From Planctomycetota bacterium (lineage in GTDB: Bacteria; Planctomycetota; Planctomycetia; Gemmatales; Gemmataceae), in contig QWPF01000002.1 of NCBI GenBank assembly GCA_003671255.1, positions 33,928 through 97,927 on the forward strand: a stretch of DNA of 64,000 nt, read 5' to 3'. The notes below the pieces were generated by a model. It saw only the letters and a program-made list of their open reading frames with translations. It had not been told where the DNA came from and ran no database searches. How positions within the stretch are numbered: the first letter of the stretch is position 1; each line of letters opens with the position of its first letter. The position numbers and the translations under genes were made by a program. Shown here in pieces: positions 1-64,000 of this stretch.

Positions 1-1473
1 ATTGATGAGGCTTTATCTAATGCTTCTTTGTTTCAACAGATTAAATTATTAAAAGATAATAAATCAAAAATTAAAGATCCCCTGCTTTCCCGAAGTGTAG
101 ACATATTGTTTTTGATTTATCTAGAAAAACAAGTTCCTTTAGATTTACTTAAAAAATCTTCTTCCTTATCAAATAGAGTTGAACAATCGTTTAATTCGTT
201 TCGTCCCGTAATTCAAGGTAAAGAAAGTACTGAAAATGATGTTCGAGGCATATTAAAAAATTCTGTTGATTCCAATCTTCGTAAAGAAGCTTGGGAAGCA
301 GGTAAAAAAGTTGGAAACATACTTGAGAAAGATTTAAAAGAACTTGTAATTACTCGGAATGAAATCGCACGACATTTGAAGTTTTCTAATTATCATGATA
401 TGCAGCTATTTTTAAATGAACAAAATGGCAAAGATTTAATTGGTATTTTTAATGAATTGGATAATCTTACTCGCTTGCCTTTTGAAAGAATTAAAGATGA
501 TATCGACTCTAAGTTAGCATTGAATTACAGAATAAATATAAATCAATTGCAACCCTGGCATTATCATGATCCTTTTTTTCAAGAAGCCCCTGCTATTTTT
601 GGTTATGATTTAGATGGTCCTTTTAAAAAAGCGGATTTACTTGGGTTATCTCAGAAGTTTTTTAAAGGGATTGGTCTTCCCATTGATCGCGTAATTGCTA
701 ACAGCGATTTATATGAGAAAAAAGGAAAGAGCCCCCATGCTTTTTGCACAGATATTGACAGGTCTGGCGATGTAAGAGTTCTTGCAAATGTAAAACCAGA
801 TGATTATTGGGCTTCAACACTTTTGCATGAATTTGGTCATGCTGTTTATAGTTCTAACAATAATAATATTCCTTCATCTTTGCCTTATCTTTTAAGATCG
901 GAATGTCACATTCTGACAACAGAAGGTGTTGCTATGATGTTTGAAAGGTTGACAAAGCGGTCATCATTTTTGAAGGCAATGGGTTTAAAAGTTGAAGATT
1001 CTGAAGGTTTTGACACCGCTGCATCTAAAAACCTTAAACATCGCTTATTGATTTTTTCAAGGTGGTGTCAGGTGATGCTTCGTTTTGAAAAATCCATGTA
1101 TGAAAATCCTGATCAGGATTTGAATTTACTATGGTGGACTTTGGTGACTAAATATCAGGGAATTGCTAAGCCTGAAAATCGAAATGCTGCTGATTATGCT
1201 AGTAAAATTCATATTGTCAGCGCCCCTGTATATTATCATAATTATATGTTGGGCGAACTTTTTGCTTCGCAAGTTCATCATGCAATTGCAATGGAGTTAT
1301 ACCCTGGTAAAAAGACATCTGAAGTTATTTACGAGGGCAATTTAAAGGTCGGTGAGTTTATGCGTAACAAAGTTTTTTCGTCAGGAAAATCTTTACCTTG
1401 GAATGATTTAGTTAAGTTTGCTACTGGTAAACCATTAGGAGCGGAAGCTTTTTCAATGGATTTTAAACAATAA
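1..1473 (+). CDS. Zinc metallopeptidase, M2/M3-like oligopeptidase, 5'-truncated
   Basis: The reading frame is open from base 1 and has no stop before TAA at 1471-1473, so the true start lies upstream. The first in-window start-like codon (TTG at 28) has no ribosome binding site and should not be taken as the start. The gluzincin signature HEFGH lies at 826-840. The likely third zinc ligand, Glu in TTEGVAMMFERL, follows about 28 residues later at 922-924. The His/Tyr-rich C-terminal part (HIVSAPVYYHNYMLGE, near 1209-1256) fits the substrate-binding half of M2/M3 peptidases. These enzymes cut short peptides. I see no signal peptide, but the N-terminus is missing. Family is firm at clan level; M2 versus M3 is undecided. 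Confidence 0.82.
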   Translation: MDEALSNASLFQQIKLLKDNKSKIKDPLLSRSVDILFLIYLEKQVPLDLLKKSSSLSNRVEQSFNSFRPVIQGKESTENDVRGILKNSVDSNLRKEAWEAGKKVGNILEKDLKELVITRNEIARHLKFSNYHDMQLFLNEQNGKDLIGIFNELDNLTRLPFERIKDDIDSKLALNYRININQLQPWHYHDPFFQEAPAIFGYDLDGPFKKADLLGLSQKFFKGIGLPIDRVIANSDLYEKKGKSPHAFCTDIDRSGDVRVLANVKPDDYWASTLLHEFGHAVYSSNNNNIPSSLPYLLRSECHILTTEGVAMMFERLTKRSSFLKAMGLKVEDSEGFDTAASKNLKHRLLIFSRWCQVMLRFEKSMYENPDQDLNLLWWTLVTKYQGIAKPENRNAADYASKIHIVSAPVYYHNYMLGELFASQVHHAIAMELYPGKKTSEVIYEGNLKVGEFMRNKVFSSGKSLPWNDLVKFATGKPLGAEAFSMDFKQ

Positions 1474-1519
1474 AACTTTGATTATAATTTGCATATGCTT
1501 GTTTTAAAAAGGTGAAGGT

Positions 1520-2647
1520 ATGACTATCAAGAAAAACAAATGTCAGGAGTTTATAAAAAAAATAAGCCAAAAGAAAATTGATCCGCCATCTTTGGTTGAT
1601 TCTTTCTCTTGTAAAAAACTTATTGAAGAAATATTTCTTTCTTACAATGCAGGTCGTCTTCGTGAAGCATGTAGAATTTTTACGGATAAAATGCTGGCTC
1701 CAGATTGCTTTGTTGGAGTTGCGTTAAGTGGGGCTCTTACACCAGCAGGTTTAGGAATATCTTGCATTGTTCCTATGATTGAAGCTGGTCATATCGATTG
1801 GATTGTTAGTACAGGGGCCAATATTTATCACGATACTCATTTTGCACTTGGAATGGAATTACATCAATCTCGACCTGGTTTAGATGATCATCAACTTAAA
1901 GCTCATCAGGTAATAAGGATTTATGATATTGTTTTTGATTACGAGAACTTGCTTGGCACGGATTTGTTCTACCGCCAATTAAGTAGAGGCGAGGCTTTTC
2001 AAAAAACAATGGGTACTGCCGAATTTCATAACCTTGCAGGTAAGTATCTTTCGGCTCATGAAGAAAAAACAAACACCATAGGTAAAAGCTTTCTTGCTGC
2101 TGCATATCGAGCTGGCGTTCCGGTTTTTACCTCTTCTCCAGGGGATAGTTCAATCGGTATGAATCTTGCTGCTTTACAGCTTGAAGGAAATGGTTTAGCT
2201 ATTAATCCACTTCTAGATGTTAACCAATCAGCAGCAATTGTTTATGAAGCTAAGACCACAGGTAAAAGTGGCGTTTTGATTTTCGGAGGTGGTTCACCCA
2301 AAAATTTTATTCTCCAAACTGAACCACAAATTCAAGAAGTTCTTGGTCTTGAAGAAAAAGGGCATGACTACTTTATTCAATTTACCGATGCTAGGCCCGA
2401 TACCGGAGGACTCAGTGGCGCTACTCCTCAGGAAGCTATGACCTGGGGAAAAGTAGATGAATCTCAACTCCCTGATACAGTTACTGCTTATGTTGATTCA
2501 ACCATAGCCATGCCTTTACTTGCCCTTTATGCATTGCAGTCCTGCAAGCCCAGAAAATTGAGAAGGCTGATGGACAGGTTGCCAGAATTGACAGATAAAA
2601 TCACAAAAATTTACTTGTCTAATAAAATGAAGAATCAGGATAACTAA
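1520..2647 (+). CDS. Deoxyhypusine synthase family protein (probable homospermidine-synthase-like enzyme)
   Basis: A 375-residue protein of the DHS fold. The active-site lysine block is clear: WGKVDES with Lys311, matching the SWGK lysine that forms the enzyme-imine intermediate with the spermidine aminobutyl group. NAD-binding segments such as STGANIYHDTHF (about residues 96-107) and TSSPGDSSIGMN are also present. Bacteria lack eIF5A, so bacterial members are thought to transfer the aminobutyl group to putrescine or another small amine, giving homospermidine. A good ribosome binding site (AAGGTGAAGGT) sits directly before ATG 1520. The 3' end overlaps the convergent PLP enzyme gene by 4 bp. 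The family is secure; the acceptor substrate is inferred. Confidence 0.88.
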   Translation: MTIKKNKCQEFIKKISQKKIDPPSLVDSFSCKKLIEEIFLSYNAGRLREACRIFTDKMLAPDCFVGVALSGALTPAGLGISCIVPMIEAGHIDWIVSTGANIYHDTHFALGMELHQSRPGLDDHQLKAHQVIRIYDIVFDYENLLGTDLFYRQLSRGEAFQKTMGTAEFHNLAGKYLSAHEEKTNTIGKSFLAAAYRAGVPVFTSSPGDSSIGMNLAALQLEGNGLAINPLLDVNQSAAIVYEAKTTGKSGVLIFGGGSPKNFILQTEPQIQEVLGLEEKGHDYFIQFTDARPDTGGLSGATPQEAMTWGKVDESQLPDTVTAYVDSTIAMPLLALYALQSCKPRKLRRLMDRLPELTDKITKIYLSNKMKNQDN

Positions 2648-3783
2648 ATAGATTGTGCTGCTTTTATACCATCATCAAACGATTCGATGATCTTTTCGAT
2701 GCCCTCGTGACCTACTGATACCCGTAGCAAACCTTCAGTTATTTTAAGATTGAGTTTTTGTTCAGAAGTAAGTTGCCTATGAGATGTGCTCCAAGAGTGG
2801 CTTACACTTGTAGAGGAATGTCCAAGGCTTGGGCAAAAAGGTATGTTTTTTGCAGTTCGTAAAAATCTATTTACACCTTCCCTGCCCTTCGGGATTTCGA
2901 TGGCTATTAAGTGTCCTGGAAAATTTCCAAATTGTTCTTTTGAGATGTTGAAATCTTCATGATTTTCTAGCCCCGGAAAGTCGACCCTTATTCCTGGGTG
3001 ATTTAATTTTAACCAATATGCAAGTTCTGATGCGTTTTTGCAGCTTTGATTTAATCGTAATTCCAAGGTTTCTAAACTTCGTGATATTAACCAGCAATCA
3101 AACGGGCTTGCGTGAAAACCTATATCTTTTACCGCTTTGATTATATTTTCTTGTGGGCCTTGTTTCCCACCTACATATCCCATGGTTACATCACTATGCC
3201 CACACATGATTTTTGTCAAACTTTCAATTACTATATCTGCGCCGTGTTCCAAGGGTTTGCATAATAATGGCGTTGCAAAAGTATTGTCGACGACCAAAAG
3301 TGTTTTATTTTTATTTGTCAGTATGCTTATTTCTTTAAGATTTGGTACTCGTAAAGTTGGGTTGGTTATTGTTTCAATAAAAAGAATTGATGCTGGTGTC
3401 GATAAGGCTGATTTAAGTTCAGTTAGGTTGCATTCATCAACGATGTCGCATTGCACACCGAATCGTGTGAAATCTTTTTCTAAAATTTTCAGGGTTCGTC
3501 CGTAAAGCCTTTTCCCTGCAATGATTCTTGCACCCGATGATAAAATACCGATTAAAACTGCAGAAATAGCACCCATACCACTGCCTGTTACCATTCCCCA
3601 ATTTGCATTGTGCAATTTTGTGATTTCATTGGATGTGATTATGGCGTTAGGATGTCCATCTCTTGCATAAATGAATTCTTCACCTGGATTAAGGATGGAT
3701 TCTTCATAAGTATCAAGGTCGGTAAATTTATAAACAGACCCAGGATATATGGATGGTACGAGTGGACTTGATTTTTGTAACAT
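2644..3783 (-). CDS. Cys/Met metabolism PLP-dependent enzyme (cystathionine gamma-synthase / gamma-lyase family)
   Basis: Fold-type I PLP enzyme of the trans-sulfuration family, about 380 residues, the usual length. Visible landmarks are the Gly-rich phosphate-binding turn GSGMGAISAV, VVDNTFATPLLCKPLEHGAD with the Asp that contacts the pyridine nitrogen, and the PLP lysine in ESLTKIMCGHSD about 190 residues in. The C-terminal SLGHSSTSVSHSWSTSH block, which normally reads SLGGVESLVEHPA, binds the substrate carboxylate. Synthase versus lyase (gamma-elimination of methionine or cystathionine) cannot be decided. ATG at 3783 is preferred, just after the lipoprotein stop; an in-frame GTG at 3792 would overlap it by 7 bp. 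Neither has a strong ribosome binding site, which suggests translational coupling to the upstream gene. Confidence 0.87.
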   Translation of the reverse strand: MLQKSSPLVPSIYPGSVYKFTDLDTYEESILNPGEEFIYARDGHPNAIITSNEITKLHNANWGMVTGSGMGAISAVLIGILSSGARIIAGKRLYGRTLKILEKDFTRFGVQCDIVDECNLTELKSALSTPASILFIETITNPTLRVPNLKEISILTNKNKTLLVVDNTFATPLLCKPLEHGADIVIESLTKIMCGHSDVTMGYVGGKQGPQENIIKAVKDIGFHASPFDCWLISRSLETLELRLNQSCKNASELAYWLKLNHPGIRVDFPGLENHEDFNISKEQFGNFPGHLIAIEIPKGREGVNRFLRTAKNIPFCPSLGHSSTSVSHSWSTSHRQLTSEQKLNLKITEGLLRVSVGHEGIEKIIESFDDGIKAAQSI

Positions 3784-3785
3784 TG

Positions 3786-4685
3786 TTACCACACTAGTTT
3801 TTTTGCGGTTTTGAATATACTTTTGCTTTGTTCGGTCTTATTTGGATTCATTCCTAACTTTGTTATTTGATTCAAGGTTTCGTTTTCAGATTTCAAGGTT
3901 GTTTTTTGAAGATACACATACCAAAAAGATGCTGCAATTGAACCATCCAGATCGAAAACATAAATTGGTTGAAGGGTTGAATTTTGAAGTTTTGAAATTT
4001 CAATGTTAAACCTTTCTGCACTTATATTTGATTCTTCGAGTTGCAATAAATTTAACTTCATTCCTCGTTTTTCAAATAACGATGTGATCGCTTTGGTTTC
4101 TTGTGTTGAAGAATGAATGAATAAAGCAGACTTAAATTTTTCTTTAACTAACCAATCTATCCCATCCGGGTATGGTAGTAAGCCAATTGCTATTGAGTTA
4201 TTTATTAGGGCATAACCGGGAATATCAAGTGGCTGGTTCTTCCCGATTAGGTTTTTAGGCTCCCCTTCTATTTTTGAAATGGGCGGTTCTTTTGATTCTG
4301 TTGGCTTTTCTTCCATTGGCTTTAATGTTGCGTGACCAACCGCTGATTCTGGTGGAAGAAGTTTAACTGACCCAGGATACTGAGGTGTTTTTACTTTTTG
4401 TGAAGTAGATCCATTCGGGGCAGGATTTAATGCAGGCGATGGATTAGGAATCGGGGCATTGGGGCCGGGATAGATAGGCTGCGTAGGATCTGTTAGCGCA
4501 GGTCCAAGAGCTGTAGGAGCTGGGGTAAGTATTGGAAGTGCAGTTGGTGGGCTGTCATTTAAATTTTTTGGGCTGCGAAGCGTGCCAAATAGTTTAAAAC
4601 TGCCGTTGTTGGGGCGCTGAGACTGCTGATTACAACCAGCCATTAGTAGCAAACCGCCAACAATCGTGATTACATGGTAATTCAT
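3786..4685 (-). CDS. Proline-rich lipoprotein with a phosphatase-like C-terminal domain lacking catalytic residues
   Basis: Starting at ATG 4685, which has a good site (AAAGGGAGAAATAT), the protein opens with a short lipoprotein signal ending in the lipobox LMAGC, so it should be a membrane-anchored periplasmic lipoprotein. Residues of about 30-105 are a low-complexity Pro/Asn/Ala/Pro linker (LNPAPNG-like). The C-terminal 140 residues resemble the dual-specificity phosphatase fold seen in some planctomycete proteins. Where the P-loop HCxxGxxR should be there is YVFDLDGSIAASFWYVY, without Cys or Arg, so phosphatase activity is not expected. A longer frame to 4730 exists but adds residues before the signal peptide. 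Function unknown. The PLP enzyme gene follows directly. Confidence 0.7.
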   Translation of the reverse strand: MNYHVITIVGGLLLMAGCNQQSQRPNNGSFKLFGTLRSPKNLNDSPPTALPILTPAPTALGPALTDPTQPIYPGPNAPIPNPSPALNPAPNGSTSQKVKTPQYPGSVKLLPPESAVGHATLKPMEEKPTESKEPPISKIEGEPKNLIGKNQPLDIPGYALINNSIAIGLLPYPDGIDWLVKEKFKSALFIHSSTQETKAITSLFEKRGMKLNLLQLEESNISAERFNIEISKLQNSTLQPIYVFDLDGSIAASFWYVYLQKTTLKSENETLNQITKLGMNPNKTEQSKSIFKTAKKLVW

Positions 4686-4948
4686 ATATTTCTCCCTTTT
4701 TCTATGAGATACCATTAAACCAAAAAGCAATTCGTTTCGTTTTTAAAATATTTATCAAGATGAGAAGTATTTTAAAAGGAATTCGGGTTATGCAAGTTTT
4801 AACGGTGTTTAGTGCGATAAAAACAAAGCATTTTGCTATCTTAAGTTCTTAGGTTCGTATTTTGCTTTAAGTTTACAGTAGCACTTAAAAAGGATGAGCA
4901 TTTTAAGCAACTATTCTTCTTAAGTCTATAAGCAGTAATAGGATACCT

Positions 4949-5878
4949 ATGGCTAGTTTTAAAGAAACGATTGCTGATCTTAACGCCCAGATAACACTTT
5001 TTGGGTCCTATTTAAAAACTGAGCGTTCTGTTTCAAAAAACACTTATGTCAGTTATTTAAGAGACCTAAAAAAATACTTTGAGTGGTCGGTGGAACGGAA
5101 AATCACTAAATGCATGAATCCTTCGCTTGATGATCTTTTAAATTTTGTAGAGTATTTGAAAGAAAAAGCATTGGCCCATTCAAGTATAGCTAGGCATTTA
5201 ATATCATTAAAAAACTTCTTCCGGTTTCTTCGGATGGAAGAGAAAAGCACGAATCAGTCAGTAGAATTACTGGAAGCCCCTGCACTTTGGACAAGAATAC
5301 CTTTTGTTTTAAGCCCTGAATCTGTAACCACTTTGTTAGAGTCGCCGAGTTTGGAAGACCGCTATTTTTTACGCGATCGTGCTATTTTAGAATGCCTTTA
5401 TGCAACTGGTTGTAGGGTATCTGAAGTCGTTAACATGGAACTAAAAGACCTTCATCTTGAATCAAGTTTTATCACTTGTACAGGAAAGGGTAGAAAACAA
5501 CGAATTGTACCTTTGGGTAAAAAAGCAATCCTTGCAATTAAGGATTATTTACAAAATTTGAGACCATTACTTGTAAAGATCCTGTCAAGTACGAGCATTG
5601 TTTTTGTGAGTAAAGCAGGAAAACCACTAAACCGTATCATTATTTGGAAGCAAGTGAAAAAATATGCTTTAAAATCAGGATTGAATGGGAAAATTAGCCC
5701 CCATACTCTCAGGCACAGTTTCGCAACTCATCTTTTATCAGGCGGTGCAGATCTTCGAGCTGTTCAGGATATGTTAGGGCATTCTAATATTCGAACCACG
5801 CAACTTTATACTCATGTCGACAGAAATAGACTTAAATTAATTCATTCCAAGTTTCATCCTCGTGGAAATAAAAAATAG
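4949..5878 (+). CDS. Tyrosine recombinase XerC/XerD-like
   Basis: A 309-residue site-specific recombinase of normal Xer length. The N-terminal SAM-like DNA-binding domain spans about residues 15-100 and the catalytic domain 120-300. All catalytic residues can be placed: Arg156 (TGCRVSE), Lys180 (TGKGRKQR), His252 and Arg255 (HTLRHSFATHLL), His278 (LGHSNIRTT) and Tyr287 (LYTHVD). Xer recombinases resolve chromosome dimers at dif. No phage or integron genes lie nearby, so a housekeeping role is more likely than a mobile-element integrase. XerC and XerD cannot be told apart here. The upstream region of about 260 bp holds no other gene and no dif-like site that I can recognise. Confidence 0.9.
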   Translation: MASFKETIADLNAQITLFGSYLKTERSVSKNTYVSYLRDLKKYFEWSVERKITKCMNPSLDDLLNFVEYLKEKALAHSSIARHLISLKNFFRFLRMEEKSTNQSVELLEAPALWTRIPFVLSPESVTTLLESPSLEDRYFLRDRAILECLYATGCRVSEVVNMELKDLHLESSFITCTGKGRKQRIVPLGKKAILAIKDYLQNLRPLLVKILSSTSIVFVSKAGKPLNRIIIWKQVKKYALKSGLNGKISPHTLRHSFATHLLSGGADLRAVQDMLGHSNIRTTQLYTHVDRNRLKLIHSKFHPRGNKK

Positions 5879-5937
5879 AATGGTTTTTGCTTTAAAATTT
5901 GTTATTAAATAGTTAGTTAAATATTATCGATGTTTCT

Positions 5938-5965
5938 TTGTTTAAATCAGATAGTTAACTATAAT
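5938..5965 (+). promoter_or_regulatory. Putative nuo promoter with a palindrome over the -10 box
   Basis: A TATAAT hexamer lies at 5960-5965, with a poor -35 (TTGTTT, 5938-5943) 16 bp upstream. The perfect 12-bp palindrome ATAGTTAACTAT (5951-5962) overlaps the -10 box, and an imperfect copy (ATAGTTAGTTAAAT) lies about 40 bp upstream. The position suits an operator controlling the complex I operon. AT-rich sequence makes such matches common, so this is a candidate only. Confidence 0.35.
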
Positions 5966-6018
5966 GATTTTAATGATGGAACATGCTGTTATTAGATTTA
6001 AGAAAAGGCTTTAAGGTC

Positions 6019-6411
6019 ATGGATTTTGATCTTTCCACATACTACCCGATATTTATTTACGCGGTGTTTGTTTTTGGTTTTGCAATTTCTGCACTTACCG
6101 TTTCACACATATTCAGCCCGAATAAAAAAACATCGGTAAAAACCATGCCCTATGAATCTGGTATGGATCCGTTTGGTGATGCTAAAAAACAATTCGATGT
6201 GAAGTTTTATCTGATAGCCATTCTTTTTCTTGTGTTTGATGTAGAACTTTTATTTTTATATCCTTGGGCAGTTTCTGCTTATGCACCCGGAATGGCTTCG
6301 TTGCCTGTGTCCTATGGTGTGCCTGCCTTTATTGAAGTGCTTTTATTCGTTTTTGTTCTTTTCATTGGCTATATTTATGCTTGGAAAGCGGGAGTCTTTC
6401 AATGGCGCTAG
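6019..6411 (+). CDS. nuoA: NADH-quinone oxidoreductase subunit A
   Basis: First gene of the complex I operon. Three transmembrane helices are visible: IFIYAVFVFGFAISALTV, FYLIAILFLVFDVELLFLYPWAV and the C-terminal FIEVLLFVFVLFIGYIYAW. The family motifs PYESGMDP and KFYLIAILFLVFDVE are intact. The start is set at ATG 6019 because AAGG lies just upstream and the resulting 130 residues match the family; an in-frame ATG at 5983 would add 12 residues. The membrane subunit sits beside NuoH and NuoJ near the quinone site. The 3' end overlaps nuoB by 10 bp. Confidence 0.93.
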   Translation: MDFDLSTYYPIFIYAVFVFGFAISALTVSHIFSPNKKTSVKTMPYESGMDPFGDAKKQFDVKFYLIAILFLVFDVELLFLYPWAVSAYAPGMASLPVSYGVPAFIEVLLFVFVLFIGYIYAWKAGVFQWR

Positions 6412-6989
6412 AATTTTTGAAAGATAATTTTGTGGTTACAAAATTAGATTATCTTGCTAGTTGGTGCAGGAAATACAGTTTATTCCCTATGCCTTTTGCC
6501 ACTGCGTGTTGCGGGATTGAATTAATGGCAACGGGTGCAAGCAAACATGATATTTCTAGATTTGGTGCAGAAGCTTTCCGTTTTTCTCCAAGGCAATGCG
6601 ATTTAATGATCGTAGCAGGCCGAGTTGTAATGAAGATGGTTCCTGTTATGCAGCGTATTTGGCAACAGATGCCTGAACCAAAATGGTGTATATCAATGGG
6701 CGCTTGTGCATCAAGTGGTGGAGTATTTGATACATATGCTGTGGTACAGGGGATAGATCGATTTATACCGGTTGATATTTATGTTCCCGGTTGCCCACCA
6801 AGGCCCGAACAGTTATTGCAGGGGATTATAGATCTGCAGGAAAAAATAGCGAACACTGGGACTATTTTTGGAACAGAATTCGATAAACGGAATGTTTACG
6901 AAGGGCCAAAGCCACTGAGTAAGTTCCTGTCACCTGCTCAAAGTGTTCAGGCACCTGCTAATTTTCGAAGTTCAACTAGAACAATTTAG
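6402..6989 (+). CDS. nuoB: NADH-quinone oxidoreductase subunit B (Fe-S cluster N2)
   Basis: Peripheral-arm subunit carrying the terminal [4Fe-4S] cluster N2 that passes electrons to quinone. The ligands are Cys36-Cys37 (ATACCGIE), Cys102 (GACASSGG) and Cys131 (VPGCPPRP). The start is ATG 6402, with GGGAG seven bases upstream inside nuoA; the longer frame from TTG 6381 lacks a site. At 195 residues it is close to the family norm, with a C-terminal tail of about 40 residues after the NuoB core. Confidence 0.95.
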   Translation: MALEFLKDNFVVTKLDYLASWCRKYSLFPMPFATACCGIELMATGASKHDISRFGAEAFRFSPRQCDLMIVAGRVVMKMVPVMQRIWQQMPEPKWCISMGACASSGGVFDTYAVVQGIDRFIPVDIYVPGCPPRPEQLLQGIIDLQEKIANTGTIFGTEFDKRNVYEGPKPLSKFLSPAQSVQAPANFRSSTRTI

Positions 6990-7010
6990 TTTGATTTTAA
7001 GGGGTTTACT

Positions 7011-7514
7011 TTGAGCTTTGCTGATATTAAAGAAAAATTAACTGCTCAATTTGCTTTAATTAGCCTAGATTTTTCGTCATTCAGGGACAATGACAGGGTT
7101 GTTGTCCCGCCTTCACATCTTTTTGAAATTTTAAGTTACCTTAAAACAACTTTTAGTTTTGACATGCTCATTGATTTATCTGCTGCGGATTATCTTCACT
7201 TGCAAGGCGCAACCCATCGATATGGTATATGGTATGCAGTTTTGAATGTTGAAAACGGTGAGAGATTTATTGTTAAAACCCATCTCGATGACCCTGACCC
7301 TCGTCTTCCTTCCGTTTATGACCTTTGGAAAGGTGCGGATTGGATGGAGCGGGAAGTCTACGACATGTTTGGTATAGAATTTGATGGCCACCCGGATCTT
7401 CGCAGGATTTTATTGCCTGATGAATTTGTAGCTTTTCCACTGCGTAAAGATTACCCATTGCGTGGCATGGGCGAAAGGCATAATTTTCAACCAGTTATTC
7501 GTTCTGAATCGTGA
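7011..7514 (+). CDS. nuoC: NADH-quinone oxidoreductase subunit C
   Basis: A 167-residue NuoC (30-kDa subunit family), separate from NuoD. The family signature is clear near residues 105-150: [27 protein letters not shown], then FPLRKDYPL. The start is TTG 7011, supported by AAGGGG six bases upstream; there is no ATG nearby. NuoC packs against NuoD and helps hold the hydrophilic arm on the membrane arm. Confidence 0.94.
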
Positions 7515-7531
7515 TTTTGGAGTAGGATTCA

Positions 7532-8755
7532 ATGCCTTTAATTTTGGCTGATGCCATACCTGAAACAAGTTCGCCCGAAAGGGAGTTTCTTTGGACCCTT
7601 AATTTTGGTCCCCAGCATCCTGCTACCCATACCACCTTGCGTTTAATTTTGACTCTCGATGGCGAGGTAGTCGTTCATGCAATACCTGATATCGGGTTTT
7701 TACATAGTGGTTTTGAAAAACTAGGAGAGCATCTAGATTTTAATCAATATGTAACAATCGTTGATCGAATGAATTACATTTCGCCTGTATCTAATGAAAT
7801 TTCTTGGCATCATGCGGTTGAAAAATTACTGGACATTGAATTGACACCTCGTTGTAAGTATATTCGCACGATTTTTGCTGAATTGATGCGTATTCATGAT
7901 CACCTTGTATGTTGCGGAGCAGCGGCTTTAGATCTTGGCGCCTTTACTGCATTCTTGTACGCATTCAATTTGCGTGAAAAAATAAATGATATTTCTGAAG
8001 CCGCCAGCGGTCAGAGATTTCACCCCAGCTACACAAGGGTTGGTGGATTGCTTTGTGATGTTGATGATGTTTGGATTACAAAAATTCGTGCATTTATCAA
8101 ATTGTTTTACTCAGCTTATGCTGATCTAATGAAACTACTTCAGCGAAATCGCATTTTTGTTGATAGAACCAGGGGCGTTGGTGTTCTCACTAAAGAAGAA
8201 GCAATCAATCGTAGTGCAACTGGTCCAATTGCAAGGGCGAGTGGCGTTACCAGGGATCTTCGAAAAGACCAGCCTTATCTTGCTTATAAAGATTTTGATT
8301 TCAAAGTTGTTTGCTCAACCGAGGGGGATTGCTATGCACGCTTTCTCGTTCGTATGGAGGAGATGGTTCAGAGTATCAAAATAATAACCCAAGCTGTTGA
8401 GAACATTCCTTCCGGCCCTATTAATATTGATGTTAATTCGAAGTTCGTGGTTCCTAATCAAATGTCGGTTTATCGAAGTATTGAAGGGTTAATTCAGCAT
8501 TTTGAACTTCATATGACCAATAGACAATGGGAAACTCCTAAAGAAGAAATATACGCCGCCACCGAATCTCCTAATGGCGAGTTAGGTTTTTACATTGTGT
8601 CGGATGGATCTGGGGTTGCATATCGTGCTAGAACCAGGCCACCCTCTTTTGTACATTTTTCATTGTTCCCGCACTTGATTGTTGGTCACCAAATTAGTGA
8701 TATTCCAGCAGTTTTGGGTAGCATCAATATCATTGCAGCGGAGTTGGACCGATGA
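7532..8755 (+). CDS. nuoD: NADH-quinone oxidoreductase subunit D
   Basis: 49-kDa subunit family, 407 residues. It opens with the quinone-site loop FGPQHPATHTTLRL, whose His and the later Tyr line the quinone headgroup pocket. GFLHSGFEKLGEH, the YTRVGG segment and the C-terminal RARTRPPSFVHF and DIPAVLGSINIIAAELDR ending are all typical. NuoD derives from the hydrogenase large subunit but lacks the NiFe ligands. The stop overlaps the nuoE start as ATGA (8752-8755), implying translational coupling. Confidence 0.96.
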   Translation: MPLILADAIPETSSPEREFLWTLNFGPQHPATHTTLRLILTLDGEVVVHAIPDIGFLHSGFEKLGEHLDFNQYVTIVDRMNYISPVSNEISWHHAVEKLLDIELTPRCKYIRTIFAELMRIHDHLVCCGAAALDLGAFTAFLYAFNLREKINDISEAASGQRFHPSYTRVGGLLCDVDDVWITKIRAFIKLFYSAYADLMKLLQRNRIFVDRTRGVGVLTKEEAINRSATGPIARASGVTRDLRKDQPYLAYKDFDFKVVCSTEGDCYARFLVRMEEMVQSIKIITQAVENIPSGPINIDVNSKFVVPNQMSVYRSIEGLIQHFELHMTNRQWETPKEEIYAATESPNGELGFYIVSDGSGVAYRARTRPPSFVHFSLFPHLIVGHQISDIPAVLGSINIIAAELDR

Positions 8756-9231
8756 GCGCATTAAAGCCAGAAATTGTTGAAAAAATTAAAAGCTTGATCC
8801 TTCTTTACCCTGCAAAACAAGCTGTAACTTTGCCTGCGCTGCATCTTGTTCAAGATCAAGAACGCTGTGTTTCTCAACAAGCAATTGTTGAAATTGCTGC
8901 TCTTCTTGAGCTTAGCCCTGCAGAAATTCATGATACCATGAGCTTTTATGGTTTCTTTAAAACGGAATTAAACCCCTTGGGTAAATGCAGGCTTTGGGTT
9001 TGTCGAAGTCTTGCCTGTGATCTCCGTGGTGCTGATGAACTGCTCAATAAATTGATTACTAAATTGGGTGTCGCACCGGGGCAAACGACCAAGGATGGGT
9101 TTTTTACCCTCGAAGAAGCGGAATGCATCGGAGCTTGCGAAGGTGCACCTTGTGTTTTAATTAATGATGTTCATTCTCATAATGTTTCAGATGCTGACAA
9201 GTTAATTGATGATATTCGGAAAAAGCTTTAG
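8752..9231 (+). CDS. nuoE: NADH-quinone oxidoreductase subunit E ([2Fe-2S] N1a)
   Basis: 24-kDa thioredoxin-like subunit of the NADH-oxidising module, 159 residues. The four N1a cluster ligands are Cys84 and Cys89 (VCRSLACDL) and Cys125 and Cys129 (ECIGACEGAP). The N-terminal helical part contains LPALHLVQDQERCVSQQAI. It starts inside the nuoD stop codon and precedes nuoF by 35 bp. With NuoF and NuoG present, this organism has a true NADH-using complex rather than the 11-subunit form. Confidence 0.95.
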   Translation: MSALKPEIVEKIKSLILLYPAKQAVTLPALHLVQDQERCVSQQAIVEIAALLELSPAEIHDTMSFYGFFKTELNPLGKCRLWVCRSLACDLRGADELLNKLITKLGVAPGQTTKDGFFTLEEAECIGACEGAPCVLINDVHSHNVSDADKLIDDIRKKL

Positions 9232-9266
9232 ATTTAAATTATTCAAAGCTCAAAGGATTTTAAGAT

Positions 9267-10604
9267 ATGGCAAAATACGAGCCAGTACTTTTGAAAAGAA
9301 TCTCAAAAGATAATAGCGATCATATCGATTCGTATATTTCGGATGGTGGTTATCTTGGATTGAAAAAAGCAATTAAAGATATGTCTCCCGCGCAAGTGAT
9401 TGATCTTGTGAAAGCATCGGGTTTGCGAGGCAGGGGTGGTGCAGGTTTTCCCACCGGGCTTAAATGGACTTTTCTACCTAAAGACCATCCAGGTCCAATC
9501 TATCTTTGCATTAATGCTGATGAAAGTGAGCCATGCACTTTTAATAATCGCGTGCTAATGGAAAAAGATCCTCATCAAGTTCTCGAGGGTATAATCCTCA
9601 CTAGCTATGCTGTGGGTGCAAGTAAAACTTTTATTTATGTGCGTTATGAATATGGCGATGCCTACCGTGCTATGGAACGGGCTGTAAAACAGGCTTACGA
9701 CAAAGGCTTACTTGGGAAAAATATTCAAGGATCGTCATTTTGTTTGGAAGCGGTGATGCATAAAGGTGCAGCAGCTTATATTTGTGGTGAAGAAACGGGC
9801 CTTATAGAAAGTCTAGAAGGGAAAAGGGCCTGGCCTAGGATTAAGCCGCCTTTTCCTGCTATTGAAGGGGCTTTTCGTAAGCCTACGATTGTTAATAATA
9901 TCGAAACTGTTGCTTGTGTTAAACAGATTATCGATTTAGGTGCTGATTGGTTTAAATCGATTGGCGTACCACCTGACCCTGCGAATCCTAGAGATGCTGG
10001 AAGCTACGGACCAAAATTATATTGCATTAGTGGGCATGTTAATCGCCCTGGACTTGTCGAACTCCCAATGGGGATTTCGGTTCGTGAATTGATTTCTGAA
10101 CATGGTGGCGGTGTTTGGAAAAATCGTAAGGCCAAGGGTGTTATTCCTGGTGGTAACAGCATGGGTTTTATGACCGAGGCTGAACTTGATACCAAGTTAG
10201 ATTTTAATGGCCCGGGTAAAGTTGGTTGCTTAGGCCTTGGCACAGGTGCTGTTACGGTATTTGATGACCATACTAGTATCGTTGATGTTCTTTACAATAT
10301 TTGCAGATTTTTTGCCCATGAATCTTGCGGCCAGTGCACTCCTTGCAGGGAGGGTACTGCTTGGATGTTTAAAATCATTGATCGTATTCGCAAAGGCCAT
10401 GGTAGGATTGAAGACCTAAATATTCTTGAAGAGGTTGGTAATCAAATTGGCACAATGCCAGGTACCACAATTTGCGGGCTTGCTGATGGCGCTGGTTGGC
10501 CTGTTAAGAATGCCATTCGAAAATATCGCAGTGAGTTTGAATCTTATATTAAAAATGGTGATAAGAAAGTTAGAACTTTGAACCTACAAATGTCGCACCA
10601 TTAA
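9267..10604 (+). CDS. nuoF: NADH-quinone oxidoreductase subunit F (NADH/FMN, Fe-S N3)
   Basis: 51-kDa subunit, 445 residues, where NADH binds and reduces FMN. The Gly-rich NADH-binding stretch GLRGRGGAGFPTGLKW lies at about residues 52-67, and the FMN segment NADESEPCTF with the GAAAYICGEETGLIESLEG loop follows. The N3 [4Fe-4S] ligands are Cys354, Cys357 and Cys360 (SCGQCTPCREGT) plus Cys403 (TTICGLADG). ATG 9267 is preceded by AAGGATTTTAAGAT. Nothing unusual. Confidence 0.96.
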   Translation: MAKYEPVLLKRISKDNSDHIDSYISDGGYLGLKKAIKDMSPAQVIDLVKASGLRGRGGAGFPTGLKWTFLPKDHPGPIYLCINADESEPCTFNNRVLMEKDPHQVLEGIILTSYAVGASKTFIYVRYEYGDAYRAMERAVKQAYDKGLLGKNIQGSSFCLEAVMHKGAAAYICGEETGLIESLEGKRAWPRIKPPFPAIEGAFRKPTIVNNIETVACVKQIIDLGADWFKSIGVPPDPANPRDAGSYGPKLYCISGHVNRPGLVELPMGISVRELISEHGGGVWKNRKAKGVIPGGNSMGFMTEAELDTKLDFNGPGKVGCLGLGTGAVTVFDDHTSIVDVLYNICRFFAHESCGQCTPCREGTAWMFKIIDRIRKGHGRIEDLNILEEVGNQIGTMPGTTICGLADGAGWPVKNAIRKYRSEFESYIKNGDKKVRTLNLQMSHH

Positions 10605-10632
10605 TTGTTCTATTTATAATCGGAGCTTTTGG

Positions 10633-12276
10633 ATGGCCACTGTTTATATAAATGATAAAGCTGTTGATATTGGCGACAAGAAACTAAATCTTGTTCAAGC
10701 TGCAGAGTTAGCAGGCGTAACCATTCCTCATTATTGCTACCACCCTGCCCTTTCAGTGGTTGCTAGTTGTAGGATGTGCCTTGTTGAAGTTGGCGAAAAA
10801 AAACCAGATGGCACTGTCGTCATGCAACCTAGGGTCATACCTGCTTGTCAGACTCCTGCCAAGGATAACACTGTTATTCAAACTGCGACTGCTAAAAGTA
10901 AATCTGCACAAGCTCAAACTCTTGAGTCCATTCTTTTGAATCACCCCTTGGATTGTCCTGTTTGTGATAAGGCTGGGGAATGCAAACTTCAGGATTACAG
11001 TTATAATTACGGGAACTCTGAAAGCCGTATGGTGGATGATAAAAATACGCCCCCAAATAAACCTGATCTAGGCAATAATATCAGCCTTTTTACGGATCGT
11101 TGTATCATGTGCTCACGCTGTGTACGATTTACCCGTGAAATATCAGGCACTGCCGAGTTACATGTTATTAATCGTGGAAGCCATGCTGAAATTGATATTT
11201 TCCCCACGGAACCTCTAAACAATAAGCTTGCATCTAATGTCGTTGATCTTTGCCCAGTAGGCGCTTTGGCAAGCAAAGATTTTCTTTATACTCATCGTGT
11301 TTGGAATTTAAAAACTCAGGATAGTGTTTGCGCTGGTTGCTCTACGGGTTGTAGCATCCATCTAGATACAAATAAGAATGTTGTTTACAGGCTTCGACCC
11401 CGAGAAAACCCAAATGCTCAAGGGTACTTTATGTGCGATGATGGCCGCTTGGGCTATCATTATGTGAATTCTTCCAACCGTATTTCCAAACCAAATTTAA
11501 AATTAGATTCTGGTGCTGATATCTCTTCATGGAAAGATATTATGCTTTCCTTGCGCTCAGAACTCAAGGCCGTTGCTTCCAAAAACGCTTCCGGTGTTGC
11601 TGCCATGCTTTCGCCTTTTCTCACCGTGGAGGAAGGCTTTTTGCTTGCTACTTTTATCAAATCCATTTCCCCTAAGGCAAAGTTGGTTCTTGGTCCAGTC
11701 CCCGTGGTAGGGGAAGATGATCATTATCCAAAAACTCGGGGTTCTGTTCCAGTAAATGTGAAATTTACCATTCGCAACGAAAAATGTCCGAACAAAAAAG
11801 GTATCGAAGAAGTTATCAAGCATTTTGAAGGCGAGGTTGTTCTTGTCTCTGATTATTTGAATAAAAATTCACCCGATGCTTTGTTTATTGCTGCTGGGTA
11901 TCAGGGTGAAGAAGTTTCTTGGTTTGATAACAATCTTCTTTCTCAGTTTAAGAAAATTAAACTTTTGATTACCCAAGATCTTTTTCCTAGTGCCCTCACT
12001 GATGCTTCGAAATATGTTATTCCTTCTGCTGCTTTTTCTGAAAAAGAAGGCACTTTTGTTAACTTTGCAGGTTTAGCACAGGAACTGCATTGGGCTTGTG
12101 TCCCTTTAAAACAAGTTCGAACCGATGGTCAGGTTTATTTGGATTTACTCGAAAGAAAAGGTTTGCTTCAGGCTGCTAATATCAGGGATGAAATCTCTAA
12201 ATCTATTCCCTATTTTTCTCGATTGGCTGGTGGTAAACTTGGATCAGATGGCATACATTTGGTAAACTTAGCCTGA
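10633..12276 (+). CDS. nuoG: NADH-quinone oxidoreductase subunit G, short form
   Basis: 75-kDa subunit carrying the electron-wire clusters. The N-terminal [2Fe-2S] domain has CYHPALSVVASCRMCLVEVG, then PACQTPA. The His-ligated N5 cluster follows at HPLDCPVCDKAGECKLQDY, then N4 at CIMCSRCVRFTREISG with the later VDLCPVGAL Cys, and the start of the molybdopterin-like domain has CAGCSTGCSIHLD. At 547 residues it is shorter than the 700-900 of many bacteria: the molybdopterin-oxidoreductase-like C-terminal domain is reduced to roughly 300 residues. GGAG precedes ATG 10633. Confidence 0.94.
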   Translation: MATVYINDKAVDIGDKKLNLVQAAELAGVTIPHYCYHPALSVVASCRMCLVEVGEKKPDGTVVMQPRVIPACQTPAKDNTVIQTATAKSKSAQAQTLESILLNHPLDCPVCDKAGECKLQDYSYNYGNSESRMVDDKNTPPNKPDLGNNISLFTDRCIMCSRCVRFTREISGTAELHVINRGSHAEIDIFPTEPLNNKLASNVVDLCPVGALASKDFLYTHRVWNLKTQDSVCAGCSTGCSIHLDTNKNVVYRLRPRENPNAQGYFMCDDGRLGYHYVNSSNRISKPNLKLDSGADISSWKDIMLSLRSELKAVASKNASGVAAMLSPFLTVEEGFLLATFIKSISPKAKLVLGPVPVVGEDDHYPKTRGSVPVNVKFTIRNEKCPNKKGIEEVIKHFEGEVVLVSDYLNKNSPDALFIAAGYQGEEVSWFDNNLLSQFKKIKLLITQDLFPSALTDASKYVIPSAAFSEKEGTFVNFAGLAQELHWACVPLKQVRTDGQVYLDLLERKGLLQAANIRDEISKSIPYFSRLAGGKLGSDGIHLVNLA

Positions 12277-12306
12277 TTTTAAAATCACGGTTTTGAAAGG
12301 ATTGGA

Positions 12307-13674
12307 ATGAGTCTGGAATTTTCGCTTTTAATTACTGTTGCTTTGATATTGGCTGTTCTTGGCTGCTTGAATGGCGGAGTGGCTTACCTTATTTTGGTTG
12401 AGCGTAAAATTTCCGCTTGGGTTCAAGATCGGGTTGGCCCTAATCGTGCATTTTATGGAATCCTGCAACCTATTTGCGACGGCGTGAAATTGCTTCTTAA
12501 AGAAGAGATGATTCCTAAATATGTTGATAAAATATTTTTCATGATTGCACCAGCCATCGCTCTTATTACAGCTTTTATGGCATTAGCCGTTGTTCCTTTT
12601 GGGCCCACAAGTCCTTCCCCTATTCTCATTGATTATAGACAAAATTCTCCAACCTATGAACTTGCTGTTTGGCCCTCCACAAAATCAGAATATGATGCTG
12701 TTATTGATGCAGACAGAAGTCGTGCCCTGGAGAAAAAATCTGTTTCATTTGAAGAACAAATTAAAGTTTATAATTCTCGCATCCAATTTGTGCTTGCTCC
12801 TCATGTTGATATTGGGATTCTTTTCGTTTTTGCAATCGGAAGTCTTGGCGTTTACGGTGTAATTCTTGGAGGTTGGTCTTCGAATAATAAATACAGTCTT
12901 CTAGGTTCTTTGCGTTCGAGTGCTCAGCTTATTAGTTATGAAATCCCACTTGGATTATCTGTGCTTGGTGTTGTTCTTGTAACCGGCTCACTTAACCTTG
13001 AACGCATTATTCAGCATCAAGTAGATCATGGCTGGAATGTTTTGTTTCAACCTTTGGCAATGGTACTTTTTGCCACTTCCATTTTCGCTGAGTGTAATCG
13101 TCTACCTTTTGATCTGCCTGAATCTGAACAAGAACTGGTTGGTGGTTATCACACTGAATACAGTTCCATGAAATTTGCACTTTTTCTATTCGGTGAATAT
13201 ACTCACATGATCACCACTAGTTTCCTTATGATGACTGTGTTTTTTGGTGCTTGGCATCTTCCTTTTATTACCGATCCAAATGACTTTTCGATTTTTGGAA
13301 TCGCTCTTAAATTTGCAGTTGCTGCTGGCAAAACTATTGGTTTCATTATCTTTTATATGCTTATTCGATGGACTATTTTAAGGTTTCGATTTGATCAACT
13401 TATGCACCTTGCCTGGAAGATAATGCTTCCTATTTCTTTGGCAAGTTTTACTGTTCTTGTGTTTATTGTTCATTTTAAACCGATTGGTCAGGAATCTATT
13501 TGGCTTATGTGCCCTGTTTCACTTGCGATTTTGCTGGCGTCAGGTTTTATTGGTATCAGGCTTTCTAAACCAACGGCTCACGCTACCAAATCCAAGGTTC
13601 CTTATCTTGGCCATGGCACAGGGTATTCCGTTCAACATGATTCTAAGATTCGTCTTGAAAGTTCAAGCAGATAG
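12307..13674 (+). CDS. nuoH: NADH-quinone oxidoreductase subunit H with a loop insertion
   Basis: Eight-helix membrane subunit at the quinone cavity. VERKISAWVQDRVGPNR (31-47), near the quinone entrance, and the CNRLPFDLPESEQELVGGYHTEY loop are intact. An insertion of about 65 mainly polar, charged residues (about 101-165, containing SRALEKKSVSFEEQ) sits between helix 2 (ending VVPFGP) and helix 3 (starting HVDIGILFVFA), where typical NuoH has only a few residues. By NuoH topology this loop faces the periplasm. There is also a soluble C-terminal tail after the last helix. At 455 residues it is much longer than the usual 320-350. Confidence 0.94.
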   Translation: MSLEFSLLITVALILAVLGCLNGGVAYLILVERKISAWVQDRVGPNRAFYGILQPICDGVKLLLKEEMIPKYVDKIFFMIAPAIALITAFMALAVVPFGPTSPSPILIDYRQNSPTYELAVWPSTKSEYDAVIDADRSRALEKKSVSFEEQIKVYNSRIQFVLAPHVDIGILFVFAIGSLGVYGVILGGWSSNNKYSLLGSLRSSAQLISYEIPLGLSVLGVVLVTGSLNLERIIQHQVDHGWNVLFQPLAMVLFATSIFAECNRLPFDLPESEQELVGGYHTEYSSMKFALFLFGEYTHMITTSFLMMTVFFGAWHLPFITDPNDFSIFGIALKFAVAAGKTIGFIIFYMLIRWTILRFRFDQLMHLAWKIMLPISLASFTVLVFIVHFKPIGQESIWLMCPVSLAILLASGFIGIRLSKPTAHATKSKVPYLGHGTGYSVQHDSKIRLESSSR

Positions 13675-13701
13675 TTATTACTGGTATTTAAAGGGGTTGG
13701 C

Positions 13702-14301
13702 ATGAAAGCTGATGAAATAACTTGGGTTAAATCTCCTGAATTTGGAGTTATGGACCAGATTTTTCTACCTGCTATTTTTACAGGCTTGGTTACTACTTTA
13801 ACTCATATGGGTAGTACGCTTTTTGGTCCGAAAAAAGATGTTGTTACTCAGCAGTTCCCTGAGCAGAGACCTCATTTGCCAGCTAATTATCGTGGTGTTC
13901 ATCGACTTAATCGGGATGATGAAGGCCGTGTTAAATGTGTTGCTTGCTATATGTGTTCAACTGCATGCCCTGCTCATTGTATTGATATCGTAGCTGCACC
14001 TTCCCCCTGGCCCGATCGCGAAAAATATCCTGAAGTCTTTGTCATTGATGAGCTTCGTTGTATCTACTGTGGAATGTGTGAACAGGCCTGCCCGGTTGAT
14101 GCTATTGAACTTACTACGCTTTATGATCTTACCGGCCATAGCCGTGAAGAAATGATTTTTAATAAAGAAAAACTTTTGAGCGTTTTTGATAAGACAGTTG
14201 CAATGGGAACTGATCCTATTCGTACAACACACGGTAGGCTGGGTGTTGCTAGTGAACCTGCCTCGAGTGGTGTAACTGGTTCTTCTTCCATGCAAACTTA
14301 G
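13702..14301 (+). CDS. nuoI: NADH-quinone oxidoreductase subunit I (2x[4Fe-4S])
   Basis: Ferredoxin-type subunit carrying clusters N6a and N6b. Two 8-Fe ferredoxin motifs are complete: CVACYMCSTACPAHCIDIV and CIYCGMCEQACPVDAIEL, in the middle third of the 199-residue protein. The N-terminal amphipathic part (QIFLPAIFTGLVTTLTHM) anchors it on the membrane arm. A Ser/Thr-rich tail of about 30 residues follows the normal end. It lies between nuoH and nuoJ in the standard order. Confidence 0.95.
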   Translation: MKADEITWVKSPEFGVMDQIFLPAIFTGLVTTLTHMGSTLFGPKKDVVTQQFPEQRPHLPANYRGVHRLNRDDEGRVKCVACYMCSTACPAHCIDIVAAPSPWPDREKYPEVFVIDELRCIYCGMCEQACPVDAIELTTLYDLTGHSREEMIFNKEKLLSVFDKTVAMGTDPIRTTHGRLGVASEPASSGVTGSSSMQT

Positions 14302-14353
14302 AGCTTTACCCTATGTTAAATTCTTGCTGTGTTTTTGGTTGGGAAGTATTTTA

Positions 14354-15409
14354 ATGAATGAGCAACCTTGGATTACCCTGACAAATCTTTCGCTACTTTT
14401 AGGGTGGCTTGCGGTTTATTTTTGCTTGCCAAAAAGAATTTCCGGTTCTAGTAGGCTAGTTGGTTATGGGGTTGGTTCAGTTGCTTTAATCATTACTGCT
14501 ATTCAAATTTTCTTCACTTATTCCTTTAACCCCGAACTTGTGTTGTTTTGTTTATTTTCTTTTTTTGCTGTTGTTGGTGCTTGTCTTATGATTGTTGCAC
14601 AAAATCCAGCACATGGCGCTATTTGCTTTGCTTTAACAATAACCAGCACGGGTGGAATATTTCTTCTTCTTGCAGCACCGTTTGTTATGGCTGCAAATAT
14701 TATTGTTTATGCTGGTGCGATTATTGTTACTTTTCTCTTTCTACTTATGCTTGTTAAACAGCATAATGCTGATCTAGCTGATTCCGAGAGTAGAGAGCCT
14801 TTTCTTGCTTCATTTACGGGTTTTATTTTATTGGGTTGTATGATTTCCGTTCTTAATGCTTCTTTCTCTTCGCAATCCCAACTCGGTGCCCGTAATGAAA
14901 TTGAACGAATTGTTGATGATACCAATAAAGCACTTTCCCTTACGGATCTTTCAGAACTAAAGGCCAAGGTGATTAATGGTGACAATAATGTTGTTACCAG
15001 ACTTAAAATTGCTTTAGGTGGAAGTGGTACCTGGGTTGAAAGAATTGAAGTTGATGTCCAAAAAAATGGCACTTATATGATTAATAAATCTGATGATATT
15101 GCTGAAATCAAATCAGCACTCGCTTCTCTTGCAAGTATTGGAAACGATTACTTAAAATACCGATCCTTATTGCGCCCTTCAATTGCCATGCCTGGTAATT
15201 CTGGGGCTGATCCTAGTTTGCCCTTGGATAAGATCAGAAAAGATCAATCTGGGAGGCCAGCTATGCCCGCTGACAATACAACATTCTTGGGCAAACTGCT
15301 TTTCTCTGATCAATTGATTGCTGTTGAATTGGCTGGGTTATTGCTTTTGGTTGCCACTATTGGTGCGATTGTTATTGTTCGCCAATTGCCAACGAAGGTG
15401 AGTTCATAA
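14354..15409 (+). CDS. nuoJ: NADH-quinone oxidoreductase subunit J with a large loop insertion
   Basis: Membrane subunit J, here 351 residues against the usual 165-200. The core helices are recognisable: FCLFSFFAVVGACLMIVAQNPAHGAICFALT, ANIIVYAGAIIVTFLFLLMLV (with the unwound helix-3 region) and the final LIAVELAGLLLLVATIGAIVIVRQ. About 145 soluble residues (about 172-316) are inserted between helices 4 and 5, a loop that faces the periplasm. They include a charged stretch (NEIERIVDDTNKAL) and a Pro-rich end (MPGNSGADPSLPL). Extra hydrophobic residues also precede the first canonical helix. ATG 14354 is chosen over TTG 14324 because GGAAG lies upstream. Confidence 0.92.
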   Translation: MNEQPWITLTNLSLLLGWLAVYFCLPKRISGSSRLVGYGVGSVALIITAIQIFFTYSFNPELVLFCLFSFFAVVGACLMIVAQNPAHGAICFALTITSTGGIFLLLAAPFVMAANIIVYAGAIIVTFLFLLMLVKQHNADLADSESREPFLASFTGFILLGCMISVLNASFSSQSQLGARNEIERIVDDTNKALSLTDLSELKAKVINGDNNVVTRLKIALGGSGTWVERIEVDVQKNGTYMINKSDDIAEIKSALASLASIGNDYLKYRSLLRPSIAMPGNSGADPSLPLDKIRKDQSGRPAMPADNTTFLGKLLFSDQLIAVELAGLLLLVATIGAIVIVRQLPTKVSS

Positions 15410-15411
15410 TA

Positions 15412-15837
15412 ATGTTAGATTTGAAAATTTATTTGATCTTGGGCGCAATTTTGTTCTGCATCGGGCTCATAGGTTTTGTTTCCAGAAGAAATATGATCAC
15501 CATGTTTCTAAGCGCAGAATTAATGCTTCAAGGCGTTGCTATCAATTTCCTCGCATTCTCGAGGTTCAGAGGCAATCTTCAGGGGCAATCGTTTGTCCTT
15601 TTTATTCTTTCTGTTGCTGCTTGCGAAGCTGCTATTGCACTTGCTTTAATTGTTATTCTTTATCGTGCTAAAAATTCACTTGATGTAAGTAAATGGCAGG
15701 ATTTACGCGAAGAAGATCTGGAACCTAATGAAGATCCGGAAATATTGCTGCTTGATACTTTCCAGATTGAACCCATGCCTACATTACCCGTAGCTGGGCA
15801 CAGGCCTGCCAAAGAAGAGGATGCAAGCCATGTATGA
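15412..15837 (+). CDS. nuoK: NADH-quinone oxidoreductase subunit K with a C-terminal extension
   Basis: Three-helix MnhC-related membrane subunit. The helices are LIYLILGAILFCIGLIGFVS-like (N-terminal), MITMFLSAELMLQGVAINFLAF (with the conserved membrane Glu in SAELML) and FVLFILSVAACEAAIALALIVILY (second membrane Glu in CEAAI). The usual length is about 100; this one has an extra acidic and proline-rich tail of about 40 residues, on the cytoplasmic side by NuoK topology. Its last bases overlap the nuoL start. Confidence 0.94.
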   Translation: MLDLKIYLILGAILFCIGLIGFVSRRNMITMFLSAELMLQGVAINFLAFSRFRGNLQGQSFVLFILSVAACEAAIALALIVILYRAKNSLDVSKWQDLREEDLEPNEDPEILLLDTFQIEPMPTLPVAGHRPAKEEDASHV

Positions 15838-17842
15838 TGCTATGGCGTATTTGTGGATGATTCCTGCATTTCCTATTGTTGCAGGTTTTATTACTTTTAT
15901 TATTGGGCCTAAGGTTCTTCGTTCCCAAGCCCACTTGCCTTGCATTATTGCAGGATTTATTTCTTTTATTTTGTCTTTGATGGTTCTTAATGATGTCGTA
16001 AAAGCAATTCAAACTAGTGATATAGCAAATCCTTCTTCTGTTGCAGTTTCTTACTTCGAGTGGTTTCGTACCGGAGATCCAAATCTGGTTGGCGAAAACT
16101 TTAAGAAAGCGGGTGCATTAAAAGCTGAATTTAGTCTTAGGTTGGATCCCCTTTCTTCTGCAATGATTGTTATGGTTACCTTCTTAGGTACCCTCATCGC
16201 TGTTTTTTCAACAGGCTACATGAGAGACCATCACGGACATATTGATCCTGGTTACCCACGATTTTTTGCCTCTGTTTCGCTTTTTCTTGGATCAATGTTA
16301 ATTCTTGTTCTCGCTGATAATGTTCTTTTACTGTATGCAGGTTGGGAAGGTGTTGGCCTTTGTAGTTATCTGCTCATTGGTTTTTGGTTTGAAAAACCTT
16401 CAGCTTGCAAAGCTGCTAGAAAGGCATTTTTAGTTACCAGACTTGGAGATGTGGCTTTGTTTTTAGGTTTTGCATCTCTTTGGGTTTCTTCTGGATACAG
16501 ACTTGATTTTGATGGCTTACTAAAGCTTGATAACTACGATTCAGGTGTTGGCTTGGCTTGCTTCTTAATGTTTCTAGGAGCTTGTGGGAAATCTGCTCAA
16601 TTCCCTCTTCATGTTTGGTTGCCCGATGCTATGGAAGGCCCTTCCCCAGTAAGTGCTCTTATCCATGCTGCGACTATGGTTACTGCAGGAGTTTATCTCC
16701 TTGCTAGATTTATGCCTCTTTTTGCTTCCGTTCCCGAAGTGCAAATGGTGGTTATTGCTGTTGGTACCTTTACAAGTCTCTTGGCAGCATTAATTGCTCT
16801 AACACAAACCGATTTAAAAAGAATTCTTGCCTATTCAACGATGAGTCAGCTTGGTTATATGTTCATGGCCTTGGGGGCTGGTATTGATCCTAAATCTGCT
16901 CTTCCAATGTTGGCAGTAAGTGCTGCAATTTTTCATCTTCTTACCCATGCATTTTTTAAAGCATTGCTCTTTTTAAGTGCTGGAAGTGTGATGCATTCAA
17001 TGCATGATGTGATAGATTTACGGCGCATCGGTGGGCTTAGAAAGGTTTTACCATTAACTCATATTGGTTTTTTGTGTGGGGCTCTTGCTTTAGCTGGGTT
17101 ACCTCCATTTGCTGGTTTTTGGAGTAAAGATGAGATTCTAAGCGTAATCCATGAAACTTCTAAAGCTTCGAATTACCCTTGGTTTTATATTTTGATGTGG
17201 GCTATTGGGATCTTTGTTGCTTTTCTTACAGCTTTCTACACTTTTAGAGCCTATTTTCTTACTTTCTGGGGTGTCCTAAAACTTCCCGAGGAATGTCATG
17301 GCGAAGTTCATGAATCTCCTAAATCAATGACCCTTCCTTTAATGCTTTTATCCCTATTCGCCCTTGGTATTGGGTTTGGTCTTTCCAATTTCACACCATT
17401 TTCTATAGAGACATTTTTAGGTAAAATTCCTGGTTATGTAATTCAAGATCATCACTCACATGATTGGCTGACCGTTGGTTTTGCAACATTTGCTGGTTTA
17501 GCTGGATTGATTTTGGCTTTTGTATTTTATGGTTCAGGCAATGTTACTATTTCTGAACAAGCCATTGGGAAGTCTAATTTTGCTATTGAACTCAGCAAAA
17601 ACAAATTCTTTTTTGATGAAATTTATAACAAGCTTTTAATTGCGCCTCTAAATTTGGGTTTTTATTGTGCAAGAATCTTTGATCAATATATCCTTGATGG
17701 TATCGTTGATTTGATTGCGCATATTCCTAAGATTTTTGCGCAATTATTTCGCCCTATTCAAAATGGTTTAGTTCAGTTTTATGCCCTTGCGATGATTTTG
17801 GCGGTGACTGTATTCCTGATAGCCCTAGCAAGATCGATGTAG
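15830..17842 (+). CDS. nuoL: NADH-quinone oxidoreductase subunit L
   Basis: Largest antiporter-like proton-pumping subunit, about 670 residues. Conserved motifs include LLLYAGWEGVGLCSYLLIGFW (pumping Glu in helix 5), ACGKSAQFPLHVWLPDAMEGPSPVSALIHAATMVTAG split over helices 7-8 with its Lys, and LTHAFFKALLFLSAGSVMH. The C-terminal lateral helix and extra last helix (MILAVTVFLIALA) are present. ATG 15830 has AGAGG nine bases upstream; ATG 15821 is also possible but sits directly on that site. It overlaps nuoK by 8 bp. Confidence 0.95.
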   Translation: MYDAMAYLWMIPAFPIVAGFITFIIGPKVLRSQAHLPCIIAGFISFILSLMVLNDVVKAIQTSDIANPSSVAVSYFEWFRTGDPNLVGENFKKAGALKAEFSLRLDPLSSAMIVMVTFLGTLIAVFSTGYMRDHHGHIDPGYPRFFASVSLFLGSMLILVLADNVLLLYAGWEGVGLCSYLLIGFWFEKPSACKAARKAFLVTRLGDVALFLGFASLWVSSGYRLDFDGLLKLDNYDSGVGLACFLMFLGACGKSAQFPLHVWLPDAMEGPSPVSALIHAATMVTAGVYLLARFMPLFASVPEVQMVVIAVGTFTSLLAALIALTQTDLKRILAYSTMSQLGYMFMALGAGIDPKSALPMLAVSAAIFHLLTHAFFKALLFLSAGSVMHSMHDVIDLRRIGGLRKVLPLTHIGFLCGALALAGLPPFAGFWSKDEILSVIHETSKASNYPWFYILMWAIGIFVAFLTAFYTFRAYFLTFWGVLKLPEECHGEVHESPKSMTLPLMLLSLFALGIGFGLSNFTPFSIETFLGKIPGYVIQDHHSHDWLTVGFATFAGLAGLILAFVFYGSGNVTISEQAIGKSNFAIELSKNKFFFDEIYNKLLIAPLNLGFYCARIFDQYILDGIVDLIAHIPKIFAQLFRPIQNGLVQFYALAMILAVTVFLIALARSM

Positions 17843-17848
17843 TGCAAA

Positions 17849-19594
17849 ATGAGTCAATTAGTTTTACTTCTTTTATTGGTACCTCTCGCAGGTGGATTAG
17901 TTACTCTTTTCGTAAGAAATGCAGGACATAAATTCGCACGGAACCTCGCTCTGGGCTTTTTCCTCTTAAACCTTTTTATCTCTTTTAAACTTACCTGGGA
18001 TTATTTGCCTCTTCTTGAAAAACATTCTATTTCTGTTGAAGAAAAACTTACTTTTGTTCCTTTAGAATCAAGCGTTACTGTTTTTGATCTTATTAGAATT
18101 AATCCGCCTTATGAAGGTAGACCTGATGCTGGTGCTATTCGATTTTTTATTGGTATTGATGGCCTTAACCTTTTTCTGCTGCCTTTAACTTGCATCTTAT
18201 TTTCCGGGTCAGTACTTGCTACTTGGAATTCCATTCGAGAAAAATCACACCTCTATTACGGATTTATGCTTCTTCTTCAATTTGCAACCCTTGGTGCTTT
18301 TCTTTCTTTCGATGTTATTCTTTTTTATGCTTTCTTTGAGTTGACTTTGATTCCTCTTCTTTTTCTTATCGCAATGTGGGGCGGACCAAATAGACAGTAT
18401 GCAGCTAAAAAATTATTTGTTTATACCTTGGGGGGTGGCTTAGCTACTTTACTTGGTGTAATTAGTCTTATTTCTGCTCTTAATCAAAATCTCCTTGATG
18501 ATAATAACGATTTACCCGTTACTTTTTCCATTCCTGAATTGATTACAGCTTCCCATGACACTCAGGTTGGTCTTAATAAAAAAGTTTTTGAAACCAAAGC
18601 TGATAAAGATTTGTTAAACCCTTTGCTTAAAACTAATCTTGAAATTAATAAAGCTAAATTGGATTATTGGTCTTCATGCCAAAAATGGATTTTCCTTCTT
18701 CTAGCTACGGGGTTTTTGGTTAAACTTCCCGCTTTCCCTTTTCACACCTGGCAGCCTACTGCTTATTATGAAGCACCTACGGGCGTTACTCTTGTACTTG
18801 GCGGAATTCTCGCAAAACTTGGTGCGTTTGGTTTCCTTAGGCTTTGTGTTCCGATGTTACCTGTTCCCGCTTGGGAATTTGGTACTTATTTATTTTCCAT
18901 ATTATCTGTCGTCGCGATTTTGTATGGAGCTGCTTGCGCCATCGCTCAGGATGATTTAAAACGCATGCTAGCTTACAGTAGTTTTAGTCATCTAGGTTTT
19001 TGCCTTTTAGGGATATTTGCTTTAAATGAGACTGGTTTGACTGGAAGTTATCTTCAAATGATTAATCATGGATTAAATGTAGGCGCTCTGTTCTTTATCT
19101 GCGAAATTCTTCACCACAGATATGGCACGACTAAGTTCAAAGATCTTCAGGGACTTGGAAGTAAACTAAAAATTCTTTCTGGTATTACTGTTTTTTATGT
19201 CATGTGCAGTGTTGGTTTGCCTGGCCTTAATGGTTTTGTTGGCGAAGTTATGTGTTTATTTGGTATGTTTGAAACTAATAACCCTAGTGTTTCTGGCAAA
19301 ATTTTAGCATCTACATGCAGTTTAGGAATGGTTTTTGGTGCGTGGTATTTAATATCCATGGTTATGAAGGTCTTTTTTGGAAAGCTTTCAGAACCCGTAT
19401 TTAAAAAAGAAGATCCTGTTTCTGACCTTACTATGGTTGAAAAGATATTCTTATTTCCTTTGGCATTACTTTGCCTTTTTCTTGGAATTTATCCTCAACC
19501 CATGATTGATACTATTCGTCCAGAGATTCATTTGATTGCTAAGTTGAATTTGCAGGCTAACAACTTGTTACCTCTGGCTAAAATGGATAAATAA
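17849..19594 (+). CDS. nuoM: NADH-quinone oxidoreductase subunit M with a loop insertion
   Basis: Antiporter-like proton-pumping subunit, 581 residues (usual about 490-510). The key residues are Glu164 in FFELTLIPLLFLI and Lys292 in FLVKLPAFPFHTWQP, plus LGAFGFLRL and the Lys-containing QDDLKRMLAYSSFSHLGF. About 65 soluble residues (about 212-278, including VGLNKKVFETKADKDLLNP) are inserted between helices 6 and 7, and the helix 2-3 loop (about 51-97) is also long. Both loops face the periplasm. The spacing from nuoL is 6 bp. Confidence 0.94.
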   Translation: MSQLVLLLLLVPLAGGLVTLFVRNAGHKFARNLALGFFLLNLFISFKLTWDYLPLLEKHSISVEEKLTFVPLESSVTVFDLIRINPPYEGRPDAGAIRFFIGIDGLNLFLLPLTCILFSGSVLATWNSIREKSHLYYGFMLLLQFATLGAFLSFDVILFYAFFELTLIPLLFLIAMWGGPNRQYAAKKLFVYTLGGGLATLLGVISLISALNQNLLDDNNDLPVTFSIPELITASHDTQVGLNKKVFETKADKDLLNPLLKTNLEINKAKLDYWSSCQKWIFLLLATGFLVKLPAFPFHTWQPTAYYEAPTGVTLVLGGILAKLGAFGFLRLCVPMLPVPAWEFGTYLFSILSVVAILYGAACAIAQDDLKRMLAYSSFSHLGFCLLGIFALNETGLTGSYLQMINHGLNVGALFFICEILHHRYGTTKFKDLQGLGSKLKILSGITVFYVMCSVGLPGLNGFVGEVMCLFGMFETNNPSVSGKILASTCSLGMVFGAWYLISMVMKVFFGKLSEPVFKKEDPVSDLTMVEKIFLFPLALLCLFLGIYPQPMIDTIRPEIHLIAKLNLQANNLLPLAKMDK

Positions 19595-19631
19595 TGGTCA
19601 CCTTATTTTTTAGATTGGTATTGGTGGATCA

Positions 19632-21272
19632 ATGAGCGGATCTTTTTTATTTACTGATTATATTCAATACATGATGCCTGAGATTGTGCTATTCATGCTA
19701 GGAAGTTTTATACTTCTTGTCGGGCCATTTTTAAATAAAAAAACTCCTTGGGCTTTAATTAGTTCCTTAGGTTTTTTACTTGCTTATATTTTACTCCTCA
19801 CTAAAAAACATGACTCAATTGATCATTCCTTTTTATTTTCAATTAATGTTCTTGAAGATATGTCTTCTAATTTTGTTAGACACTTTTCTCTTGGTATGGG
19901 ATTGTTCTTTTGTTTGATTTTTTGGAGAGACTCAGAAAATGATAATTCTTATGAAACTCTAGCTCTTATTATTTTCCTAGTTACCGGCTGCTCTGTTGTT
20001 GGCATGTCTAATGATTTGGTTGTTCTTTTCCTAGGTCTTGAATTAATTAGCATTCCCACTTATGTCCTGCTTTATTTACACGGCAAAAAGGATCTAGCTG
20101 CTGAATCTGCTATGAAGTATTTCTTCCTTTCAATCTTCTCCTCCGGATTGCTTCTTCTAGGGTTCAGTTATCTTTATGGCATCGTTGGAACTACCAATAT
20201 TTCGGCGATTTCTGACGCTTTAAGTAATGGATACCGTTTTAAACCTGCCGCTGATATTGATAACTCCTCTGGTTTCCTTTTTCTAATTCCTATGCTTGCA
20301 ATACTTGCTGGTTTAGGTTTTAAAGTGAGCATGGTACCTTTTCATTTTTATGCTCCTGATGTTTACCAAGGTACTACCTATCGAATGTGTGCTTTACTTG
20401 CTACTGTTTCAAAAGTTGCTGGGTTTGCTGCTATTATTCGTATCTTTGGTTTTGCTTTGGCTCAAGGTGCTTTGCCCGGGGCTTCTAAAACCCTCGACAA
20501 TATTTATGTTCTATTTTGGATTCTTGCCACTGTTACCATGACTATTGGCACCATTCTCGGCCTTCTCCAACGAAATCTCCGCAGAATTTTAGCTTACTCT
20601 AGTATTTCACATTCCGGCTATATTCTTGCAGGTATAGCTGTTGCTCCTAAACTTGATTTAACTACAGGTATTGATGGTATTGGTGCTTCTTTCTTTTATT
20701 TAATCGCTTACTTCTTTGGAACTTTTGGAATTTTCGCAGTTCTTGATGTCTTGGATTCAAAAGATAAACCAATTGAAGATTGGGACGATCTTGCAGGTGT
20801 AGGCACTCAAAATCCGTTGTTATCTATATGTCTTGCAGTGTTTTTGTTTAGTTTAATTGGTATCCCTTTTACCGGCGGTTTTCTTGCTAAGTTTTTTATT
20901 GTTTTTGGTTGTGTTAGCGTTCCCTACACATGGGATGACCCACTTAGTAAAGGGTCTCATAATTTGTTTTTTTTGTTGGGCATAATTGCTTTTTTAAATG
21001 CTGCTATAGGTTCATGGATTTATTTAAGAATTTTATCTGGTATTTATTTCAAACCAGCTATTTGGCCTAAAGTTATTAATACTTCTTTTCGCCCCAGTTA
21101 TTTACCGATTGCTGCATGCCTTTTTATCGTTATTGTTCTTGGAGTAAGGCCTAGTCTTATAATTAATCTTAATTTGTTAAAAGGTATGGCTGCTTCTGGG
21201 AATAGTGCTTCTATTTCAAAAATTGTTGATCCTGATTCTATTGATAAACAGGTAGTTTCTAAAAGGCAATGA
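19632..21272 (+). CDS. nuoN: NADH-quinone oxidoreductase subunit N
   Basis: Third antiporter-like subunit, 546 residues. LFLGLELISIPTYVLLYL carries the pumping Glu. AMKYFFLSIFSSGLLLLG, LGFKVSMVPFHFYAPDVYQGTTYRMCALLATVSKVAGF with its Lys residues, and LLQRNLRRILAYSSISHSGYIL complete the usual pattern. It closes the nuo operon. A charged Ser/Lys tail of about 30 residues follows the last helix. The kinase-like gene starts 14 bp downstream, so it is probably cotranscribed. Confidence 0.94.
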   Translation: MSGSFLFTDYIQYMMPEIVLFMLGSFILLVGPFLNKKTPWALISSLGFLLAYILLLTKKHDSIDHSFLFSINVLEDMSSNFVRHFSLGMGLFFCLIFWRDSENDNSYETLALIIFLVTGCSVVGMSNDLVVLFLGLELISIPTYVLLYLHGKKDLAAESAMKYFFLSIFSSGLLLLGFSYLYGIVGTTNISAISDALSNGYRFKPAADIDNSSGFLFLIPMLAILAGLGFKVSMVPFHFYAPDVYQGTTYRMCALLATVSKVAGFAAIIRIFGFALAQGALPGASKTLDNIYVLFWILATVTMTIGTILGLLQRNLRRILAYSSISHSGYILAGIAVAPKLDLTTGIDGIGASFFYLIAYFFGTFGIFAVLDVLDSKDKPIEDWDDLAGVGTQNPLLSICLAVFLFSLIGIPFTGGFLAKFFIVFGCVSVPYTWDDPLSKGSHNLFFLLGIIAFLNAAIGSWIYLRILSGIYFKPAIWPKVINTSFRPSYLPIAACLFIVIVLGVRPSLIINLNLLKGMAASGNSASISKIVDPDSIDKQVVSKRQ

Positions 21273-21285
21273 TATTACAGAACTG

Positions 21286-22251
21286 ATGTTTAAAAACATT
21301 GTTGAGTGTGTTCTTTCAAAGTTTAATATCAATCATCCATTTACTTTTTCCTTAATTTCTAACAGTTATAGCTTAAGTAGTTCCCATGTTTTTAAAGTTG
21401 TTTCTTCGAATGGCGTATTTGCTTTAAAATCTTATAGTTTCGAAGATTACAACTCCTTAGCTTTTATTCACACCTTGCTTGATCAAATCCACAGTAACGG
21501 TTTTGGTTTGTTTCCTTCAGTTATATGCTCCAAAGATAATACTACAGTTGTTAATCAAGGTGGTTTTTGCTGGGATCTTTCGATCTGGCTTCCCGGGGAT
21601 ATGCCTGATCCCTTAATCTGCAACTTACTTCATAGCATTAAAAGTTTGGCACAATTTCATTTGGTAATGGGTTTAGGTTATTCTGAATATGGTTTAATGC
21701 CCGGTATGGAAAAGCGACTTTCTGCAATTAAATCCTTCTCTGTTTCAAATATTAATTTAGATTCAATTTCATTTATTCCCGTTATAAGTTTAATTGATCT
21801 TTTGAAGTGGATTAAGCAAGGGGTAGATACCTTGGGGGTTTCTATTTTGCCTAAAGTTAAAATTCAATATTGTTGGGGAGATGCAAGGAGAGAAAATGTT
21901 TTATTTAGTAATAACAGGATCAGCGGATTAGTTGATTATTATGCATTTCGAAGAGATTGTATGGAAGTCGATGTAGCCAGAATGATATCCAGTTTTGCTG
22001 GGGATGATTTATCAATGTGGACTACCGCTTTAACTGCATATTCTGAGAATTTCAAAATTGATTATTTGGTTTGCAGGAAGCTTGATATATTTGGAACAAT
22101 TGTCTCTTTGTATCGTTGGTTGAATTGGCTTCAATATCCAATGCCTGAGGCTCGATACAAACAAGGGTGCCAGCGATTTATGGAGATATTTCAAAGGGTA
22201 GAAAAATGGAAAGAGCACGGATCTTTGAAATCCATGCTCTTTTATGATTAG
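21286..22251 (+). CDS. Aminoglycoside-phosphotransferase-fold (kinase-like) protein
   Basis: A 321-residue protein of the APH/choline-kinase type. The N-lobe includes VFKVVSSNGVFALKSYSF with the ATP-binding Lys. The catalytic loop reads YCWGDARRENVLF where the family has HGDxxxxN, so the catalytic Asp and the Asn are kept while the preceding His is Trp-Gly. The metal-binding Asp is in SGLVDYYAF. Family members phosphorylate small molecules or homoserine-like substrates; the substrate here is unknown. It follows nuoN by 14 bp and is convergent with rpsI. The last dozen codons form one arm of a terminator hairpin. Confidence 0.75.
   Translation: MFKNIVECVLSKFNINHPFTFSLISNSYSLSSSHVFKVVSSNGVFALKSYSFEDYNSLAFIHTLLDQIHSNGFGLFPSVICSKDNTTVVNQGGFCWDLSIWLPGDMPDPLICNLLHSIKSLAQFHLVMGLGYSEYGLMPGMEKRLSAIKSFSVSNINLDSISFIPVISLIDLLKWIKQGVDTLGVSILPKVKIQYCWGDARRENVLFSNNRISGLVDYYAFRRDCMEVDVARMISSFAGDDLSMWTTALTAYSENFKIDYLVCRKLDIFGTIVSLYRWLNWLQYPMPEARYKQGCQRFMEIFQRVEKWKEHGSLKSMLFYD
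22210..22242. terminator. Bidirectional hairpin terminator between the kinase-like gene and rpsI
   Basis: AAAGAGCACGGAT (22210-22222) pairs with ATCCATGCTCTTT (22230-22242) at 12 of 13 positions across a 7-base loop. On the plus strand the stem ends in CTCTTTT; on the minus strand it is followed by CCATTTTTC. It can therefore end transcription from both sides of this convergent junction. It lies wholly inside the coding end of the kinase-like gene, whose stop is at 22249-22251. Confidence 0.6.
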
Positions 22252-22259
22252 CGAAAATA

Positions 22260-22718
22260 TTAACGCTTGGAGAACTGGAAACTCTTGCGAGCGCCTTTTC
22301 GTCCATATTTTTTGCGTTCTTTCATTCTGCCATCTCGTGTTAGGAAGCCAGAGTCTCTTAGCTTTTTTGCTAAAGTAAGAGGTGCGCCTTCTTCTTCAGT
22401 CCCAGGAGCTTGTTCAGTCTCTGTGAGCCCAAACATGGTTTTTAAGGCTCTTGCTACCCCTTGACTGATTGCCCCTGCTTGGCCTGATATTCCGCCACCT
22501 TTAGTGGTGACAATCACATCTAGGCGCTTGACCATATCAGCAAGAATTATGGGACCAAGAACGAATTGACGATCTTTTTCTTCAGTCAGGTAAACTTCCA
22601 ATTCTTTTTTATTAATGGAAATCTTTCCTGTCCCTTCGCAAATTCTTACACGGGCAACCGAAGTCTTTCGTCTGCCTGTGCCCCAATAAAATGTCTTTTT
22701 CGACTTAGTTTCAGCCAC
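22260..22718 (-). CDS. rpsI: 30S ribosomal protein S9
   Basis: S9 family, 152 residues. The N-terminal TGRRKTSVARVRI and GKISINKK segments, the central VTTKGGGISGQAGAISQGVARAL, and the C-terminal RDGRMKERKKYGRKGARKSFQFSKR with its terminal SKR (which reaches the ribosomal P site) are intact. An acidic insert of about 20 residues (TETEQAPGTEEEGAP) lies between the core and the basic tail, so it is a little longer than the usual 130. Downstream of rplM by 21 bp in the conserved L13-S9 operon. Confidence 0.97.
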   Translation of the reverse strand: MAETKSKKTFYWGTGRRKTSVARVRICEGTGKISINKKELEVYLTEEKDRQFVLGPIILADMVKRLDVIVTTKGGGISGQAGAISQGVARALKTMFGLTETEQAPGTEEEGAPLTLAKKLRDSGFLTRDGRMKERKKYGRKGARKSFQFSKR

Positions 22719-22739
22719 GATATCTTCTCCAGTTAATTG

Positions 22740-23171
22740 CTATACTTTGAATTCAACAGGTTGTTGAGCTTGGTGTGGATGCTCCGTACCCGCGTAAATT
22801 TTAAGCTTGATAATTTGATGTCTAGCCAAAGGAGTCTTAGGCATCATCCTTTTTACCGCTTCGCGGATAATTCGATCAGGATGATTAGCAAGCCAATCTT
22901 TAGCTGATGCAGACTTCAAACCACCGGGGTAGTGAGTATACCAACGATATACTTTCGTATTTATCTTTTTGCCAGTAAATCGAAGTTTTGATGCATTCAA
23001 AACAATAACAAATTCACCTGTATCGTGATGATGAGTGAATTCTGGACGATGTTTGCCACGCAACAAATTAGCAATTTGTACAGCCAATCTGCCTACAATT
23101 TGATCCGCAGCATCAATAACAAGCCATCGTTTCTCAGGTTCCTGAGAAGGCTTAGCCATATATGTCTTCAT
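22740..23171 (-). CDS. rplM: 50S ribosomal protein L13
   Basis: L13 family, 143 residues from ATG 23171, which has GGGGAG eight bases upstream; the upstream in-frame start at 23192 is rejected for lack of a site. Typical elements are WLVIDAADQIVGRLAVQIANLLRGKHRPEFTHH, GEFVIVLNASKLRFTGKK, YRWYTHYPGG and REAVKRMMPKTPLARHQ. It leads the rplM-rpsI operon, with a strong promoter just upstream. Confidence 0.97.
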   Translation of the reverse strand: MKTYMAKPSQEPEKRWLVIDAADQIVGRLAVQIANLLRGKHRPEFTHHHDTGEFVIVLNASKLRFTGKKINTKVYRWYTHYPGGLKSASAKDWLANHPDRIIREAVKRMMPKTPLARHQIIKLKIYAGTEHPHQAQQPVEFKV

Positions 23172-23198
23172 AATAATCTCCCCAATGACCAAATAATT

Positions 23199-23226
23199 AT
23201 TTTATTTTTAGAAAATAAAATGTCAA
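23199..23226 (-). promoter_or_regulatory. rplM-rpsI promoter
   Basis: On the minus strand, TTGACA (23226-23221) is followed after 16 bp by TAAAAT (23204-23199), a near-consensus housekeeping promoter. The expected transcript start, about 23192, leaves a 5' leader of about 20 bases with the GGGGAG ribosome binding site before ATG 23171. The fit in spacing and distance makes this one of the better promoter calls in the window. Confidence 0.55.
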
Positions 23227-23711
23227 TAAGCATTAAAATATAGTTCATAATGCTTTGGTCGTTTTTACATTAGTAAACCTTATCCATTTCTTTTTATAAT
23301 AATGATGGATAAATAGCCACACTTTTTGCATAATAATTCATTGTGTGCCAAAGACTTATGTTTTGTGAGGTTTTAAGAAAGAAGTATCTGTATTTGTGAA
23401 GCATTTATGTTTTTTTGTGCCTAAAAACCTAATATTGAAGAGTTTAATGGTTAAACCTGCGGTGAAGTTAAGATAAATTAGGCCTTTTTTTGATAAAGGT
23501 TGTTTTGTAACTGCTAGTTTTCTAATGATTGGGACTTATTTTTCCCTTGAATTCAGTATGTTTGTTACAATTTTTGAATACTTGGTTTAATTTAAAAGGT
23601 TAATTTTACTGTTTTATAGGTTTTTAGATGTTGCTTCATAGGTATCATTTTCTTTTTTTATTCGCATTTTTAATGCGGAAACCTCATTTATTTTATTAAT
23701 AGAGGTGAAAA
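23227..23711. other. Non-coding AT-rich region between rplM and rny
   Basis: About 480 bp without a convincing gene, between divergent rplM and rny. The only clear structure is a small perfect hairpin, CGCATT-TTT-AATGCG at 23663-23677, just ahead of the rny ribosome binding site. A weak long-range pair, GCCTAA (23419-23424) with TTAGGC (23478-23483) followed by seven T residues, is also present but too short to call. Promoters for rny should lie here; no good -35/-10 pair was found. Confidence 0.5.
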
Positions 23712-25274
23712 GTGACTTCTGAACAACTTGTTTATGTTTTTTTGGGTGTTCTTACATCCCTTGGATTAGGTTATGCAATTGCTACTATTTTTTACCGTAG
23801 CAAACTTAATATTTTAAATGCCAATAATAATTCTTTATTTAATGAAGCTAAGGCTAAAGCTGAAAAAATTATTAAAGACGCTGAGATGATTTCGAAGGAA
23901 GACACTTTAAGAAGGAAAGAAGAACTTAATAAAAGTTTTGAAAATATTCGCCTTGATTTACGCGATCAAGAAAAACGATTGGAAAAGCGTGAAGATGCAA
24001 TTGAAGATAAAGCTAGGGATATGCTTAAAAGAGAGCGCTTGACCGATGTCCTTCAGAATCAATTGCAAGATCGTAAAAATGAAACCGATATCAAAAATAA
24101 GAAATTTGCGGAGATCTTAGAAAAACAAGAAAAAAGATTGTTGGATATATCGGGTATATCCCGGGATCATGCTGAAAAAATGCTTTTTGAAAACTTGGAG
24201 AGAACTCTTAGTAAGCAATTTGCTGAGAAATTAAAAAAACATGATGATCAACTTAAAGATTCAGCAAAGGAATCTGCAAGAAAAATTCTTGCTATGGCTG
24301 TTCAACGCTATGCATCCCAGCATTCTGTTGAAAGTACTGTAAGTACCGTTGATATTCCAAATGATGATATTAAAGGAAGAATTATTGGGCGCGAAGGTCG
24401 TAATATTCGAACTTTTCAAAATGTGACTGGAGTTGATTTAATTGTTGATGATACTCCAGGTGTTGTGGTTGTCAGCGCCTTTGATAGTGTCAGGCGAGAA
24501 ATAGCCAGGCTTTCTCTATTGAAGCTTATTCAAGATGGCCGTATCCATCCTACTAAAATTGAAGAAGTGGTTAAAGAATCACAAGAAGAGATGGAAAAAC
24601 ATATCATGGAAGTTGGTCGTGAAGCCCTTAACGAGGTAGGTATGGGGCCTTTAAATGATAAACTTGTTCATTTGCTTGGAAGGTTGAAATTTCGAACTAG
24701 TTATAGTCAAAATGTTTTGCGGCATAGTATTGAAGTAGCTTTTCTTGCTGGAATGCTTGCCGATGAGTTGGGATTGGATGGCAGGCTTGCTCGTAAATGT
24801 GGTTTACTGCATGATATCGGCAAAGCAGCAGATCATGAGATGGAAGGTGGTCACCCCAAAATTGGAGCAGAACTTGCTCGAAAATATGGTGAAACGAACC
24901 CTGATGTCTTGCATGCGATTGCAGGCCATCATGATGATATAACAGTTGACCATATCTACACCGTTTTAGTTGCAACTGCTGATGCAATAAGTGCAGCAAG
25001 GCCAGGAGCCCGAAGAGAAACATTGGAAAAATATGTCAAACGATTAGAGGAACTTGAAGCAATCGCATGTGGTTTTCCAGATGTTGAACAAGCATTTGCA
25101 ATTCAAGCCGGGCGGGAACTAAGAGTTATTGCCAGTGCTGCTCGAACTACAGATGAGCAGGCAATAAAAACATGCCACGATATTGCCCGTGCCATTGAAG
25201 ATCAGATGAATTACCCTGGTGAAATCAAGGTTACAGTTATTCGTGAACTAAGAGTGGTGGATGTTGCAAAATAA
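23712..25274 (+). CDS. rny: Ribonuclease Y
   Basis: A 520-residue membrane-anchored endoribonuclease that initiates mRNA decay. In order: N-terminal transmembrane helix ([21 protein letters not shown]), a long charged coiled coil (about 30-190), a KH RNA-binding domain with [21 protein letters not shown] (about 215-240), and the HD domain with His367-Asp368 in [12 protein letters not shown] and a downstream AGHHDD. The GTG start at 23712 is supported by AGAGGTG four bases upstream. The phosphoesterase gene overlaps its end by 14 bp; the same rny-ymdB order is known from Firmicutes. Confidence 0.96.
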
Positions 25275-26127
25275 TTTTTCAAAGAGTCTGAAAGTGTTAA
25301 TGCTAGGGGATATAGTTGGGTCTCCGGGTGTAAACATTTTGCAAAATTATCTAAGTGCAATAAAAAAGAGTATGAGCCTTGATTTGGTAATTGCCAATGC
25401 TGAAAACGCTGCTGGTGGGTCGGGGCTTACTCCATCAATTTTTAAAAAATTAAAAGCAGCGGGCGTGGATCTCTTCACATTGGGAGACCATATCTACAAA
25501 AAGACAGAAATAATTAATACGCTTATAACCGAAAATTGTATCTGTAAGCCCGCTAATTATCCTTCGTCTTCGCCTGGAAGAACTTTTGCCTTTACCAATA
25601 CCATGGATGGAATCACTGTCGCTGTGGTTTCATTGATGGGCCGGACCTTTATGCGCCCTGTAGATTGCCCATTTTCTGCAGTGGAAAAACTGATTCCCGA
25701 AGTTAACAAAATTACTAATGTGATAATTGTTGATATTCATGCGGAAGCTACCTCTGATAAATACTTAATGGGGCATTTCCTAAAAGGTAAAGTTTCTGCC
25801 GTTTTAGGTACTCATACACATGTGCAAACCGCAGATGAACAAATTCTTGGCGACGGTACAGCTTTTATTTGCGATTTAGGGATGACCGGGCCATACGATA
25901 GTGTTTTAGGCAGATCCATTGAGCCTGTGACCGCTACAACAATTTCTTTTTTACCCAATCAGTTTTTGGTTGCATCTGGTGATGTAAGAATGTCTGGCGT
26001 TATACTTGAAATTGATTCTGCTACAGGTAAAACGCAATCAATAAACCGTATTCAGTTTTTTGATAAACACCTTAACGAACAATTTAATGGAACTGAAGAA
26101 AAGAAAACGGTTCTTCAGCATTTATAA
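25261..26127 (+). CDS. YmdB-family metallophosphoesterase (TIGR00282)
   Basis: A 288-residue calcineurin-like phosphoesterase. Metal-binding motifs are [11 protein letters not shown] (Asp), NAENAAGG (Asn/Glu), GDHIYKK and [11 protein letters not shown] (His). B. subtilis YmdB hydrolyses 2',3'-cAMP and interacts with ribonuclease Y, so overlap with rny here is functionally sensible. The ATG at 25261 lies within the last codons of rny. The stop shares one base with the next start (TAATG, 26125-26129), so the three genes are tightly coupled. Confidence 0.9.
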
Positions 26128-27452
26128 TGATTTCTAATGAAGTTTTGAATCAATTTGTAAATCAACTTCAGGGAAAAAAATCCCGAATAATGGTTGTTGG
26201 CCTTGGATATATTGGGCTTCCCCTTGCAGAGTGTATTGCCAAAGCTGGTTTCAATGTTATTGGATATGACACAAATTTAAATAAAATCGAATTGTTGAAT
26301 CGTGGTGAAAGTTATTTGGAAACCATGTCTGCAAGCAGAATACAAGAATTATTGAAGACAGGAAGATTATCTTTCACCGCAGATATTGCTTGCGCTGAAT
26401 CATGTGATGTTTATTGGGTTTGTGTTCCAACCCCGCTGCTAAATGGCGCACCAATACTTGATAGTTTTTATTCTGCAATTAAGTCAATAAGGGCAATTGC
26501 TAAAAAACCTTTTTTAGTTGTTGTTTCCAGTACATCATTTCCTGGAACAACACGATCTATTGGACTAAGCATTCTTGTGAAAGAAGCACAAGAAGAGGGA
26601 CATGACTTTTTTCTTGTCTTTAGCCCGGAAAGAGAAGATCCAGGGAACACTAAATTTACCACAAAAACGCTTCCAAGAGTTTTTGGCGCACTCAATATGC
26701 AGTCAGCAAAAGTTGCAATGGTTTTGTTTAAGCAATTATTTGATGAGGTTCATCAGGCAAGCTCTATTGAAGCTGCAGAAGCCTCGAAATTGATGGAGAA
26801 TGTTTATCGTGCTGTAAATATTGCGTTGGCTAATGAGTGGGGAGAGATTTGCGCCCAATTAAATTTAGATGTATGGGAAATAATCAAACTCGCATCAACG
26901 AAACCTTTTGGTTTTCAAGCGTTTTACCCAGGCCCCGGTGTTGGGGGGCATTGCATTCCTGTCGACCCTTATTATCTTCTTTCCAAACTTAAAAGTATGG
27001 GCTCAAATGCCGAGCTTATTAATCTTGCGTGTGACTTAAATAGAAAAAGACCCTACATAATTGTAAATAAGATAGATGAATTTTTAAAAAATAGCTCGAG
27101 ATTTGATAATGGTTCTAAAATATTATTGATCGGATTAGGGTACAAAAAAAACATAGGAGATATTCGTGAATCTCCAGCAATTGATATTCTTGATTTACTA
27201 TTAAAACGAAGTTTAAATGTGAAATGGTATGACCCGTTAGTTGATACAAAACACCCAATTTGGGAGCTACAAAGAGAATTAAACTTAAGCCCTGAATTAC
27301 TAAAAAACCAGTGTCTTTGTGTAGTTCTTGCTGATCACGATTGCATTGACTGGGACATGGTGTTGAAAAATTCCAACTTTATATTTGATACCAAGAATAA
27401 GTATTCAGAAGAACTCAATAACCTAACATCTGAAAAAATAATCAGGCTTTAA
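26127..27452 (+). CDS. Nucleotide-sugar (UDP-HexNAc/UDP-glucose) 6-dehydrogenase
   Basis: A 441-residue member of the UDP-glucose/UDP-ManNAc dehydrogenase family, which oxidises C6 of a nucleotide sugar with two NAD. The Rossmann motif VGLGYIGLPLAECIAKAGF begins near residue 24. KLMENVYRAVNIALANEW and the catalytic-Cys motif GPGVGGHCIPVDPYYL (about residues 270-285) are intact, and the C-terminal UDP-binding domain has LLIGLGYKKNIGDIRESPA. The GGHCIPVDPYYL form is closest to the WecC/WbpA type, suggesting UDP-HexNAc. It probably feeds envelope polysaccharide synthesis, although no glycosyltransferase lies next to it. Confidence 0.9.
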   Translation: MISNEVLNQFVNQLQGKKSRIMVVGLGYIGLPLAECIAKAGFNVIGYDTNLNKIELLNRGESYLETMSASRIQELLKTGRLSFTADIACAESCDVYWVCVPTPLLNGAPILDSFYSAIKSIRAIAKKPFLVVVSSTSFPGTTRSIGLSILVKEAQEEGHDFFLVFSPEREDPGNTKFTTKTLPRVFGALNMQSAKVAMVLFKQLFDEVHQASSIEAAEASKLMENVYRAVNIALANEWGEICAQLNLDVWEIIKLASTKPFGFQAFYPGPGVGGHCIPVDPYYLLSKLKSMGSNAELINLACDLNRKRPYIIVNKIDEFLKNSSRFDNGSKILLIGLGYKKNIGDIRESPAIDILDLLLKRSLNVKWYDPLVDTKHPIWELQRELNLSPELLKNQCLCVVLADHDCIDWDMVLKNSNFIFDTKNKYSEELNNLTSEKIIRL

Positions 27453-27455
27453 ACA

Positions 27456-30400
27456 TTATGCGGATAGTCTTAAGGGTTGTTCAGAAGTACCAGAAAAACT
27501 TGCTTTAATGTAATTAATATAACTTAGTTCCCAGCCTTCATACTTGTGTAACTCTTCTGCCGTTTTTATGAACCAATCATTTAATTTTACAGTCTGCTTT
27601 TCTGCTGCAATATCCTTAACCATTTGAAGGTAATCATTAAGACTGTTGTCTGAGGTTAATTTTAAAATTTGTTCTTCTTCATTGTTGTATAACCATTGCA
27701 ATAGTTCAATTGCTAGGTTTGTAACATCATTTTCAAAGCTATATACATCTAGTGGTTCTTTAGAAACAAGCCATGATGGACAACCAACCCCAATCCATTT
27801 TATAAAACCTTCTCTTGTAATTATTAACGAAGATTGATGGATCTTACCATAAAACAAACCTGCGCCATGAATCGAAGCCAATCCCGAAATTGATTGTAAA
27901 ATAAGATTTAACCATACATCAGGTTTTTGTTGGATTGCTACCCATTCGGATTGATTAATACCCTGGGTAAACTCAATCAAAACAGCAGGCCTGCCGTGTA
28001 TTTCCAATACTTCATAGGTAGACGCAACATTTTCGTGACTAAAATTAATAGCTGCGTTAAAGCGTTGTCTAAACTCATCCGGGTGATAGGGGTCCAAAAG
28101 TTCAGATTCAGAAAGATGCCTGAGAATACATTCAGATTTTTTGATAGGATCAAATACATGAAAAACATACTCCTTGCTAGTTGAAGGAAGTTTGTCAATA
28201 ACACGAAAACGATCTATCATTAATCCGTTAATATTGCCTGCTTCGATAAGTGCCATTTGGTAAAAAGTTAAATAACCCCCGTTTAATAACGCTTGCCGAA
28301 GTGATTTTCGGGATTTCTTCGCCTCGGTCATGAGCGCCAGTAATGTATCTGATTCAACTAAACGCAAAGATATAAGTTGATCCCCCAGTTTTTTGTCAGG
28401 CGGTTCAATGGTTTCAATTATTGATGAAGGGCGATGAACTTGATTTATTTCTTCACGATTGATTGCATTATCAAAATAACCAGATGTCAATGAGCTTGAA
28501 AGTGTTCCAGATAAATCTTTTATCTTATTACGATACCAAGCTCGCATATCATCCAAATGGCGTTGAACTTCTTTTGTCTGAGCAAGCACTTCGCCTTCTT
28601 TTTCGCGAAGGTTCAATTCTTTTTTAGATAAAGATTCTGTTTGTAGTTGCAGAATTTGAGTTTGTGTTTCGAATTTTGCTTGTTTTCTTTCTAACTCAGA
28701 CTCGCCAGTCTGAAGCGCTAGTTTAATTCCGATTAGATTGTGTTGCCATTCAATAAGTTGCTGTTTGAAAGTTGCAATTGAAAGACGGTGATCTTCCCTC
28801 GCTTTGATAATTTTGCTTTCCGTGTCATGGGATTGATTTTGTTGATCACGGGAATCTTTAAGCAATAGTTCAAGTTCTTCCCTAGCGACTTTCGAGTATT
28901 CATGGAATTCTCTAAGATGCTCTTGAAGTAAATCCCTGGCTCCTAAAAGTTTAGAAAGACAATTTTCTGCCCCAGCCATGAGATCTGGGATATTTTCGCT
29001 TAAACTAACAATTTGATTTTTAAAATCAATGCTTTGCAACAATCTTTTATTTTCGATCTCTAGATTGGTTATTTGTATCTGTTCAAGAGTGTTTTTTTCA
29101 TCTTCAAGCCTTTGAAGTGCTTCAAATATTTCTGTTTTGATCAAATCATGCCCATGATTTTCAGTTTGAATTCGAAATTTCACTGAATCAATATCATCAG
29201 TTTTTTTGATCAATTCTTGCTTAGATTTTTCGATTTCGTCTCTTGCTGCTGTTAGATGGAGCACAAGGTTTTGATGTTCATTTTCCATTTCTTCGTTTCT
29301 AGTTTGGAGAGAAACAATCTGGGTGGAAAGCAAGGCTTCTTTTTCGTTTAGTGTTGATTCTTTTAATTGAACATCCTCAATTCGCTTACGAAGGATCTCT
29401 TGCATTTGAGCAAGGTTTTTTTCAGTAGAATCAGCTTGTTTTACTTTCTGGTCCTGATTGGTTTGAAAAAGTTCAATCTCTTGTTGAGTTTCTTCAAGTG
29501 ATTTGGATTTAGTTTCGAGATCATTTTGCCGCTCTGTAAGTGAATTTTCCAAGTTTTGCAAAGAAAGTTCTTTTTGATCAATTTCAAGGATGCGAAATTC
29601 TAAATAACTTCTGTTGTTTTTTAGTTCAACTTTTTCTTGGGTTATGAGTTCGAATTCTGAAGAAAGTAAAATCTCTTTTTCAAGTAATGCTGTTTTAGAG
29701 GCTTCTAAATTATCATGTTCAGTAAGTAAATTTATTTCCAAGGATTGGAGTTCGAGGATTTTTTTTTCTAAAGTTAATTCTTTTTCTTCTAGCCTAGATT
29801 TGACATTTTCAAGATAAAGTTTCAATTGAGAAATCTCAGCCATATGCTGTTCTATATCTTCAGATTGCTTGATAAGGTTATCATTTTCTTGGTTTTTAAA
29901 TAAACATTCTTGTTCAAATAACCTACGATCTTCATTGAGTTTAGAATAAAGTGCGTTGATTTCATGTGCTTGTGCTTCAAGCTCCCTGCTGTTTTGTTCT
30001 AAATCTTGGTTTCTGCGCTCCATATCAAGAGCACGGTCATTTAAATTCTCGTTTCTTTTGTCTAATATTTCTTGAAGGTTTGATAGGGTTTCTAAATCTT
30101 CATTTTTTAATGATTGTTTATTTAAATCTTCTTGTTTTTGAGATGAGATAAAAGTTTTAAGTGAATCTAATTCGTTGCGCAATAATTGTAATTCTTCTGT
30201 ATTGGTTTTGTTTTTAATGAATTGCAGGTTTAGTTGGTCATTTATTGAAGAGTTTTCAGATTGAAGCGTGCTTTGATTTGATAGTATCTCGGTTTCGCGT
30301 TGAGAAATTGTTCGATTGTTTTCAAATAATGAACTTAATTCGATTTTCAATGAGTTGTTTTTACTCTTAAGCTTTTTTACTAAGCGTAATAAGAGAATCT

Positions 30401-30833
30401 TACTTTTAGATTTTGGTGTTCTTTTATTTTCGATCGAGAATAGTTCTTGGGGTTTAAGGTGGTTGCTTTCTGCGGGCGTTATTTGTGCCAATGATTCATG
30501 CACGATGAATGAGAATTCGTATGTGCCAATATTTAATTTGTCATTTGATTTTAGAATGGATTCCTGAAATGAAACTCCATTTAATGTTAAACCTGAAAGC
30601 GGAGTAATTGAGCGGACAAATATACCTTTGTTCTTTACATGATTTAGTTGAAATAAAAGCGCAGGAAGATCCAACCCCGCCAATCGAAGTTCGCATCCAG
30701 CTACGGTACCCACAAGGAATGTGCCATGAATTGGGAATGATTGAATTTGTTTGTTAAGGCAAGAAAAAACCATGGTTGCTTTGGATGCAACATCATGATC
30801 ACCAGGAATGAAAGGTAATTCATCTTCTTTCAT
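27456..30833 (-). CDS. FHA / long coiled-coil / pseudokinase protein
   Basis: A 1125-residue protein. The N-terminal part (about 35-115) fits an FHA phosphothreonine-binding domain (GTFLVGTVAGCELRL, LTLNGVSFQ). Residues of about 150-800 are almost unbroken charged coiled coil rich in Glu, Gln, Leu and Asn. From about 830 comes the linker that precedes planctomycete Hanks-type kinases (LTFYQMALIEAGNINGLMIDRFRVIDKL), then a kinase-like domain (about 874-1060) that lacks every catalytic signature: no Gly loop, HRDxKxxN reads YGKIHQSS, and DFG reads GVG. It should be a scaffold rather than an enzyme. No signal peptide or membrane segment. Convergent with the sugar dehydrogenase, with 3 bp between them. 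Confidence 0.8.
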   Translation of the reverse strand: MKEDELPFIPGDHDVASKATMVFSCLNKQIQSFPIHGTFLVGTVAGCELRLAGLDLPALLFQLNHVKNKGIFVRSITPLSGLTLNGVSFQESILKSNDKLNIGTYEFSFIVHESLAQITPAESNHLKPQELFSIENKRTPKSKSKILLLRLVKKLKSKNNSLKIELSSLFENNRTISQRETEILSNQSTLQSENSSINDQLNLQFIKNKTNTEELQLLRNELDSLKTFISSQKQEDLNKQSLKNEDLETLSNLQEILDKRNENLNDRALDMERRNQDLEQNSRELEAQAHEINALYSKLNEDRRLFEQECLFKNQENDNLIKQSEDIEQHMAEISQLKLYLENVKSRLEEKELTLEKKILELQSLEINLLTEHDNLEASKTALLEKEILLSSEFELITQEKVELKNNRSYLEFRILEIDQKELSLQNLENSLTERQNDLETKSKSLEETQQEIELFQTNQDQKVKQADSTEKNLAQMQEILRKRIEDVQLKESTLNEKEALLSTQIVSLQTRNEEMENEHQNLVLHLTAARDEIEKSKQELIKKTDDIDSVKFRIQTENHGHDLIKTEIFEALQRLEDEKNTLEQIQITNLEIENKRLLQSIDFKNQIVSLSENIPDLMAGAENCLSKLLGARDLLQEHLREFHEYSKVAREELELLLKDSRDQQNQSHDTESKIIKAREDHRLSIATFKQQLIEWQHNLIGIKLALQTGESELERKQAKFETQTQILQLQTESLSKKELNLREKEGEVLAQTKEVQRHLDDMRAWYRNKIKDLSGTLSSSLTSGYFDNAINREEINQVHRPSSIIETIEPPDKKLGDQLISLRLVESDTLLALMTEAKKSRKSLRQALLNGGYLTFYQMALIEAGNINGLMIDRFRVIDKLPSTSKEYVFHVFDPIKKSECILRHLSESELLDPYHPDEFRQRFNAAINFSHENVASTYEVLEIHGRPAVLIEFTQGINQSEWVAIQQKPDVWLNLILQSISGLASIHGAGLFYGKIHQSSLIITREGFIKWIGVGCPSWLVSKEPLDVYSFENDVTNLAIELLQWLYNNEEEQILKLTSDNSLNDYLQMVKDIAAEKQTVKLNDWFIKTAEELHKYEGWELSYINYIKASFSGTSEQPLRLSA

Positions 30834-30895
30834 ACCAATGGTTTAAAAAAAATCAACGATAGTGTATAGACCAATATTAAGTGTTGGGTTTTAGT

Positions 30896-30944
30896 AAAAA
30901 AGAAGCATTAGTGAAACGGTGGCCTTTTAGGCGACTCATGCTTC
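30896..30944 (-). terminator. Rho-independent terminator after mutL
   Basis: On the minus strand, GAAGCATGAGT (from 30944) pairs with ACTAATGCTTC (ending 30902) at 10 of 11 positions. An inner GCCT/AGGC stem extends the structure, and six T residues follow directly (30901-30896). It lies 15 bp past the mutL stop and separates mutL from the FHA/pseudokinase gene, which therefore needs its own promoter in 30834-30895. Confidence 0.7.
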
Positions 30945-30958
30945 CCAGATTTCGCAAA

Positions 30959-32839
30959 TTATGTTCTGCCAAATTGGTTTTCAAGGTCATTTTTACTTAT
31001 TAATAAAGAAGTTGGTCTTCCGTGGGGGCAATGATAGTGGGATTTGGATAAGTGGCGCATTTTAGCTAAAAGATGCATTTCTGTTTCATTGAGTATGTCT
31101 CCCGATCGGACTGCGGAATGGCAAGCAGTGAGGCTTAAAATGTGGTGAAAAAAAGCATCTTTACTTGGGATCTCGTCTTTGGCAAAAAGTTGTTCGATAA
31201 CTTTATTAAAAAGAGTTTTAGGCGATTTTCTTCCAAGCAAGGCGGGAAAACTTTCAACCAGAATAGTGTTGCCCCCAAATCCTCGTATTTCGAAACCTAA
31301 TTGGAGTAGTTCTTCTTGTCGTGACAAAACCATTTCTGCTTGAAAAGCCGCGAGTTCAATGGTTTCAGGAATTAAAAGTTTTTGGGCAGGCACAGGCCCT
31401 GAGGTAAGTTTTGATTTTAGTTGTTCATACAAAATTCGCTCATGAAGGGCATGTTGATCAATGATCAAAACGCCTTCTTCGGTTTCAATCACAATATAAG
31501 CATTGTAAACCTGTAAAACCTTAATGTTTTCTTCCAAATTTAATGCGGGAATAATTCCGGGAGGCGGAAGGGATTTATCTAAATAAGTATAATTTGGTGT
31601 TTTTGTGATCCCAGCAGCAGATGGATTTTCAAACGCCATTTGTTCGGTGGAATTATTCTTGTCATTGAAGGGAAGCGATGGAGCGGGTGAAGGCCCTGAT
31701 TCAAGGGTCCAAGGTTCGGGGTTATTTCTGTTTGATGGGATAGTAATGGTAAATTCAGGCAATCCGATGTCTATCTGGTTTTTTCTTGTTACCTGTGATT
31801 CATCTTGAAGATTAAAGACAGCACTTTTATTTTTATCAAGGAGAACATTTCTAACAGCATTAAATACCAAATGATGAATCACCCCGGGATCACGGAATCG
31901 AACTTCTGCTTTAGTTGGGTGTATGTTGACATCAACTTTTTCCAGATCTGAATCAAAATAAAGAAATGCAATTGGGAATCTTCCCGTCATCATGTGCCCG
32001 CGGAAACCTTCTTGGATGGCATGAGATATTGTACGGTCTCTGAACCAGCGGCCATTAATAAATAAATATTGGGATTTTGCGCTACTTTTATCAATGTTTG
32101 GCGAGCCAACAAAGCCTTTGATTTTAAAATCGCGGTGATTTGATTCGATATAGAGCAAATCATTGGTGATATCTTTCCCAAAAAAGATACTGATCATTTC
32201 TTTAAGGCTGGCCCCTTGTGATGCTTGTAAGACTTGTTTTCCATTATTTTTGTAGGACCAATGTACATCACAGTTATCAAGGTTATTTTTGAATGAGGAA
32301 AGGATCATTTTAGTGATAGTTTCAGTGATTTGAGCAGTTTCGGCGGGCGGTGCTTTAAGGAATTTTCTCCTTACAGGAGTATTGTAAAACAGATGCTTAA
32401 TTTCGATTCTTGTACCTGGAGATCCATTCCACGGCTTCGAAGGGTGAAGCAATCCCCCTTCGCAAAAGATTTCTGCTCCTTGGTCAAGATCGGGTGGGCA
32501 GGATTGGAGCAGCAGTTTGGAAACGCTTGCAATTGAACCTAAGGCCTCCCCTCTGAAGCCAAGTGTAGATATTCTAAAAAGATCTTCTGAAGATTTAAGC
32601 TTACTCGTTGCGTGGCTTGTTAGTGCAAGTTGAAGTTGTTCTGGATAAATACCAAAACCGTCATCAACGACTCTGATTAGGTCATGCCCGCCTTGTTCGA
32701 TATCGATATCGATTCTTTTCGAATGAGCATCCAGAGAATTTTCGATGAGTTCTTTGACAATGCTTGCAGGGCGTTCAATAATTTCGCCTGCTGCAATTTG
32801 GCTGATAACTTCGGGGGGTAAGAGTTTGATTATTGCCAT
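30959..32839 (-). CDS. mutL: DNA mismatch repair protein MutL (endonuclease-type)
   Basis: A 626-residue MutL. The N-terminal GHKL ATPase carries IAAGEIIERPASIVKELIENSLDA (Glu/Asn box), DDGFGI and TLGFRGEALGSIASVSKL. The C-terminal dimerisation domain contains the metal-binding nuclease motif DQHALHERILYE starting near residue 461, plus ACHSAVRSGD and CPHGRPTS. It is thus a nicking MutL, as in bacteria without MutH. About 100 Pro/Ser-rich residues link the domains. It follows the NtrC-type regulator gene by 30 bp and ends at a clear terminator. Confidence 0.96.
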   Translation of the reverse strand: MAIIKLLPPEVISQIAAGEIIERPASIVKELIENSLDAHSKRIDIDIEQGGHDLIRVVDDGFGIYPEQLQLALTSHATSKLKSSEDLFRISTLGFRGEALGSIASVSKLLLQSCPPDLDQGAEIFCEGGLLHPSKPWNGSPGTRIEIKHLFYNTPVRRKFLKAPPAETAQITETITKMILSSFKNNLDNCDVHWSYKNNGKQVLQASQGASLKEMISIFFGKDITNDLLYIESNHRDFKIKGFVGSPNIDKSSAKSQYLFINGRWFRDRTISHAIQEGFRGHMMTGRFPIAFLYFDSDLEKVDVNIHPTKAEVRFRDPGVIHHLVFNAVRNVLLDKNKSAVFNLQDESQVTRKNQIDIGLPEFTITIPSNRNNPEPWTLESGPSPAPSLPFNDKNNSTEQMAFENPSAAGITKTPNYTYLDKSLPPPGIIPALNLEENIKVLQVYNAYIVIETEEGVLIIDQHALHERILYEQLKSKLTSGPVPAQKLLIPETIELAAFQAEMVLSRQEELLQLGFEIRGFGGNTILVESFPALLGRKSPKTLFNKVIEQLFAKDEIPSKDAFFHHILSLTACHSAVRSGDILNETEMHLLAKMRHLSKSHYHCPHGRPTSLLISKNDLENQFGRT

Positions 32840-32869
32840 TTAAACTTCCATGTTATTTGATCTGTATTT

Positions 32870-34459
32870 TTAAACTTCGTCGTTGTCTTCAATGTCGGTT
32901 TTGCGAGTAAGTGAATCATCCTCTGAATCTGGGGTAAGGGCAAGTTTTTTTAGTTTGCGTATCAGAGAATCAGACTTCATTCCAAGCGATTTTGCAGCTT
33001 TTTCCATGTCATTGGAATTTTCAGCTAGAGCTTTTTTAATCTTGTCTTGTAACTTCCAATCTTGAATCACCCTGTAAAGTGTTCGTTCTCCAATTCCAAG
33101 CATGCGAGAAGCTTCTTCTCGGTTACCATTGGTCAGAGAAAGAGCTTGCTCGATGAAAAAGCGTTCTACTTCCGAGAGGGGTCTACCAATTAAATGAGAA
33201 GCTTGTGGCGACTGGCCTGAAAGAGGTTGAATTCGATTCAAGATGTTGCCTTCTTGGACATCATCGATGTTTAAAACGCCATCAACATCTAAAACCACCA
33301 TGCTTTCTATGAAGTTTCGCATTTCCCTTACATTGCCCGGCCAATCATAAAGGGTCATGGCTTTACGAACTGGTTCTGCAATGGTCATGGCATTTTTGGC
33401 ATGCAGTTGGTTGAATTCTTTTAAGAAATGAGAAGCTAGCAGAGGGATATCTTCTCTTCGTTCACGAAGTTGGGGCAAGCGGATTTTCAAACGATTGAGC
33501 CTAAAAAACAAATCCTGTCGAAAGGTTCCGTCAGTTACGGCGGCTTCAAGATCACGATGAGTAGCAGAAACCACTCGAACATTAACTTTCAAAGGTTCAT
33601 TGCTTCCAATTCTGAATACTTCACTATTCTCGAGGACACGCAATAATTTAGCTTGCAAACTCATAGGCATATCGCCTACTTCGTCTAGAAAAAGCGTGCC
33701 GCCGTTAGCGTATTCAAATCGACCTTTTCGCATTCTTTCTGCGCCAGTAAAAGCACCGGGTTCATGACCAAAAAGTTCGTCATCAAGCAGATTTTCATTC
33801 AGTGCGGTACAATTCATTGCTACAAAAGGTTTGTTTTTGCGTGGACTGTTATTGTGAATAGCCTTGGCAACCAATTCCTTGCCTGTGCCTGTTTCGCCCT
33901 GGATTAAAACAGTAGCATTAGTCGGCGCTATGCTTTGCAGTTTCACGACTACATCGTGCATTTTAGAACTATTTCCCAAGACGCCTTCAAAACCAAATTT
34001 TTCATCTAGTTGTCTTTTAAGCTCACGATTGGCGCGGGCAAGTCTTAATTTCTCTGATGACTTTTCCACAATGGTTCGCAGTTCAACCATGTCCAACGGT
34101 TTGGTGAGGTAGTTGGATGCTCCTTGTTTAATCGCTTCCACCGCAGTTTTTATATCAGCATGCCCCGTGATTACTATTACTTCAACTTCGGGTAGTTCTT
34201 CTTTTGCTTTGCGAACAATTGCAAGGCCATCAACATCCGCCATGCGTAAATCCGTTAGAACGACATCAAAGGTTTCCGTTTCAATTTTTTTTGCGCCATC
34301 TTTGCCATTGCACACAACGGTGCACTCAAAACCTACTCTTTCCAGACTTTCTGAAACAACCTCTGCATGGGGTTTTTCGTCATCAATAATTAAAACACGA
34401 ATCCCCTCTCCGGATTTGCGATTTAAAATTTGATTTGATTTATCAGGATCTATAACCAT
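32870..34459 (-). CDS. NtrC-family sigma-54-dependent response regulator with two C-terminal HTH units
   Basis: A 529-residue regulator. The receiver domain (about 20-135) has LIIDDEKPHA and the phosphoacceptor Asp70 in VVLTDLRMADVDG. The AAA+ domain (about 160-390) has Walker A GETGTGKELVAKAIH, the sigma-54 contact loop GAFTGAERMRKGRFE and Walker B FLDEVGDMP. After the first Fis-type HTH (NREEASRMLGIGERTLYRVI) comes a second similar unit (NDMEKAAKSLGMKSDSLIRKLKKL), which is unusual. No histidine kinase gene is adjacent. AGGG precedes ATG 34459. No -24/-12 promoter was recognised in the window. Confidence 0.92.
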   Translation of the reverse strand: MVIDPDKSNQILNRKSGEGIRVLIIDDEKPHAEVVSESLERVGFECTVVCNGKDGAKKIETETFDVVLTDLRMADVDGLAIVRKAKEELPEVEVIVITGHADIKTAVEAIKQGASNYLTKPLDMVELRTIVEKSSEKLRLARANRELKRQLDEKFGFEGVLGNSSKMHDVVVKLQSIAPTNATVLIQGETGTGKELVAKAIHNNSPRKNKPFVAMNCTALNENLLDDELFGHEPGAFTGAERMRKGRFEYANGGTLFLDEVGDMPMSLQAKLLRVLENSEVFRIGSNEPLKVNVRVVSATHRDLEAAVTDGTFRQDLFFRLNRLKIRLPQLRERREDIPLLASHFLKEFNQLHAKNAMTIAEPVRKAMTLYDWPGNVREMRNFIESMVVLDVDGVLNIDDVQEGNILNRIQPLSGQSPQASHLIGRPLSEVERFFIEQALSLTNGNREEASRMLGIGERTLYRVIQDWKLQDKIKKALAENSNDMEKAAKSLGMKSDSLIRKLKKLALTPDSEDDSLTRKTDIEDNDEV

Positions 34460-34663
34460 TATCGCCCTACTTTCACAACAATTTCACCAAAGGATATTGT
34501 ATAGCTTAACCAAATTAATTGCCTAGTCTCCGTTTGTTTCTTATTTTCTCGTTAAAGAAGGCATGACCGTAAAACCGATAAAAGAAGTAAGATTCCTACG
34601 CTTTGGTAAAGTTGTGTGTAATTGGGTAATTCGTTAAAGCTGGGATGTTTTTTAGGTAAAAAG

Positions 34664-36127
34664 ATGAATATTAGTGAACCGCAAGTTCTTTTAGAGAAAA
34701 TTACAGCTTTAAGGGAAAAGCTTGAAAAAGCTGTTCGCGAGCCAGCTTTACAAAATTTATCTGGTGGAGAAGGCGTTGATATTTTTACAAGAAGAAACCG
34801 ACTGGCTTCTAAACTTACAGAATCGGACGATTGTGACTCAGTAATAATTGATGAAAGTAAAACTTCTACGGCTATAAGATTGCCTGTTCTGCTTACTTCG
34901 AAGGCTCGGGAGTTATTGGTTCATGGTAAAGATTTGATTGGGGAACTCCGCAACCTTGCCAATGCTTTTCTGCTATACCGAACTGATGATGAAGTAGCTT
35001 CTAAAAAAGGAACGCAAGAATCTGGGGCATTATTAAAGTTATATCGCGAAACAACAGCGATGGCGGACACAGCTCTTCGTATGATTCCAAATTTTCCTGA
35101 ATCACCATCTAGCCAATTGCAGCTTTGTGCGGGAGTTGAGGCAATATTTCAGGTAATTTCGCAGCGGTTAAGAATTCTTAAACAAGCCTGCATAGCTAAA
35201 GAGAAAGAGCTTCAAAAAATAAGTAAACTTGGTGAATTATTTGATGTAATTTTAGCAGGTGGAAAAGTTGATTTTTTTGAAGTTCAAATTATTGTTGAAG
35301 ATATTCTTGAAGAAGTACGACACGGGGAAACATTACGACTACTCCGGGAAGATATCGACTACCCGGCAAGATATGTAGCATGTAAGGGCATTAATTTTGC
35401 ACGAGTTGTTGCTAGGGTAATATTTCAAGATGCACAGTTGCGGGTAGCCAGCATGGAAATAATTGCTGCCGCATTATTTCTTGATATTGGAATGATTAAA
35501 ATACAATCATCTGGTTTGGTGGAACCGGAGCGGGTGCATGGGAAGATGTCGCGAGCCTATGAATCGCATTGTTTTATTGGTGCAGAATTACTTCGGGTAT
35601 CTTTTCCGCAGATGCCTTTACTTGCAGAAGCAGCCCTTTCGCACCATGAGAATATCGATGGGTCAGGATTTCCCTCAGGATTTAAAGGGGAAGAAATATC
35701 GCCTGTAATCCGTTTCCTTGCAGTATGTGAAAGATACATTGCTCGCTGCATGTCGCCTTCACGGGATAAGCCTTTAAATACGAAAGGTGCGCTAACATCG
35801 GTACTAATGGATAGTGAAGATGGGAAGCTTGATAAAGTTTATGCTCGATTTTTGCTTGCGGTTTCATTTTATCCATCGGGTACTGCGGTTGAACTATCAG
35901 ATGGTTCCCTTGGTGTTGTTTTGGCAAATCCGCTCTCAAAAAATGCTGAAATTGAATCCAATAATCAGATTGTTGCGGTATTACGGGAGTCTGATGGCAG
36001 TTATCTACCCAAACCAAAAATTTTAGATTTAGCTGGAAGAACCTCGCCTGCTGTGCTTCGTTGCCTTTCGCAACAAGAAAAAGATGATCTCATTGGGTCT
36101 GAATTCCCAGAGTGGAACTCACACTAA
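34664..36127 (+). CDS. Degenerate HD-GYP-like domain protein
   Basis: A 487-residue soluble protein. Residues of about 1-220 are helical and unrecognised. The second half aligns with HD-GYP c-di-GMP phosphodiesterases: ALFLDIGMIKI replaces LLHDIGKI, ESHCFIGAELL keeps the H..G spacing, SHHENIDGSGFPSGFKGEEI corresponds to HHERxDGxGYPxGLxGxxI, and VCERYIARCM replaces VADxFDALT. The first metal-binding His is Leu and the terminal Asp is Glu or absent, so catalysis is doubtful and c-di-GMP sensing or a structural role is possible. ATG 34664 follows TTAGG; the longer frame from TTG 34622 is unlikely. Confidence 0.72.
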   Translation: MNISEPQVLLEKITALREKLEKAVREPALQNLSGGEGVDIFTRRNRLASKLTESDDCDSVIIDESKTSTAIRLPVLLTSKARELLVHGKDLIGELRNLANAFLLYRTDDEVASKKGTQESGALLKLYRETTAMADTALRMIPNFPESPSSQLQLCAGVEAIFQVISQRLRILKQACIAKEKELQKISKLGELFDVILAGGKVDFFEVQIIVEDILEEVRHGETLRLLREDIDYPARYVACKGINFARVVARVIFQDAQLRVASMEIIAAALFLDIGMIKIQSSGLVEPERVHGKMSRAYESHCFIGAELLRVSFPQMPLLAEAALSHHENIDGSGFPSGFKGEEISPVIRFLAVCERYIARCMSPSRDKPLNTKGALTSVLMDSEDGKLDKVYARFLLAVSFYPSGTAVELSDGSLGVVLANPLSKNAEIESNNQIVAVLRESDGSYLPKPKILDLAGRTSPAVLRCLSQQEKDDLIGSEFPEWNSH

Positions 36128-36142
36128 CAAAGGTTACGGTAT

Positions 36143-36844
36143 ATGTTCCCAAGGCGTTACATAACCTATGTAGAAGCAACCCGGCATCCCTGGCCTAATT
36201 TTATATTTTTGTTGCCCATAGTAATTCTTTACGAAACTGCAGTGTGGTATTGCGCGAGCAATCAAGTTGATGGTGTTAGGAATGGTGCAGATGGTTGGTT
36301 GAGGCAGAACTTAGCAGTATATGGTGTAAACCTTGTTTGGCTTCCGCCTGTTTTTCTACTATTTTTTTATGCTTTCCAGAGTTTCATACGGTGGTGGAGT
36401 AGGCCACACGAAAATGTTGAGACGATCACTGGAATGATTCTAGAAAGTGGAATATTTGGAATGGTGTTATGGTTGGTTGCGGGGATATGGAGCAAGGGGT
36501 TTCTTGCTTCAGGAGTTGATGCTTCAAGTGGAATTTCTTCAGCTTGGGTTACTTATCTTGGGGCAGGAATTTATGAGGAAGCGATATTCAGGCTTCTGGG
36601 GATTCATCTTTTATTGCTATTATTTCCCGGAAATATTTTCCCGTCCTTACCTTTTGCTTTTTTTGTTTCATCTATTGGGTTTGCAATATCACATCATCTG
36701 GGCATTTATGGAGAAGTTTTCCAGTTTGACATCTTTGTATTTCGGGCATTGGCAGGATTATATTTTTGCACTGTTTACATGTTTAGAGGATTTGGAATTG
36801 CAGTTGGTGCGCATGTGATCTACGATTTTATAGTCTCTGTTTAA
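36143..36844 (+). CDS. CPBP family intramembrane metalloprotease
   Basis: A 233-residue polytopic membrane protein of the CAAX-prenyl-protease/bacteriocin-processing (Abi) family. The first motif is EEAIFR (Glu145-Glu146, Arg149), the second SSIGFAISHHLG with the metal-binding His, and the third the terminal GIAVGAHVIYDF. Several hydrophobic helices are visible (FIFLLPIVILYETAVWY, LPPVFLLFFYAFQSFI, LLLLLFPGNIFPSLPFAFFV). Substrate unknown. It starts 15 bp after the HD-GYP-like gene and is likely cotranscribed with it. The stop lies in the left arm of an 8-bp inverted repeat. Confidence 0.86.
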   Translation: MFPRRYITYVEATRHPWPNFIFLLPIVILYETAVWYCASNQVDGVRNGADGWLRQNLAVYGVNLVWLPPVFLLFFYAFQSFIRWWSRPHENVETITGMILESGIFGMVLWLVAGIWSKGFLASGVDASSGISSAWVTYLGAGIYEEAIFRLLGIHLLLLLFPGNIFPSLPFAFFVSSIGFAISHHLGIYGEVFQFDIFVFRALAGLYFCTVYMFRGFGIAVGAHVIYDFIVSV

Positions 36845-36861
36845 ATGCATTTGATTTAAAC
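36839..36861. repeat. Inverted repeat containing two convergent stop codons
   Basis: GTTTAAAT (36839-36846) and ATTTAAAC (36854-36861) form a perfect 8-bp inverted repeat around a 7-base loop. The left arm contains the TAA of the protease gene and the right arm the TAA of the convergent symporter gene. A T-run occurs on the plus strand about 15 bp beyond. AT-rich stems are weak terminators, so a terminator role is only possible. Confidence 0.35.
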
Positions 36862-38820
36862 AACATGTGCGGCTTTTTTTGAACCTGTCAGTAATGAAAC
36901 AACAATCAAAGTTATAAATCCTAAAGGAATGGTAATAATTCCAGGTTGGCTGAAAGGTACCAAAGCATTTTCAGGTGATAACCCATAAATATCTTTAAAG
37001 GTATCTGCGCAAGAAAGAATCCATCCTAAAGAGGAAAACATTCCAACTATAATTGCACTGATAACACCTTCTTTTGTGGTTTTTTTCCAGAATAAAAGCA
37101 TCACTAGTGAAGGAAGATTGGAACTCGCCGCAACGCTGAATGCCCATCCGACAAGATAATTGACATTCATTTTTTGGAATAAAATACCCAAAACAATTGC
37201 GATGATTCCAACAAAAATACAAGATATTTTGCCTGCTTTTACTTTTGTTTCATCTTTCATTGGGATATTAAAAAAGCCTAGAAGTAAGTCGTGAACAACT
37301 GCGCCACTAGCTGCAACGATCAAACCGCTGACCGTTCCGAGCACAGTGGTAAAAGCAATTGCAGAAATCATAGCAAACATTATTTCGCCAAAACTCCTGG
37401 CAAGTAGAGGTGCAGCCATGTTGGTATCGCTAACATCAAGCGACCCGCTGGTCATCGCCCCAAGGCCTAGGAATAAAGTTAAAATGTAGAAAAGCCCAAT
37501 AGTAGCGATTCCAACTACGGTGCTATTTCTGGCGCAAGATTGACTTTTCACGGTGTAGTAACGGATAAGAATATGGGGCAAAGAAGCTGTACCGCAAAAA
37601 AGAGCTAACATGAGAGAAATAAAGTTAAGTTTATCAGTGAGTTTTTCGCTACGAATGCCTTTTAATGATGGATGGTTTCCGGGGCTAAGAACATCCCTTC
37701 CCTGGGTTGGTTTGGGGAAATAAATGGTAAGGGTAGAGTCATCATCCAGTTTGATTTTATCATTACTCCATAGAATAATTTCGCTTTCTTGGATGGTCCG
37801 TATGAAATCTAATGGACCAAGGGGCCCTGTTTCTTTGGCATTACCAGGCAATTTAGTTATGCTGCCTACAGCCCAAAGATCGCCTTCTTGTGAGCCCTTT
37901 CCTTTCGGTAGACCGTTTACCAGAGGTTTGCCTCCGGTTTTGGAATTTGATAAGACAGTTTGAGTTTCGTAGAGATAAAAGCTGCCGTTATCAGATTTTG
38001 ATTTATCAATTTTCCAATAGGATATTTGTTTCGATTGAGAATCAAGAATTCTCAGAAACGCCTTCCCTTTCCACACACCATCATTTTTAATAACTTCAGA
38101 GTTATTAAAGCCTAAAGCTGTAGGGTCAGAAATTGTTGCATCATCGAATGGCCCAAGTATTTTTAATTCATGGTTTTTGTGGTGTTCATGCTGCATGTCA
38201 ACCTTGAGTCCGCGGTTTAAAATCATGATGACCAAAATGAAACTAAAAATAACCAGTAATGAGCCTTTTAGAAATTGAACATAGGTTGTGCTAACCATAC
38301 CAGCGGTGGTTACGATTAAAGTGACGACGGTACCAACAATAAGCACGCCTGCATAATGTGGAAAACCTAATAAGGGTTGGATGAGAACGCCTGCACCAAC
38401 CATTTGGGGTATCAGATAAAATATGCTGACGCAAAGAGTGCTGATAGCTGCGACTAATTTAATGCCTGGAGAATTAAATTTTGCATCTAGGGCGTCAGCG
38501 AAAGTAAATTTTCCCAGCCTTTTGATGGGTTCTGCGATTACAAATAATGCAACAATCCATCCTGCAAGATAACCAATGGAATATAAAAAACCATCGTAAC
38601 CAAAAAAGGCAATCATCCCGCAGATACCAAGGAAGGATGCAGCGCTAAGATAATCACCTGCGAAAGCTACACCATTAACAATCCAATGAACTTCGCCATG
38701 CGCTGCGAAGTAGCCCTGAGAAGATTTGGTTTTTCCAGCAAAGGAAAAACTTATTGCGAGTGTAAGTGCAACAAAAACCGCAAAAATCAGTACAGCAATC
38801 CAAGAAGCTTCATGTATCAC
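36856..38820 (-). CDS. Sodium:solute symporter (SSS family, ActP-like) with a large loop
   Basis: A 654-residue membrane transporter. The N-terminal helices (SWIAVLIFAVFVALTLAISFSFAGKTKS, FAGDYLSAASFLGICGMIAFFGYDGFLYSIGYLAGW) and the C-terminal FCGTASLPHILIRYYTVKS are typical of cation/acetate symporters. The insertion at about residues 190-365, soluble and rich in Lys, Asp and Ser, lies between helices and is unusual; an ordinary ActP has about 550 residues. The GTG start overlaps the DUF485 stop by 4 bp, the pairing known for ActP-YjcH. As last gene of the sugar-type cluster, it may import a carboxylate or a sugar acid rather than acetate. Confidence 0.82.
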   Translation of the reverse strand: MIHEASWIAVLIFAVFVALTLAISFSFAGKTKSSQGYFAAHGEVHWIVNGVAFAGDYLSAASFLGICGMIAFFGYDGFLYSIGYLAGWIVALFVIAEPIKRLGKFTFADALDAKFNSPGIKLVAAISTLCVSIFYLIPQMVGAGVLIQPLLGFPHYAGVLIVGTVVTLIVTTAGMVSTTYVQFLKGSLLVIFSFILVIMILNRGLKVDMQHEHHKNHELKILGPFDDATISDPTALGFNNSEVIKNDGVWKGKAFLRILDSQSKQISYWKIDKSKSDNGSFYLYETQTVLSNSKTGGKPLVNGLPKGKGSQEGDLWAVGSITKLPGNAKETGPLGPLDFIRTIQESEIILWSNDKIKLDDDSTLTIYFPKPTQGRDVLSPGNHPSLKGIRSEKLTDKLNFISLMLALFCGTASLPHILIRYYTVKSQSCARNSTVVGIATIGLFYILTLFLGLGAMTSGSLDVSDTNMAAPLLARSFGEIMFAMISAIAFTTVLGTVSGLIVAASGAVVHDLLLGFFNIPMKDETKVKAGKISCIFVGIIAIVLGILFQKMNVNYLVGWAFSVAASSNLPSLVMLLFWKKTTKEGVISAIIVGMFSSLGWILSCADTFKDIYGLSPENALVPFSQPGIITIPLGFITLIVVSLLTGSKKAAHVV

Positions 38821-39080
38821 GAGGTACTATCTCCAGAATGTTTGCCCTTATTTCGTAACACCCAACTATAAATAAGCGCAAGGACAACGGCGCTGGTGAT
38901 TAACACGAAGCCATAAATAACAGGTAAGTTAATTCCAGAAAAGGTAAGGGTAGACATTTTTTCCGGGTAAAAAGCATTCAAAAAAACAAAGGTAGAATAC
39001 AGGGCTACATAAAAGAAGAAAAAGACGAAACCTAAAGTTGTATGGTCGTTTTCGGGTGTTATGTTTTTATTCGGAATCAC
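38817..39080 (-). CDS. DUF485-like small membrane protein
   Basis: An 87-residue protein with two transmembrane helices (GFVFFFFYVALYSTFVFLNAF and LPVIYGFVLITSAVVLALIYSWVL), the layout of YjcH/DUF485 partners of ActP-type symporters. It uses a GTG start at 39080 with AAGGAAGG upstream. The stop overlaps the symporter start as GTGA. Role probably assembly or modulation of the symporter, inferred from the pairing only. Confidence 0.72.
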   Translation of the reverse strand: MIPNKNITPENDHTTLGFVFFFFYVALYSTFVFLNAFYPEKMSTLTFSGINLPVIYGFVLITSAVVLALIYSWVLRNKGKHSGDSTS

Positions 39081-39110
39081 TTAGTAGCCCTTCCTTTTTA
39101 ATCTCAAGGT

Positions 39111-40451
39111 TTAAATTAAATCCCAACCTTTTCGATATTCTCTTTTAATCAATGAATCGGCTTCCGGGCAATTGGTTGCTTTAATTTTATTTGCATCCCA
39201 AACGAGTTTTTTTCCGGCTCTAAATGCAACATTACCAAGATGGTTGGATTCAGTGAGCCAGCCAGAATACTCAAAATTACAGGTCGTTGGTGACCCTGTT
39301 TTGCAAGCTTGCAACCATTCAGCATAATGACCAATAGATTTAGGAATGAAAGGATCGGGCTTTTTAAAATCAATAAATTCTTTTTCGGGTAAGAGCGCAT
39401 GCTTGCTGTAATCGGAAAGCAGCATTCCTTTGTCACCAACAAACAATACTCCGCTATTCCAAGCAGGAATTTTTCCTTCAATCAAATGAGGAGGTTTGTT
39501 TGCTCCTTGATACCAAACCATTTTAACAGCAGGCATATCTCCCCTTGAAGGAAATTCGTAGGTGGCCTGCATTGATGCGGGGGCAATTTCAAGATGAGGT
39601 TTTGGACCTGATGCCTCTATACTTGTAGGAGCCTTTAGTTTTAATGCCCAAAAAGGTAAATCATTCCAATGGCTTCCAAGATCCGACATTGTGCCATTAC
39701 CGAAATCCCACCATCGATACCATTTAGGTCCGGGGAAATAAACTGTGTTGAATGGTCTGAAAGGGGCGGGGCCAACCCATAAATCCCAATCAAGTCCACT
39801 AGGGATCGGGCTAATTTCTTTTGGCCTTTCAGTTACATGGACAATATCACCATTCTTTTTTGAATCTTCGGCAGATTGTAAACCCCATGCCCTTCCTACC
39901 CATACATGGACTTCGCGAACCGGACCGATGGCATTCGTTTGAATAAGTTCGACTACGCGCCTGTAATTTTCAGTAGCATGAATTTGAATTCCCATTTGAG
40001 TTGCAAGATTGGTCTTGGCTGCAACTTCCCTGATAATACGAGCTTCCCAAATGTTGTGGGTAAGAGGTTTTTCGCAATAAACATGTTTACCAGACTTTAA
40101 CGCAGCAAGGGTTACAAAAGCATGAGTGTGTTCACAAGTACTGACGACGACAGCGTCAAAATCTTTAGCACTTTCAAACATTTTGCGGAAGTCAGAGAAC
40201 TTCTTGGCTTTATTGTGAGTTACAGAAGCTTTAGCAATAGCCTCTGAATTTACATCGCAAAGGGCAACGATATTTTCAGATGAAACCCCAGCAAGATTTC
40301 CTGCGCCTCTGCCCCCTGCTCCAACAATTGCAATATTCAGCTTGTTATAAGTGTCTTTTGCACGAATATAATTTGGAGCAGATAAAAGAAAACTAGAAGT
40401 ACCGATCAATGAAGCATTAACGAATTTTCTTCGGGAAAAATTCTTTATCAT
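39111..40451 (-). CDS. Tat-exported Gfo/Idh/MocA family oxidoreductase
   Basis: A 446-residue NAD(P)-dependent sugar oxidoreductase. It starts with a twin-arginine signal, [21 protein letters not shown], so it is exported folded. The Rossmann motif [14 protein letters not shown] follows near residue 40, and [15 protein letters not shown] carries the family's EKP motif with the conserved Lys. [26 protein letters not shown] is typical of the planctomycete branch. Substrate unknown; neighbours suggest oxidation or reduction of a keto-sugar. AGGA precedes ATG 40451. It follows the DUF1080 gene by 45 bp, which contain a 7-bp hairpin. Confidence 0.88.
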
Positions 40452-40476
40452 GATAGTTCCTAAATTTACTCAGTGA

Positions 40477-40495
40477 TTTCTAAACTGATTAGAAA
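40477..40495 (-). repeat. Hairpin between DUF1080 and Gfo/Idh genes
   Basis: TTTCTAA (40477-40483) and TTAGAAA (40489-40495) form a perfect 7-bp stem with a 5-base loop, one base past the DUF1080 stop. There is no T-run on the minus strand, so processing or mRNA stabilisation is more likely than termination. Confidence 0.35.
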
Positions 40496-40496
40496 C

Positions 40497-41228
40497 TTAA
40501 GGAAGTTCCTTGATCTTTAACCCTTTGAATTCAATGGGCGATCCTTCAGATTCAAGACATAAATACCCGGTTTTAGGATCGCAATCTTTTCCACCTGAAA
40601 CTTGTTCACCATTCACCCAAAGACGAACCTCGCCGTTGACTGCTTTGATGTAATAGTGGTTCCATTCTCCAACACCCTTGGAAACATTTTTGGAAGGGAA
40701 ACTACGACTACCTTTTGGAGATTTTGGTTCAAATGGAGTCATCTTGGATTTTCCAACAGGAAAAACATCGCCATGAGTGGTGAACCAGTCAGACTTTTTC
40801 TTATTTGCTTTTTCGTAATTTTCAGCATAACCATGGTCGAGTATTTGAACTTCGATACCTGCTTTGGGAAGTTGATTTGGTTTAAGACCTTCCAAACCAT
40901 CTTCACTAGCCCAAAGAAAAATCCCGGAATTACCAGCATGCTTCATATGGCGCCAAGTGGCAACCATTTCGAAATTAGTGTATTTTTTCTTACTTCTAGT
41001 AACACCAACTGGGGTTCCTTTGCAAAAGATTGTGCCATCTTTCCATATCCAGGTATCGGGATCAGTGTTAACATTTTGAAAGTCGGTTTCAGTAAGGGCA
41101 ACCCAACCTTCACCGTCGCCAGTGATTAATTTAGCCGATTCTTGTGCAGTTGTACTGTTGCTAACGCAAATAAATGCGATCAAGCATAGAAACATAAAAT
41201 TTTTGATAAGCTTCATAGAAATAGACAT
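40497..41228 (-). CDS. Secreted DUF1080 (3-keto-disaccharide hydrolase-like) protein
   Basis: A 243-residue protein with a signal peptide (MKLIKNFMFLCLIAFICVSNSTTAQ) and one DUF1080 concanavalin-like jelly-roll domain. Landmarks are DTWIWKDGTIFCKG, FEMVATWRHMKHAGNSGIFLWAS and the ending GYLCLESEGSPIEFKGLKI. Characterised relatives bind or cleave 3-keto-glycosides or glucans. ATG 41228 has AGGAG seven bases upstream. It sits between the ThuA fusion and the Gfo/Idh gene, which fits extracytoplasmic handling of a keto-sugar. Confidence 0.88.
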   Translation of the reverse strand: MSISMKLIKNFMFLCLIAFICVSNSTTAQESAKLITGDGEGWVALTETDFQNVNTDPDTWIWKDGTIFCKGTPVGVTRSKKKYTNFEMVATWRHMKHAGNSGIFLWASEDGLEGLKPNQLPKAGIEVQILDHGYAENYEKANKKKSDWFTTHGDVFPVGKSKMTPFEPKSPKGSRSFPSKNVSKGVGEWNHYYIKAVNGEVRLWVNGEQVSGGKDCDPKTGYLCLESEGSPIEFKGLKIKELP

Positions 41229-41314
41229 TTTAAAACTCCTCGGTTTGTGAATGAGTGAAAAGTACAGTTATTTCAGAAAGTCCGCTAGTTTAATCCTGTT
41301 AAGAAAGAAACATT

Positions 41315-44300
41315 TTATTTCTTTGTCGGGGAACCATTGAGAGAATCAAGATAAGAAAGTAAATCCGAAAACTGCTCAGGGGTAAGGTTATTAACAAGTC
41401 CAGCAGGCATCATTGAATTTTTCAAAGTAGTTCGTTCTTCGATCGAATCTTTATTAAGTTCCAAAGAAAGACCAGTGTTTTGTCTTAAAAGAATAAGTTG
41501 TGCGCTTTCACTTACAACAAATCCCGTAATAATTTTCCCGCTTTTAGTTGTAAAGGCAAGTGTTTCAAATCCTTGTGCAATCTTGGTATCGGGTTTTAAG
41601 ATTGATTCAATCATCTCGTTTTTTTTGTATCGTTTACCTATATCAACCAAATGCGGACCTTTGGGTTGCAAACCGTTTGCATCGGTATGGCATGCAGAGC
41701 ATGTATTGGAATTAAAAAGGAGTTTACCTTTTTCAGGCGAACCTTTTAAAGCCATTGCTTTTTCCATAGTGGTTTCAAAGCTAAGGTTTGCAATAAGATT
41801 AGGGTCTTTAGGATTAGCAACCGGAATAACAATTGGGGTTTGATTAATTTCTTTTGGGATTGAAACGGAAGCAAGATTTGGTTCATTTAATGGGATTTTA
41901 TGAAGGGAAAGTTGTTTTGCGACTTCTGATTTTGATTTATCATCTAAACCAGTAATGCTTGTTTTAAGGAATTCGCCAATGCGTTTTGTTTGATCCCAAG
42001 GTTGTCTATCGTAATAAGGTCCACTGTTATCAGGCCTAGTGCCCCACCAATCGCCTTTATAAATAGCTTCTTTGAAATAAAGCCTAGTCAATGTGGTAAG
42101 AATATCCGATTTAATATTATTACCGGGCATAGAACTAAATTTTTGAATCAAACCCGATACTGCTTTATCATTATGCATGTATCGTAAAGCCCAAAAAGCT
42201 CCTGAAGTTACCTCAGTTCCAAGAGAATCTAGACAAGCTTGCGTTGAATCAGTTTCAACTAATGTTCTAACTGCAAGATGCGGAATTACTCTTTCCAAAT
42301 CAGGATTAGCGTGGTTGATTGTTTCTTTGGGTAAGTTCTGCCCTGAAGTTCTCTTTGTTAAAGAAAGAACTTCTTTTGCAAGAGAATTATTGCGAAGCCT
42401 GCCTAATGAAATTAAGGCTTGGGCTTTTGCTTTGGGATTGTCACCTTTTAATGCATTTGAAAAAACATCCAAAGGCAATGGAATCTGTTTATCATCTATT
42501 ATGATGAACTGTTCTTTATTTTTATCGGTGACTACTCTTAAAGCATGTTCTTGCATTTGCGAATCTTTACAAATTGAAAGCAGGAACGGATTTGCGTTTG
42601 CGCCATCAAGTTGTTTAAGCGTGTAAAGTGCTGCAACCCTGATTTCGGGAGTTAAAGTTTTATTAGAAGAAAGTGCTTCGAGCTTTGCTGTAATGTTTGA
42701 GTTTTTTCCTCGTCTTAAAATTTCTCGTTGAACTTTAATTCTTTGAACTGAACTGGGAGTATTCAGGCTCGCTATAAGAGTATCAACAGGCATCTTATTT
42801 AAATCCTGTAATGCAGAGGGATGAAATCCTTTGGGAATTACTCTTGCGATGAAACCAACATTTGGGCCACTGTAATTAAAATTGCCATTCTTCCAACTGC
42901 TTACATAAAGCGCACCGCTTGCATCAATATCAGCATCGGTAGGCCTGGGGATTTTAAGAAAGACTTCTTGATGAGGATTAAAACTTGCGCCGTTCGGAAT
43001 TAAAGTATGTCGGTAAACTTCAGAGCGCCCCCAATCACAAGTAAAAGCAGAGTTTCCATAAGGTTTAGGCCAGCGATTATCATGGACATAAACGCCACCA
43101 CACCCCGAACCGCCACCATAATCACCTAAAGGTGGCATGATTTCATCAGCAAAATTCATGTAAAGACTAGGATAACCATATTCAGCAGATTGCATAATGT
43201 GGTTGACTCGAACATTCCATCCTCCGCCATCATTTGTGTTATCTCTAGTAAAAATGTTCATAAAAGGATCAATGCAAACATCAAGAATGTTTCGTAATCC
43301 CCAAGCATAGATTTCCATATCTTTGCCATCTGGTCGTACTCGTACAACTCCGCCCCCACGCCTGCTAAGAGTCGTTCCATCTGATCCCTTTGCCTCAGAA
43401 AAGCCAAAGTCACCAACTGCGATATAAATCCAGCCATCAATTCCCATGTGAATATTATTTGTCGTATGATCGGCGCCTCTTTTTCCAACTTGATCGGTGC
43501 TAATACCAGAGATAAGAATTTCATGTCTATCTGAAACGCCATCGCGATTATCGTCATGAAAAACACTGAGAAAAGGTGGATGCAAAACCCAAAGAGATCC
43601 GTTGTCATAAAAGAGTCCACGGGGATGATCCACAGTTGCAAAAGTATTGAATTTGTCAGCTTTGCCATCATTATCGGTGTCTAGGCAACGAAGGATTTTT
43701 CCTCGACCTTTTTCTTTGCCCAAAGAACCCTGTTCATCAACTCCAACAAATAATTCCCCCGGAGAAGCCGTTGCAATGCATACGGGATAATTAACTTCAG
43801 GCGGTTTTCCAAAAATCGAAACTTCGAAATCGTCAGGAGCTTTTACATCCGCCAAAGTTGTTTCAGTATTATTTGGTGGAGTGTTGTTCTGGATATTATT
43901 GGTAACATCTTTAGGAAGTTCGGGCATTTTTTCTGCATAAGCTTCAAATTCCCAAATGCATGACCAATTAGCTGCATTACCCCCTACGCAAGTAATTCTG
44001 AGGTATCGCGCTTCTTTTACGGTTACGGAATGGGGGACTATTCTTAGTTTCTTGTCGTTGGCGGAATTATCAACAACCATAGTCCATTCTTTTTGATCCA
44101 ATGAGCTTTCAACTTTGTATTGATAAGCAACATTAGGTTTTTCCCAATGAATACGAATGTTACTAATCTTTTCAGATTTACCTAGGTCGACCTGCCACCA
44201 TTCATTTTTTGCTCCTGATGAAGCACACCATCGAGAACCTAAATCGCCATCAACTGCATTTTTGGAGAAGTTGTTCTTAACTTTTTCTTCAGAGGAGGCT

Positions 44301-45205
44301 TTGGTTTCTTTTCCATAGGCTAGGTTACCTTCTTTGCAGCAAGATTGACTAGGTTTTGCGGGTTCAGGTTTGATTTTAATTGCGATGTTTGCAAGTGCTT
44401 TGATTTCGTTGTTGGTTTTTTCATTGGTTTTGCGGAAATCAGTTTCATCAGTTCTGCCAACACTCCAAAGCAAACCTTTTGTAACGGTATCAAGATAAGT
44501 AGGATCAACCATGGTTTCGTTATAATGTCCGATGGTGGTTGCAAAAACCTTTCCTTTGCCATATTCATTGGTCCAGATACAAACCTGAGGTTGGCCATCA
44601 GCTTTTTTAGGTGCTTCAGCAAGGGGAACCGCCCGAGGCCAAACTTTAACCGTATGGTAAAGTTCGCCTTTACCAACTTCCCAAGTGTCGCCAAAACCCT
44701 TCATGATCGGATGGTTTTTCTGAAGGTTTTTAACCGTGTAACCATAGTGTGGTCCATGGTTAGGCGATTGAACTCCAGTAAACTCAAACCATTTGTCTGT
44801 ACCAGTACGGTAACAATGCATGGAGCAATGAATAAGAACCGCAGGTAACCCTTCCCTGTGTGGTTTAAGAATTGTTTCAACCCAAGCTAAATCTTTTACA
44901 TCTGCAAAACATTCATTATGAACAACAACATCAAAGCCTTTTGCCCAATCAGGGTTTTCATAAAGGGGTATTTTGGTGTTGGTGGTGCTCCCTCCTTGAT
45001 GAACGATAGTCCATTCAACATCAGCACGAGCAGATATGCCTTGGGTTAAAATCAATTTTTGTCGCTCATAATCATGGCAACAACCGCCAGTTACTAAAAG
45101 AGCTTTGATTGGCTTCTTTTTGTTGTTGTCTTGTTTTTCATTGCCCCAAGCTGGGAGAAAAGCAAAAAGCACGGAGGTAAATACAAGAATTGAAAACCTG
45201 AGCAT
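41315..45205 (-). CDS. ThuA / discoidin / PVC-type propeller / HEAT / heme fusion protein
   Basis: A 1296-residue exported multidomain protein. In order: signal peptide (1-22); ThuA-like domain (about 32-255, ALLVTGGCCHDYERQ, GKGELYHTVKVWPRA); F5/8-type discoidin domain (about 295-430, EWWQVDLGKSEKISNIRI); PVC-type sorbosone-dehydrogenase-like beta propeller (about 455-800, GSLWVLHPPFLSVF); HEAT-like helices (about 810-1090); and a C-terminal cytochrome domain with the heme motif CSACH starting at Cys1169 and PKGPHL beyond. ThuA homologues oxidise disaccharides to 3-keto forms. It probably passes electrons from sugar oxidation to the respiratory chain in the periplasm. First gene of the minus-strand cluster. 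Confidence 0.9.
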   Translation of the reverse strand: MLRFSILVFTSVLFAFLPAWGNEKQDNNKKKPIKALLVTGGCCHDYERQKLILTQGISARADVEWTIVHQGGSTTNTKIPLYENPDWAKGFDVVVHNECFADVKDLAWVETILKPHREGLPAVLIHCSMHCYRTGTDKWFEFTGVQSPNHGPHYGYTVKNLQKNHPIMKGFGDTWEVGKGELYHTVKVWPRAVPLAEAPKKADGQPQVCIWTNEYGKGKVFATTIGHYNETMVDPTYLDTVTKGLLWSVGRTDETDFRKTNEKTNNEIKALANIAIKIKPEPAKPSQSCCKEGNLAYGKETKASSEEKVKNNFSKNAVDGDLGSRWCASSGAKNEWWQVDLGKSEKISNIRIHWEKPNVAYQYKVESSLDQKEWTMVVDNSANDKKLRIVPHSVTVKEARYLRITCVGGNAANWSCIWEFEAYAEKMPELPKDVTNNIQNNTPPNNTETTLADVKAPDDFEVSIFGKPPEVNYPVCIATASPGELFVGVDEQGSLGKEKGRGKILRCLDTDNDGKADKFNTFATVDHPRGLFYDNGSLWVLHPPFLSVFHDDNRDGVSDRHEILISGISTDQVGKRGADHTTNNIHMGIDGWIYIAVGDFGFSEAKGSDGTTLSRRGGGVVRVRPDGKDMEIYAWGLRNILDVCIDPFMNIFTRDNTNDGGGWNVRVNHIMQSAEYGYPSLYMNFADEIMPPLGDYGGGSGCGGVYVHDNRWPKPYGNSAFTCDWGRSEVYRHTLIPNGASFNPHQEVFLKIPRPTDADIDASGALYVSSWKNGNFNYSGPNVGFIARVIPKGFHPSALQDLNKMPVDTLIASLNTPSSVQRIKVQREILRRGKNSNITAKLEALSSNKTLTPEIRVAALYTLKQLDGANANPFLLSICKDSQMQEHALRVVTDKNKEQFIIIDDKQIPLPLDVFSNALKGDNPKAKAQALISLGRLRNNSLAKEVLSLTKRTSGQNLPKETINHANPDLERVIPHLAVRTLVETDSTQACLDSLGTEVTSGAFWALRYMHNDKAVSGLIQKFSSMPGNNIKSDILTTLTRLYFKEAIYKGDWWGTRPDNSGPYYDRQPWDQTKRIGEFLKTSITGLDDKSKSEVAKQLSLHKIPLNEPNLASVSIPKEINQTPIVIPVANPKDPNLIANLSFETTMEKAMALKGSPEKGKLLFNSNTCSACHTDANGLQPKGPHLVDIGKRYKKNEMIESILKPDTKIAQGFETLAFTTKSGKIITGFVVSESAQLILLRQNTGLSLELNKDSIEERTTLKNSMMPAGLVNNLTPEQFSDLLSYLDSLNGSPTKK

Positions 45206-45340
45206 GTAAAATACCTTTTGAAAGGTTGGCGGTTAAAAATAATCCAGCATATTAAACTACTCCAAACTCAAGGTTTGCGAAAGATTGAAGTAGAATTATT
45301 CAGATTTTTTCAAACATAATGAAAACTAAGAAAACAACTA

Positions 45341-45595
45341 TCAAGGTTGAATGATTAGGGATTCTTTTTGTTTTTTTGTGAATGATTTTATCTGGAATTC
45401 GCGCTTTAATGCTGCAGAATGACTAAAATTTTGTTGTAAATATACTATCTGAACAGGCCTTCTGCAACGAGTGTAGCGGGAGGCTTTGCCACAATTGTGA
45501 GCAAGCAATCGTTTGTTTACATCTTTGCTTATACCCGTGTAAAGTGAATTGTCTGAACAACGAAGCATGTAAACGACCCAGCATTTTTTCTTCAT
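45341..45595 (-). CDS. GIY-YIG endonuclease domain protein (UPF0213/YhbQ-like)
   Basis: An 84-residue stand-alone GIY-YIG domain. WVVYMLRCSDNSLYTGIS supplies the two beta strands with the catalytic Tyr residues, KDVNKRLLAHN the catalytic Arg, and LKREFQIKSF the metal-binding Glu. Such small proteins have been linked to DNA repair, but no specific substrate is known. It lies 18 bp downstream of the photolyase gene on the same strand and is probably part of that operon. Confidence 0.85.
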   Translation of the reverse strand: MKKKCWVVYMLRCSDNSLYTGISKDVNKRLLAHNCGKASRYTRCRRPVQIVYLQQNFSHSAALKREFQIKSFTKKQKESLIIQP

Positions 45596-45613
45596 ATGCT
45601 ATTCAGGTTTAGA

Positions 45614-47125
45614 TTAAGAGAAATTAAATTCACCTTGAGTATTTGAATCTACGCCATATTTAGCAAGGTATTTTTTAACATTGAGTTTTTTTTGAGTGTT
45701 AACTGAACTCATAAAACGGATAGAACCAAAAATTGGCCTTTCAGGGCCCCAAGGGCGATCGTATCTTCCCAAAACCCAGAAGATACCGCTATAAGAGTTA
45801 GGGTTTCGACCATCAAGAGCAAATCTATTGTTAAGTTCGATCATAACTTTGAGTGCTTCTTGAGGTGTTTCACACCATTCTAAAATCTTTTTCCCCCAAA
45901 GCATTCTTAGATAATTATGAATTCGTCCTTCATTATTTAATTGATTTTGAGCAGCATTCCACAGGGCATCATGCGTCTTGCAAGACTGAAACTCCTCTAG
46001 GGAATAGACAAAAGATCTTTTATCTTGGGCATGTTTATTCAGGCTGACTTTAGCCCAGGAAGGTAAAGAGTCGTAACGATCATAATCAAGAGTCTTTGAA
46101 CACATGTTGTATCCAATTTCTCGCCAAGTTATTAATTGGTCGAGAAATGCTTCCGCAGCGGGACTCATATTCCACCACCCTTCCCTTTTTCCACCACCTT
46201 TTGCAGATAAGTGGGAAGGGTTCCACTCTTCTTGCTTAACGATTTGTTTAAAAACATGATGTGAAGAGATATGCCCAAAATGGAGATAAGGGGAAAGTTC
46301 ACTGCGTACATTTTCATCAGGGTCATTTCCCAAATCTTTGTATTGAATAAGATTTGATTTCAAGAAAAGATCCAATGATTTTTTAGCAGCTTTAGAACCT
46401 CCTAAAATGAAAGATTCTTTTACAGTATGATCGATGTCGAGTGCCTTGAGAAACTTATCGTCCTTGGAGCGCAGTATGGGTAAAGCGGAGGGCCATTTAT
46501 CCGTTAACTTTTTGGGTAGTTCCGATAGTTTTGGGAGATCAATTCCAGAGAGAGGATTTTGCTTGGGGAAAATGCTTAGATGATCTCTTAGATTGTTATG
46601 CAAATACGCCCTAAATGAAAATGCTGTGGTGAAAACGCGATCAGTAGATCTCATAGGTAGAATACCATTGGAATCTACTTTTTCAAATCGAACAGGAATT
46701 TGGTTTGAAGCTAAACGAATCATTGCTGGTATAAAAAAAGCAGGAAAATCATCTGTTACTACTACGCAAGATCTTTTCGCCAAAGATTCTAGCAGCCCTA
46801 CTTGATCACCATGTTTGGGCTCTAAGTAGGGGTAATATAAAACGCCTTTATTTCCTTCAAGTTCGATAGCATTTGCATTATCTTTCATACCATCAATAAC
46901 AAATTTATGAAACCTTTGGCTGGCCCAGGGGTAATTAATTCGAAGTGCTTCAAAAATAACCAAGGGCTTTTTTAATTCTACCGAATATTCAACCGCTCTT
47001 TGCAAACTATAGTTGAAATCGATTCTTCGATTTGCAATCATCCAGTAAAGAACAAAATCGCCCTCGTGGTTTAAAGGGCGATTATTGCATAAGGAAATAC
47101 GAATTGGCGGGACAACAACAGACAT
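45614..47125 (-). CDS. Deoxyribodipyrimidine photolyase, class II-like
   Basis: A 503-residue FAD-dependent CPD photolyase. The N-terminal alpha/beta domain has the class II-type LCNNRPLNHEGDFVLYWMIANRR. The C-terminal FAD domain has the helical ELSPYLHFGHISSHHVF, FLDQLITWREIGYN, IHNYLRMLWGKKILEW (equivalent of the conserved electron-path region) and LDGRNPNSYSGIFWVLGRYDRPWGPERPIFGSIRFMS. It repairs UV-made cyclobutane dimers using light. ATG 47125 is preferred: AAAGG lies seven bases upstream and the gene then starts 11 bp after the PQQ-propeller stop. A GTG at 47149 is in frame but overlaps that gene. Confidence 0.88.
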   Translation of the reverse strand: MSVVVPPIRISLCNNRPLNHEGDFVLYWMIANRRIDFNYSLQRAVEYSVELKKPLVIFEALRINYPWASQRFHKFVIDGMKDNANAIELEGNKGVLYYPYLEPKHGDQVGLLESLAKRSCVVVTDDFPAFFIPAMIRLASNQIPVRFEKVDSNGILPMRSTDRVFTTAFSFRAYLHNNLRDHLSIFPKQNPLSGIDLPKLSELPKKLTDKWPSALPILRSKDDKFLKALDIDHTVKESFILGGSKAAKKSLDLFLKSNLIQYKDLGNDPDENVRSELSPYLHFGHISSHHVFKQIVKQEEWNPSHLSAKGGGKREGWWNMSPAAEAFLDQLITWREIGYNMCSKTLDYDRYDSLPSWAKVSLNKHAQDKRSFVYSLEEFQSCKTHDALWNAAQNQLNNEGRIHNYLRMLWGKKILEWCETPQEALKVMIELNNRFALDGRNPNSYSGIFWVLGRYDRPWGPERPIFGSIRFMSSVNTQKKLNVKKYLAKYGVDSNTQGEFNFS

Positions 47126-47136
47126 AGAAATACCTT

Positions 47137-48378
47137 TTAATTCTTCCACGAAAATACAGAGAGTGTCTTTAGGTCGCGAATGAAAATCTGATCTCCACTA
47201 ATAGCAAGGTGGGCCCAAGATTCACTCTCAGTAATCTCCCGGGTATCAAGAATTTTAAGCTCTTTTGGATCTGCCTCAATAAGGTAGAGGATTCCTTTTT
47301 GATCAAGTGCTAGTATCTTGTTTTTGTAAGCAATTAAGCTCCAATACTTTCCAAAAGATTTGGGGGAAGTCCATTTTGTTTCACCATTCGAAAGATCAAC
47401 ACAGGCAAATCTTTGGTTTTGCAGGTGCATGTAAGCAAAACCATTGATCACAACAGGAGTAGACATATAACCCTGAAGTTTGTTTTCCCAAACATCGGTT
47501 ACATTAAAAGCTGAGTCATTTTTGCTGATTTTATAAAGCCAAGATTTGTTCTGATAAGTGCTGGTGAAGATCGTATCCCCAATAACGATGGGAGTGAAGA
47601 TATTCATACCCCTAAAGGAAGGAACAACTTTAGACCAAAGCACTTCACCATTTTCGGGATTCAAGCTTGCAAGTTTTTCTCTAGTTTGAACAAGGAGTTG
47701 TTTTTGTCCGCCAATCGAAGTCATGTAAGGAGAAGAAAAGGCGCTACCATTCATGCCACCTGCATCTTTGAAAGCCCTCCAAATAACTGAACCGGTCTTT
47801 TTATTAAGCTTAAAAACGGATGCACCTGCCTGAACATAAACTGCATCGCCATCAACCAAGGGAGAAGACACAAATCCAAAACTAGGGGCAGGCGTTTTAA
47901 ATTGCTCAACAAAATCAATGCGCCATTTCTCTTTACCATCCGTTGCGTTTAGACAAACAAGGACATCTTTAATACCTGCAACATACAAACAATCCCCATC
48001 AAATGCGGGCGTAGCTCTAATCCAACTGCCATTGGATCCAGCAAAAAAAGGCACTGACATAGCCCCTTTCCATTCGGTTGCCCAAACCTCTTTACCAGTT
48101 TTTCGATCATAAGCATGAACAACTTCTGATTCTTTGTTTTTAGTTTCTGTTGTGAAAACAAGTTGATCAGAAACAATCGGGCCAGAGTAACTTGGCCCCA
48201 GAGTTGCTTTCCAAGTTAATTGCAAAGAATCTTTGTTTAAAGTGCTGGGAAAGGAGTTGCCCAAATAAAAACCATCACGATTCGGGCCACGCCATTGGTT
48301 CCAAAGAAGGGGATCACCTGCAAATGCAGTTGAATAAAAACAAATAACAAAAGCTGTAGTTAGAAATAAGTAATTCAT
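47137..48378 (-). CDS. Secreted PQQ-like beta-propeller protein
   Basis: A 413-residue protein with a signal peptide (MNYLFLTTAFVICFYSTAFAG) and repeated PQQ/WD-like blades, for example AYDRKTGKEVWATEW, CLNATDGKEKWRID, KLNKKTGSVIWRA, SLNPENGEVLWSK and CVDLSNGETKWTS. The start WNQWRGPNRDG is common in planctomycete secreted propellers. BamB-like scaffolding or quinoprotein activity are both possible; the residues for PQQ binding cannot be confirmed. First gene of the photolyase operon, driven by a promoter with an inverted-repeat site. AGGAG precedes ATG 48378. Confidence 0.84.
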   Translation of the reverse strand: MNYLFLTTAFVICFYSTAFAGDPLLWNQWRGPNRDGFYLGNSFPSTLNKDSLQLTWKATLGPSYSGPIVSDQLVFTTETKNKESEVVHAYDRKTGKEVWATEWKGAMSVPFFAGSNGSWIRATPAFDGDCLYVAGIKDVLVCLNATDGKEKWRIDFVEQFKTPAPSFGFVSSPLVDGDAVYVQAGASVFKLNKKTGSVIWRAFKDAGGMNGSAFSSPYMTSIGGQKQLLVQTREKLASLNPENGEVLWSKVVPSFRGMNIFTPIVIGDTIFTSTYQNKSWLYKISKNDSAFNVTDVWENKLQGYMSTPVVINGFAYMHLQNQRFACVDLSNGETKWTSPKSFGKYWSLIAYKNKILALDQKGILYLIEADPKELKILDTREITESESWAHLAISGDQIFIRDLKTLSVFSWKN

Positions 48379-48398
48379 ATTACGCTCCTAAAAAGTAA

Positions 48399-48445
48399 AA
48401 CGATCATATCGTTCACAATTTAGGGTGCAAATGACGCACTGTCAA
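48399..48445 (-). promoter_or_regulatory. Promoter and inverted-repeat operator of the PQQ-propeller/photolyase operon
   Basis: Minus strand: TTGACA (48445-48440), a 17-bp spacer, TAAATT (48422-48417), then after two bases GAACGAT (48414-48408). This is half of the perfect dyad AACGAT-ATG-ATCGTT (48413-48399) that covers the expected transcript start. The leader to ATG 48378 is about 30 bases. The hexamers and the GAACGAT site recur at the sigma factor gene, so a shared regulator is likely. Confidence 0.55.
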
Positions 48446-48485
48446 GCGGTAATACAAAATAAAGCTAAGGTATTAAACGCAATAA

Positions 48486-49220
48486 CTACATGGTTCTTCC
48501 ACCATCCACCACCATTACCTGACCAGTCATAAGATTAGTACCGGTCGCTAGAAATACTATCGCTGCTGCAATGTCATCCCCAGATGCAGCTCGTTTCATC
48601 GGAGTTAGTGCTAATGATTGTTCAATCATTTTAGGGTGTGGGGCAAGCCAACGAGTTAATACGGGCCCCGGGGCAACAGCATTTACTCTAACATCAGGAG
48701 CAAAAGCCTTGGCTAGCGATTTTGTCATGCAATTAAGTGCGGCCTTACTCATTGCATAAGGGATTGAACTGCCGTTTCCTGCTATGCCTGCAACTGAAGT
48801 AACATTTACGATATTGCCCTTTGATTTTTTCAATTCAGGCATGACCGCCCTGCAAGCATAAAAAGTACCTTTCATATTTACCGCAAAAATATCATCCCAG
48901 ACTTGATCAGATAAAGCATCCAAGTCGTTGTGTTCGATAAAATGAGTTGTTCCTGCATTGTTTACAAGTACATCAATCCCGCCAAACATGCTTGCGCATT
49001 TTTTTGCCATCTCCTTTACTGCTTGATCATCAGCAATATTAGCTTTGTAGGGGATAGCTTCGCCCCCAAGCTTAATGATTTCAGAGCAAGTTTCTTCAGC
49101 CTCCTTTGCGGATCGAGAGTAGTTTACAACCACTTTGAATCCTTTGGAGGCCAAAAGCAAAGATGTAGATTTTCCAATACCAGTACCACCGCCGGTAATG
49201 ATAGCCGCCTGTTTAAGCAT
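48486..49220 (-). CDS. SDR family oxidoreductase (FabG-like)
   Basis: A 244-residue short-chain dehydrogenase/reductase with a complete catalytic set. Motifs are the NAD(P)-binding ITGGGTGIGKST, NNAGT, the catalytic Ser in NVTSVAGIAGNGSS, and Tyr-Lys in IPYAMSKAALN, with the ending VFLATGTNLMTGQVMVVDGGRTM. Substrate unknown. It begins 17 bp after the DUF1080 gene and likely shares its operon. Confidence 0.9.
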   Translation of the reverse strand: MLKQAAIITGGGTGIGKSTSLLLASKGFKVVVNYSRSAKEAEETCSEIIKLGGEAIPYKANIADDQAVKEMAKKCASMFGGIDVLVNNAGTTHFIEHNDLDALSDQVWDDIFAVNMKGTFYACRAVMPELKKSKGNIVNVTSVAGIAGNGSSIPYAMSKAALNCMTKSLAKAFAPDVRVNAVAPGPVLTRWLAPHPKMIEQSLALTPMKRAASGDDIAAAIVFLATGTNLMTGQVMVVDGGRTM

Positions 49221-49237
49221 ATGTGCCTTTCGTATAT

Positions 49238-49942
49238 TTATTTCTTGATTGCTTTCTTAGCAACTTCCTTGATTTCTGCAGGGGAAAGATTCCGTACTTT
49301 GATATCTTTGACCGCACCTACGGTATCATAGGAAGCGATACCAAAAGGAGTGGAAACATTACATTCAATACGAATCCCAAGTTTAACATCTGTTGTATCA
49401 AGATCGACTGTTTGCTCTTTATCTACCCATGTTTCGACCCTTTTGTCGGTGACCCGGATACGAATTTTATACCATTGGTCGTTTTTGTATTCGATACCCT
49501 GCCCAGTTTGATTTTCAGAAGCATCAATACCATCAATACTGGAAAGTCCAGTGACAGATCCGCCCCAGCCGCCTACTACAAAGGAACAGAAAGATTCACC
49601 AACTGGAAAAGTAGTGGTACAGAAAAAATCCCGCCCATCAACGCGCTTGCTTTCCAGGCTTACTTCGTAATTCATCTTGGGAAAATCTTTCCCATCATAT
49701 GTAAGACCAGTCATTTTCGACCCTTTTTCCAAGATAATGACCCCGTCTTTTACCGAACTTTTCCCAGGCTTAAAAAAATCAGATTGCTTCCACCCTTTAA
49801 GTGTTTTGCCATCAAAAAGTGATTTCCATTCGCTCTTGTCACTTGCAGTTTGAGAAAATCCGGCCTGAACAACAATAATCGATCCCAAGCAAAGTGCTAA
49901 AAAAAAGGTACAAGACAAATTGGTTCTTGAAAAACTCATCAT
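49238..49942 (-). CDS. Secreted DUF1080 domain protein
   Basis: A 234-residue protein with an N-terminal signal peptide (MMSFSRTNLSCTFFLALCLG) and one DUF1080 jelly-roll domain (EWKSLFDGKTLKGWKQ, FPKMNYEVSLESKRVDGRDFFC, YKIRIRVTDKRVETWVD). It differs from the DUF1080 protein at 40497-41228. ATG 49942 is preceded by AAGGAG seven bases upstream. An imperfect dyad (TTGTTG-N8-CAACAA, 49953-49972) lies just before the site. It leads the pair with the SDR gene. Confidence 0.88.
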   Translation of the reverse strand: MMSFSRTNLSCTFFLALCLGSIIVVQAGFSQTASDKSEWKSLFDGKTLKGWKQSDFFKPGKSSVKDGVIILEKGSKMTGLTYDGKDFPKMNYEVSLESKRVDGRDFFCTTTFPVGESFCSFVVGGWGGSVTGLSSIDGIDASENQTGQGIEYKNDQWYKIRIRVTDKRVETWVDKEQTVDLDTTDVKLGIRIECNVSTPFGIASYDTVGAVKDIKVRNLSPAEIKEVAKKAIKK

Positions 49943-49952
49943 GGCAATCTCC

Positions 49953-49972
49953 TTGTTGGAAAGTTTCAACAA
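49953..49972 (-). promoter_or_regulatory. Imperfect dyad upstream of the second DUF1080 gene
   Basis: TTGTTG (49953-49958) and CAACAA (49967-49972) form a dyad about 11 bp ahead of the DUF1080 start codon. It overlaps the leader, so it could be an operator or an mRNA hairpin. No matching copy was seen elsewhere. Confidence 0.3.
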
Positions 49973-50092
49973 CTTGAAATTACCCTAAATCATTGTTGTT
50001 TGGAAATCAAAAAGAGAAAGAAAAAATCTTAGCAAGGATCAATTAATATCAATGAGTAATGAAAGGACTTAATAATTGGAATTCTTATAACA

Positions 50093-50836
50093 TCAACTGC
50101 GTGTTTTTAAAGACGAAAGGCCGCCATCCACAACAATAGTTTGGCCAGTAATCCAAGAATTTGCAGGATCCAGCAACCATACAACTGCAGAAGCAATGTC
50201 ATCAGGGGACCCAATTTTACCAAGGGGATGCATTGAAATAGAAGCCTTCAGAGCATTCTCATTGTTTGTTATGGTTTTAGTTAAACCAGTGCTTACCAAA
50301 CCTGGTGCGACGCAATTTACCCTGATATTTTTCGATGCATAAGTTGCGGCTGCTGATTGTGTCAGGCCTATTATCCCAGCTTTCGCACAAGCAATTGCTT
50401 CGTGGTTAGACAATCCCACCTTCGCTGCAGCAGATGAAATTAAAACGACAGACCCACCATGGCCCATCATGGATCTACATCCACTACGAATAGTTGCAAA
50501 AGCTGATGTAAGATTAGATTGGATTACAGATAAATATTCCGAATCAGATGTAATGTGTGCTGGTTTAAGTAAAAGTGAACCACAGCAATTAACAATCCCA
50601 TCAATTTTACCCATAGTTTTTATGGCAAATTCAATTAAAGAATCCATCTGTGAAAAATCTGAGGCATCAAGTGTGAAGGATGAACAACCAAGCTCATTTG
50701 AAAAAGCTTCTAATCTAGATGAATCTCTGCCTGCTATTAATAGATTTGCATTATTTTTTTTTAGTATTTTGCAAACGACCGACCCAATACCACCATACGC
50801 TCCAATAACTAAAAAACAAGAATTATCAAACGCCAT
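50093..50836 (-). CDS. SDR-family protein lacking the catalytic Tyr
   Basis: A 247-residue SDR-fold protein. The nucleotide-binding motif is [16 protein letters not shown] is replaced by NCCGS, Ser is present in [12 protein letters not shown], and the YxxxK site reads [13 protein letters not shown]: Lys is kept but Ile replaces Tyr. The ending [17 protein letters not shown] is normal. With no Tyr it may be inactive, be a binding protein, or use another residue. It starts 33 bp after the sigma factor gene stop on the same strand and may be cotranscribed with it. Confidence 0.84.
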
Positions 50837-50869
50837 ATAACACCTAAATTCTATTTATAAACCAATAAA

Positions 50870-51667
50870 TTAGAAGACATTATTGGGGACTAATACTTTC
50901 CGAAGTTTATCCAGAGCAGTAAATTGAATTTGTCTTACGCGCTCTTTGGATAGTTTCAATAATTTACCAACTTCTTCCAAACTTGTAAGAGGTTTGTCGC
51001 CTAATCCGAACCTTTCCGAAAGAATCAATTTTTCTCTTTCGTCTAAGATGTCGCAATCCTTAGAAAAATATTTATCAAGAACTGCAAGTGAAGCGCCTTG
51101 TGAGGCTGGAGCACTAGAGTTTTTTGTAAAATCAAAGTTGTTACCAATCATATTATCAAGAGACTCACATTGAACTAATTTATCAGCAGTATGTTTATAA
51201 TTAAGCCTTGATAAAGCTCGCATCAAGCAAGTAAAAGAATATGTGCTAAAACGGATACCCTTCCAAGGATTAAAAGCTGCAACAGCTTGAATTAAAACGA
51301 TTGTGCAGTTACTAGAATTATCATCAGCCATGTATCGCATAGGAATCCATTTATTAACAGCTTTGAAAACCAGCTTGCAATTGCCTATTACTATTAAATT
51401 GCGGAGTTCAAGATAAGCGTTTCTCCAATATTTTTTCCTAGTTGTGTTTGTCTCATTGAAGAACCGAAAACCTGCGTAATGCATCCGTTTAGCAATATCT
51501 TTAGTGTAATCTTCGGGCATGTAAGAAGAAGAAAAATCAACCTTTGGGAAACTGGAGGGATGATAAATACTCAGAGCTTTTTTTGATTTAAAAGATTTAT
51601 CAAAAATGAATTTAACACCGGAACCGGCAACCTGACTAGACTGATTAGCAATGGTTTTGACTGACAT
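50870..51667 (-). CDS. RNA polymerase sigma-70 family factor (region 2 and 4)
   Basis: A 265-residue sigma factor. Region 2 has LIQAVAAFNPWKGIRFSTYSFTCLMRALSRLNY (about 140-175), the core-binding and -10 recognition part. Region 4 has DEREKLILSERFGLGDKPLTSLEEVGKLLKLSKERVRQIQFTALDKLRKV (about 210-260), the -35 helix-turn-helix. The N-terminal 60 residues are unusual. It looks like an alternative sigma-70 (group 3/4 boundary) rather than a short ECF factor, because of the long N-terminal region. It is divergent from the CarH-like regulator gene and carries the same GAACGATTTA site. Confidence 0.85.
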   Translation of the reverse strand: MSVKTIANQSSQVAGSGVKFIFDKSFKSKKALSIYHPSSFPKVDFSSSYMPEDYTKDIAKRMHYAGFRFFNETNTTRKKYWRNAYLELRNLIVIGNCKLVFKAVNKWIPMRYMADDNSSNCTIVLIQAVAAFNPWKGIRFSTYSFTCLMRALSRLNYKHTADKLVQCESLDNMIGNNFDFTKNSSAPASQGASLAVLDKYFSKDCDILDEREKLILSERFGLGDKPLTSLEEVGKLLKLSKERVRQIQFTALDKLRKVLVPNNVF

Positions 51668-51692
51668 AATAAAGATTCTCCAACAAAAGGTT

Positions 51693-51735
51693 TAAATCGT
51701 TCTATTTAATTTACCGCAGAACGGAGGAGTGTCAA
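51693..51735 (-). promoter_or_regulatory. Promoter and operator of the sigma factor gene
   Basis: Minus strand: TTGACA (51735-51730), a 16-bp spacer, TAAATT (51713-51708), then GAACGATTTA (51702-51693). A second inverted repeat, CGTTCT/AGAACG (51698-51703 and 51718-51723), brackets the -10 box. Expected leader is about 35 bases to ATG 51667. The -35, -10 and GAACGAT match those of the photolyase operon promoter. Confidence 0.55.
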
Positions 51736-51752
51736 CACAATTAAAACGAATT

Positions 51753-51762
51753 GAACGATTTA
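51753..51762 (+). promoter_or_regulatory. GAACGATTTA operator-like site, plus-strand copy
   Basis: GAACGATTTA here is an exact inverted copy of 51702-51693 on the other strand, a perfect 10-bp inverted repeat across the sigma/CarH-like intergenic region. A degenerate copy (AACGAATTG) lies just upstream. It is well placed to regulate both divergent genes. Confidence 0.45.
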
Positions 51763-51790
51763 TAAGTTTAATGGTTGTTTTGATGTTTTT

Positions 51791-51819
51791 TTGAATTACT
51801 AGATAACTATTGATAAATT
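51791..51819 (+). promoter_or_regulatory. Putative promoter of the CarH-like gene
   Basis: TTGAAT (51791-51796), a 17-bp spacer and TAAATT (51814-51819), the same -10 hexamer as the two promoters nearby. The expected leader is about 65 bases to ATG 51890. AT-rich context limits the weight of this call. Confidence 0.4.
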
Positions 51820-51889
51820 GTGCTTATATTTAAGACATTTTAGTGTATTATTTAGTAGGAAATCTCACATAAATAGTGGAATGTTTTTA

Positions 51890-52810
51890 ATGGATATCGC
51901 TCAATATGTATCTAGCCAAGCTGCAGCTGAAATTCTTGGCGTTAGTGTTTCTACCGTTAAGCGATGGGTTGATGACAATATTCTTCCTGCAAGTAAGACG
52001 CCCGGTGGTCACCGTAAAATCTTAGTCGCTGATATAATTCGGCTCTCAAGATTAGGGGTATTACCCGAAGGTGATTTTTCAAAATTACCTTTGGTAGCTG
52101 ACCAACCTGATAGCGACCCAGCATTTCATATTTCGCCTGAAAACTTTTATCAAGCTTTGAGAAATCAAATTAGTTTATCTTGTAATAATATTCTTTTGTC
52201 TGCGTTTAAAAGCAAAATACCTGTAGAAAAAATAGCGGATGAGATAATTCAGCCTAGCATGGCGAGGATCGGCGAAGAATGGATGAACGGTACCCTTCCT
52301 ATTTTTTTTGAACATTGTTCAACTCAACTTTGCTTATCTTCACTTTTAGAACTGCGCAGTTTGATCAATTCCAGAGCTAACAACCAGGGCCCCGTTGCAA
52401 TTGGCGGTTGTACATCCAACGATTACCACCAACTTTCAAACATCTTAGTTGATGTTGTGTTATTGGATCTTGGTTGGAGAACTGTAAATATTGGGGGAAA
52501 TACTCCTGTAGAGTCTTTTATCCATGGTATTGATCATTACAAACCAAAATTAGTTTGGATGGCTGTCACTCAGATTTCAGATGTTGATGCTTTTATAAAA
52601 GATAATGTGCTTTTATTTGAAAAAGCATGTAATTCTGATGCTGTCCTTGTGCTAGGTGGCCAAGGATTAAATTCTGATATTAGGAAAAAATTGAAGTTTC
52701 ATTTTTATGGGGATACAATGAGCCATCTTGGTGACTATGCTCGGGGATTGTTTCCTCCAGTATCTTTACCTCAGCGCGGAAGGCCGCCTTCTATTAAACC
52801 TAGTTTTTGA
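51890..52810 (+). CDS. CarH/LitR-like B12-binding MerR-type transcriptional regulator
   Basis: A 306-residue regulator. The N-terminal MerR-type HTH (about 7-55) has AAEILGVSVSTVKRWVDDN and the GGHRK wing. Residues of about 85-160 match the four-helix cobalamin cap domain with the CarH motif Wx9EH: Trp131, Glu141 and His142. The Rossmann B12 domain follows with DxH (Asp178, His180) for lower-ligand binding; the usual Gly after DxHxx is Ser183. CarH binds DNA as an AdoCbl tetramer in the dark and falls apart in light. At position 132 this protein has Met, not the His that forms the light adduct in Thermus CarH. ATG 51890 is chosen over 51881; both are weak. Confidence 0.83.
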   Translation: MDIAQYVSSQAAAEILGVSVSTVKRWVDDNILPASKTPGGHRKILVADIIRLSRLGVLPEGDFSKLPLVADQPDSDPAFHISPENFYQALRNQISLSCNNILLSAFKSKIPVEKIADEIIQPSMARIGEEWMNGTLPIFFEHCSTQLCLSSLLELRSLINSRANNQGPVAIGGCTSNDYHQLSNILVDVVLLDLGWRTVNIGGNTPVESFIHGIDHYKPKLVWMAVTQISDVDAFIKDNVLLFEKACNSDAVLVLGGQGLNSDIRKKLKFHFYGDTMSHLGDYARGLFPPVSLPQRGRPPSIKPSF

Positions 52811-52879
52811 TTGCCTACCTGCCTAATAAGTTGATTGATATATAAATCTCTGTGATAATAATGACATTGTTAATCTTAC

Positions 52880-55800
52880 TTGGGTATAAAATTGAATATT
52901 TTGAACCAACTTCTGTTTTTAGTTATTTTATCTGCAAATGAAAATAGTGAAGTTGATTATAATCGGGACATCAGGCCTATCATTTCCCAAAAATGTTTTA
53001 AGTGTCATGGTTTAGATGATTCGCATCGGAAAGGGAAATTAAGGCTTGATGACAGATCTCATGCTCTAAAAGGCGGAAAATCTGGTAGTCCTGCTATCAT
53101 TTCTGGAAAGCCTGAATCTAGTGAATTATATTTGCGCATAATATCTTCTAATGAATCTGAGCAAATGCCTCCCCCTGCTTCGAAAATTTCTTTGACCACT
53201 GAAGAAAAAACCAAAATTAAAAAATGGATTGAATCTGGAGCTAATTACGAAACCCATTGGGCATTTAGATCCCTCGCTAAACCAATTATCCCAAAAATTA
53301 TTGATAATACATGGCCTGCCAATGAAATTGACTCTTTTGTATTATCAAAACTAGAAACAAATAATAGGAAGCCTTCTCCAGCGGCGGATAAATATTCGTT
53401 GATTCGAAGGGTGTATTTAGACTTATTAGGCTATCCGCCTACCCCCTTGGAAGTTGATTCTTTTATAAATGATAAGCGGGCAGATGCTTATGGCAAATTA
53501 GTCGATGGACTTCTTCAATCAGAACATTACGGAGAACGGTGGGCGCGTAAATGGATGGATCTTGCGCGTTATGCTGATACCAATGGTTACGAAAAAGACC
53601 GTTACAGATCAATCTGGCCTTGGCGTGATTGGTTAATCAAAGCGATCAATTCAGATATGCCATTTAATGACTTTACCATTAAACAATTGGCGGGTGATTT
53701 ACTTTCTAACCCATCTTCCGATGATATTATTGCAACCGGTTTTCATAGAAACACCATGCTTAATGAAGAGGGGGGGATCGATCCTTTAGAGTACAGATAT
53801 TTGGCAATGGTGGATCGTGTTGCAACCACCGGCGTCACATGGTTAGGTCTCACTTATGGATGTGCCCAGTGTCATACGCATAAGTATGATCCAATTACAC
53901 AAAAAGACTATTTCGGATTAATGGCTTTCATGAATAACACATCAGAAATTGATTACGATATTCCATCGGTTTCTATTACTGAAAAGCGAAATTTGATTAA
54001 AACACAATCTGCAAAGTTAAAATCGCAACTGCTTGATGTTTTTTTAAAGACATATAAAGTTGAAGATTCGAAAAATAAAAGCGCATTTGTTGATCAAAAG
54101 ATAGAAAGTTGGATAGAGAAAAAGAGGAAATTAACGAATAACTGGACCATAATTAATCCAATCAGGATGAAATCGAATCTTCCAAAACTTTCTTTGCAAA
54201 ACGATGGAATTATTCTGGTATCTGGGGACATTACAAAGCAGGATTTTTATGAGATTTCTTTTAAAACTGATTTGAAAAACATTTCTGCGATACGGTTGGA
54301 AGCACTGCCTGATGAAAATTTGCCAGGCGGTGGACCAGGATTAGCTTATTACGAAGGTCCTAAGGGTGACTTTTTTCTCTCGAATTTTGAATTGGAAGAC
54401 CAACAAGGAAAGAAAAAGTTCTCAGATGCTAGAGAAAGTTACTTCAAAAATAATTTTGGAGGCAATCCCTCTTCTGCTAAGCAGGCGATTGATGATGATT
54501 TACAAACTGGTTGGTCTTGTGCAGCGAGATATGGCGAAAGGCATGAAGCCATATTCATCATTGATTCTAAAACTGAGTTGTCTTCTGAATTTAAAATTAA
54601 AATGACTTTTGGCAGACATTATGCGTGTTCATTGGGGAAATTTCGGATCTCTGTTTCTCAGGATCATTATGGTTTGCCATCAAATTTTGATGAAGATATT
54701 CAGAAACTCTTATTTAAACCTGTTTCGAAAATGAATAGTTCTGAAAAGGAAAGATTGATCGACGCATTCCTTTTTGATTCGCCAGAACTTAAAGCTGATG
54801 TGGATAAAATTAAACAGTTAAACCAATCAATTCCAGCTTTAGAAAAAACTTTGGTTTTTAAAGAAAGAGAACCTAGTAACAAAAGAATAACTTATCTTCA
54901 TAACCGTGGAGAGTATCTGCAACCCACTGAAGAAATCCTAGCAGATACTCCTTCGTTTTTACCCAAAATTCCTCAAGGTGTAACTAAAGACCGGTTGGCT
55001 TTTGCGAAGTGGGTTGCTTCCGAACAAAATCCTCTTACTGCAAGGGTTTTTGTAAATAGAAACTGGCATACTTTTTTTGGCAGGGGATTTGTCAAGACAA
55101 CCGAAGATTTTGGAATTCAAGGCGACTTCCCTTCTCATCCTGAATTACTTGACTGGCTCAGTAATTATTTTGTAGACAACAATTGGTCTATGAAAAAGCT
55201 TCACAGGCTTATTGTTACAAGTTCAACATATAAACAGTCTTCCTTGATTCTTGATGGTATTGATAAAGATAATGCTCTGCTTGCTCGGGGGCCACGAGTC
55301 AGGCTGGAAGCTGAAATGATCCGTGATTCTGTGTTAAGATCTTGTGGATTGCTTTCAACAAAAATTGGCGGTCCTAGTGTTTATCCTCCGCAACCAAAGG
55401 GAGTAACTTCTGAGGGGACTTATGGCGGTTTGAATTGGAAATCAAGTAATGGGGAAGACCGTTTTCGTAGAGCTATCTACACTTTTAGCAAAAGAACAGC
55501 ACCATATGCCATGTTTAGCACTTTTGATGCACCAAGCGGCGAATCTTGCTTGGCCCGAAGAGAAGCATCCAACACACCTCTACAAGCGTTAACATTATTA
55601 AATGACATTGTAATAATGGAAGCTGCGCAGGGATTTGCCAAAACAATTACAACCAATCAAAAAACTTTAGACGAAAATCTTCATCTGGTATTTAGATCGA
55701 TTCTGACAAGGCCCGCCAGTAACGAAGAGTTAACCCTTTTAAGGTATTTTTATACGACCACATTAATCCAATTAAAGCAAAACCCTGAAGCATTAGTGAA

Positions 55801-55900
55801 AATTACAGGATCTGTTCAGGATAAATCTATTGAACAAACTGCGTGGGTACTAATGGTTCGTTCGTTATTAAATCTTGATGAAGCATTAGTGAAAAGATAA
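52880..55900 (+). CDS. PSD1 (planctomycete cytochrome c, DUF1549/DUF1553) protein, copy 1
   Basis: A 1006-residue exported protein. The N-terminal hydrophobic segment is a signal peptide, followed by the PSCyt1-type heme domain with CFKCH starting at Cys39. DUF1549 follows (about 140-340, ERWARKWMDLARYADTNGYEKD, with a second CxxCH motif, CAQCH, at Cys328). A middle carbohydrate-binding-like insert (about 440-600) precedes DUF1553 (about 690-1000, LTARVFVNRNWHTFFGRG, NTPLQALTLLND). Its biochemical function is unknown; heme motifs point to electron transfer outside the cytoplasm. TTG 52880 has no ribosome binding site, so the start is uncertain; TTG 52892 is another option. Paired with the DUF1501 gene. 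Confidence 0.88.
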   Translation: MGIKLNILNQLLFLVILSANENSEVDYNRDIRPIISQKCFKCHGLDDSHRKGKLRLDDRSHALKGGKSGSPAIISGKPESSELYLRIISSNESEQMPPPASKISLTTEEKTKIKKWIESGANYETHWAFRSLAKPIIPKIIDNTWPANEIDSFVLSKLETNNRKPSPAADKYSLIRRVYLDLLGYPPTPLEVDSFINDKRADAYGKLVDGLLQSEHYGERWARKWMDLARYADTNGYEKDRYRSIWPWRDWLIKAINSDMPFNDFTIKQLAGDLLSNPSSDDIIATGFHRNTMLNEEGGIDPLEYRYLAMVDRVATTGVTWLGLTYGCAQCHTHKYDPITQKDYFGLMAFMNNTSEIDYDIPSVSITEKRNLIKTQSAKLKSQLLDVFLKTYKVEDSKNKSAFVDQKIESWIEKKRKLTNNWTIINPIRMKSNLPKLSLQNDGIILVSGDITKQDFYEISFKTDLKNISAIRLEALPDENLPGGGPGLAYYEGPKGDFFLSNFELEDQQGKKKFSDARESYFKNNFGGNPSSAKQAIDDDLQTGWSCAARYGERHEAIFIIDSKTELSSEFKIKMTFGRHYACSLGKFRISVSQDHYGLPSNFDEDIQKLLFKPVSKMNSSEKERLIDAFLFDSPELKADVDKIKQLNQSIPALEKTLVFKEREPSNKRITYLHNRGEYLQPTEEILADTPSFLPKIPQGVTKDRLAFAKWVASEQNPLTARVFVNRNWHTFFGRGFVKTTEDFGIQGDFPSHPELLDWLSNYFVDNNWSMKKLHRLIVTSSTYKQSSLILDGIDKDNALLARGPRVRLEAEMIRDSVLRSCGLLSTKIGGPSVYPPQPKGVTSEGTYGGLNWKSSNGEDRFRRAIYTFSKRTAPYAMFSTFDAPSGESCLARREASNTPLQALTLLNDIVIMEAAQGFAKTITTNQKTLDENLHLVFRSILTRPASNEELTLLRYFYTTTLIQLKQNPEALVKITGSVQDKSIEQTAWVLMVRSLLNLDEALVKR

Positions 55901-55918
55901 TTTCAGGAGAGTGTTATT

Positions 55919-57310
55919 TTGAATGCTGCTCGACGATGGTTTTTGAAAGAGTGTGCTCAAGGTATAGGCAAAATTGCCTTAGGAAGCCTTATTTCTGGGG
56001 GCGCGATTGCTGGTGTTTCTGCAAAGAAACCTCCGATTAAACCCAAAGCTAAAAATGTTATTCACTTATTCATGGCTGGTGCCCCAAGCCAGCTTGATTT
56101 GTTTGATTACAAGCCTCAATTATCAAAGATTGAAGGAAAGCCAATCCCACCTAGTGTTATTGGCAATCAAAGATATGCGTTTATTCGTTCTGATGCAGCG
56201 GTTCTGGGACCAAGATTTAAATTTTCAAAACATGGAAATAGTGGAATTGAGATTGCTGATACTTTGCCTTGGTTGGGGAAAATTGCAGATGAAGTTTGCA
56301 TTGTTAAATCAATGCGAACTGACCAATTCAATCATGCTCCTGCCCAGATCTTCTTTAATACTGGTTTCCAGCAACCGGGACGACCCAGCATCGGTTCATG
56401 GGTTGTTTATGGGTTGGGGAGTGAATCCCATAATCTTCCGGCTTTCGTTGTCATGAGCACAGGTAGTGGAATCAGTGGTGGATCTGCTTGCTGGTCGAGT
56501 GGGTTTCTTCCAGGAATTCATACCGGGGTACGATTTCGTAATCAAGGCGATCCTATTTTAAATATTTCCAGTCCTGATGGTATAACTTCAAATATGCAGC
56601 GGAGCTCAATCGATCTTATTCAGGATTTAAATAAACTTGGTTCTCAAAAAAGTTTTGATCCTGAAATTCTTACTCGAATTGACCAATATGAAATGGCTTT
56701 CAAGCTTCAAACTTCTGCTCCAGAGTTAATAGACTTGAAATCTGAATCAAAACAAACATTTGATCTATATGGCTGTGATCCTGATAAACCCTCTTTTGCA
56801 CGAGCTTGCCTTTTGGCTAGACGAATGATTGAACGGGGCGTTCGATTTATTAATATTTATCACGAGGGATGGGATGCGCATTCCGATGTTCAAGGCAATT
56901 GTAGAAATAATTGTAAAATCACGGATCAAGCAAGTAGTGCGCTTGTCATGGATTTAAAACAGAGAGGCATGCTTGATGATACTTTGGTAATATGGGGTGG
57001 TGAATTTGGCAGGACTCCAATGGTTGAAACTAGTCAAGCTTTGGGCAGGTCCCTTGGCCGTGACCATCATCCCCAAGCTTTTTCCCTTTGGATGGCAGGC
57101 GGTGGTATCAAGCGGGGGGCAACTTATGGGGAAACTGATGAACTTGGGTTTCACATTATCAAAGATCCTGTTCATGTTCGTGATTTACATGCAACGATTT
57201 TGCATTTGCTTGGTTTTGATCATGAAACTTTTAGTTATAATCTTCAGGGGCTTGATTTCAAGCTTACAGGAGTGGAGCACGCTTCTATCGTTAAAGGTAT
57301 TTTATCTTAG
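55919..57310 (+). CDS. Tat-exported DUF1501 protein, copy 1
   Basis: A 463-residue member of the DUF1501 family, which has the alkaline-phosphatase/sulfatase-like fold. It opens with a twin-arginine-type signal (ARRWFLKECAQGIGKIALGSL). Conserved stretches include HLFMAGAPSQLDLFDYKP, PSIGSWVVYGLGSE, LPAFVVMSTG, VIWGGEFGRTPMVE and GRDHHPQAFSLWMAGGG. TTG 55919 follows CAGGAGAGTG. It is 18 bp downstream of the PSD1 gene. Function unknown; the steady pairing implies a joint exported complex or pathway. Confidence 0.9.
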   Translation: MNAARRWFLKECAQGIGKIALGSLISGGAIAGVSAKKPPIKPKAKNVIHLFMAGAPSQLDLFDYKPQLSKIEGKPIPPSVIGNQRYAFIRSDAAVLGPRFKFSKHGNSGIEIADTLPWLGKIADEVCIVKSMRTDQFNHAPAQIFFNTGFQQPGRPSIGSWVVYGLGSESHNLPAFVVMSTGSGISGGSACWSSGFLPGIHTGVRFRNQGDPILNISSPDGITSNMQRSSIDLIQDLNKLGSQKSFDPEILTRIDQYEMAFKLQTSAPELIDLKSESKQTFDLYGCDPDKPSFARACLLARRMIERGVRFINIYHEGWDAHSDVQGNCRNNCKITDQASSALVMDLKQRGMLDDTLVIWGGEFGRTPMVETSQALGRSLGRDHHPQAFSLWMAGGGIKRGATYGETDELGFHIIKDPVHVRDLHATILHLLGFDHETFSYNLQGLDFKLTGVEHASIVKGILS

Positions 57311-57328
57311 GCATATATAGGCGGATTT

Positions 57329-60300
57329 ATGAACATGCGAATTATTCCACTTTCTAAAATGATTATTATGCCTTTTATCGTTTTAATTTTGGTCACACCA
57401 TTTACACGAGCTGTTGAAATTGATTTTAACAGACAAATTCGCCCCATCCTTTCTGAGAATTGTTTTCAATGCCATGGGCCAGATCAAACACACCGTAAAG
57501 GTAATTATCGGCTTGATACTAAAGAGGGAATTTTTGCAGTTGGTAAATCAGGATCTAAAAATATTTTGGTGCGAGATGCAAAAAACAGCGAATTCTTTCA
57601 CCGAATTGAAGCAACTGATCAAGCGATTATGCCCCCCATCAAGTCTGGTAAAAAACTTAATGCAGACCAAATCAAGTTAATTCAACAATGGATTAATGAA
57701 GGCGCAAATTATGGTGAGCATTGGGCTTTTGTTGCTCCAAAATCCAGCGCTGTTCCCGCTGTTACCAACAAGCAGTGGATTAAAAATCCTATCGATGCTT
57801 TTGTCCTTAATAAACTTGATTTAAATAATATCAAACCTTCGCCTCAAGCTTCCAAAGAAATTTTAATTCGAAGGTTGACTCTCGATTTAATTGGCTTACC
57901 CCCAAGCTTAAAAGAAGTTGATGACTTTCTTCGCGATGATTCTCCAGAAGCGTATGAAAAAATTGTCGATCGTTTGCTTGCTTCAAGTCAATATGGTGAA
58001 CGAATGGCCATGCAGTGGCTTGATTATGCAAGGTTTGCTGATAGTAATGGCTTTCAAACCGATTCAAGTAGAAGTATGTGGCCCTGGCGAGATTGGGTCA
58101 TCAATGCCTACAATAAAAATATGCCATTTGATCAGTTTACCATTGAGCAAATTGCTGGTGATATGCTCCCTAATGCAACCAAATCTCAAATCATTGCAAC
58201 AGGTTTTAATCGAAACCATAGGCTTAATGGTGAAGGCGGCCTGATTGCAGAAGAGTGGCGTATTGAGAATGTGATCGATCGGGTTGATACCACCAGCCAG
58301 ACTTGGTTGGGCCTTACCATTGCTTGTGCTCGATGTCATGATCATAAGTATGATCCTATATCTCAAAAAGAATTTTATCAATTTTTTGCTCTATTTAATA
58401 ATCTTCATGAAAGTGGGACTTTGGCAGGTAATAAAACAGGTGGTAATACTGATCCTGTTGAGGAAATTGAACTCCCTTTGCAAAGTGAAGAATCATTAAA
58501 AATTCAACTTGCAATCAAAGAGCAAGAAGCTTTAATTCTAAAACTTGATGGAAAAGTAGATGATCTGATCAAGGAATGGGAACCAACATTTAAAGCGAAA
58601 ACTAAATCAACTGATAATGTTTGGATTCCTTTAACCCCTATTAATGTAAAATCAGAAGGTGGCGCAAAATTCAGCAAGCTTTCAGATGGATCTTATCTTG
58701 CTGCAGGAAAAAATCCGCCTAATGATGTCTACACCATTATTTCTCCCATTTCCAAGGGTTCTTTTTCAGCAATTTTGTTGGAATGCTTTCCAGATCCCTC
58801 CTTGCCCAATCAAAGTTTGGGACGGTTTTCTAATGGGAACTTTGTGCTCTCAAAAATTGAAGCAGAGTTATCTTCCCCATCTTTAAAATCACCTCTTAAA
58901 ATATCTTTCAATAAAGCGATTGCGGATTATTCGCAGAAAGGTTGGGATATTACTAATGTCGTAGGCAATGATTCTTCCAAAGGCTGGGCTGTTGATGGGC
59001 CGACTCGACGGGATAATACTAAAGCTATGTTTGTATCGCCTCAGTTGGTTGATATTCCGGAAAATGCCACAATAAAAATTAGTTTGTCTCACCAAGCTTT
59101 ATCCCAGCATAATATTGGTCGTTTCAGGATTGCTATTTCATCAGTTCCAGGAGAATTAATTACCCTCAATGGTATTCAGATACCCCTAAATGTTACTAAA
59201 ATAATTGATATTGATATCCAGAAAAGATCTGTCCAACAAAAAGAAGAACTTAGAAAATATTTCAAAACTTCTTCTTTCAATGAATATAAAGTTGCAAGCG
59301 ATAAACTTGTGATGCTTAAAAATAATCTTTCAGAAAGTAAGAAAAATATCCCCGGTGTTATGGTAATGAAAGAAGGACCAGTTAGAGATACTTTCATGCT
59401 AATTAGGGGCGAATACGACAAAAAAGGCCCTAAGGTGGTTTCGGGACTTCCTTCGGTTCTGCCACCTCTTCCAAAAGATAAACCTATGAACCGTTTGGGC
59501 CTCGCCTATTGGATGGCGGACTCTTCAAATCCTTTGACTTCTAGAGTTTGGGTCAACCGGATGTGGGAGAAGTTTTTTGGATATGGTTTAGTTCGAACCA
59601 GCGAAAATTTTGGAGCTCAATCAGAATTTCCTACGCATCCCGAATTACTTGATTGGCTTGCAACTAAATTCGTTTCATTGAATTGGGATATGAAAGCCAT
59701 GCAAAAATTAGTGGTGATGAGTTCGGTTTATCAACAGTCTTCCAACCTTAATCCCACCTTGCTAAATATTGACCCTGAAAACCGACTGCTTGCAAGAGGT
59801 TCTAGGCTTCGTCTCTCAGGCGAAACTCTTAGAGATCAGGCCCTTTCGGCAAGTGGGTTATTGGTGAATAAAACGGGCGGTCCTTCCGTTCGCCCTTATA
59901 TGCCTGAAGGTGTTTGGGATGAAACAAGTCGTTACGGCGATCTTAGAAATTACAAAAATGACAAAGGCGAAGCCCTTTACCGAAGGACAATGTACACGAT
60001 TTGGAAAAGGACAGCAGCTCCTCCAACGATGCTTCTTTTTGATGCGCCTAACCGTGAAGCTTGCAGCGTTAAACGGTCTAGAACAAATACCCCACTTCAA
60101 GCGTTAGCATTATTAAACGAAGTTACTTATGTTGAAGCAGCCCGAAAACTCGCTGAGAAAATGATTCGAGAAGGTGGTAATACACCTGATGATAAATTAA
60201 TCACGGGTTTTAGAATCGTCACAGGCAGGCGCCCTGATGCATCAGAACTTGCGATATTGCTCAAAGGGTTTCACAAAGATTATGCAGAATTTAAATTGAA

Positions 60301-60436
60301 ACCTGAAAATGCAAAGCGATTTACCTCATTGGGTGAATCTCCACTTGCTAATACGATGGATATTTTTGAATTGGCAGCTTTTACCTTATCTGCCAACATT
60401 CTTCTAAACCTAGATGAAGTAGTAAATAGAGAGTAA
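57329..60436 (+). CDS. PSD1 (planctomycete cytochrome c, DUF1549/DUF1553) protein, copy 2
   Basis: A 1035-residue paralogue of the protein at 52880-55900. It has a signal peptide (MIIMPFIVLILVTPFTRAVE), the first heme motif CFQCH starting at Cys45, DUF1549 with ERMAMQWLDYARFADSNGFQTD, a second heme motif CARCH at Cys333, a middle insert, and DUF1553 (LTSRVWVNRMWEKFFGYG, TNTPLQALALLNE). ATG 57329 has AGGCGG upstream. The two copies share domain order and spacing but differ widely in the middle insert, so the duplication is not recent. Followed by its DUF1501 partner after 21-30 bp. Confidence 0.9.
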   Translation: MNMRIIPLSKMIIMPFIVLILVTPFTRAVEIDFNRQIRPILSENCFQCHGPDQTHRKGNYRLDTKEGIFAVGKSGSKNILVRDAKNSEFFHRIEATDQAIMPPIKSGKKLNADQIKLIQQWINEGANYGEHWAFVAPKSSAVPAVTNKQWIKNPIDAFVLNKLDLNNIKPSPQASKEILIRRLTLDLIGLPPSLKEVDDFLRDDSPEAYEKIVDRLLASSQYGERMAMQWLDYARFADSNGFQTDSSRSMWPWRDWVINAYNKNMPFDQFTIEQIAGDMLPNATKSQIIATGFNRNHRLNGEGGLIAEEWRIENVIDRVDTTSQTWLGLTIACARCHDHKYDPISQKEFYQFFALFNNLHESGTLAGNKTGGNTDPVEEIELPLQSEESLKIQLAIKEQEALILKLDGKVDDLIKEWEPTFKAKTKSTDNVWIPLTPINVKSEGGAKFSKLSDGSYLAAGKNPPNDVYTIISPISKGSFSAILLECFPDPSLPNQSLGRFSNGNFVLSKIEAELSSPSLKSPLKISFNKAIADYSQKGWDITNVVGNDSSKGWAVDGPTRRDNTKAMFVSPQLVDIPENATIKISLSHQALSQHNIGRFRIAISSVPGELITLNGIQIPLNVTKIIDIDIQKRSVQQKEELRKYFKTSSFNEYKVASDKLVMLKNNLSESKKNIPGVMVMKEGPVRDTFMLIRGEYDKKGPKVVSGLPSVLPPLPKDKPMNRLGLAYWMADSSNPLTSRVWVNRMWEKFFGYGLVRTSENFGAQSEFPTHPELLDWLATKFVSLNWDMKAMQKLVVMSSVYQQSSNLNPTLLNIDPENRLLARGSRLRLSGETLRDQALSASGLLVNKTGGPSVRPYMPEGVWDETSRYGDLRNYKNDKGEALYRRTMYTIWKRTAAPPTMLLFDAPNREACSVKRSRTNTPLQALALLNEVTYVEAARKLAEKMIREGGNTPDDKLITGFRIVTGRRPDASELAILLKGFHKDYAEFKLKPENAKRFTSLGESPLANTMDIFELAAFTLSANILLNLDEVVNRE

Positions 60437-60466
60437 TTTTGGTACCTTTTTTTAGGCGTGATAGCA

Positions 60467-61900
60467 ATGAAACTTTCAAGTCTTTTGCAATTTCAAGATC
60501 AATTGAACCGAAGAACTTTTTTTAAAGGCGCTTCTTCGGTGATGACTGCTGCTGCAATGAATTCCTTATTGCCCCAGGATTTATTAGGAAATACAACTAA
60601 CATTAAACCCAAAGCGAAAAGGGTTATTTATTTATTTCAGTCTGGGGCACCTTCCCAGATGGATTTGTTTGACAATAAGCCTGCAATGATTGCCAGAAAA
60701 GGGGAGGATCTTCCTGATTCCATACGAAAAGGCCAACGCCTAACAACTATGACTTCAGGTCAATCCAAATTCCCTATCGCACCTTCAATTTTTAAATTCG
60801 CAAAACATGGAAAGTCTGGAATGGAGTTAAGTGAATTAATTCCTGCAATATCTTCTGTCTCTGATGAATTAACCCTTGTTCGATCCATGCATACAGAAGC
60901 AATTAATCATGACCCTGCGATTACTTTTTGCCAAACAGGTTCTCAATTAGCTGGAAAACCAAGCATTGGTTCATGGGTCAGTTATGGATTAGGTAGCGAA
61001 AACAAGGAACTTCCAGCCTATGTTGTTCTTACCTCGTTTGGTAGTGGCAGGCCTGATGATCAACCTCTCTATGATCGTCTTTGGAGTGCTGGTTTTCTTC
61101 CTTCAAAACACCAAGGAATAAAATTTCGTAATAAAGGCGATGCCGTTTTGTATTTATCAAACCCCGCGGGTTTGGAATCCGGTGCAAGAAGAGATTCGCT
61201 TGATAGAATTGCCGCTCTCAACAACAAACATTTTGATGCTGTTGGTGATCCAGAAATTCAAACAAGAATAAGCCAGTATGAAATGGCATTTAGAATGCAA
61301 ACTAGTGTTCCTGATTTGCTCGACATTACCAAAGAACCCAAGCACATCATGGATCTTTACGGCCCCGATGTTTCCAAACCTGGAAGTTATGCTTCCAATT
61401 GCTTGCTGGCGCGAAGGCTTGCGGAGCGTAATGTAAGATTTATACAGCTCTTTCATATGGGCTGGGATCATCATGGCGGATTGCCTAATGCTATTCGAGG
61501 GCAGTGTAATGATACAGATCGGGCAACTGCAGCTTTGATTACTGATCTTAAACAGCGAGGACTATTGGAAGATACCCTGATAGTCTGGGGAGGGGAATTT
61601 GGTCGAACCATTTATTCGCAAGGCGGTATTACGGAGAATAATTATGGGAGAGATCATCATCCCCGTTGTTATTCTATTTTACTCGCAGGGGCAGGTATTA
61701 AAAAAGGTTTTACTTATGGTGCCACAGATGATTTCTGCTACAACATCACCGAAAATCCTATCAGTGTATATGATTTAAATGCAACAATTTTAAACCAACT
61801 TGGAATGAATCACGATTCATTGACATTTAAATTTCAGGGACTTAATGCCAAGTTGACCGGTGTAGAACCTTCAAAAATTATTAAAGATATTTTGATATAA
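60467..61900 (+). CDS. Tat-exported DUF1501 protein, copy 2
   Basis: A 477-residue DUF1501 protein with a classic twin-arginine signal, NRRTFFKGASSVMTAAAMNSL. Matching motifs are YLFQSGAPSQMDLFDNKP, PSIGSWVSYGLGSE, LPAYVVLTS, IVWGGEFGRTIYSQ and GRDHHPRCYSILLAGAG. ATG 60467 is preferred over GTG 60458, which abuts the AGGC site. Last gene of the tandem PSD1-DUF1501 set; it is convergent with the BBP7 gene. Confidence 0.9.
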   Translation: MKLSSLLQFQDQLNRRTFFKGASSVMTAAAMNSLLPQDLLGNTTNIKPKAKRVIYLFQSGAPSQMDLFDNKPAMIARKGEDLPDSIRKGQRLTTMTSGQSKFPIAPSIFKFAKHGKSGMELSELIPAISSVSDELTLVRSMHTEAINHDPAITFCQTGSQLAGKPSIGSWVSYGLGSENKELPAYVVLTSFGSGRPDDQPLYDRLWSAGFLPSKHQGIKFRNKGDAVLYLSNPAGLESGARRDSLDRIAALNNKHFDAVGDPEIQTRISQYEMAFRMQTSVPDLLDITKEPKHIMDLYGPDVSKPGSYASNCLLARRLAERNVRFIQLFHMGWDHHGGLPNAIRGQCNDTDRATAALITDLKQRGLLEDTLIVWGGEFGRTIYSQGGITENNYGRDHHPRCYSILLAGAGIKKGFTYGATDDFCYNITENPISVYDLNATILNQLGMNHDSLTFKFQGLNAKLTGVEPSKIIKDILI

Positions 61901-61950
61901 TAAAAGCTTTTGTGTAATTAAATCTTGGAATTAAACAAGGTCTTTTACTT

Positions 61951-63183
61951 TTAGTAGTTGTATTCCAAGCTGAAATTAAGGCCTTGAGCCCAGATTGCGC
62001 TTTGGGCCATGCTAAGTGAAGGCCTAGCTGGTCCGCCAGTTGTTGAAGAGCCAGGAATAAGATTTGGGTTAATCGTAGTATCAACCATGTTTGCAGATCT
62101 TACCACACCGCTCCAAACCAAGAAGTTGTATCCCAAACTCGCCTTAATTGAATCGGTAATCATGTACCCTGCTCTGGTATTTAATTGTGGGATAATCGAA
62201 ACAGCCTTATTGCCTACATCTCCAATATTACTGGATAAAGCGTAAAGCCCACCAACCGAACTGATGCTGTCGGTGCCTGGTACAAAGGTTGTGGTGCTAC
62301 CATTAATTTTCACATTACTTTGAGTAATCCCCAATGCAATGCGAAACGAAGATTGAAAAGAGAATTTACCGGTGTTGTATTCCCCTGCGAATCCTGTGTC
62401 AAAACCATTAAATGTATTCGATGAGCTAAATCTGTCTGATGCATTGATTGTGGTACCAACTGCAACGAAATTTGTATTATCAGGGTTTATGCTAGTTAAG
62501 TTTGAGTCAATATTTACCTTATCAGAGAAAGTCATTGCGCGGTAACCAACAAGGGCATCAAGTCTAAAATTGCTAGTTTGAAAAGAGGTAAGATTCTGTC
62601 TTAAACCAATACCGCCGCCTACAAATCCGTTGGTTGCAACTTGAGCAGAAATACTCCCGGAAACATCGCCTGGATAAGCAATGCGAACAGCAGAAGGTGT
62701 TCCGTCAAGCGCATTATTAAATGGGCGTGCAAGAATTGTAGAACCATCTGAGACTTGATTGTATGATTCGGTGAGATTCTGCAAGAAAAAGAAATCCGCT
62801 TCGACCGCAATATCTTTTGCGTTATCAAGCCAATAACCTGCGGAGAACTTTCCACCAGTACGCATGCCATCATTGGCCCATGCCCCCCCGATGATTGTTG
62901 AGGTGCCAGGTGCTCCTAGTACTCCAGCTTGGCTTGCGCTTGTTCCGGCAGGATTGGTGGTTGCGATTGCGGGTAAATTTTGGCCCCTCATCCACCAAAG
63001 TAAAAATTCTGCATCAGCCCATGATTTGCTTCTGGCATTTGGTTGAGCATTATTAAGTGCGTCGTTTACTTCAGCGACTTCGGTTTTGCTGGCTGCAGGT
63101 GCATTATCACCGGGTAATTCTTTTTGACCATAAGCCAATGAAGTGATCGCCAACAATGCAAATAAAGCCTTCAAGTTTTTCAT
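61951..63183 (-). CDS. BBP7-type outer-membrane beta-barrel protein
   Basis: A 410-residue exported protein. The signal peptide is MKNLKALFALLAITSLAYGQ, from ATG 63183 with GGGAG seven bases upstream; an ORF continuing to 63318 is not used. RSKSWADAEFLLWWMRGQNLP is the BBP7 family entry motif. The rest alternates short hydrophobic strands and polar turns and ends in an aromatic residue (NFSLEYNY), as in barrel porins. Planctomycete BBP7 proteins are abundant outer-membrane proteins of unknown substrate. Confidence 0.86.
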   Translation of the reverse strand: MKNLKALFALLAITSLAYGQKELPGDNAPAASKTEVAEVNDALNNAQPNARSKSWADAEFLLWWMRGQNLPAIATTNPAGTSASQAGVLGAPGTSTIIGGAWANDGMRTGGKFSAGYWLDNAKDIAVEADFFFLQNLTESYNQVSDGSTILARPFNNALDGTPSAVRIAYPGDVSGSISAQVATNGFVGGGIGLRQNLTSFQTSNFRLDALVGYRAMTFSDKVNIDSNLTSINPDNTNFVAVGTTINASDRFSSSNTFNGFDTGFAGEYNTGKFSFQSSFRIALGITQSNVKINGSTTTFVPGTDSISSVGGLYALSSNIGDVGNKAVSIIPQLNTRAGYMITDSIKASLGYNFLVWSGVVRSANMVDTTINPNLIPGSSTTGGPARPSLSMAQSAIWAQGLNFSLEYNY

Positions 63184-63404
63184 AATTATCTCCCAAGACC
63201 ATGCAAAAAGTTTGGTAGTTTTCATTACACTTAAATAAATGCCTACCACCACACAATAGTTATCGGCAATAAGCTGGGTCAACTTTGCTAATTTTGTGGA
63301 AAAGAACAGTTGTACCAAATTTAATTGGAATTATAGATATAGGGGTTGTTAGGTTGGTGCGAGGCGGGGGTTTGGGCGTGTTTGTTTTGGAATATTAAAT
63401 ATTT
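63184..63404. other. Non-coding region upstream of BBP7 and the surface-protein gene
   Basis: Divergent region of about 220 bp, part of the 337-bp gap. It holds a short GC-rich stretch (about 63360-63385, GGCGGGGG) against the AT-rich background, with GGCGGG (63363-63368) inverted as CCCGCC (63423-63428). The right arm abuts the -10 box of the surface-protein promoter. No gene seen. Confidence 0.4.
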
Positions 63405-63434
63405 TTGATCATTTTTCAAGCTCCCGCCTATAAT
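63405..63434 (+). promoter_or_regulatory. Putative promoter of the surface-protein gene
   Basis: TTGATC (63405-63410), an 18-bp spacer and a perfect TATAAT (63429-63434). The start codon is about 85 bp downstream, leaving a long leader. The GGCGGG...CCCGCC inverted repeat spans the -35 and spacer and may act as an operator. Confidence 0.45.
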
Positions 63435-63520
63435 TTATTAAGCATTATGCCGATTAAGTAATCCGTAGGGATTGTTCAATGATTTCATAGATGGCTTTAT
63501 TTTTACTTGGAGAGATATAG

Positions 63521-64000
63521 ATGTTAAACAAATTTTTAAAGTTGTTAAGAGGCGCTGATGTTAAGAAAAGCAAGAAGCCATCTAGGTTATGTTCATTTAG
63601 GCCTGAGTTAGAATCTTTTGAAGAAAGAATTACCCCCACAACAAATATCATATTTGCCAACGGTTTGCTCACTGGTTCTGTCATAGTTGATGGGGGCATC
63701 AAAGGTGTTTCGGGGGTGAATATTGGAATTACAGGCGAAACCACAACTGGTCGATCCGTAAATTATTCCATCGTTACTAATGCAAATGGAAATTTCTCCA
63801 TCGATCAACTTCTTCCAGGTGCTTACACAGTTACTCGATCAACTCCTGCAGGATTTTTATCTGGTACAACTGCAACCTCTGCTCAATTAAATATTGTTGA
63901 AGGGCAAAGCATAACCCAAAATCTTGGTCTTGGTGGGCTTACCCCTGCAAAAGTTTCCTTAGGGCTTTGGGCCACAGGTGTAAGTTCCGGGGTAACAGCC
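63521..64000 (+). CDS. Large surface protein, N-terminal part, 3'-truncated
   Basis: An open frame of 160 codons from ATG 63521 to the last base of the window with no stop. GGAGAG lies eight bases upstream. A basic N-terminus (KKSKKPSR) is followed by RPELESFEERITPT, the N-terminal motif of many large planctomycete surface proteins (consensus LExLExRxxP), which acts in place of a normal signal peptide by an unknown route. From about residue 50 there is a Cna-B/SdrD-like beta fold (TGSVIVDGGIKGVSGVNIGITG, SIDQLLPGAYTVTRSTPAGF). An adhesin or cell-envelope protein is likely; its length is unknown. Confidence 0.75.
   Translation, partial: MLNKFLKLLRGADVKKSKKPSRLCSFRPELESFEERITPTTNIIFANGLLTGSVIVDGGIKGVSGVNIGITGETTTGRSVNYSIVTNANGNFSIDQLLPGAYTVTRSTPAGFLSGTTATSAQLNIVEGQSITQNLGLGGLTPAKVSLGLWATGVSSGVTA

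Follow-up and report, generated by a model that had tools for sequence, protein, structure and literature searches.

The contribution of the many accessory subunits of mitochondrial complex I is a matter of debate. In the mammalian enzyme, the account given in PMC8762328 places NDUFA1, on the side of the intermembrane space, against both ND1 and ND6; the elements displayed at this site are the ND1 TMH2-3 loop and the ND6 TMH4-5 loop. NDUFA1 occupies the groove between TMH1 and TMH7 of ND1, which the longer TMH2-3 loop of T. thermophilus partly fills, and makes up for the short ND1 loop; the TMH2-3 loop is thought to be important for the stability of TMH1 (PMC8762328). E. coli NuoJ is described as having five transmembrane (TM) helices with its N terminus outside and its C terminus inside (PMC4604451). 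Extensions of the E. coli peripheral arm, together with a loop of NuoG, are reported to lie within the chains themselves, to overlap the positions of other species' supernumerary subunits and to stabilise that arm (PMC8357420).

The window analysed here, a 64,000-nucleotide stretch from a Gemmataceae, UBA969-like MAG, encodes NuoA-N together, the same 14 subunits in the same gene order as in the bacterial NDH-1 enzymes of known structure (E. coli, T. thermophilus, Paracoccus and Mycobacterium), and the ORF list of the window contains no additional ORF between nuoA and nuoN (Table 1). Nine subunits were named by Pfam (B, C, G, H, J, K, L, M and N), and NuoA, D, E, F and I were assigned from sequence and gene order. 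The cores of NuoH and NuoJ superpose on solved chains, and NuoK, L, M and N are recognised by family. E36 and E72 of NuoK are invariant in 21 sequences, as are E164 and K292 of NuoM in 15; we take these conserved acidic and lysine residues of the membrane arm to be proton-path residues, the NuoM pair presumably being the equivalents of those in E. coli NuoM. The enzyme is an ordinary-type 14-subunit complex I with enlarged core membrane subunits, whose reading frames lie where the original prediction had placed them.

Table 1. Coordinates of the nuo genes and of the enlarged parts of their products, in window positions.
Feature	Position	Strand	Evidence
nuoA-N operon, complete	5983..21272	+	ORFs in order
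nuoA, B, C, D, E starts	A 5983, B 6381, C 7011, D 7532, E 8752	+	
nuoF, G, H, I, J starts	F 9267, G 10633, H 12307, I 13702, J 14354	+	
nuoK, L, M, N starts	K 15412, L 15821, M 17849, N 19632	+	
nuoH, 455 aa	12307..13674	+	PF00146 E 4.5e-107; AlphaFold core vs E. coli 7z7v_H, Z 34.9
NuoH TM2-3 insert, residues 100-164, predicted periplasmic helices	12604..12798	+	anchor distances; AlphaFold
nuoJ, 351 aa from ATG; in-frame TTG at 14324	14354..15409	+	PF00499 E 2.3e-30
NuoJ N-terminal hairpin, two extra TM helices, residues 1-58	14354..14527	+	alignment offset, hydropathy, AlphaFold
NuoJ TM4-5 insert, residues 168-304, predicted helical domain and weakly predicted linker	14855..15265	+	anchors, AlphaFold
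nuoK, 141 aa	15412..15837	+	PF00420 E 1.5e-26
NuoK C-terminal tail, residues 100-141, predicted cytoplasmic	15709..15834	+	anchors, alignment
nuoM, 581 aa	17849..19594	+	PF00361 E 9.1e-55; TIGR01972
NuoM enlarged TM2-3 loop, residues 53-94	18005..18130	+	anchors
NuoM enlarged TM6-7 loop, residues 212-275	18482..18673	+	anchors

Distances from conserved anchors, compared with E. coli K-12, give the size of each addition. The NuoH TM2-3 loop, for which a gain of about 65 residues had been claimed, measures 83 residues against 23 (+60), and the NuoJ TM4-5 loop, credited with about 145, measures 215 against 92 (+123), with an insert proper delimited at 137 residues. Beyond its anchor NuoK has 70 residues against 29 (+41), in agreement with the proposed 40-residue tail. 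The TM2-3 loop of NuoM is long, as had been noted (75 against 57, +18), and its TM6-7 loop is indeed expanded (111 against 68), but the gain of +43 falls short of the 65 or so originally given. A further difference from E. coli, absent from the original prediction, lies at the N terminus of NuoJ, where about 60 residues precede the canonical subunit: residue 64 pairs with residue 4 of the solved chain 9g83_J in the alignment, the matching family models start at or after residue 59, and AlphaFold places two extra hydrophobic helices at residues 6-24 and 32-55. All five canonical helices are present, and the protein is a NuoJ (PF00499) with an extension, having seven TM helices rather than the five, N terminus outside, of canonical NuoJ/ND6. 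Judging by this protein, a NuoJ with seven helices is possible.

The NuoH insert is modelled by AlphaFold at pLDDT 88-97 with helices at 126-143 and 148-157. In the NuoJ insert, six helices are predicted at pLDDT 73-95 over residues 181-270, followed by values of 51-55 over 271-290, within a fold model of moderate overall quality (mean pLDDT 75, pTM 0.62). Given these confident helices, both inserts are probably folded; disorder of the loops, named beforehand as a finding that would count against the original prediction, is not predicted for these two. Pfam matches up to E 1 were absent for the NuoJ insert, the NuoM inserts and the NuoK tail, while the best values for the NuoH insert (E 0.022) and the NuoJ hairpin (E 0.047) were under the family cut-off; a search of PDB sequences with the NuoJ insert gave one chance match (E 0.54). 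With whole-chain models as queries, Foldseek and VIA-align matches fell on the NuoJ core (model residues 58-172) and on the whole of NuoH, and among the VIA-align matches listed for the whole NuoJ model no relative of the insert stood well above unrelated rows.

A comparison with 125 loci and 20 further loci of the class shows that the inserts keep the same positions in relatives and are lineage-specific, as the original prediction required. Leaving aside sequences that a contig end truncates, all those of the Planctomycetia type have the NuoJ hairpin and NuoK tail. The large insert in NuoJ belongs mainly to Gemmatales, and the NuoH and NuoM expansions are patchy. Two layers of gain explain this distribution best, an older, class-wide one comprising hairpin and tail, and a mainly Gemmatales, patchy one comprising the J and H inserts and the longer NuoM loops. 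The stepwise record begins with the NuoJ hairpin, continues with the NuoK tail and ends with the J and H inserts. Loci of the same genus carry the same inserts without indels (four loci for H and J, three for M), which excludes chance or assembly error, and the H, J and M TM6-7 inserts are 77-84% identical in amino acids within the genus. The added parts are under purifying selection there, with dN/dS of 0.05-0.26; the cores have values about 2-10 times lower.

The side of the membrane assigned to the NuoM loops and the NuoK tail is that of E. coli topology. For the H and J loops, the proposal that they face the periplasm is supported by the topology described for NuoJ (PMC4604451) and by the NDUFA1 site, where known structures also bear out that the H and J loops are neighbours (PMC8762328). 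The H and J inserts would therefore enlarge two loops at the periplasmic heel, the site of NDUFA1 in mammals; judged from the homologous loops, NDUFA1, NDUFA8, NDUFA13 and NDUFS5 would lie in the same place. In mammals NDUFA1, with the other three around it, steadies TMH1 of ND1 and ties ND1 to ND6; the two inserts could meet and would brace the joint of H/A with J/K from inside the core chains. We give roughly an even chance to the reading that a two-layer gain was made on an ordinary complex I and that its H and J inserts are structural, in-chain stabilisers of the heel. It is favoured because the inserts hold the same positions in relatives, lack indels within the genus, show low dN/dS and are confidently modelled, and because of the NDUFA1 geometry and the E. 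coli precedent as described in the papers cited above. The absence of H-J co-variation, the fast divergence of the J insert (profile links in 4 of 21 group pairs) and the moderate J model argue against it. The longer loops of NuoM are probably local elaborations of their own.

The strongest alternative, which we consider unlikely, is that permissive periplasmic loops pick up insertions with no shared task, folded just to avoid harm. Loop lengths in the type loci do vary widely (H 31-129, J 106-358, M TM6-7 65-199) and independently, the inserts evolve faster than the cores at a rate that also fits loosely constrained loops, and outside the class an unrelated insert arose at the same NuoJ site (L169). 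Against such tolerance stand dN/dS well below 1, the lack of indels within the genus, the confident predicted folds and a J loop of at least 150 residues in 70 of 88 type loci, and a class-wide tail and hairpin are hard to call neutral.

In a more ambitious version of the stabiliser reading, which strikes us as distinctly improbable, the seven-TM NuoJ, the NuoK tail and the H/J heel domains would form an in-chain Planctomycetia shell convergent with the mitochondrial accessory shell, and the Gemmatales H and J domains would meet, lock the heel and perhaps dock alternative complex III. That the J and H inserts serve as a docking surface is very doubtful; the bound partner would be a second respiratory complex, with alternative complex III the likeliest, or a periplasmic subunit. 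The genome has an ActB-C-D-E-like cluster (an NrfD match and neighbours, named by inspection), and an alternative complex III-cytochrome oxidase supercomplex is described from Flavobacterium johnsoniae (PMC8361435), but the cluster lies on another contig than the nuo operon, the operon offers no extra ORF, and the fast divergence of the J insert argues against a conserved docking face.

Co-variation of loop lengths was tested as contrasts on the tree, with a wider set of 80 loci for the NuoJ TM4-5 and NuoM TM2-3 loops. Correlations were low for H-J (r=0.11), J-M TM6-7 (r=0.06) and J-M TM2-3 (r=0.05); H-M TM6-7 alone, among six pairs tested, was nominally significant (r=0.30, p=0.0095 uncorrected) and dropped to r=0.10 without its three strongest contrasts. 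A long J loop accompanies a short H loop in 13 of 72 loci and the reverse holds in 4 of 72; L066 has a long J loop with a short H loop, and L105 and L131 combine a long H loop with J and M TM6-7 loops that are not long. With no H-J co-variation and such discordant loci, neither loop needs the other. Independent-pair tests were limited to 3-5 pairs each, too small a number to weigh for or against. The single cap originally proposed, formed by the loops of H, J and M, is very unlikely: H and J are adjacent as it supposed, and M TM6-7 loops of at least 95 residues occur only with H loops of at least 45 (all 22 cases in the 57 loci where the three loops are present), but few contrasts carry the H-M TM6-7 signal, neither M loop changes in length together with J, and NuoN is described as sitting between NuoJ/K and NuoM (PMC10212512). 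A J domain reaching over NuoN to NuoM was also dropped, as the J-M TM2-3 correlation of the first set (58 loci; r=0.50, p 6e-5, sign agreement 26 of 46) vanished in the wider one (exceptions L103, L117, L188 and L179). In the first set, the NuoH loop also correlated with the NuoN TM6-7 loop (r=0.44), driven by few contrasts.

The stabiliser reading sets the window beside two known cases of added mass. Mitochondrial heel subunits are separate proteins without sequence relation to the additions, as judged by the Pfam search of the J and M inserts and the NuoK tail. In the window no addition is a separate polypeptide of the supernumerary kind, and all are encoded within the reading frames of NuoH, J, K and M. 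The E. coli extensions are likewise in-chain, on the cytoplasmic peripheral arm, whereas the H, J and M inserts are predicted on the periplasmic face of the membrane arm. Pieces added to core chains may do the job of separate mitochondrial helper proteins, and a bacterial class that enlarged the same spots within core subunits would be a natural comparison for them; with a stepwise record, each addition can be tested separately in cultured relatives. Titles and abstract openings in the open-licence PMC literature yielded no description of planctomycete complex I inserts, the NuoJ hairpin or the NuoK tail. Four relatives (L037, L038, L040 and L051) have nuoL directly before nuoN; a loss of nuoM was considered and rejected, since all four genomes carry a nuoM of 564-619 aa away from the operon and nothing has therefore been lost.

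The window encodes a variant of complex I, not a new machine, whose enlargements are real, lineage-specific and under selection. When loop lengths are taken as distances between conserved anchors and compared with E. coli, the NuoH TM2-3 loop spans 83 residues vs 23, the NuoJ TM4-5 loop 215 vs 92, the NuoM TM6-7 and TM2-3 loops 111 vs 68 and 75 vs 57, and the NuoK C-terminal tail 70 vs 29, so the enlargements named in the original prediction are genuine. NuoL TM6-7 (66 vs 70) and NuoN TM2-3 (47 vs 44) are near normal, and NuoN TM6-7 has 80 residues vs 70. An N-terminal extension of NuoJ, consisting of two extra hydrophobic helices (the hairpin), had been overlooked. NuoG has only 547 residues compared with about 908 in E. 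coli, and its C-terminal part is therefore much reduced.

Coordinates of the complex I operon and other features in the window
Feature	Position	Strand	Remark
Homospermidine biosynthesis protein	1520-2647		deoxyhypusine synthase superfamily (NF001980, 536.6 bits)
Complete nuoA-N operon	5983-21272	+	
nuoG	10633-12276		
Kinase-like gene	21286-22251	+	directly 3' of nuoN; APH fold family (PF01636, E 2e-8); weak NCBIfam matches only
Planctomycete PSCyt1/PSCyt2/PSD1 protein	52880-55900		

The inserts behave as constrained protein. Within the genus no indels were found in them (four loci for NuoH, NuoJ and NuoK, three for NuoM), and dN/dS, which is approximate because dS reaches 1.55, is 0.08-0.20 for the NuoH insert, 0.12-0.15 for the NuoJ insert, 0.15-0.20 for the hairpin, 0.05-0.11 for the NuoK tail, 0.07-0.10 for NuoM TM6-7 and 0.16-0.26 for NuoM TM2-3, compared with 0.01-0.06 for the cores. 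Disorder had been named as part of a refuting outcome; for NuoH and NuoJ, AlphaFold instead places confident helices, with pLDDT 88-97 for the NuoH insert (helices 126-143 and 148-157; whole-model mean 80) and 73-95 over residues 181-270 of the NuoJ insert, which hold six helices and are followed by a weak linker (51-55 over 271-290). The hairpin scores 79-91 over residues 11-50, in a NuoJ model with mean pLDDT 75 and pTM 0.62. The NuoH core can be superposed on its E. coli counterpart (7z7v_H; Z 34.9, rmsd 2.5, 314 aligned), and the NuoJ core (residues 57-172) on NuoJ/ND6 chains of known structure, at best with Z 12.6 (rmsd 4.7, 112 aligned). These models suggest that both inserts are probably folded.

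The distribution across 125 deduplicated loci (88 Planctomycetia-type, 35 outside the class and two class loci with NuoH only), together with 20 loci from additional families in the class, bears out lineage-specificity. A NuoK tail of at least 65 residues occurs in 86 of the 88 type loci and in all 20 further class loci; the two type loci without it, L071 and L098, sit at the ends of contigs. Outside the class it occurs in 3/26 (L148, L168, L169), all with a different, His-rich tail. By hand count, NuoK matches reach into the tail in 95 of 148 class genomes, plus one partial match, and the remainder have no NuoK match or canonical-length matches only. Among 89 type sequences including the window, the two hydrophobic segments of the hairpin were detected in 77 at a strict and 9 at a relaxed threshold, three being cut; by eye, the hairpin is present in 18/18 further class loci having NuoJ. 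Outside the class it was found in 1/26 (L140), and L167 has a single segment. Since L140, sister of a 63-row type clade (FastTree support 1.0 for both splits), combines the hairpin with a canonical NuoK, the hairpin probably arose before the tail.

On these comparisons the large loops are younger and patchily distributed. A NuoJ loop of at least 150 residues is found in 70/88 type loci, a count biased towards Gemmatales because the scan retained the loci most similar to the window, and in 1/18 further class loci (L179, 183 residues). Outside the class it occurs in 1/26, locus L169 of genome G205, whose large insert at the same NuoJ TM4-5 loop is unrelated. A NuoH loop of at least 45 residues occurs in 50/72 loci and a NuoM TM6-7 loop of at least 95 in 24/65. 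Combinations differ: L105 has a long NuoH loop alone (NuoH/NuoJ/NuoM TM6-7, 77/125/66) and L066 a long NuoJ loop without a long NuoH loop (33/241/82). The tail and hairpin are more widely conserved than the loops first highlighted, and may matter more. Profile comparison of NuoJ inserts in seven groups (column-shuffled controls below 1%) connects four of 21 pairs: the window's group with its sister at 92% probability (E 6e-7), two Gemmata-Limnoglobus groups with each other at 99.6%, and two less certain pairs at 71% and 59%. The remaining 17 pairs fall below 10%. The inserts could be a single rapidly diverging domain, or they could have arisen several times at one site.

The proposal that the NuoH, NuoJ and NuoM loops pack as a single periplasmic cap is not supported for NuoM. 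Phylogenetic contrasts of loop lengths (six pairs; 80 loci, 72 for pairs involving NuoH) yield NuoH-NuoJ 0.11, NuoJ-NuoM TM6-7 0.06, NuoJ-NuoM TM2-3 0.05, NuoH-NuoM TM2-3 -0.07 and NuoM TM6-7-TM2-3 0.01. NuoH-NuoM TM6-7 is the sole nominally significant contrast (0.30, p 0.0095, among six pairs) and hinges on few contrasts. Rank correlations uncorrected for phylogeny are higher (0.26-0.69), an effect of related species having loops in common. A NuoJ-NuoM TM2-3 signal in an earlier, smaller set was gone in the larger one. Moreover, NuoM adjoins neither NuoH nor NuoJ, NuoN sitting between, as described in part of PMC10212512.

A role at the heel, the periplasmic joint of NuoH and NuoJ, can be envisaged. 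E. coli NuoJ is N-out/C-in according to a portion of PMC4604451, and TM4-5 is therefore periplasmic. In passages of one review (PMC8762328), NDUFA1 contacts ND1 and ND6, along with other accessory subunits, on the side of the intermembrane space, and the groove it fills is partly filled in T. thermophilus by a longer ND1 TMH2-3 loop, suggested to be important in stabilising TMH1. In the planctomycete, the inserts lengthen the equivalents of ND1 TMH2-3 and ND6 TMH4-5, and we infer that they would wedge or brace the heel from within the core chains. E. coli likewise uses in-chain extensions as wedges or braces, but on the peripheral arm (an excerpt of PMC8357420). We found no description of such inserts in open-licence papers.

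In the window genome, a 3.2 Mb MAG (191 contigs, 95% complete), no second complex I was seen: NuoJ (at E 1e-3) and NuoH (at E 1e-20) gave a single match each. On another contig (G000:C124, L192) lies an ActB-C-D-E-like cluster, named by inspection from an NrfD match and its neighbours, with only below-cut-off NCBIfam matches to related Fe-S and NrfD proteins; alternative complex III is therefore a possible partner of complex I, and no tie between this cluster and the inserts was found. Among the best 80 of 208 NuoJ-scan loci, the closest relatives that carry a name are MAGs, for example 'Planctomycetaceae bacterium UBA969' (NuoJ identity 87%), and labels are mostly Gemmataceae or Planctomycetota, the odd ones being four 'Kuenenia' and one 'Bacteroidales'. 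Planctomycetia-type complex I is also encoded on MAG contigs assigned to Kuenenia stuttgartiensis or Bacteroidales (L056, L101, L125, L131, L100), and these labels look wrong. In L037, L038, L040 and L051 (genomes G053, G048, G042 and G002), nuoN comes straight after nuoL, and nuoM (564-619 aa) is on another contig in all four. Five relatives (G012:C212, G014:C9, G042:C15, G048:C1, G002:C5) have an additional set of NuoJ/NuoM-like matches nearer canonical length, representing a second complex I alongside the enlarged form.
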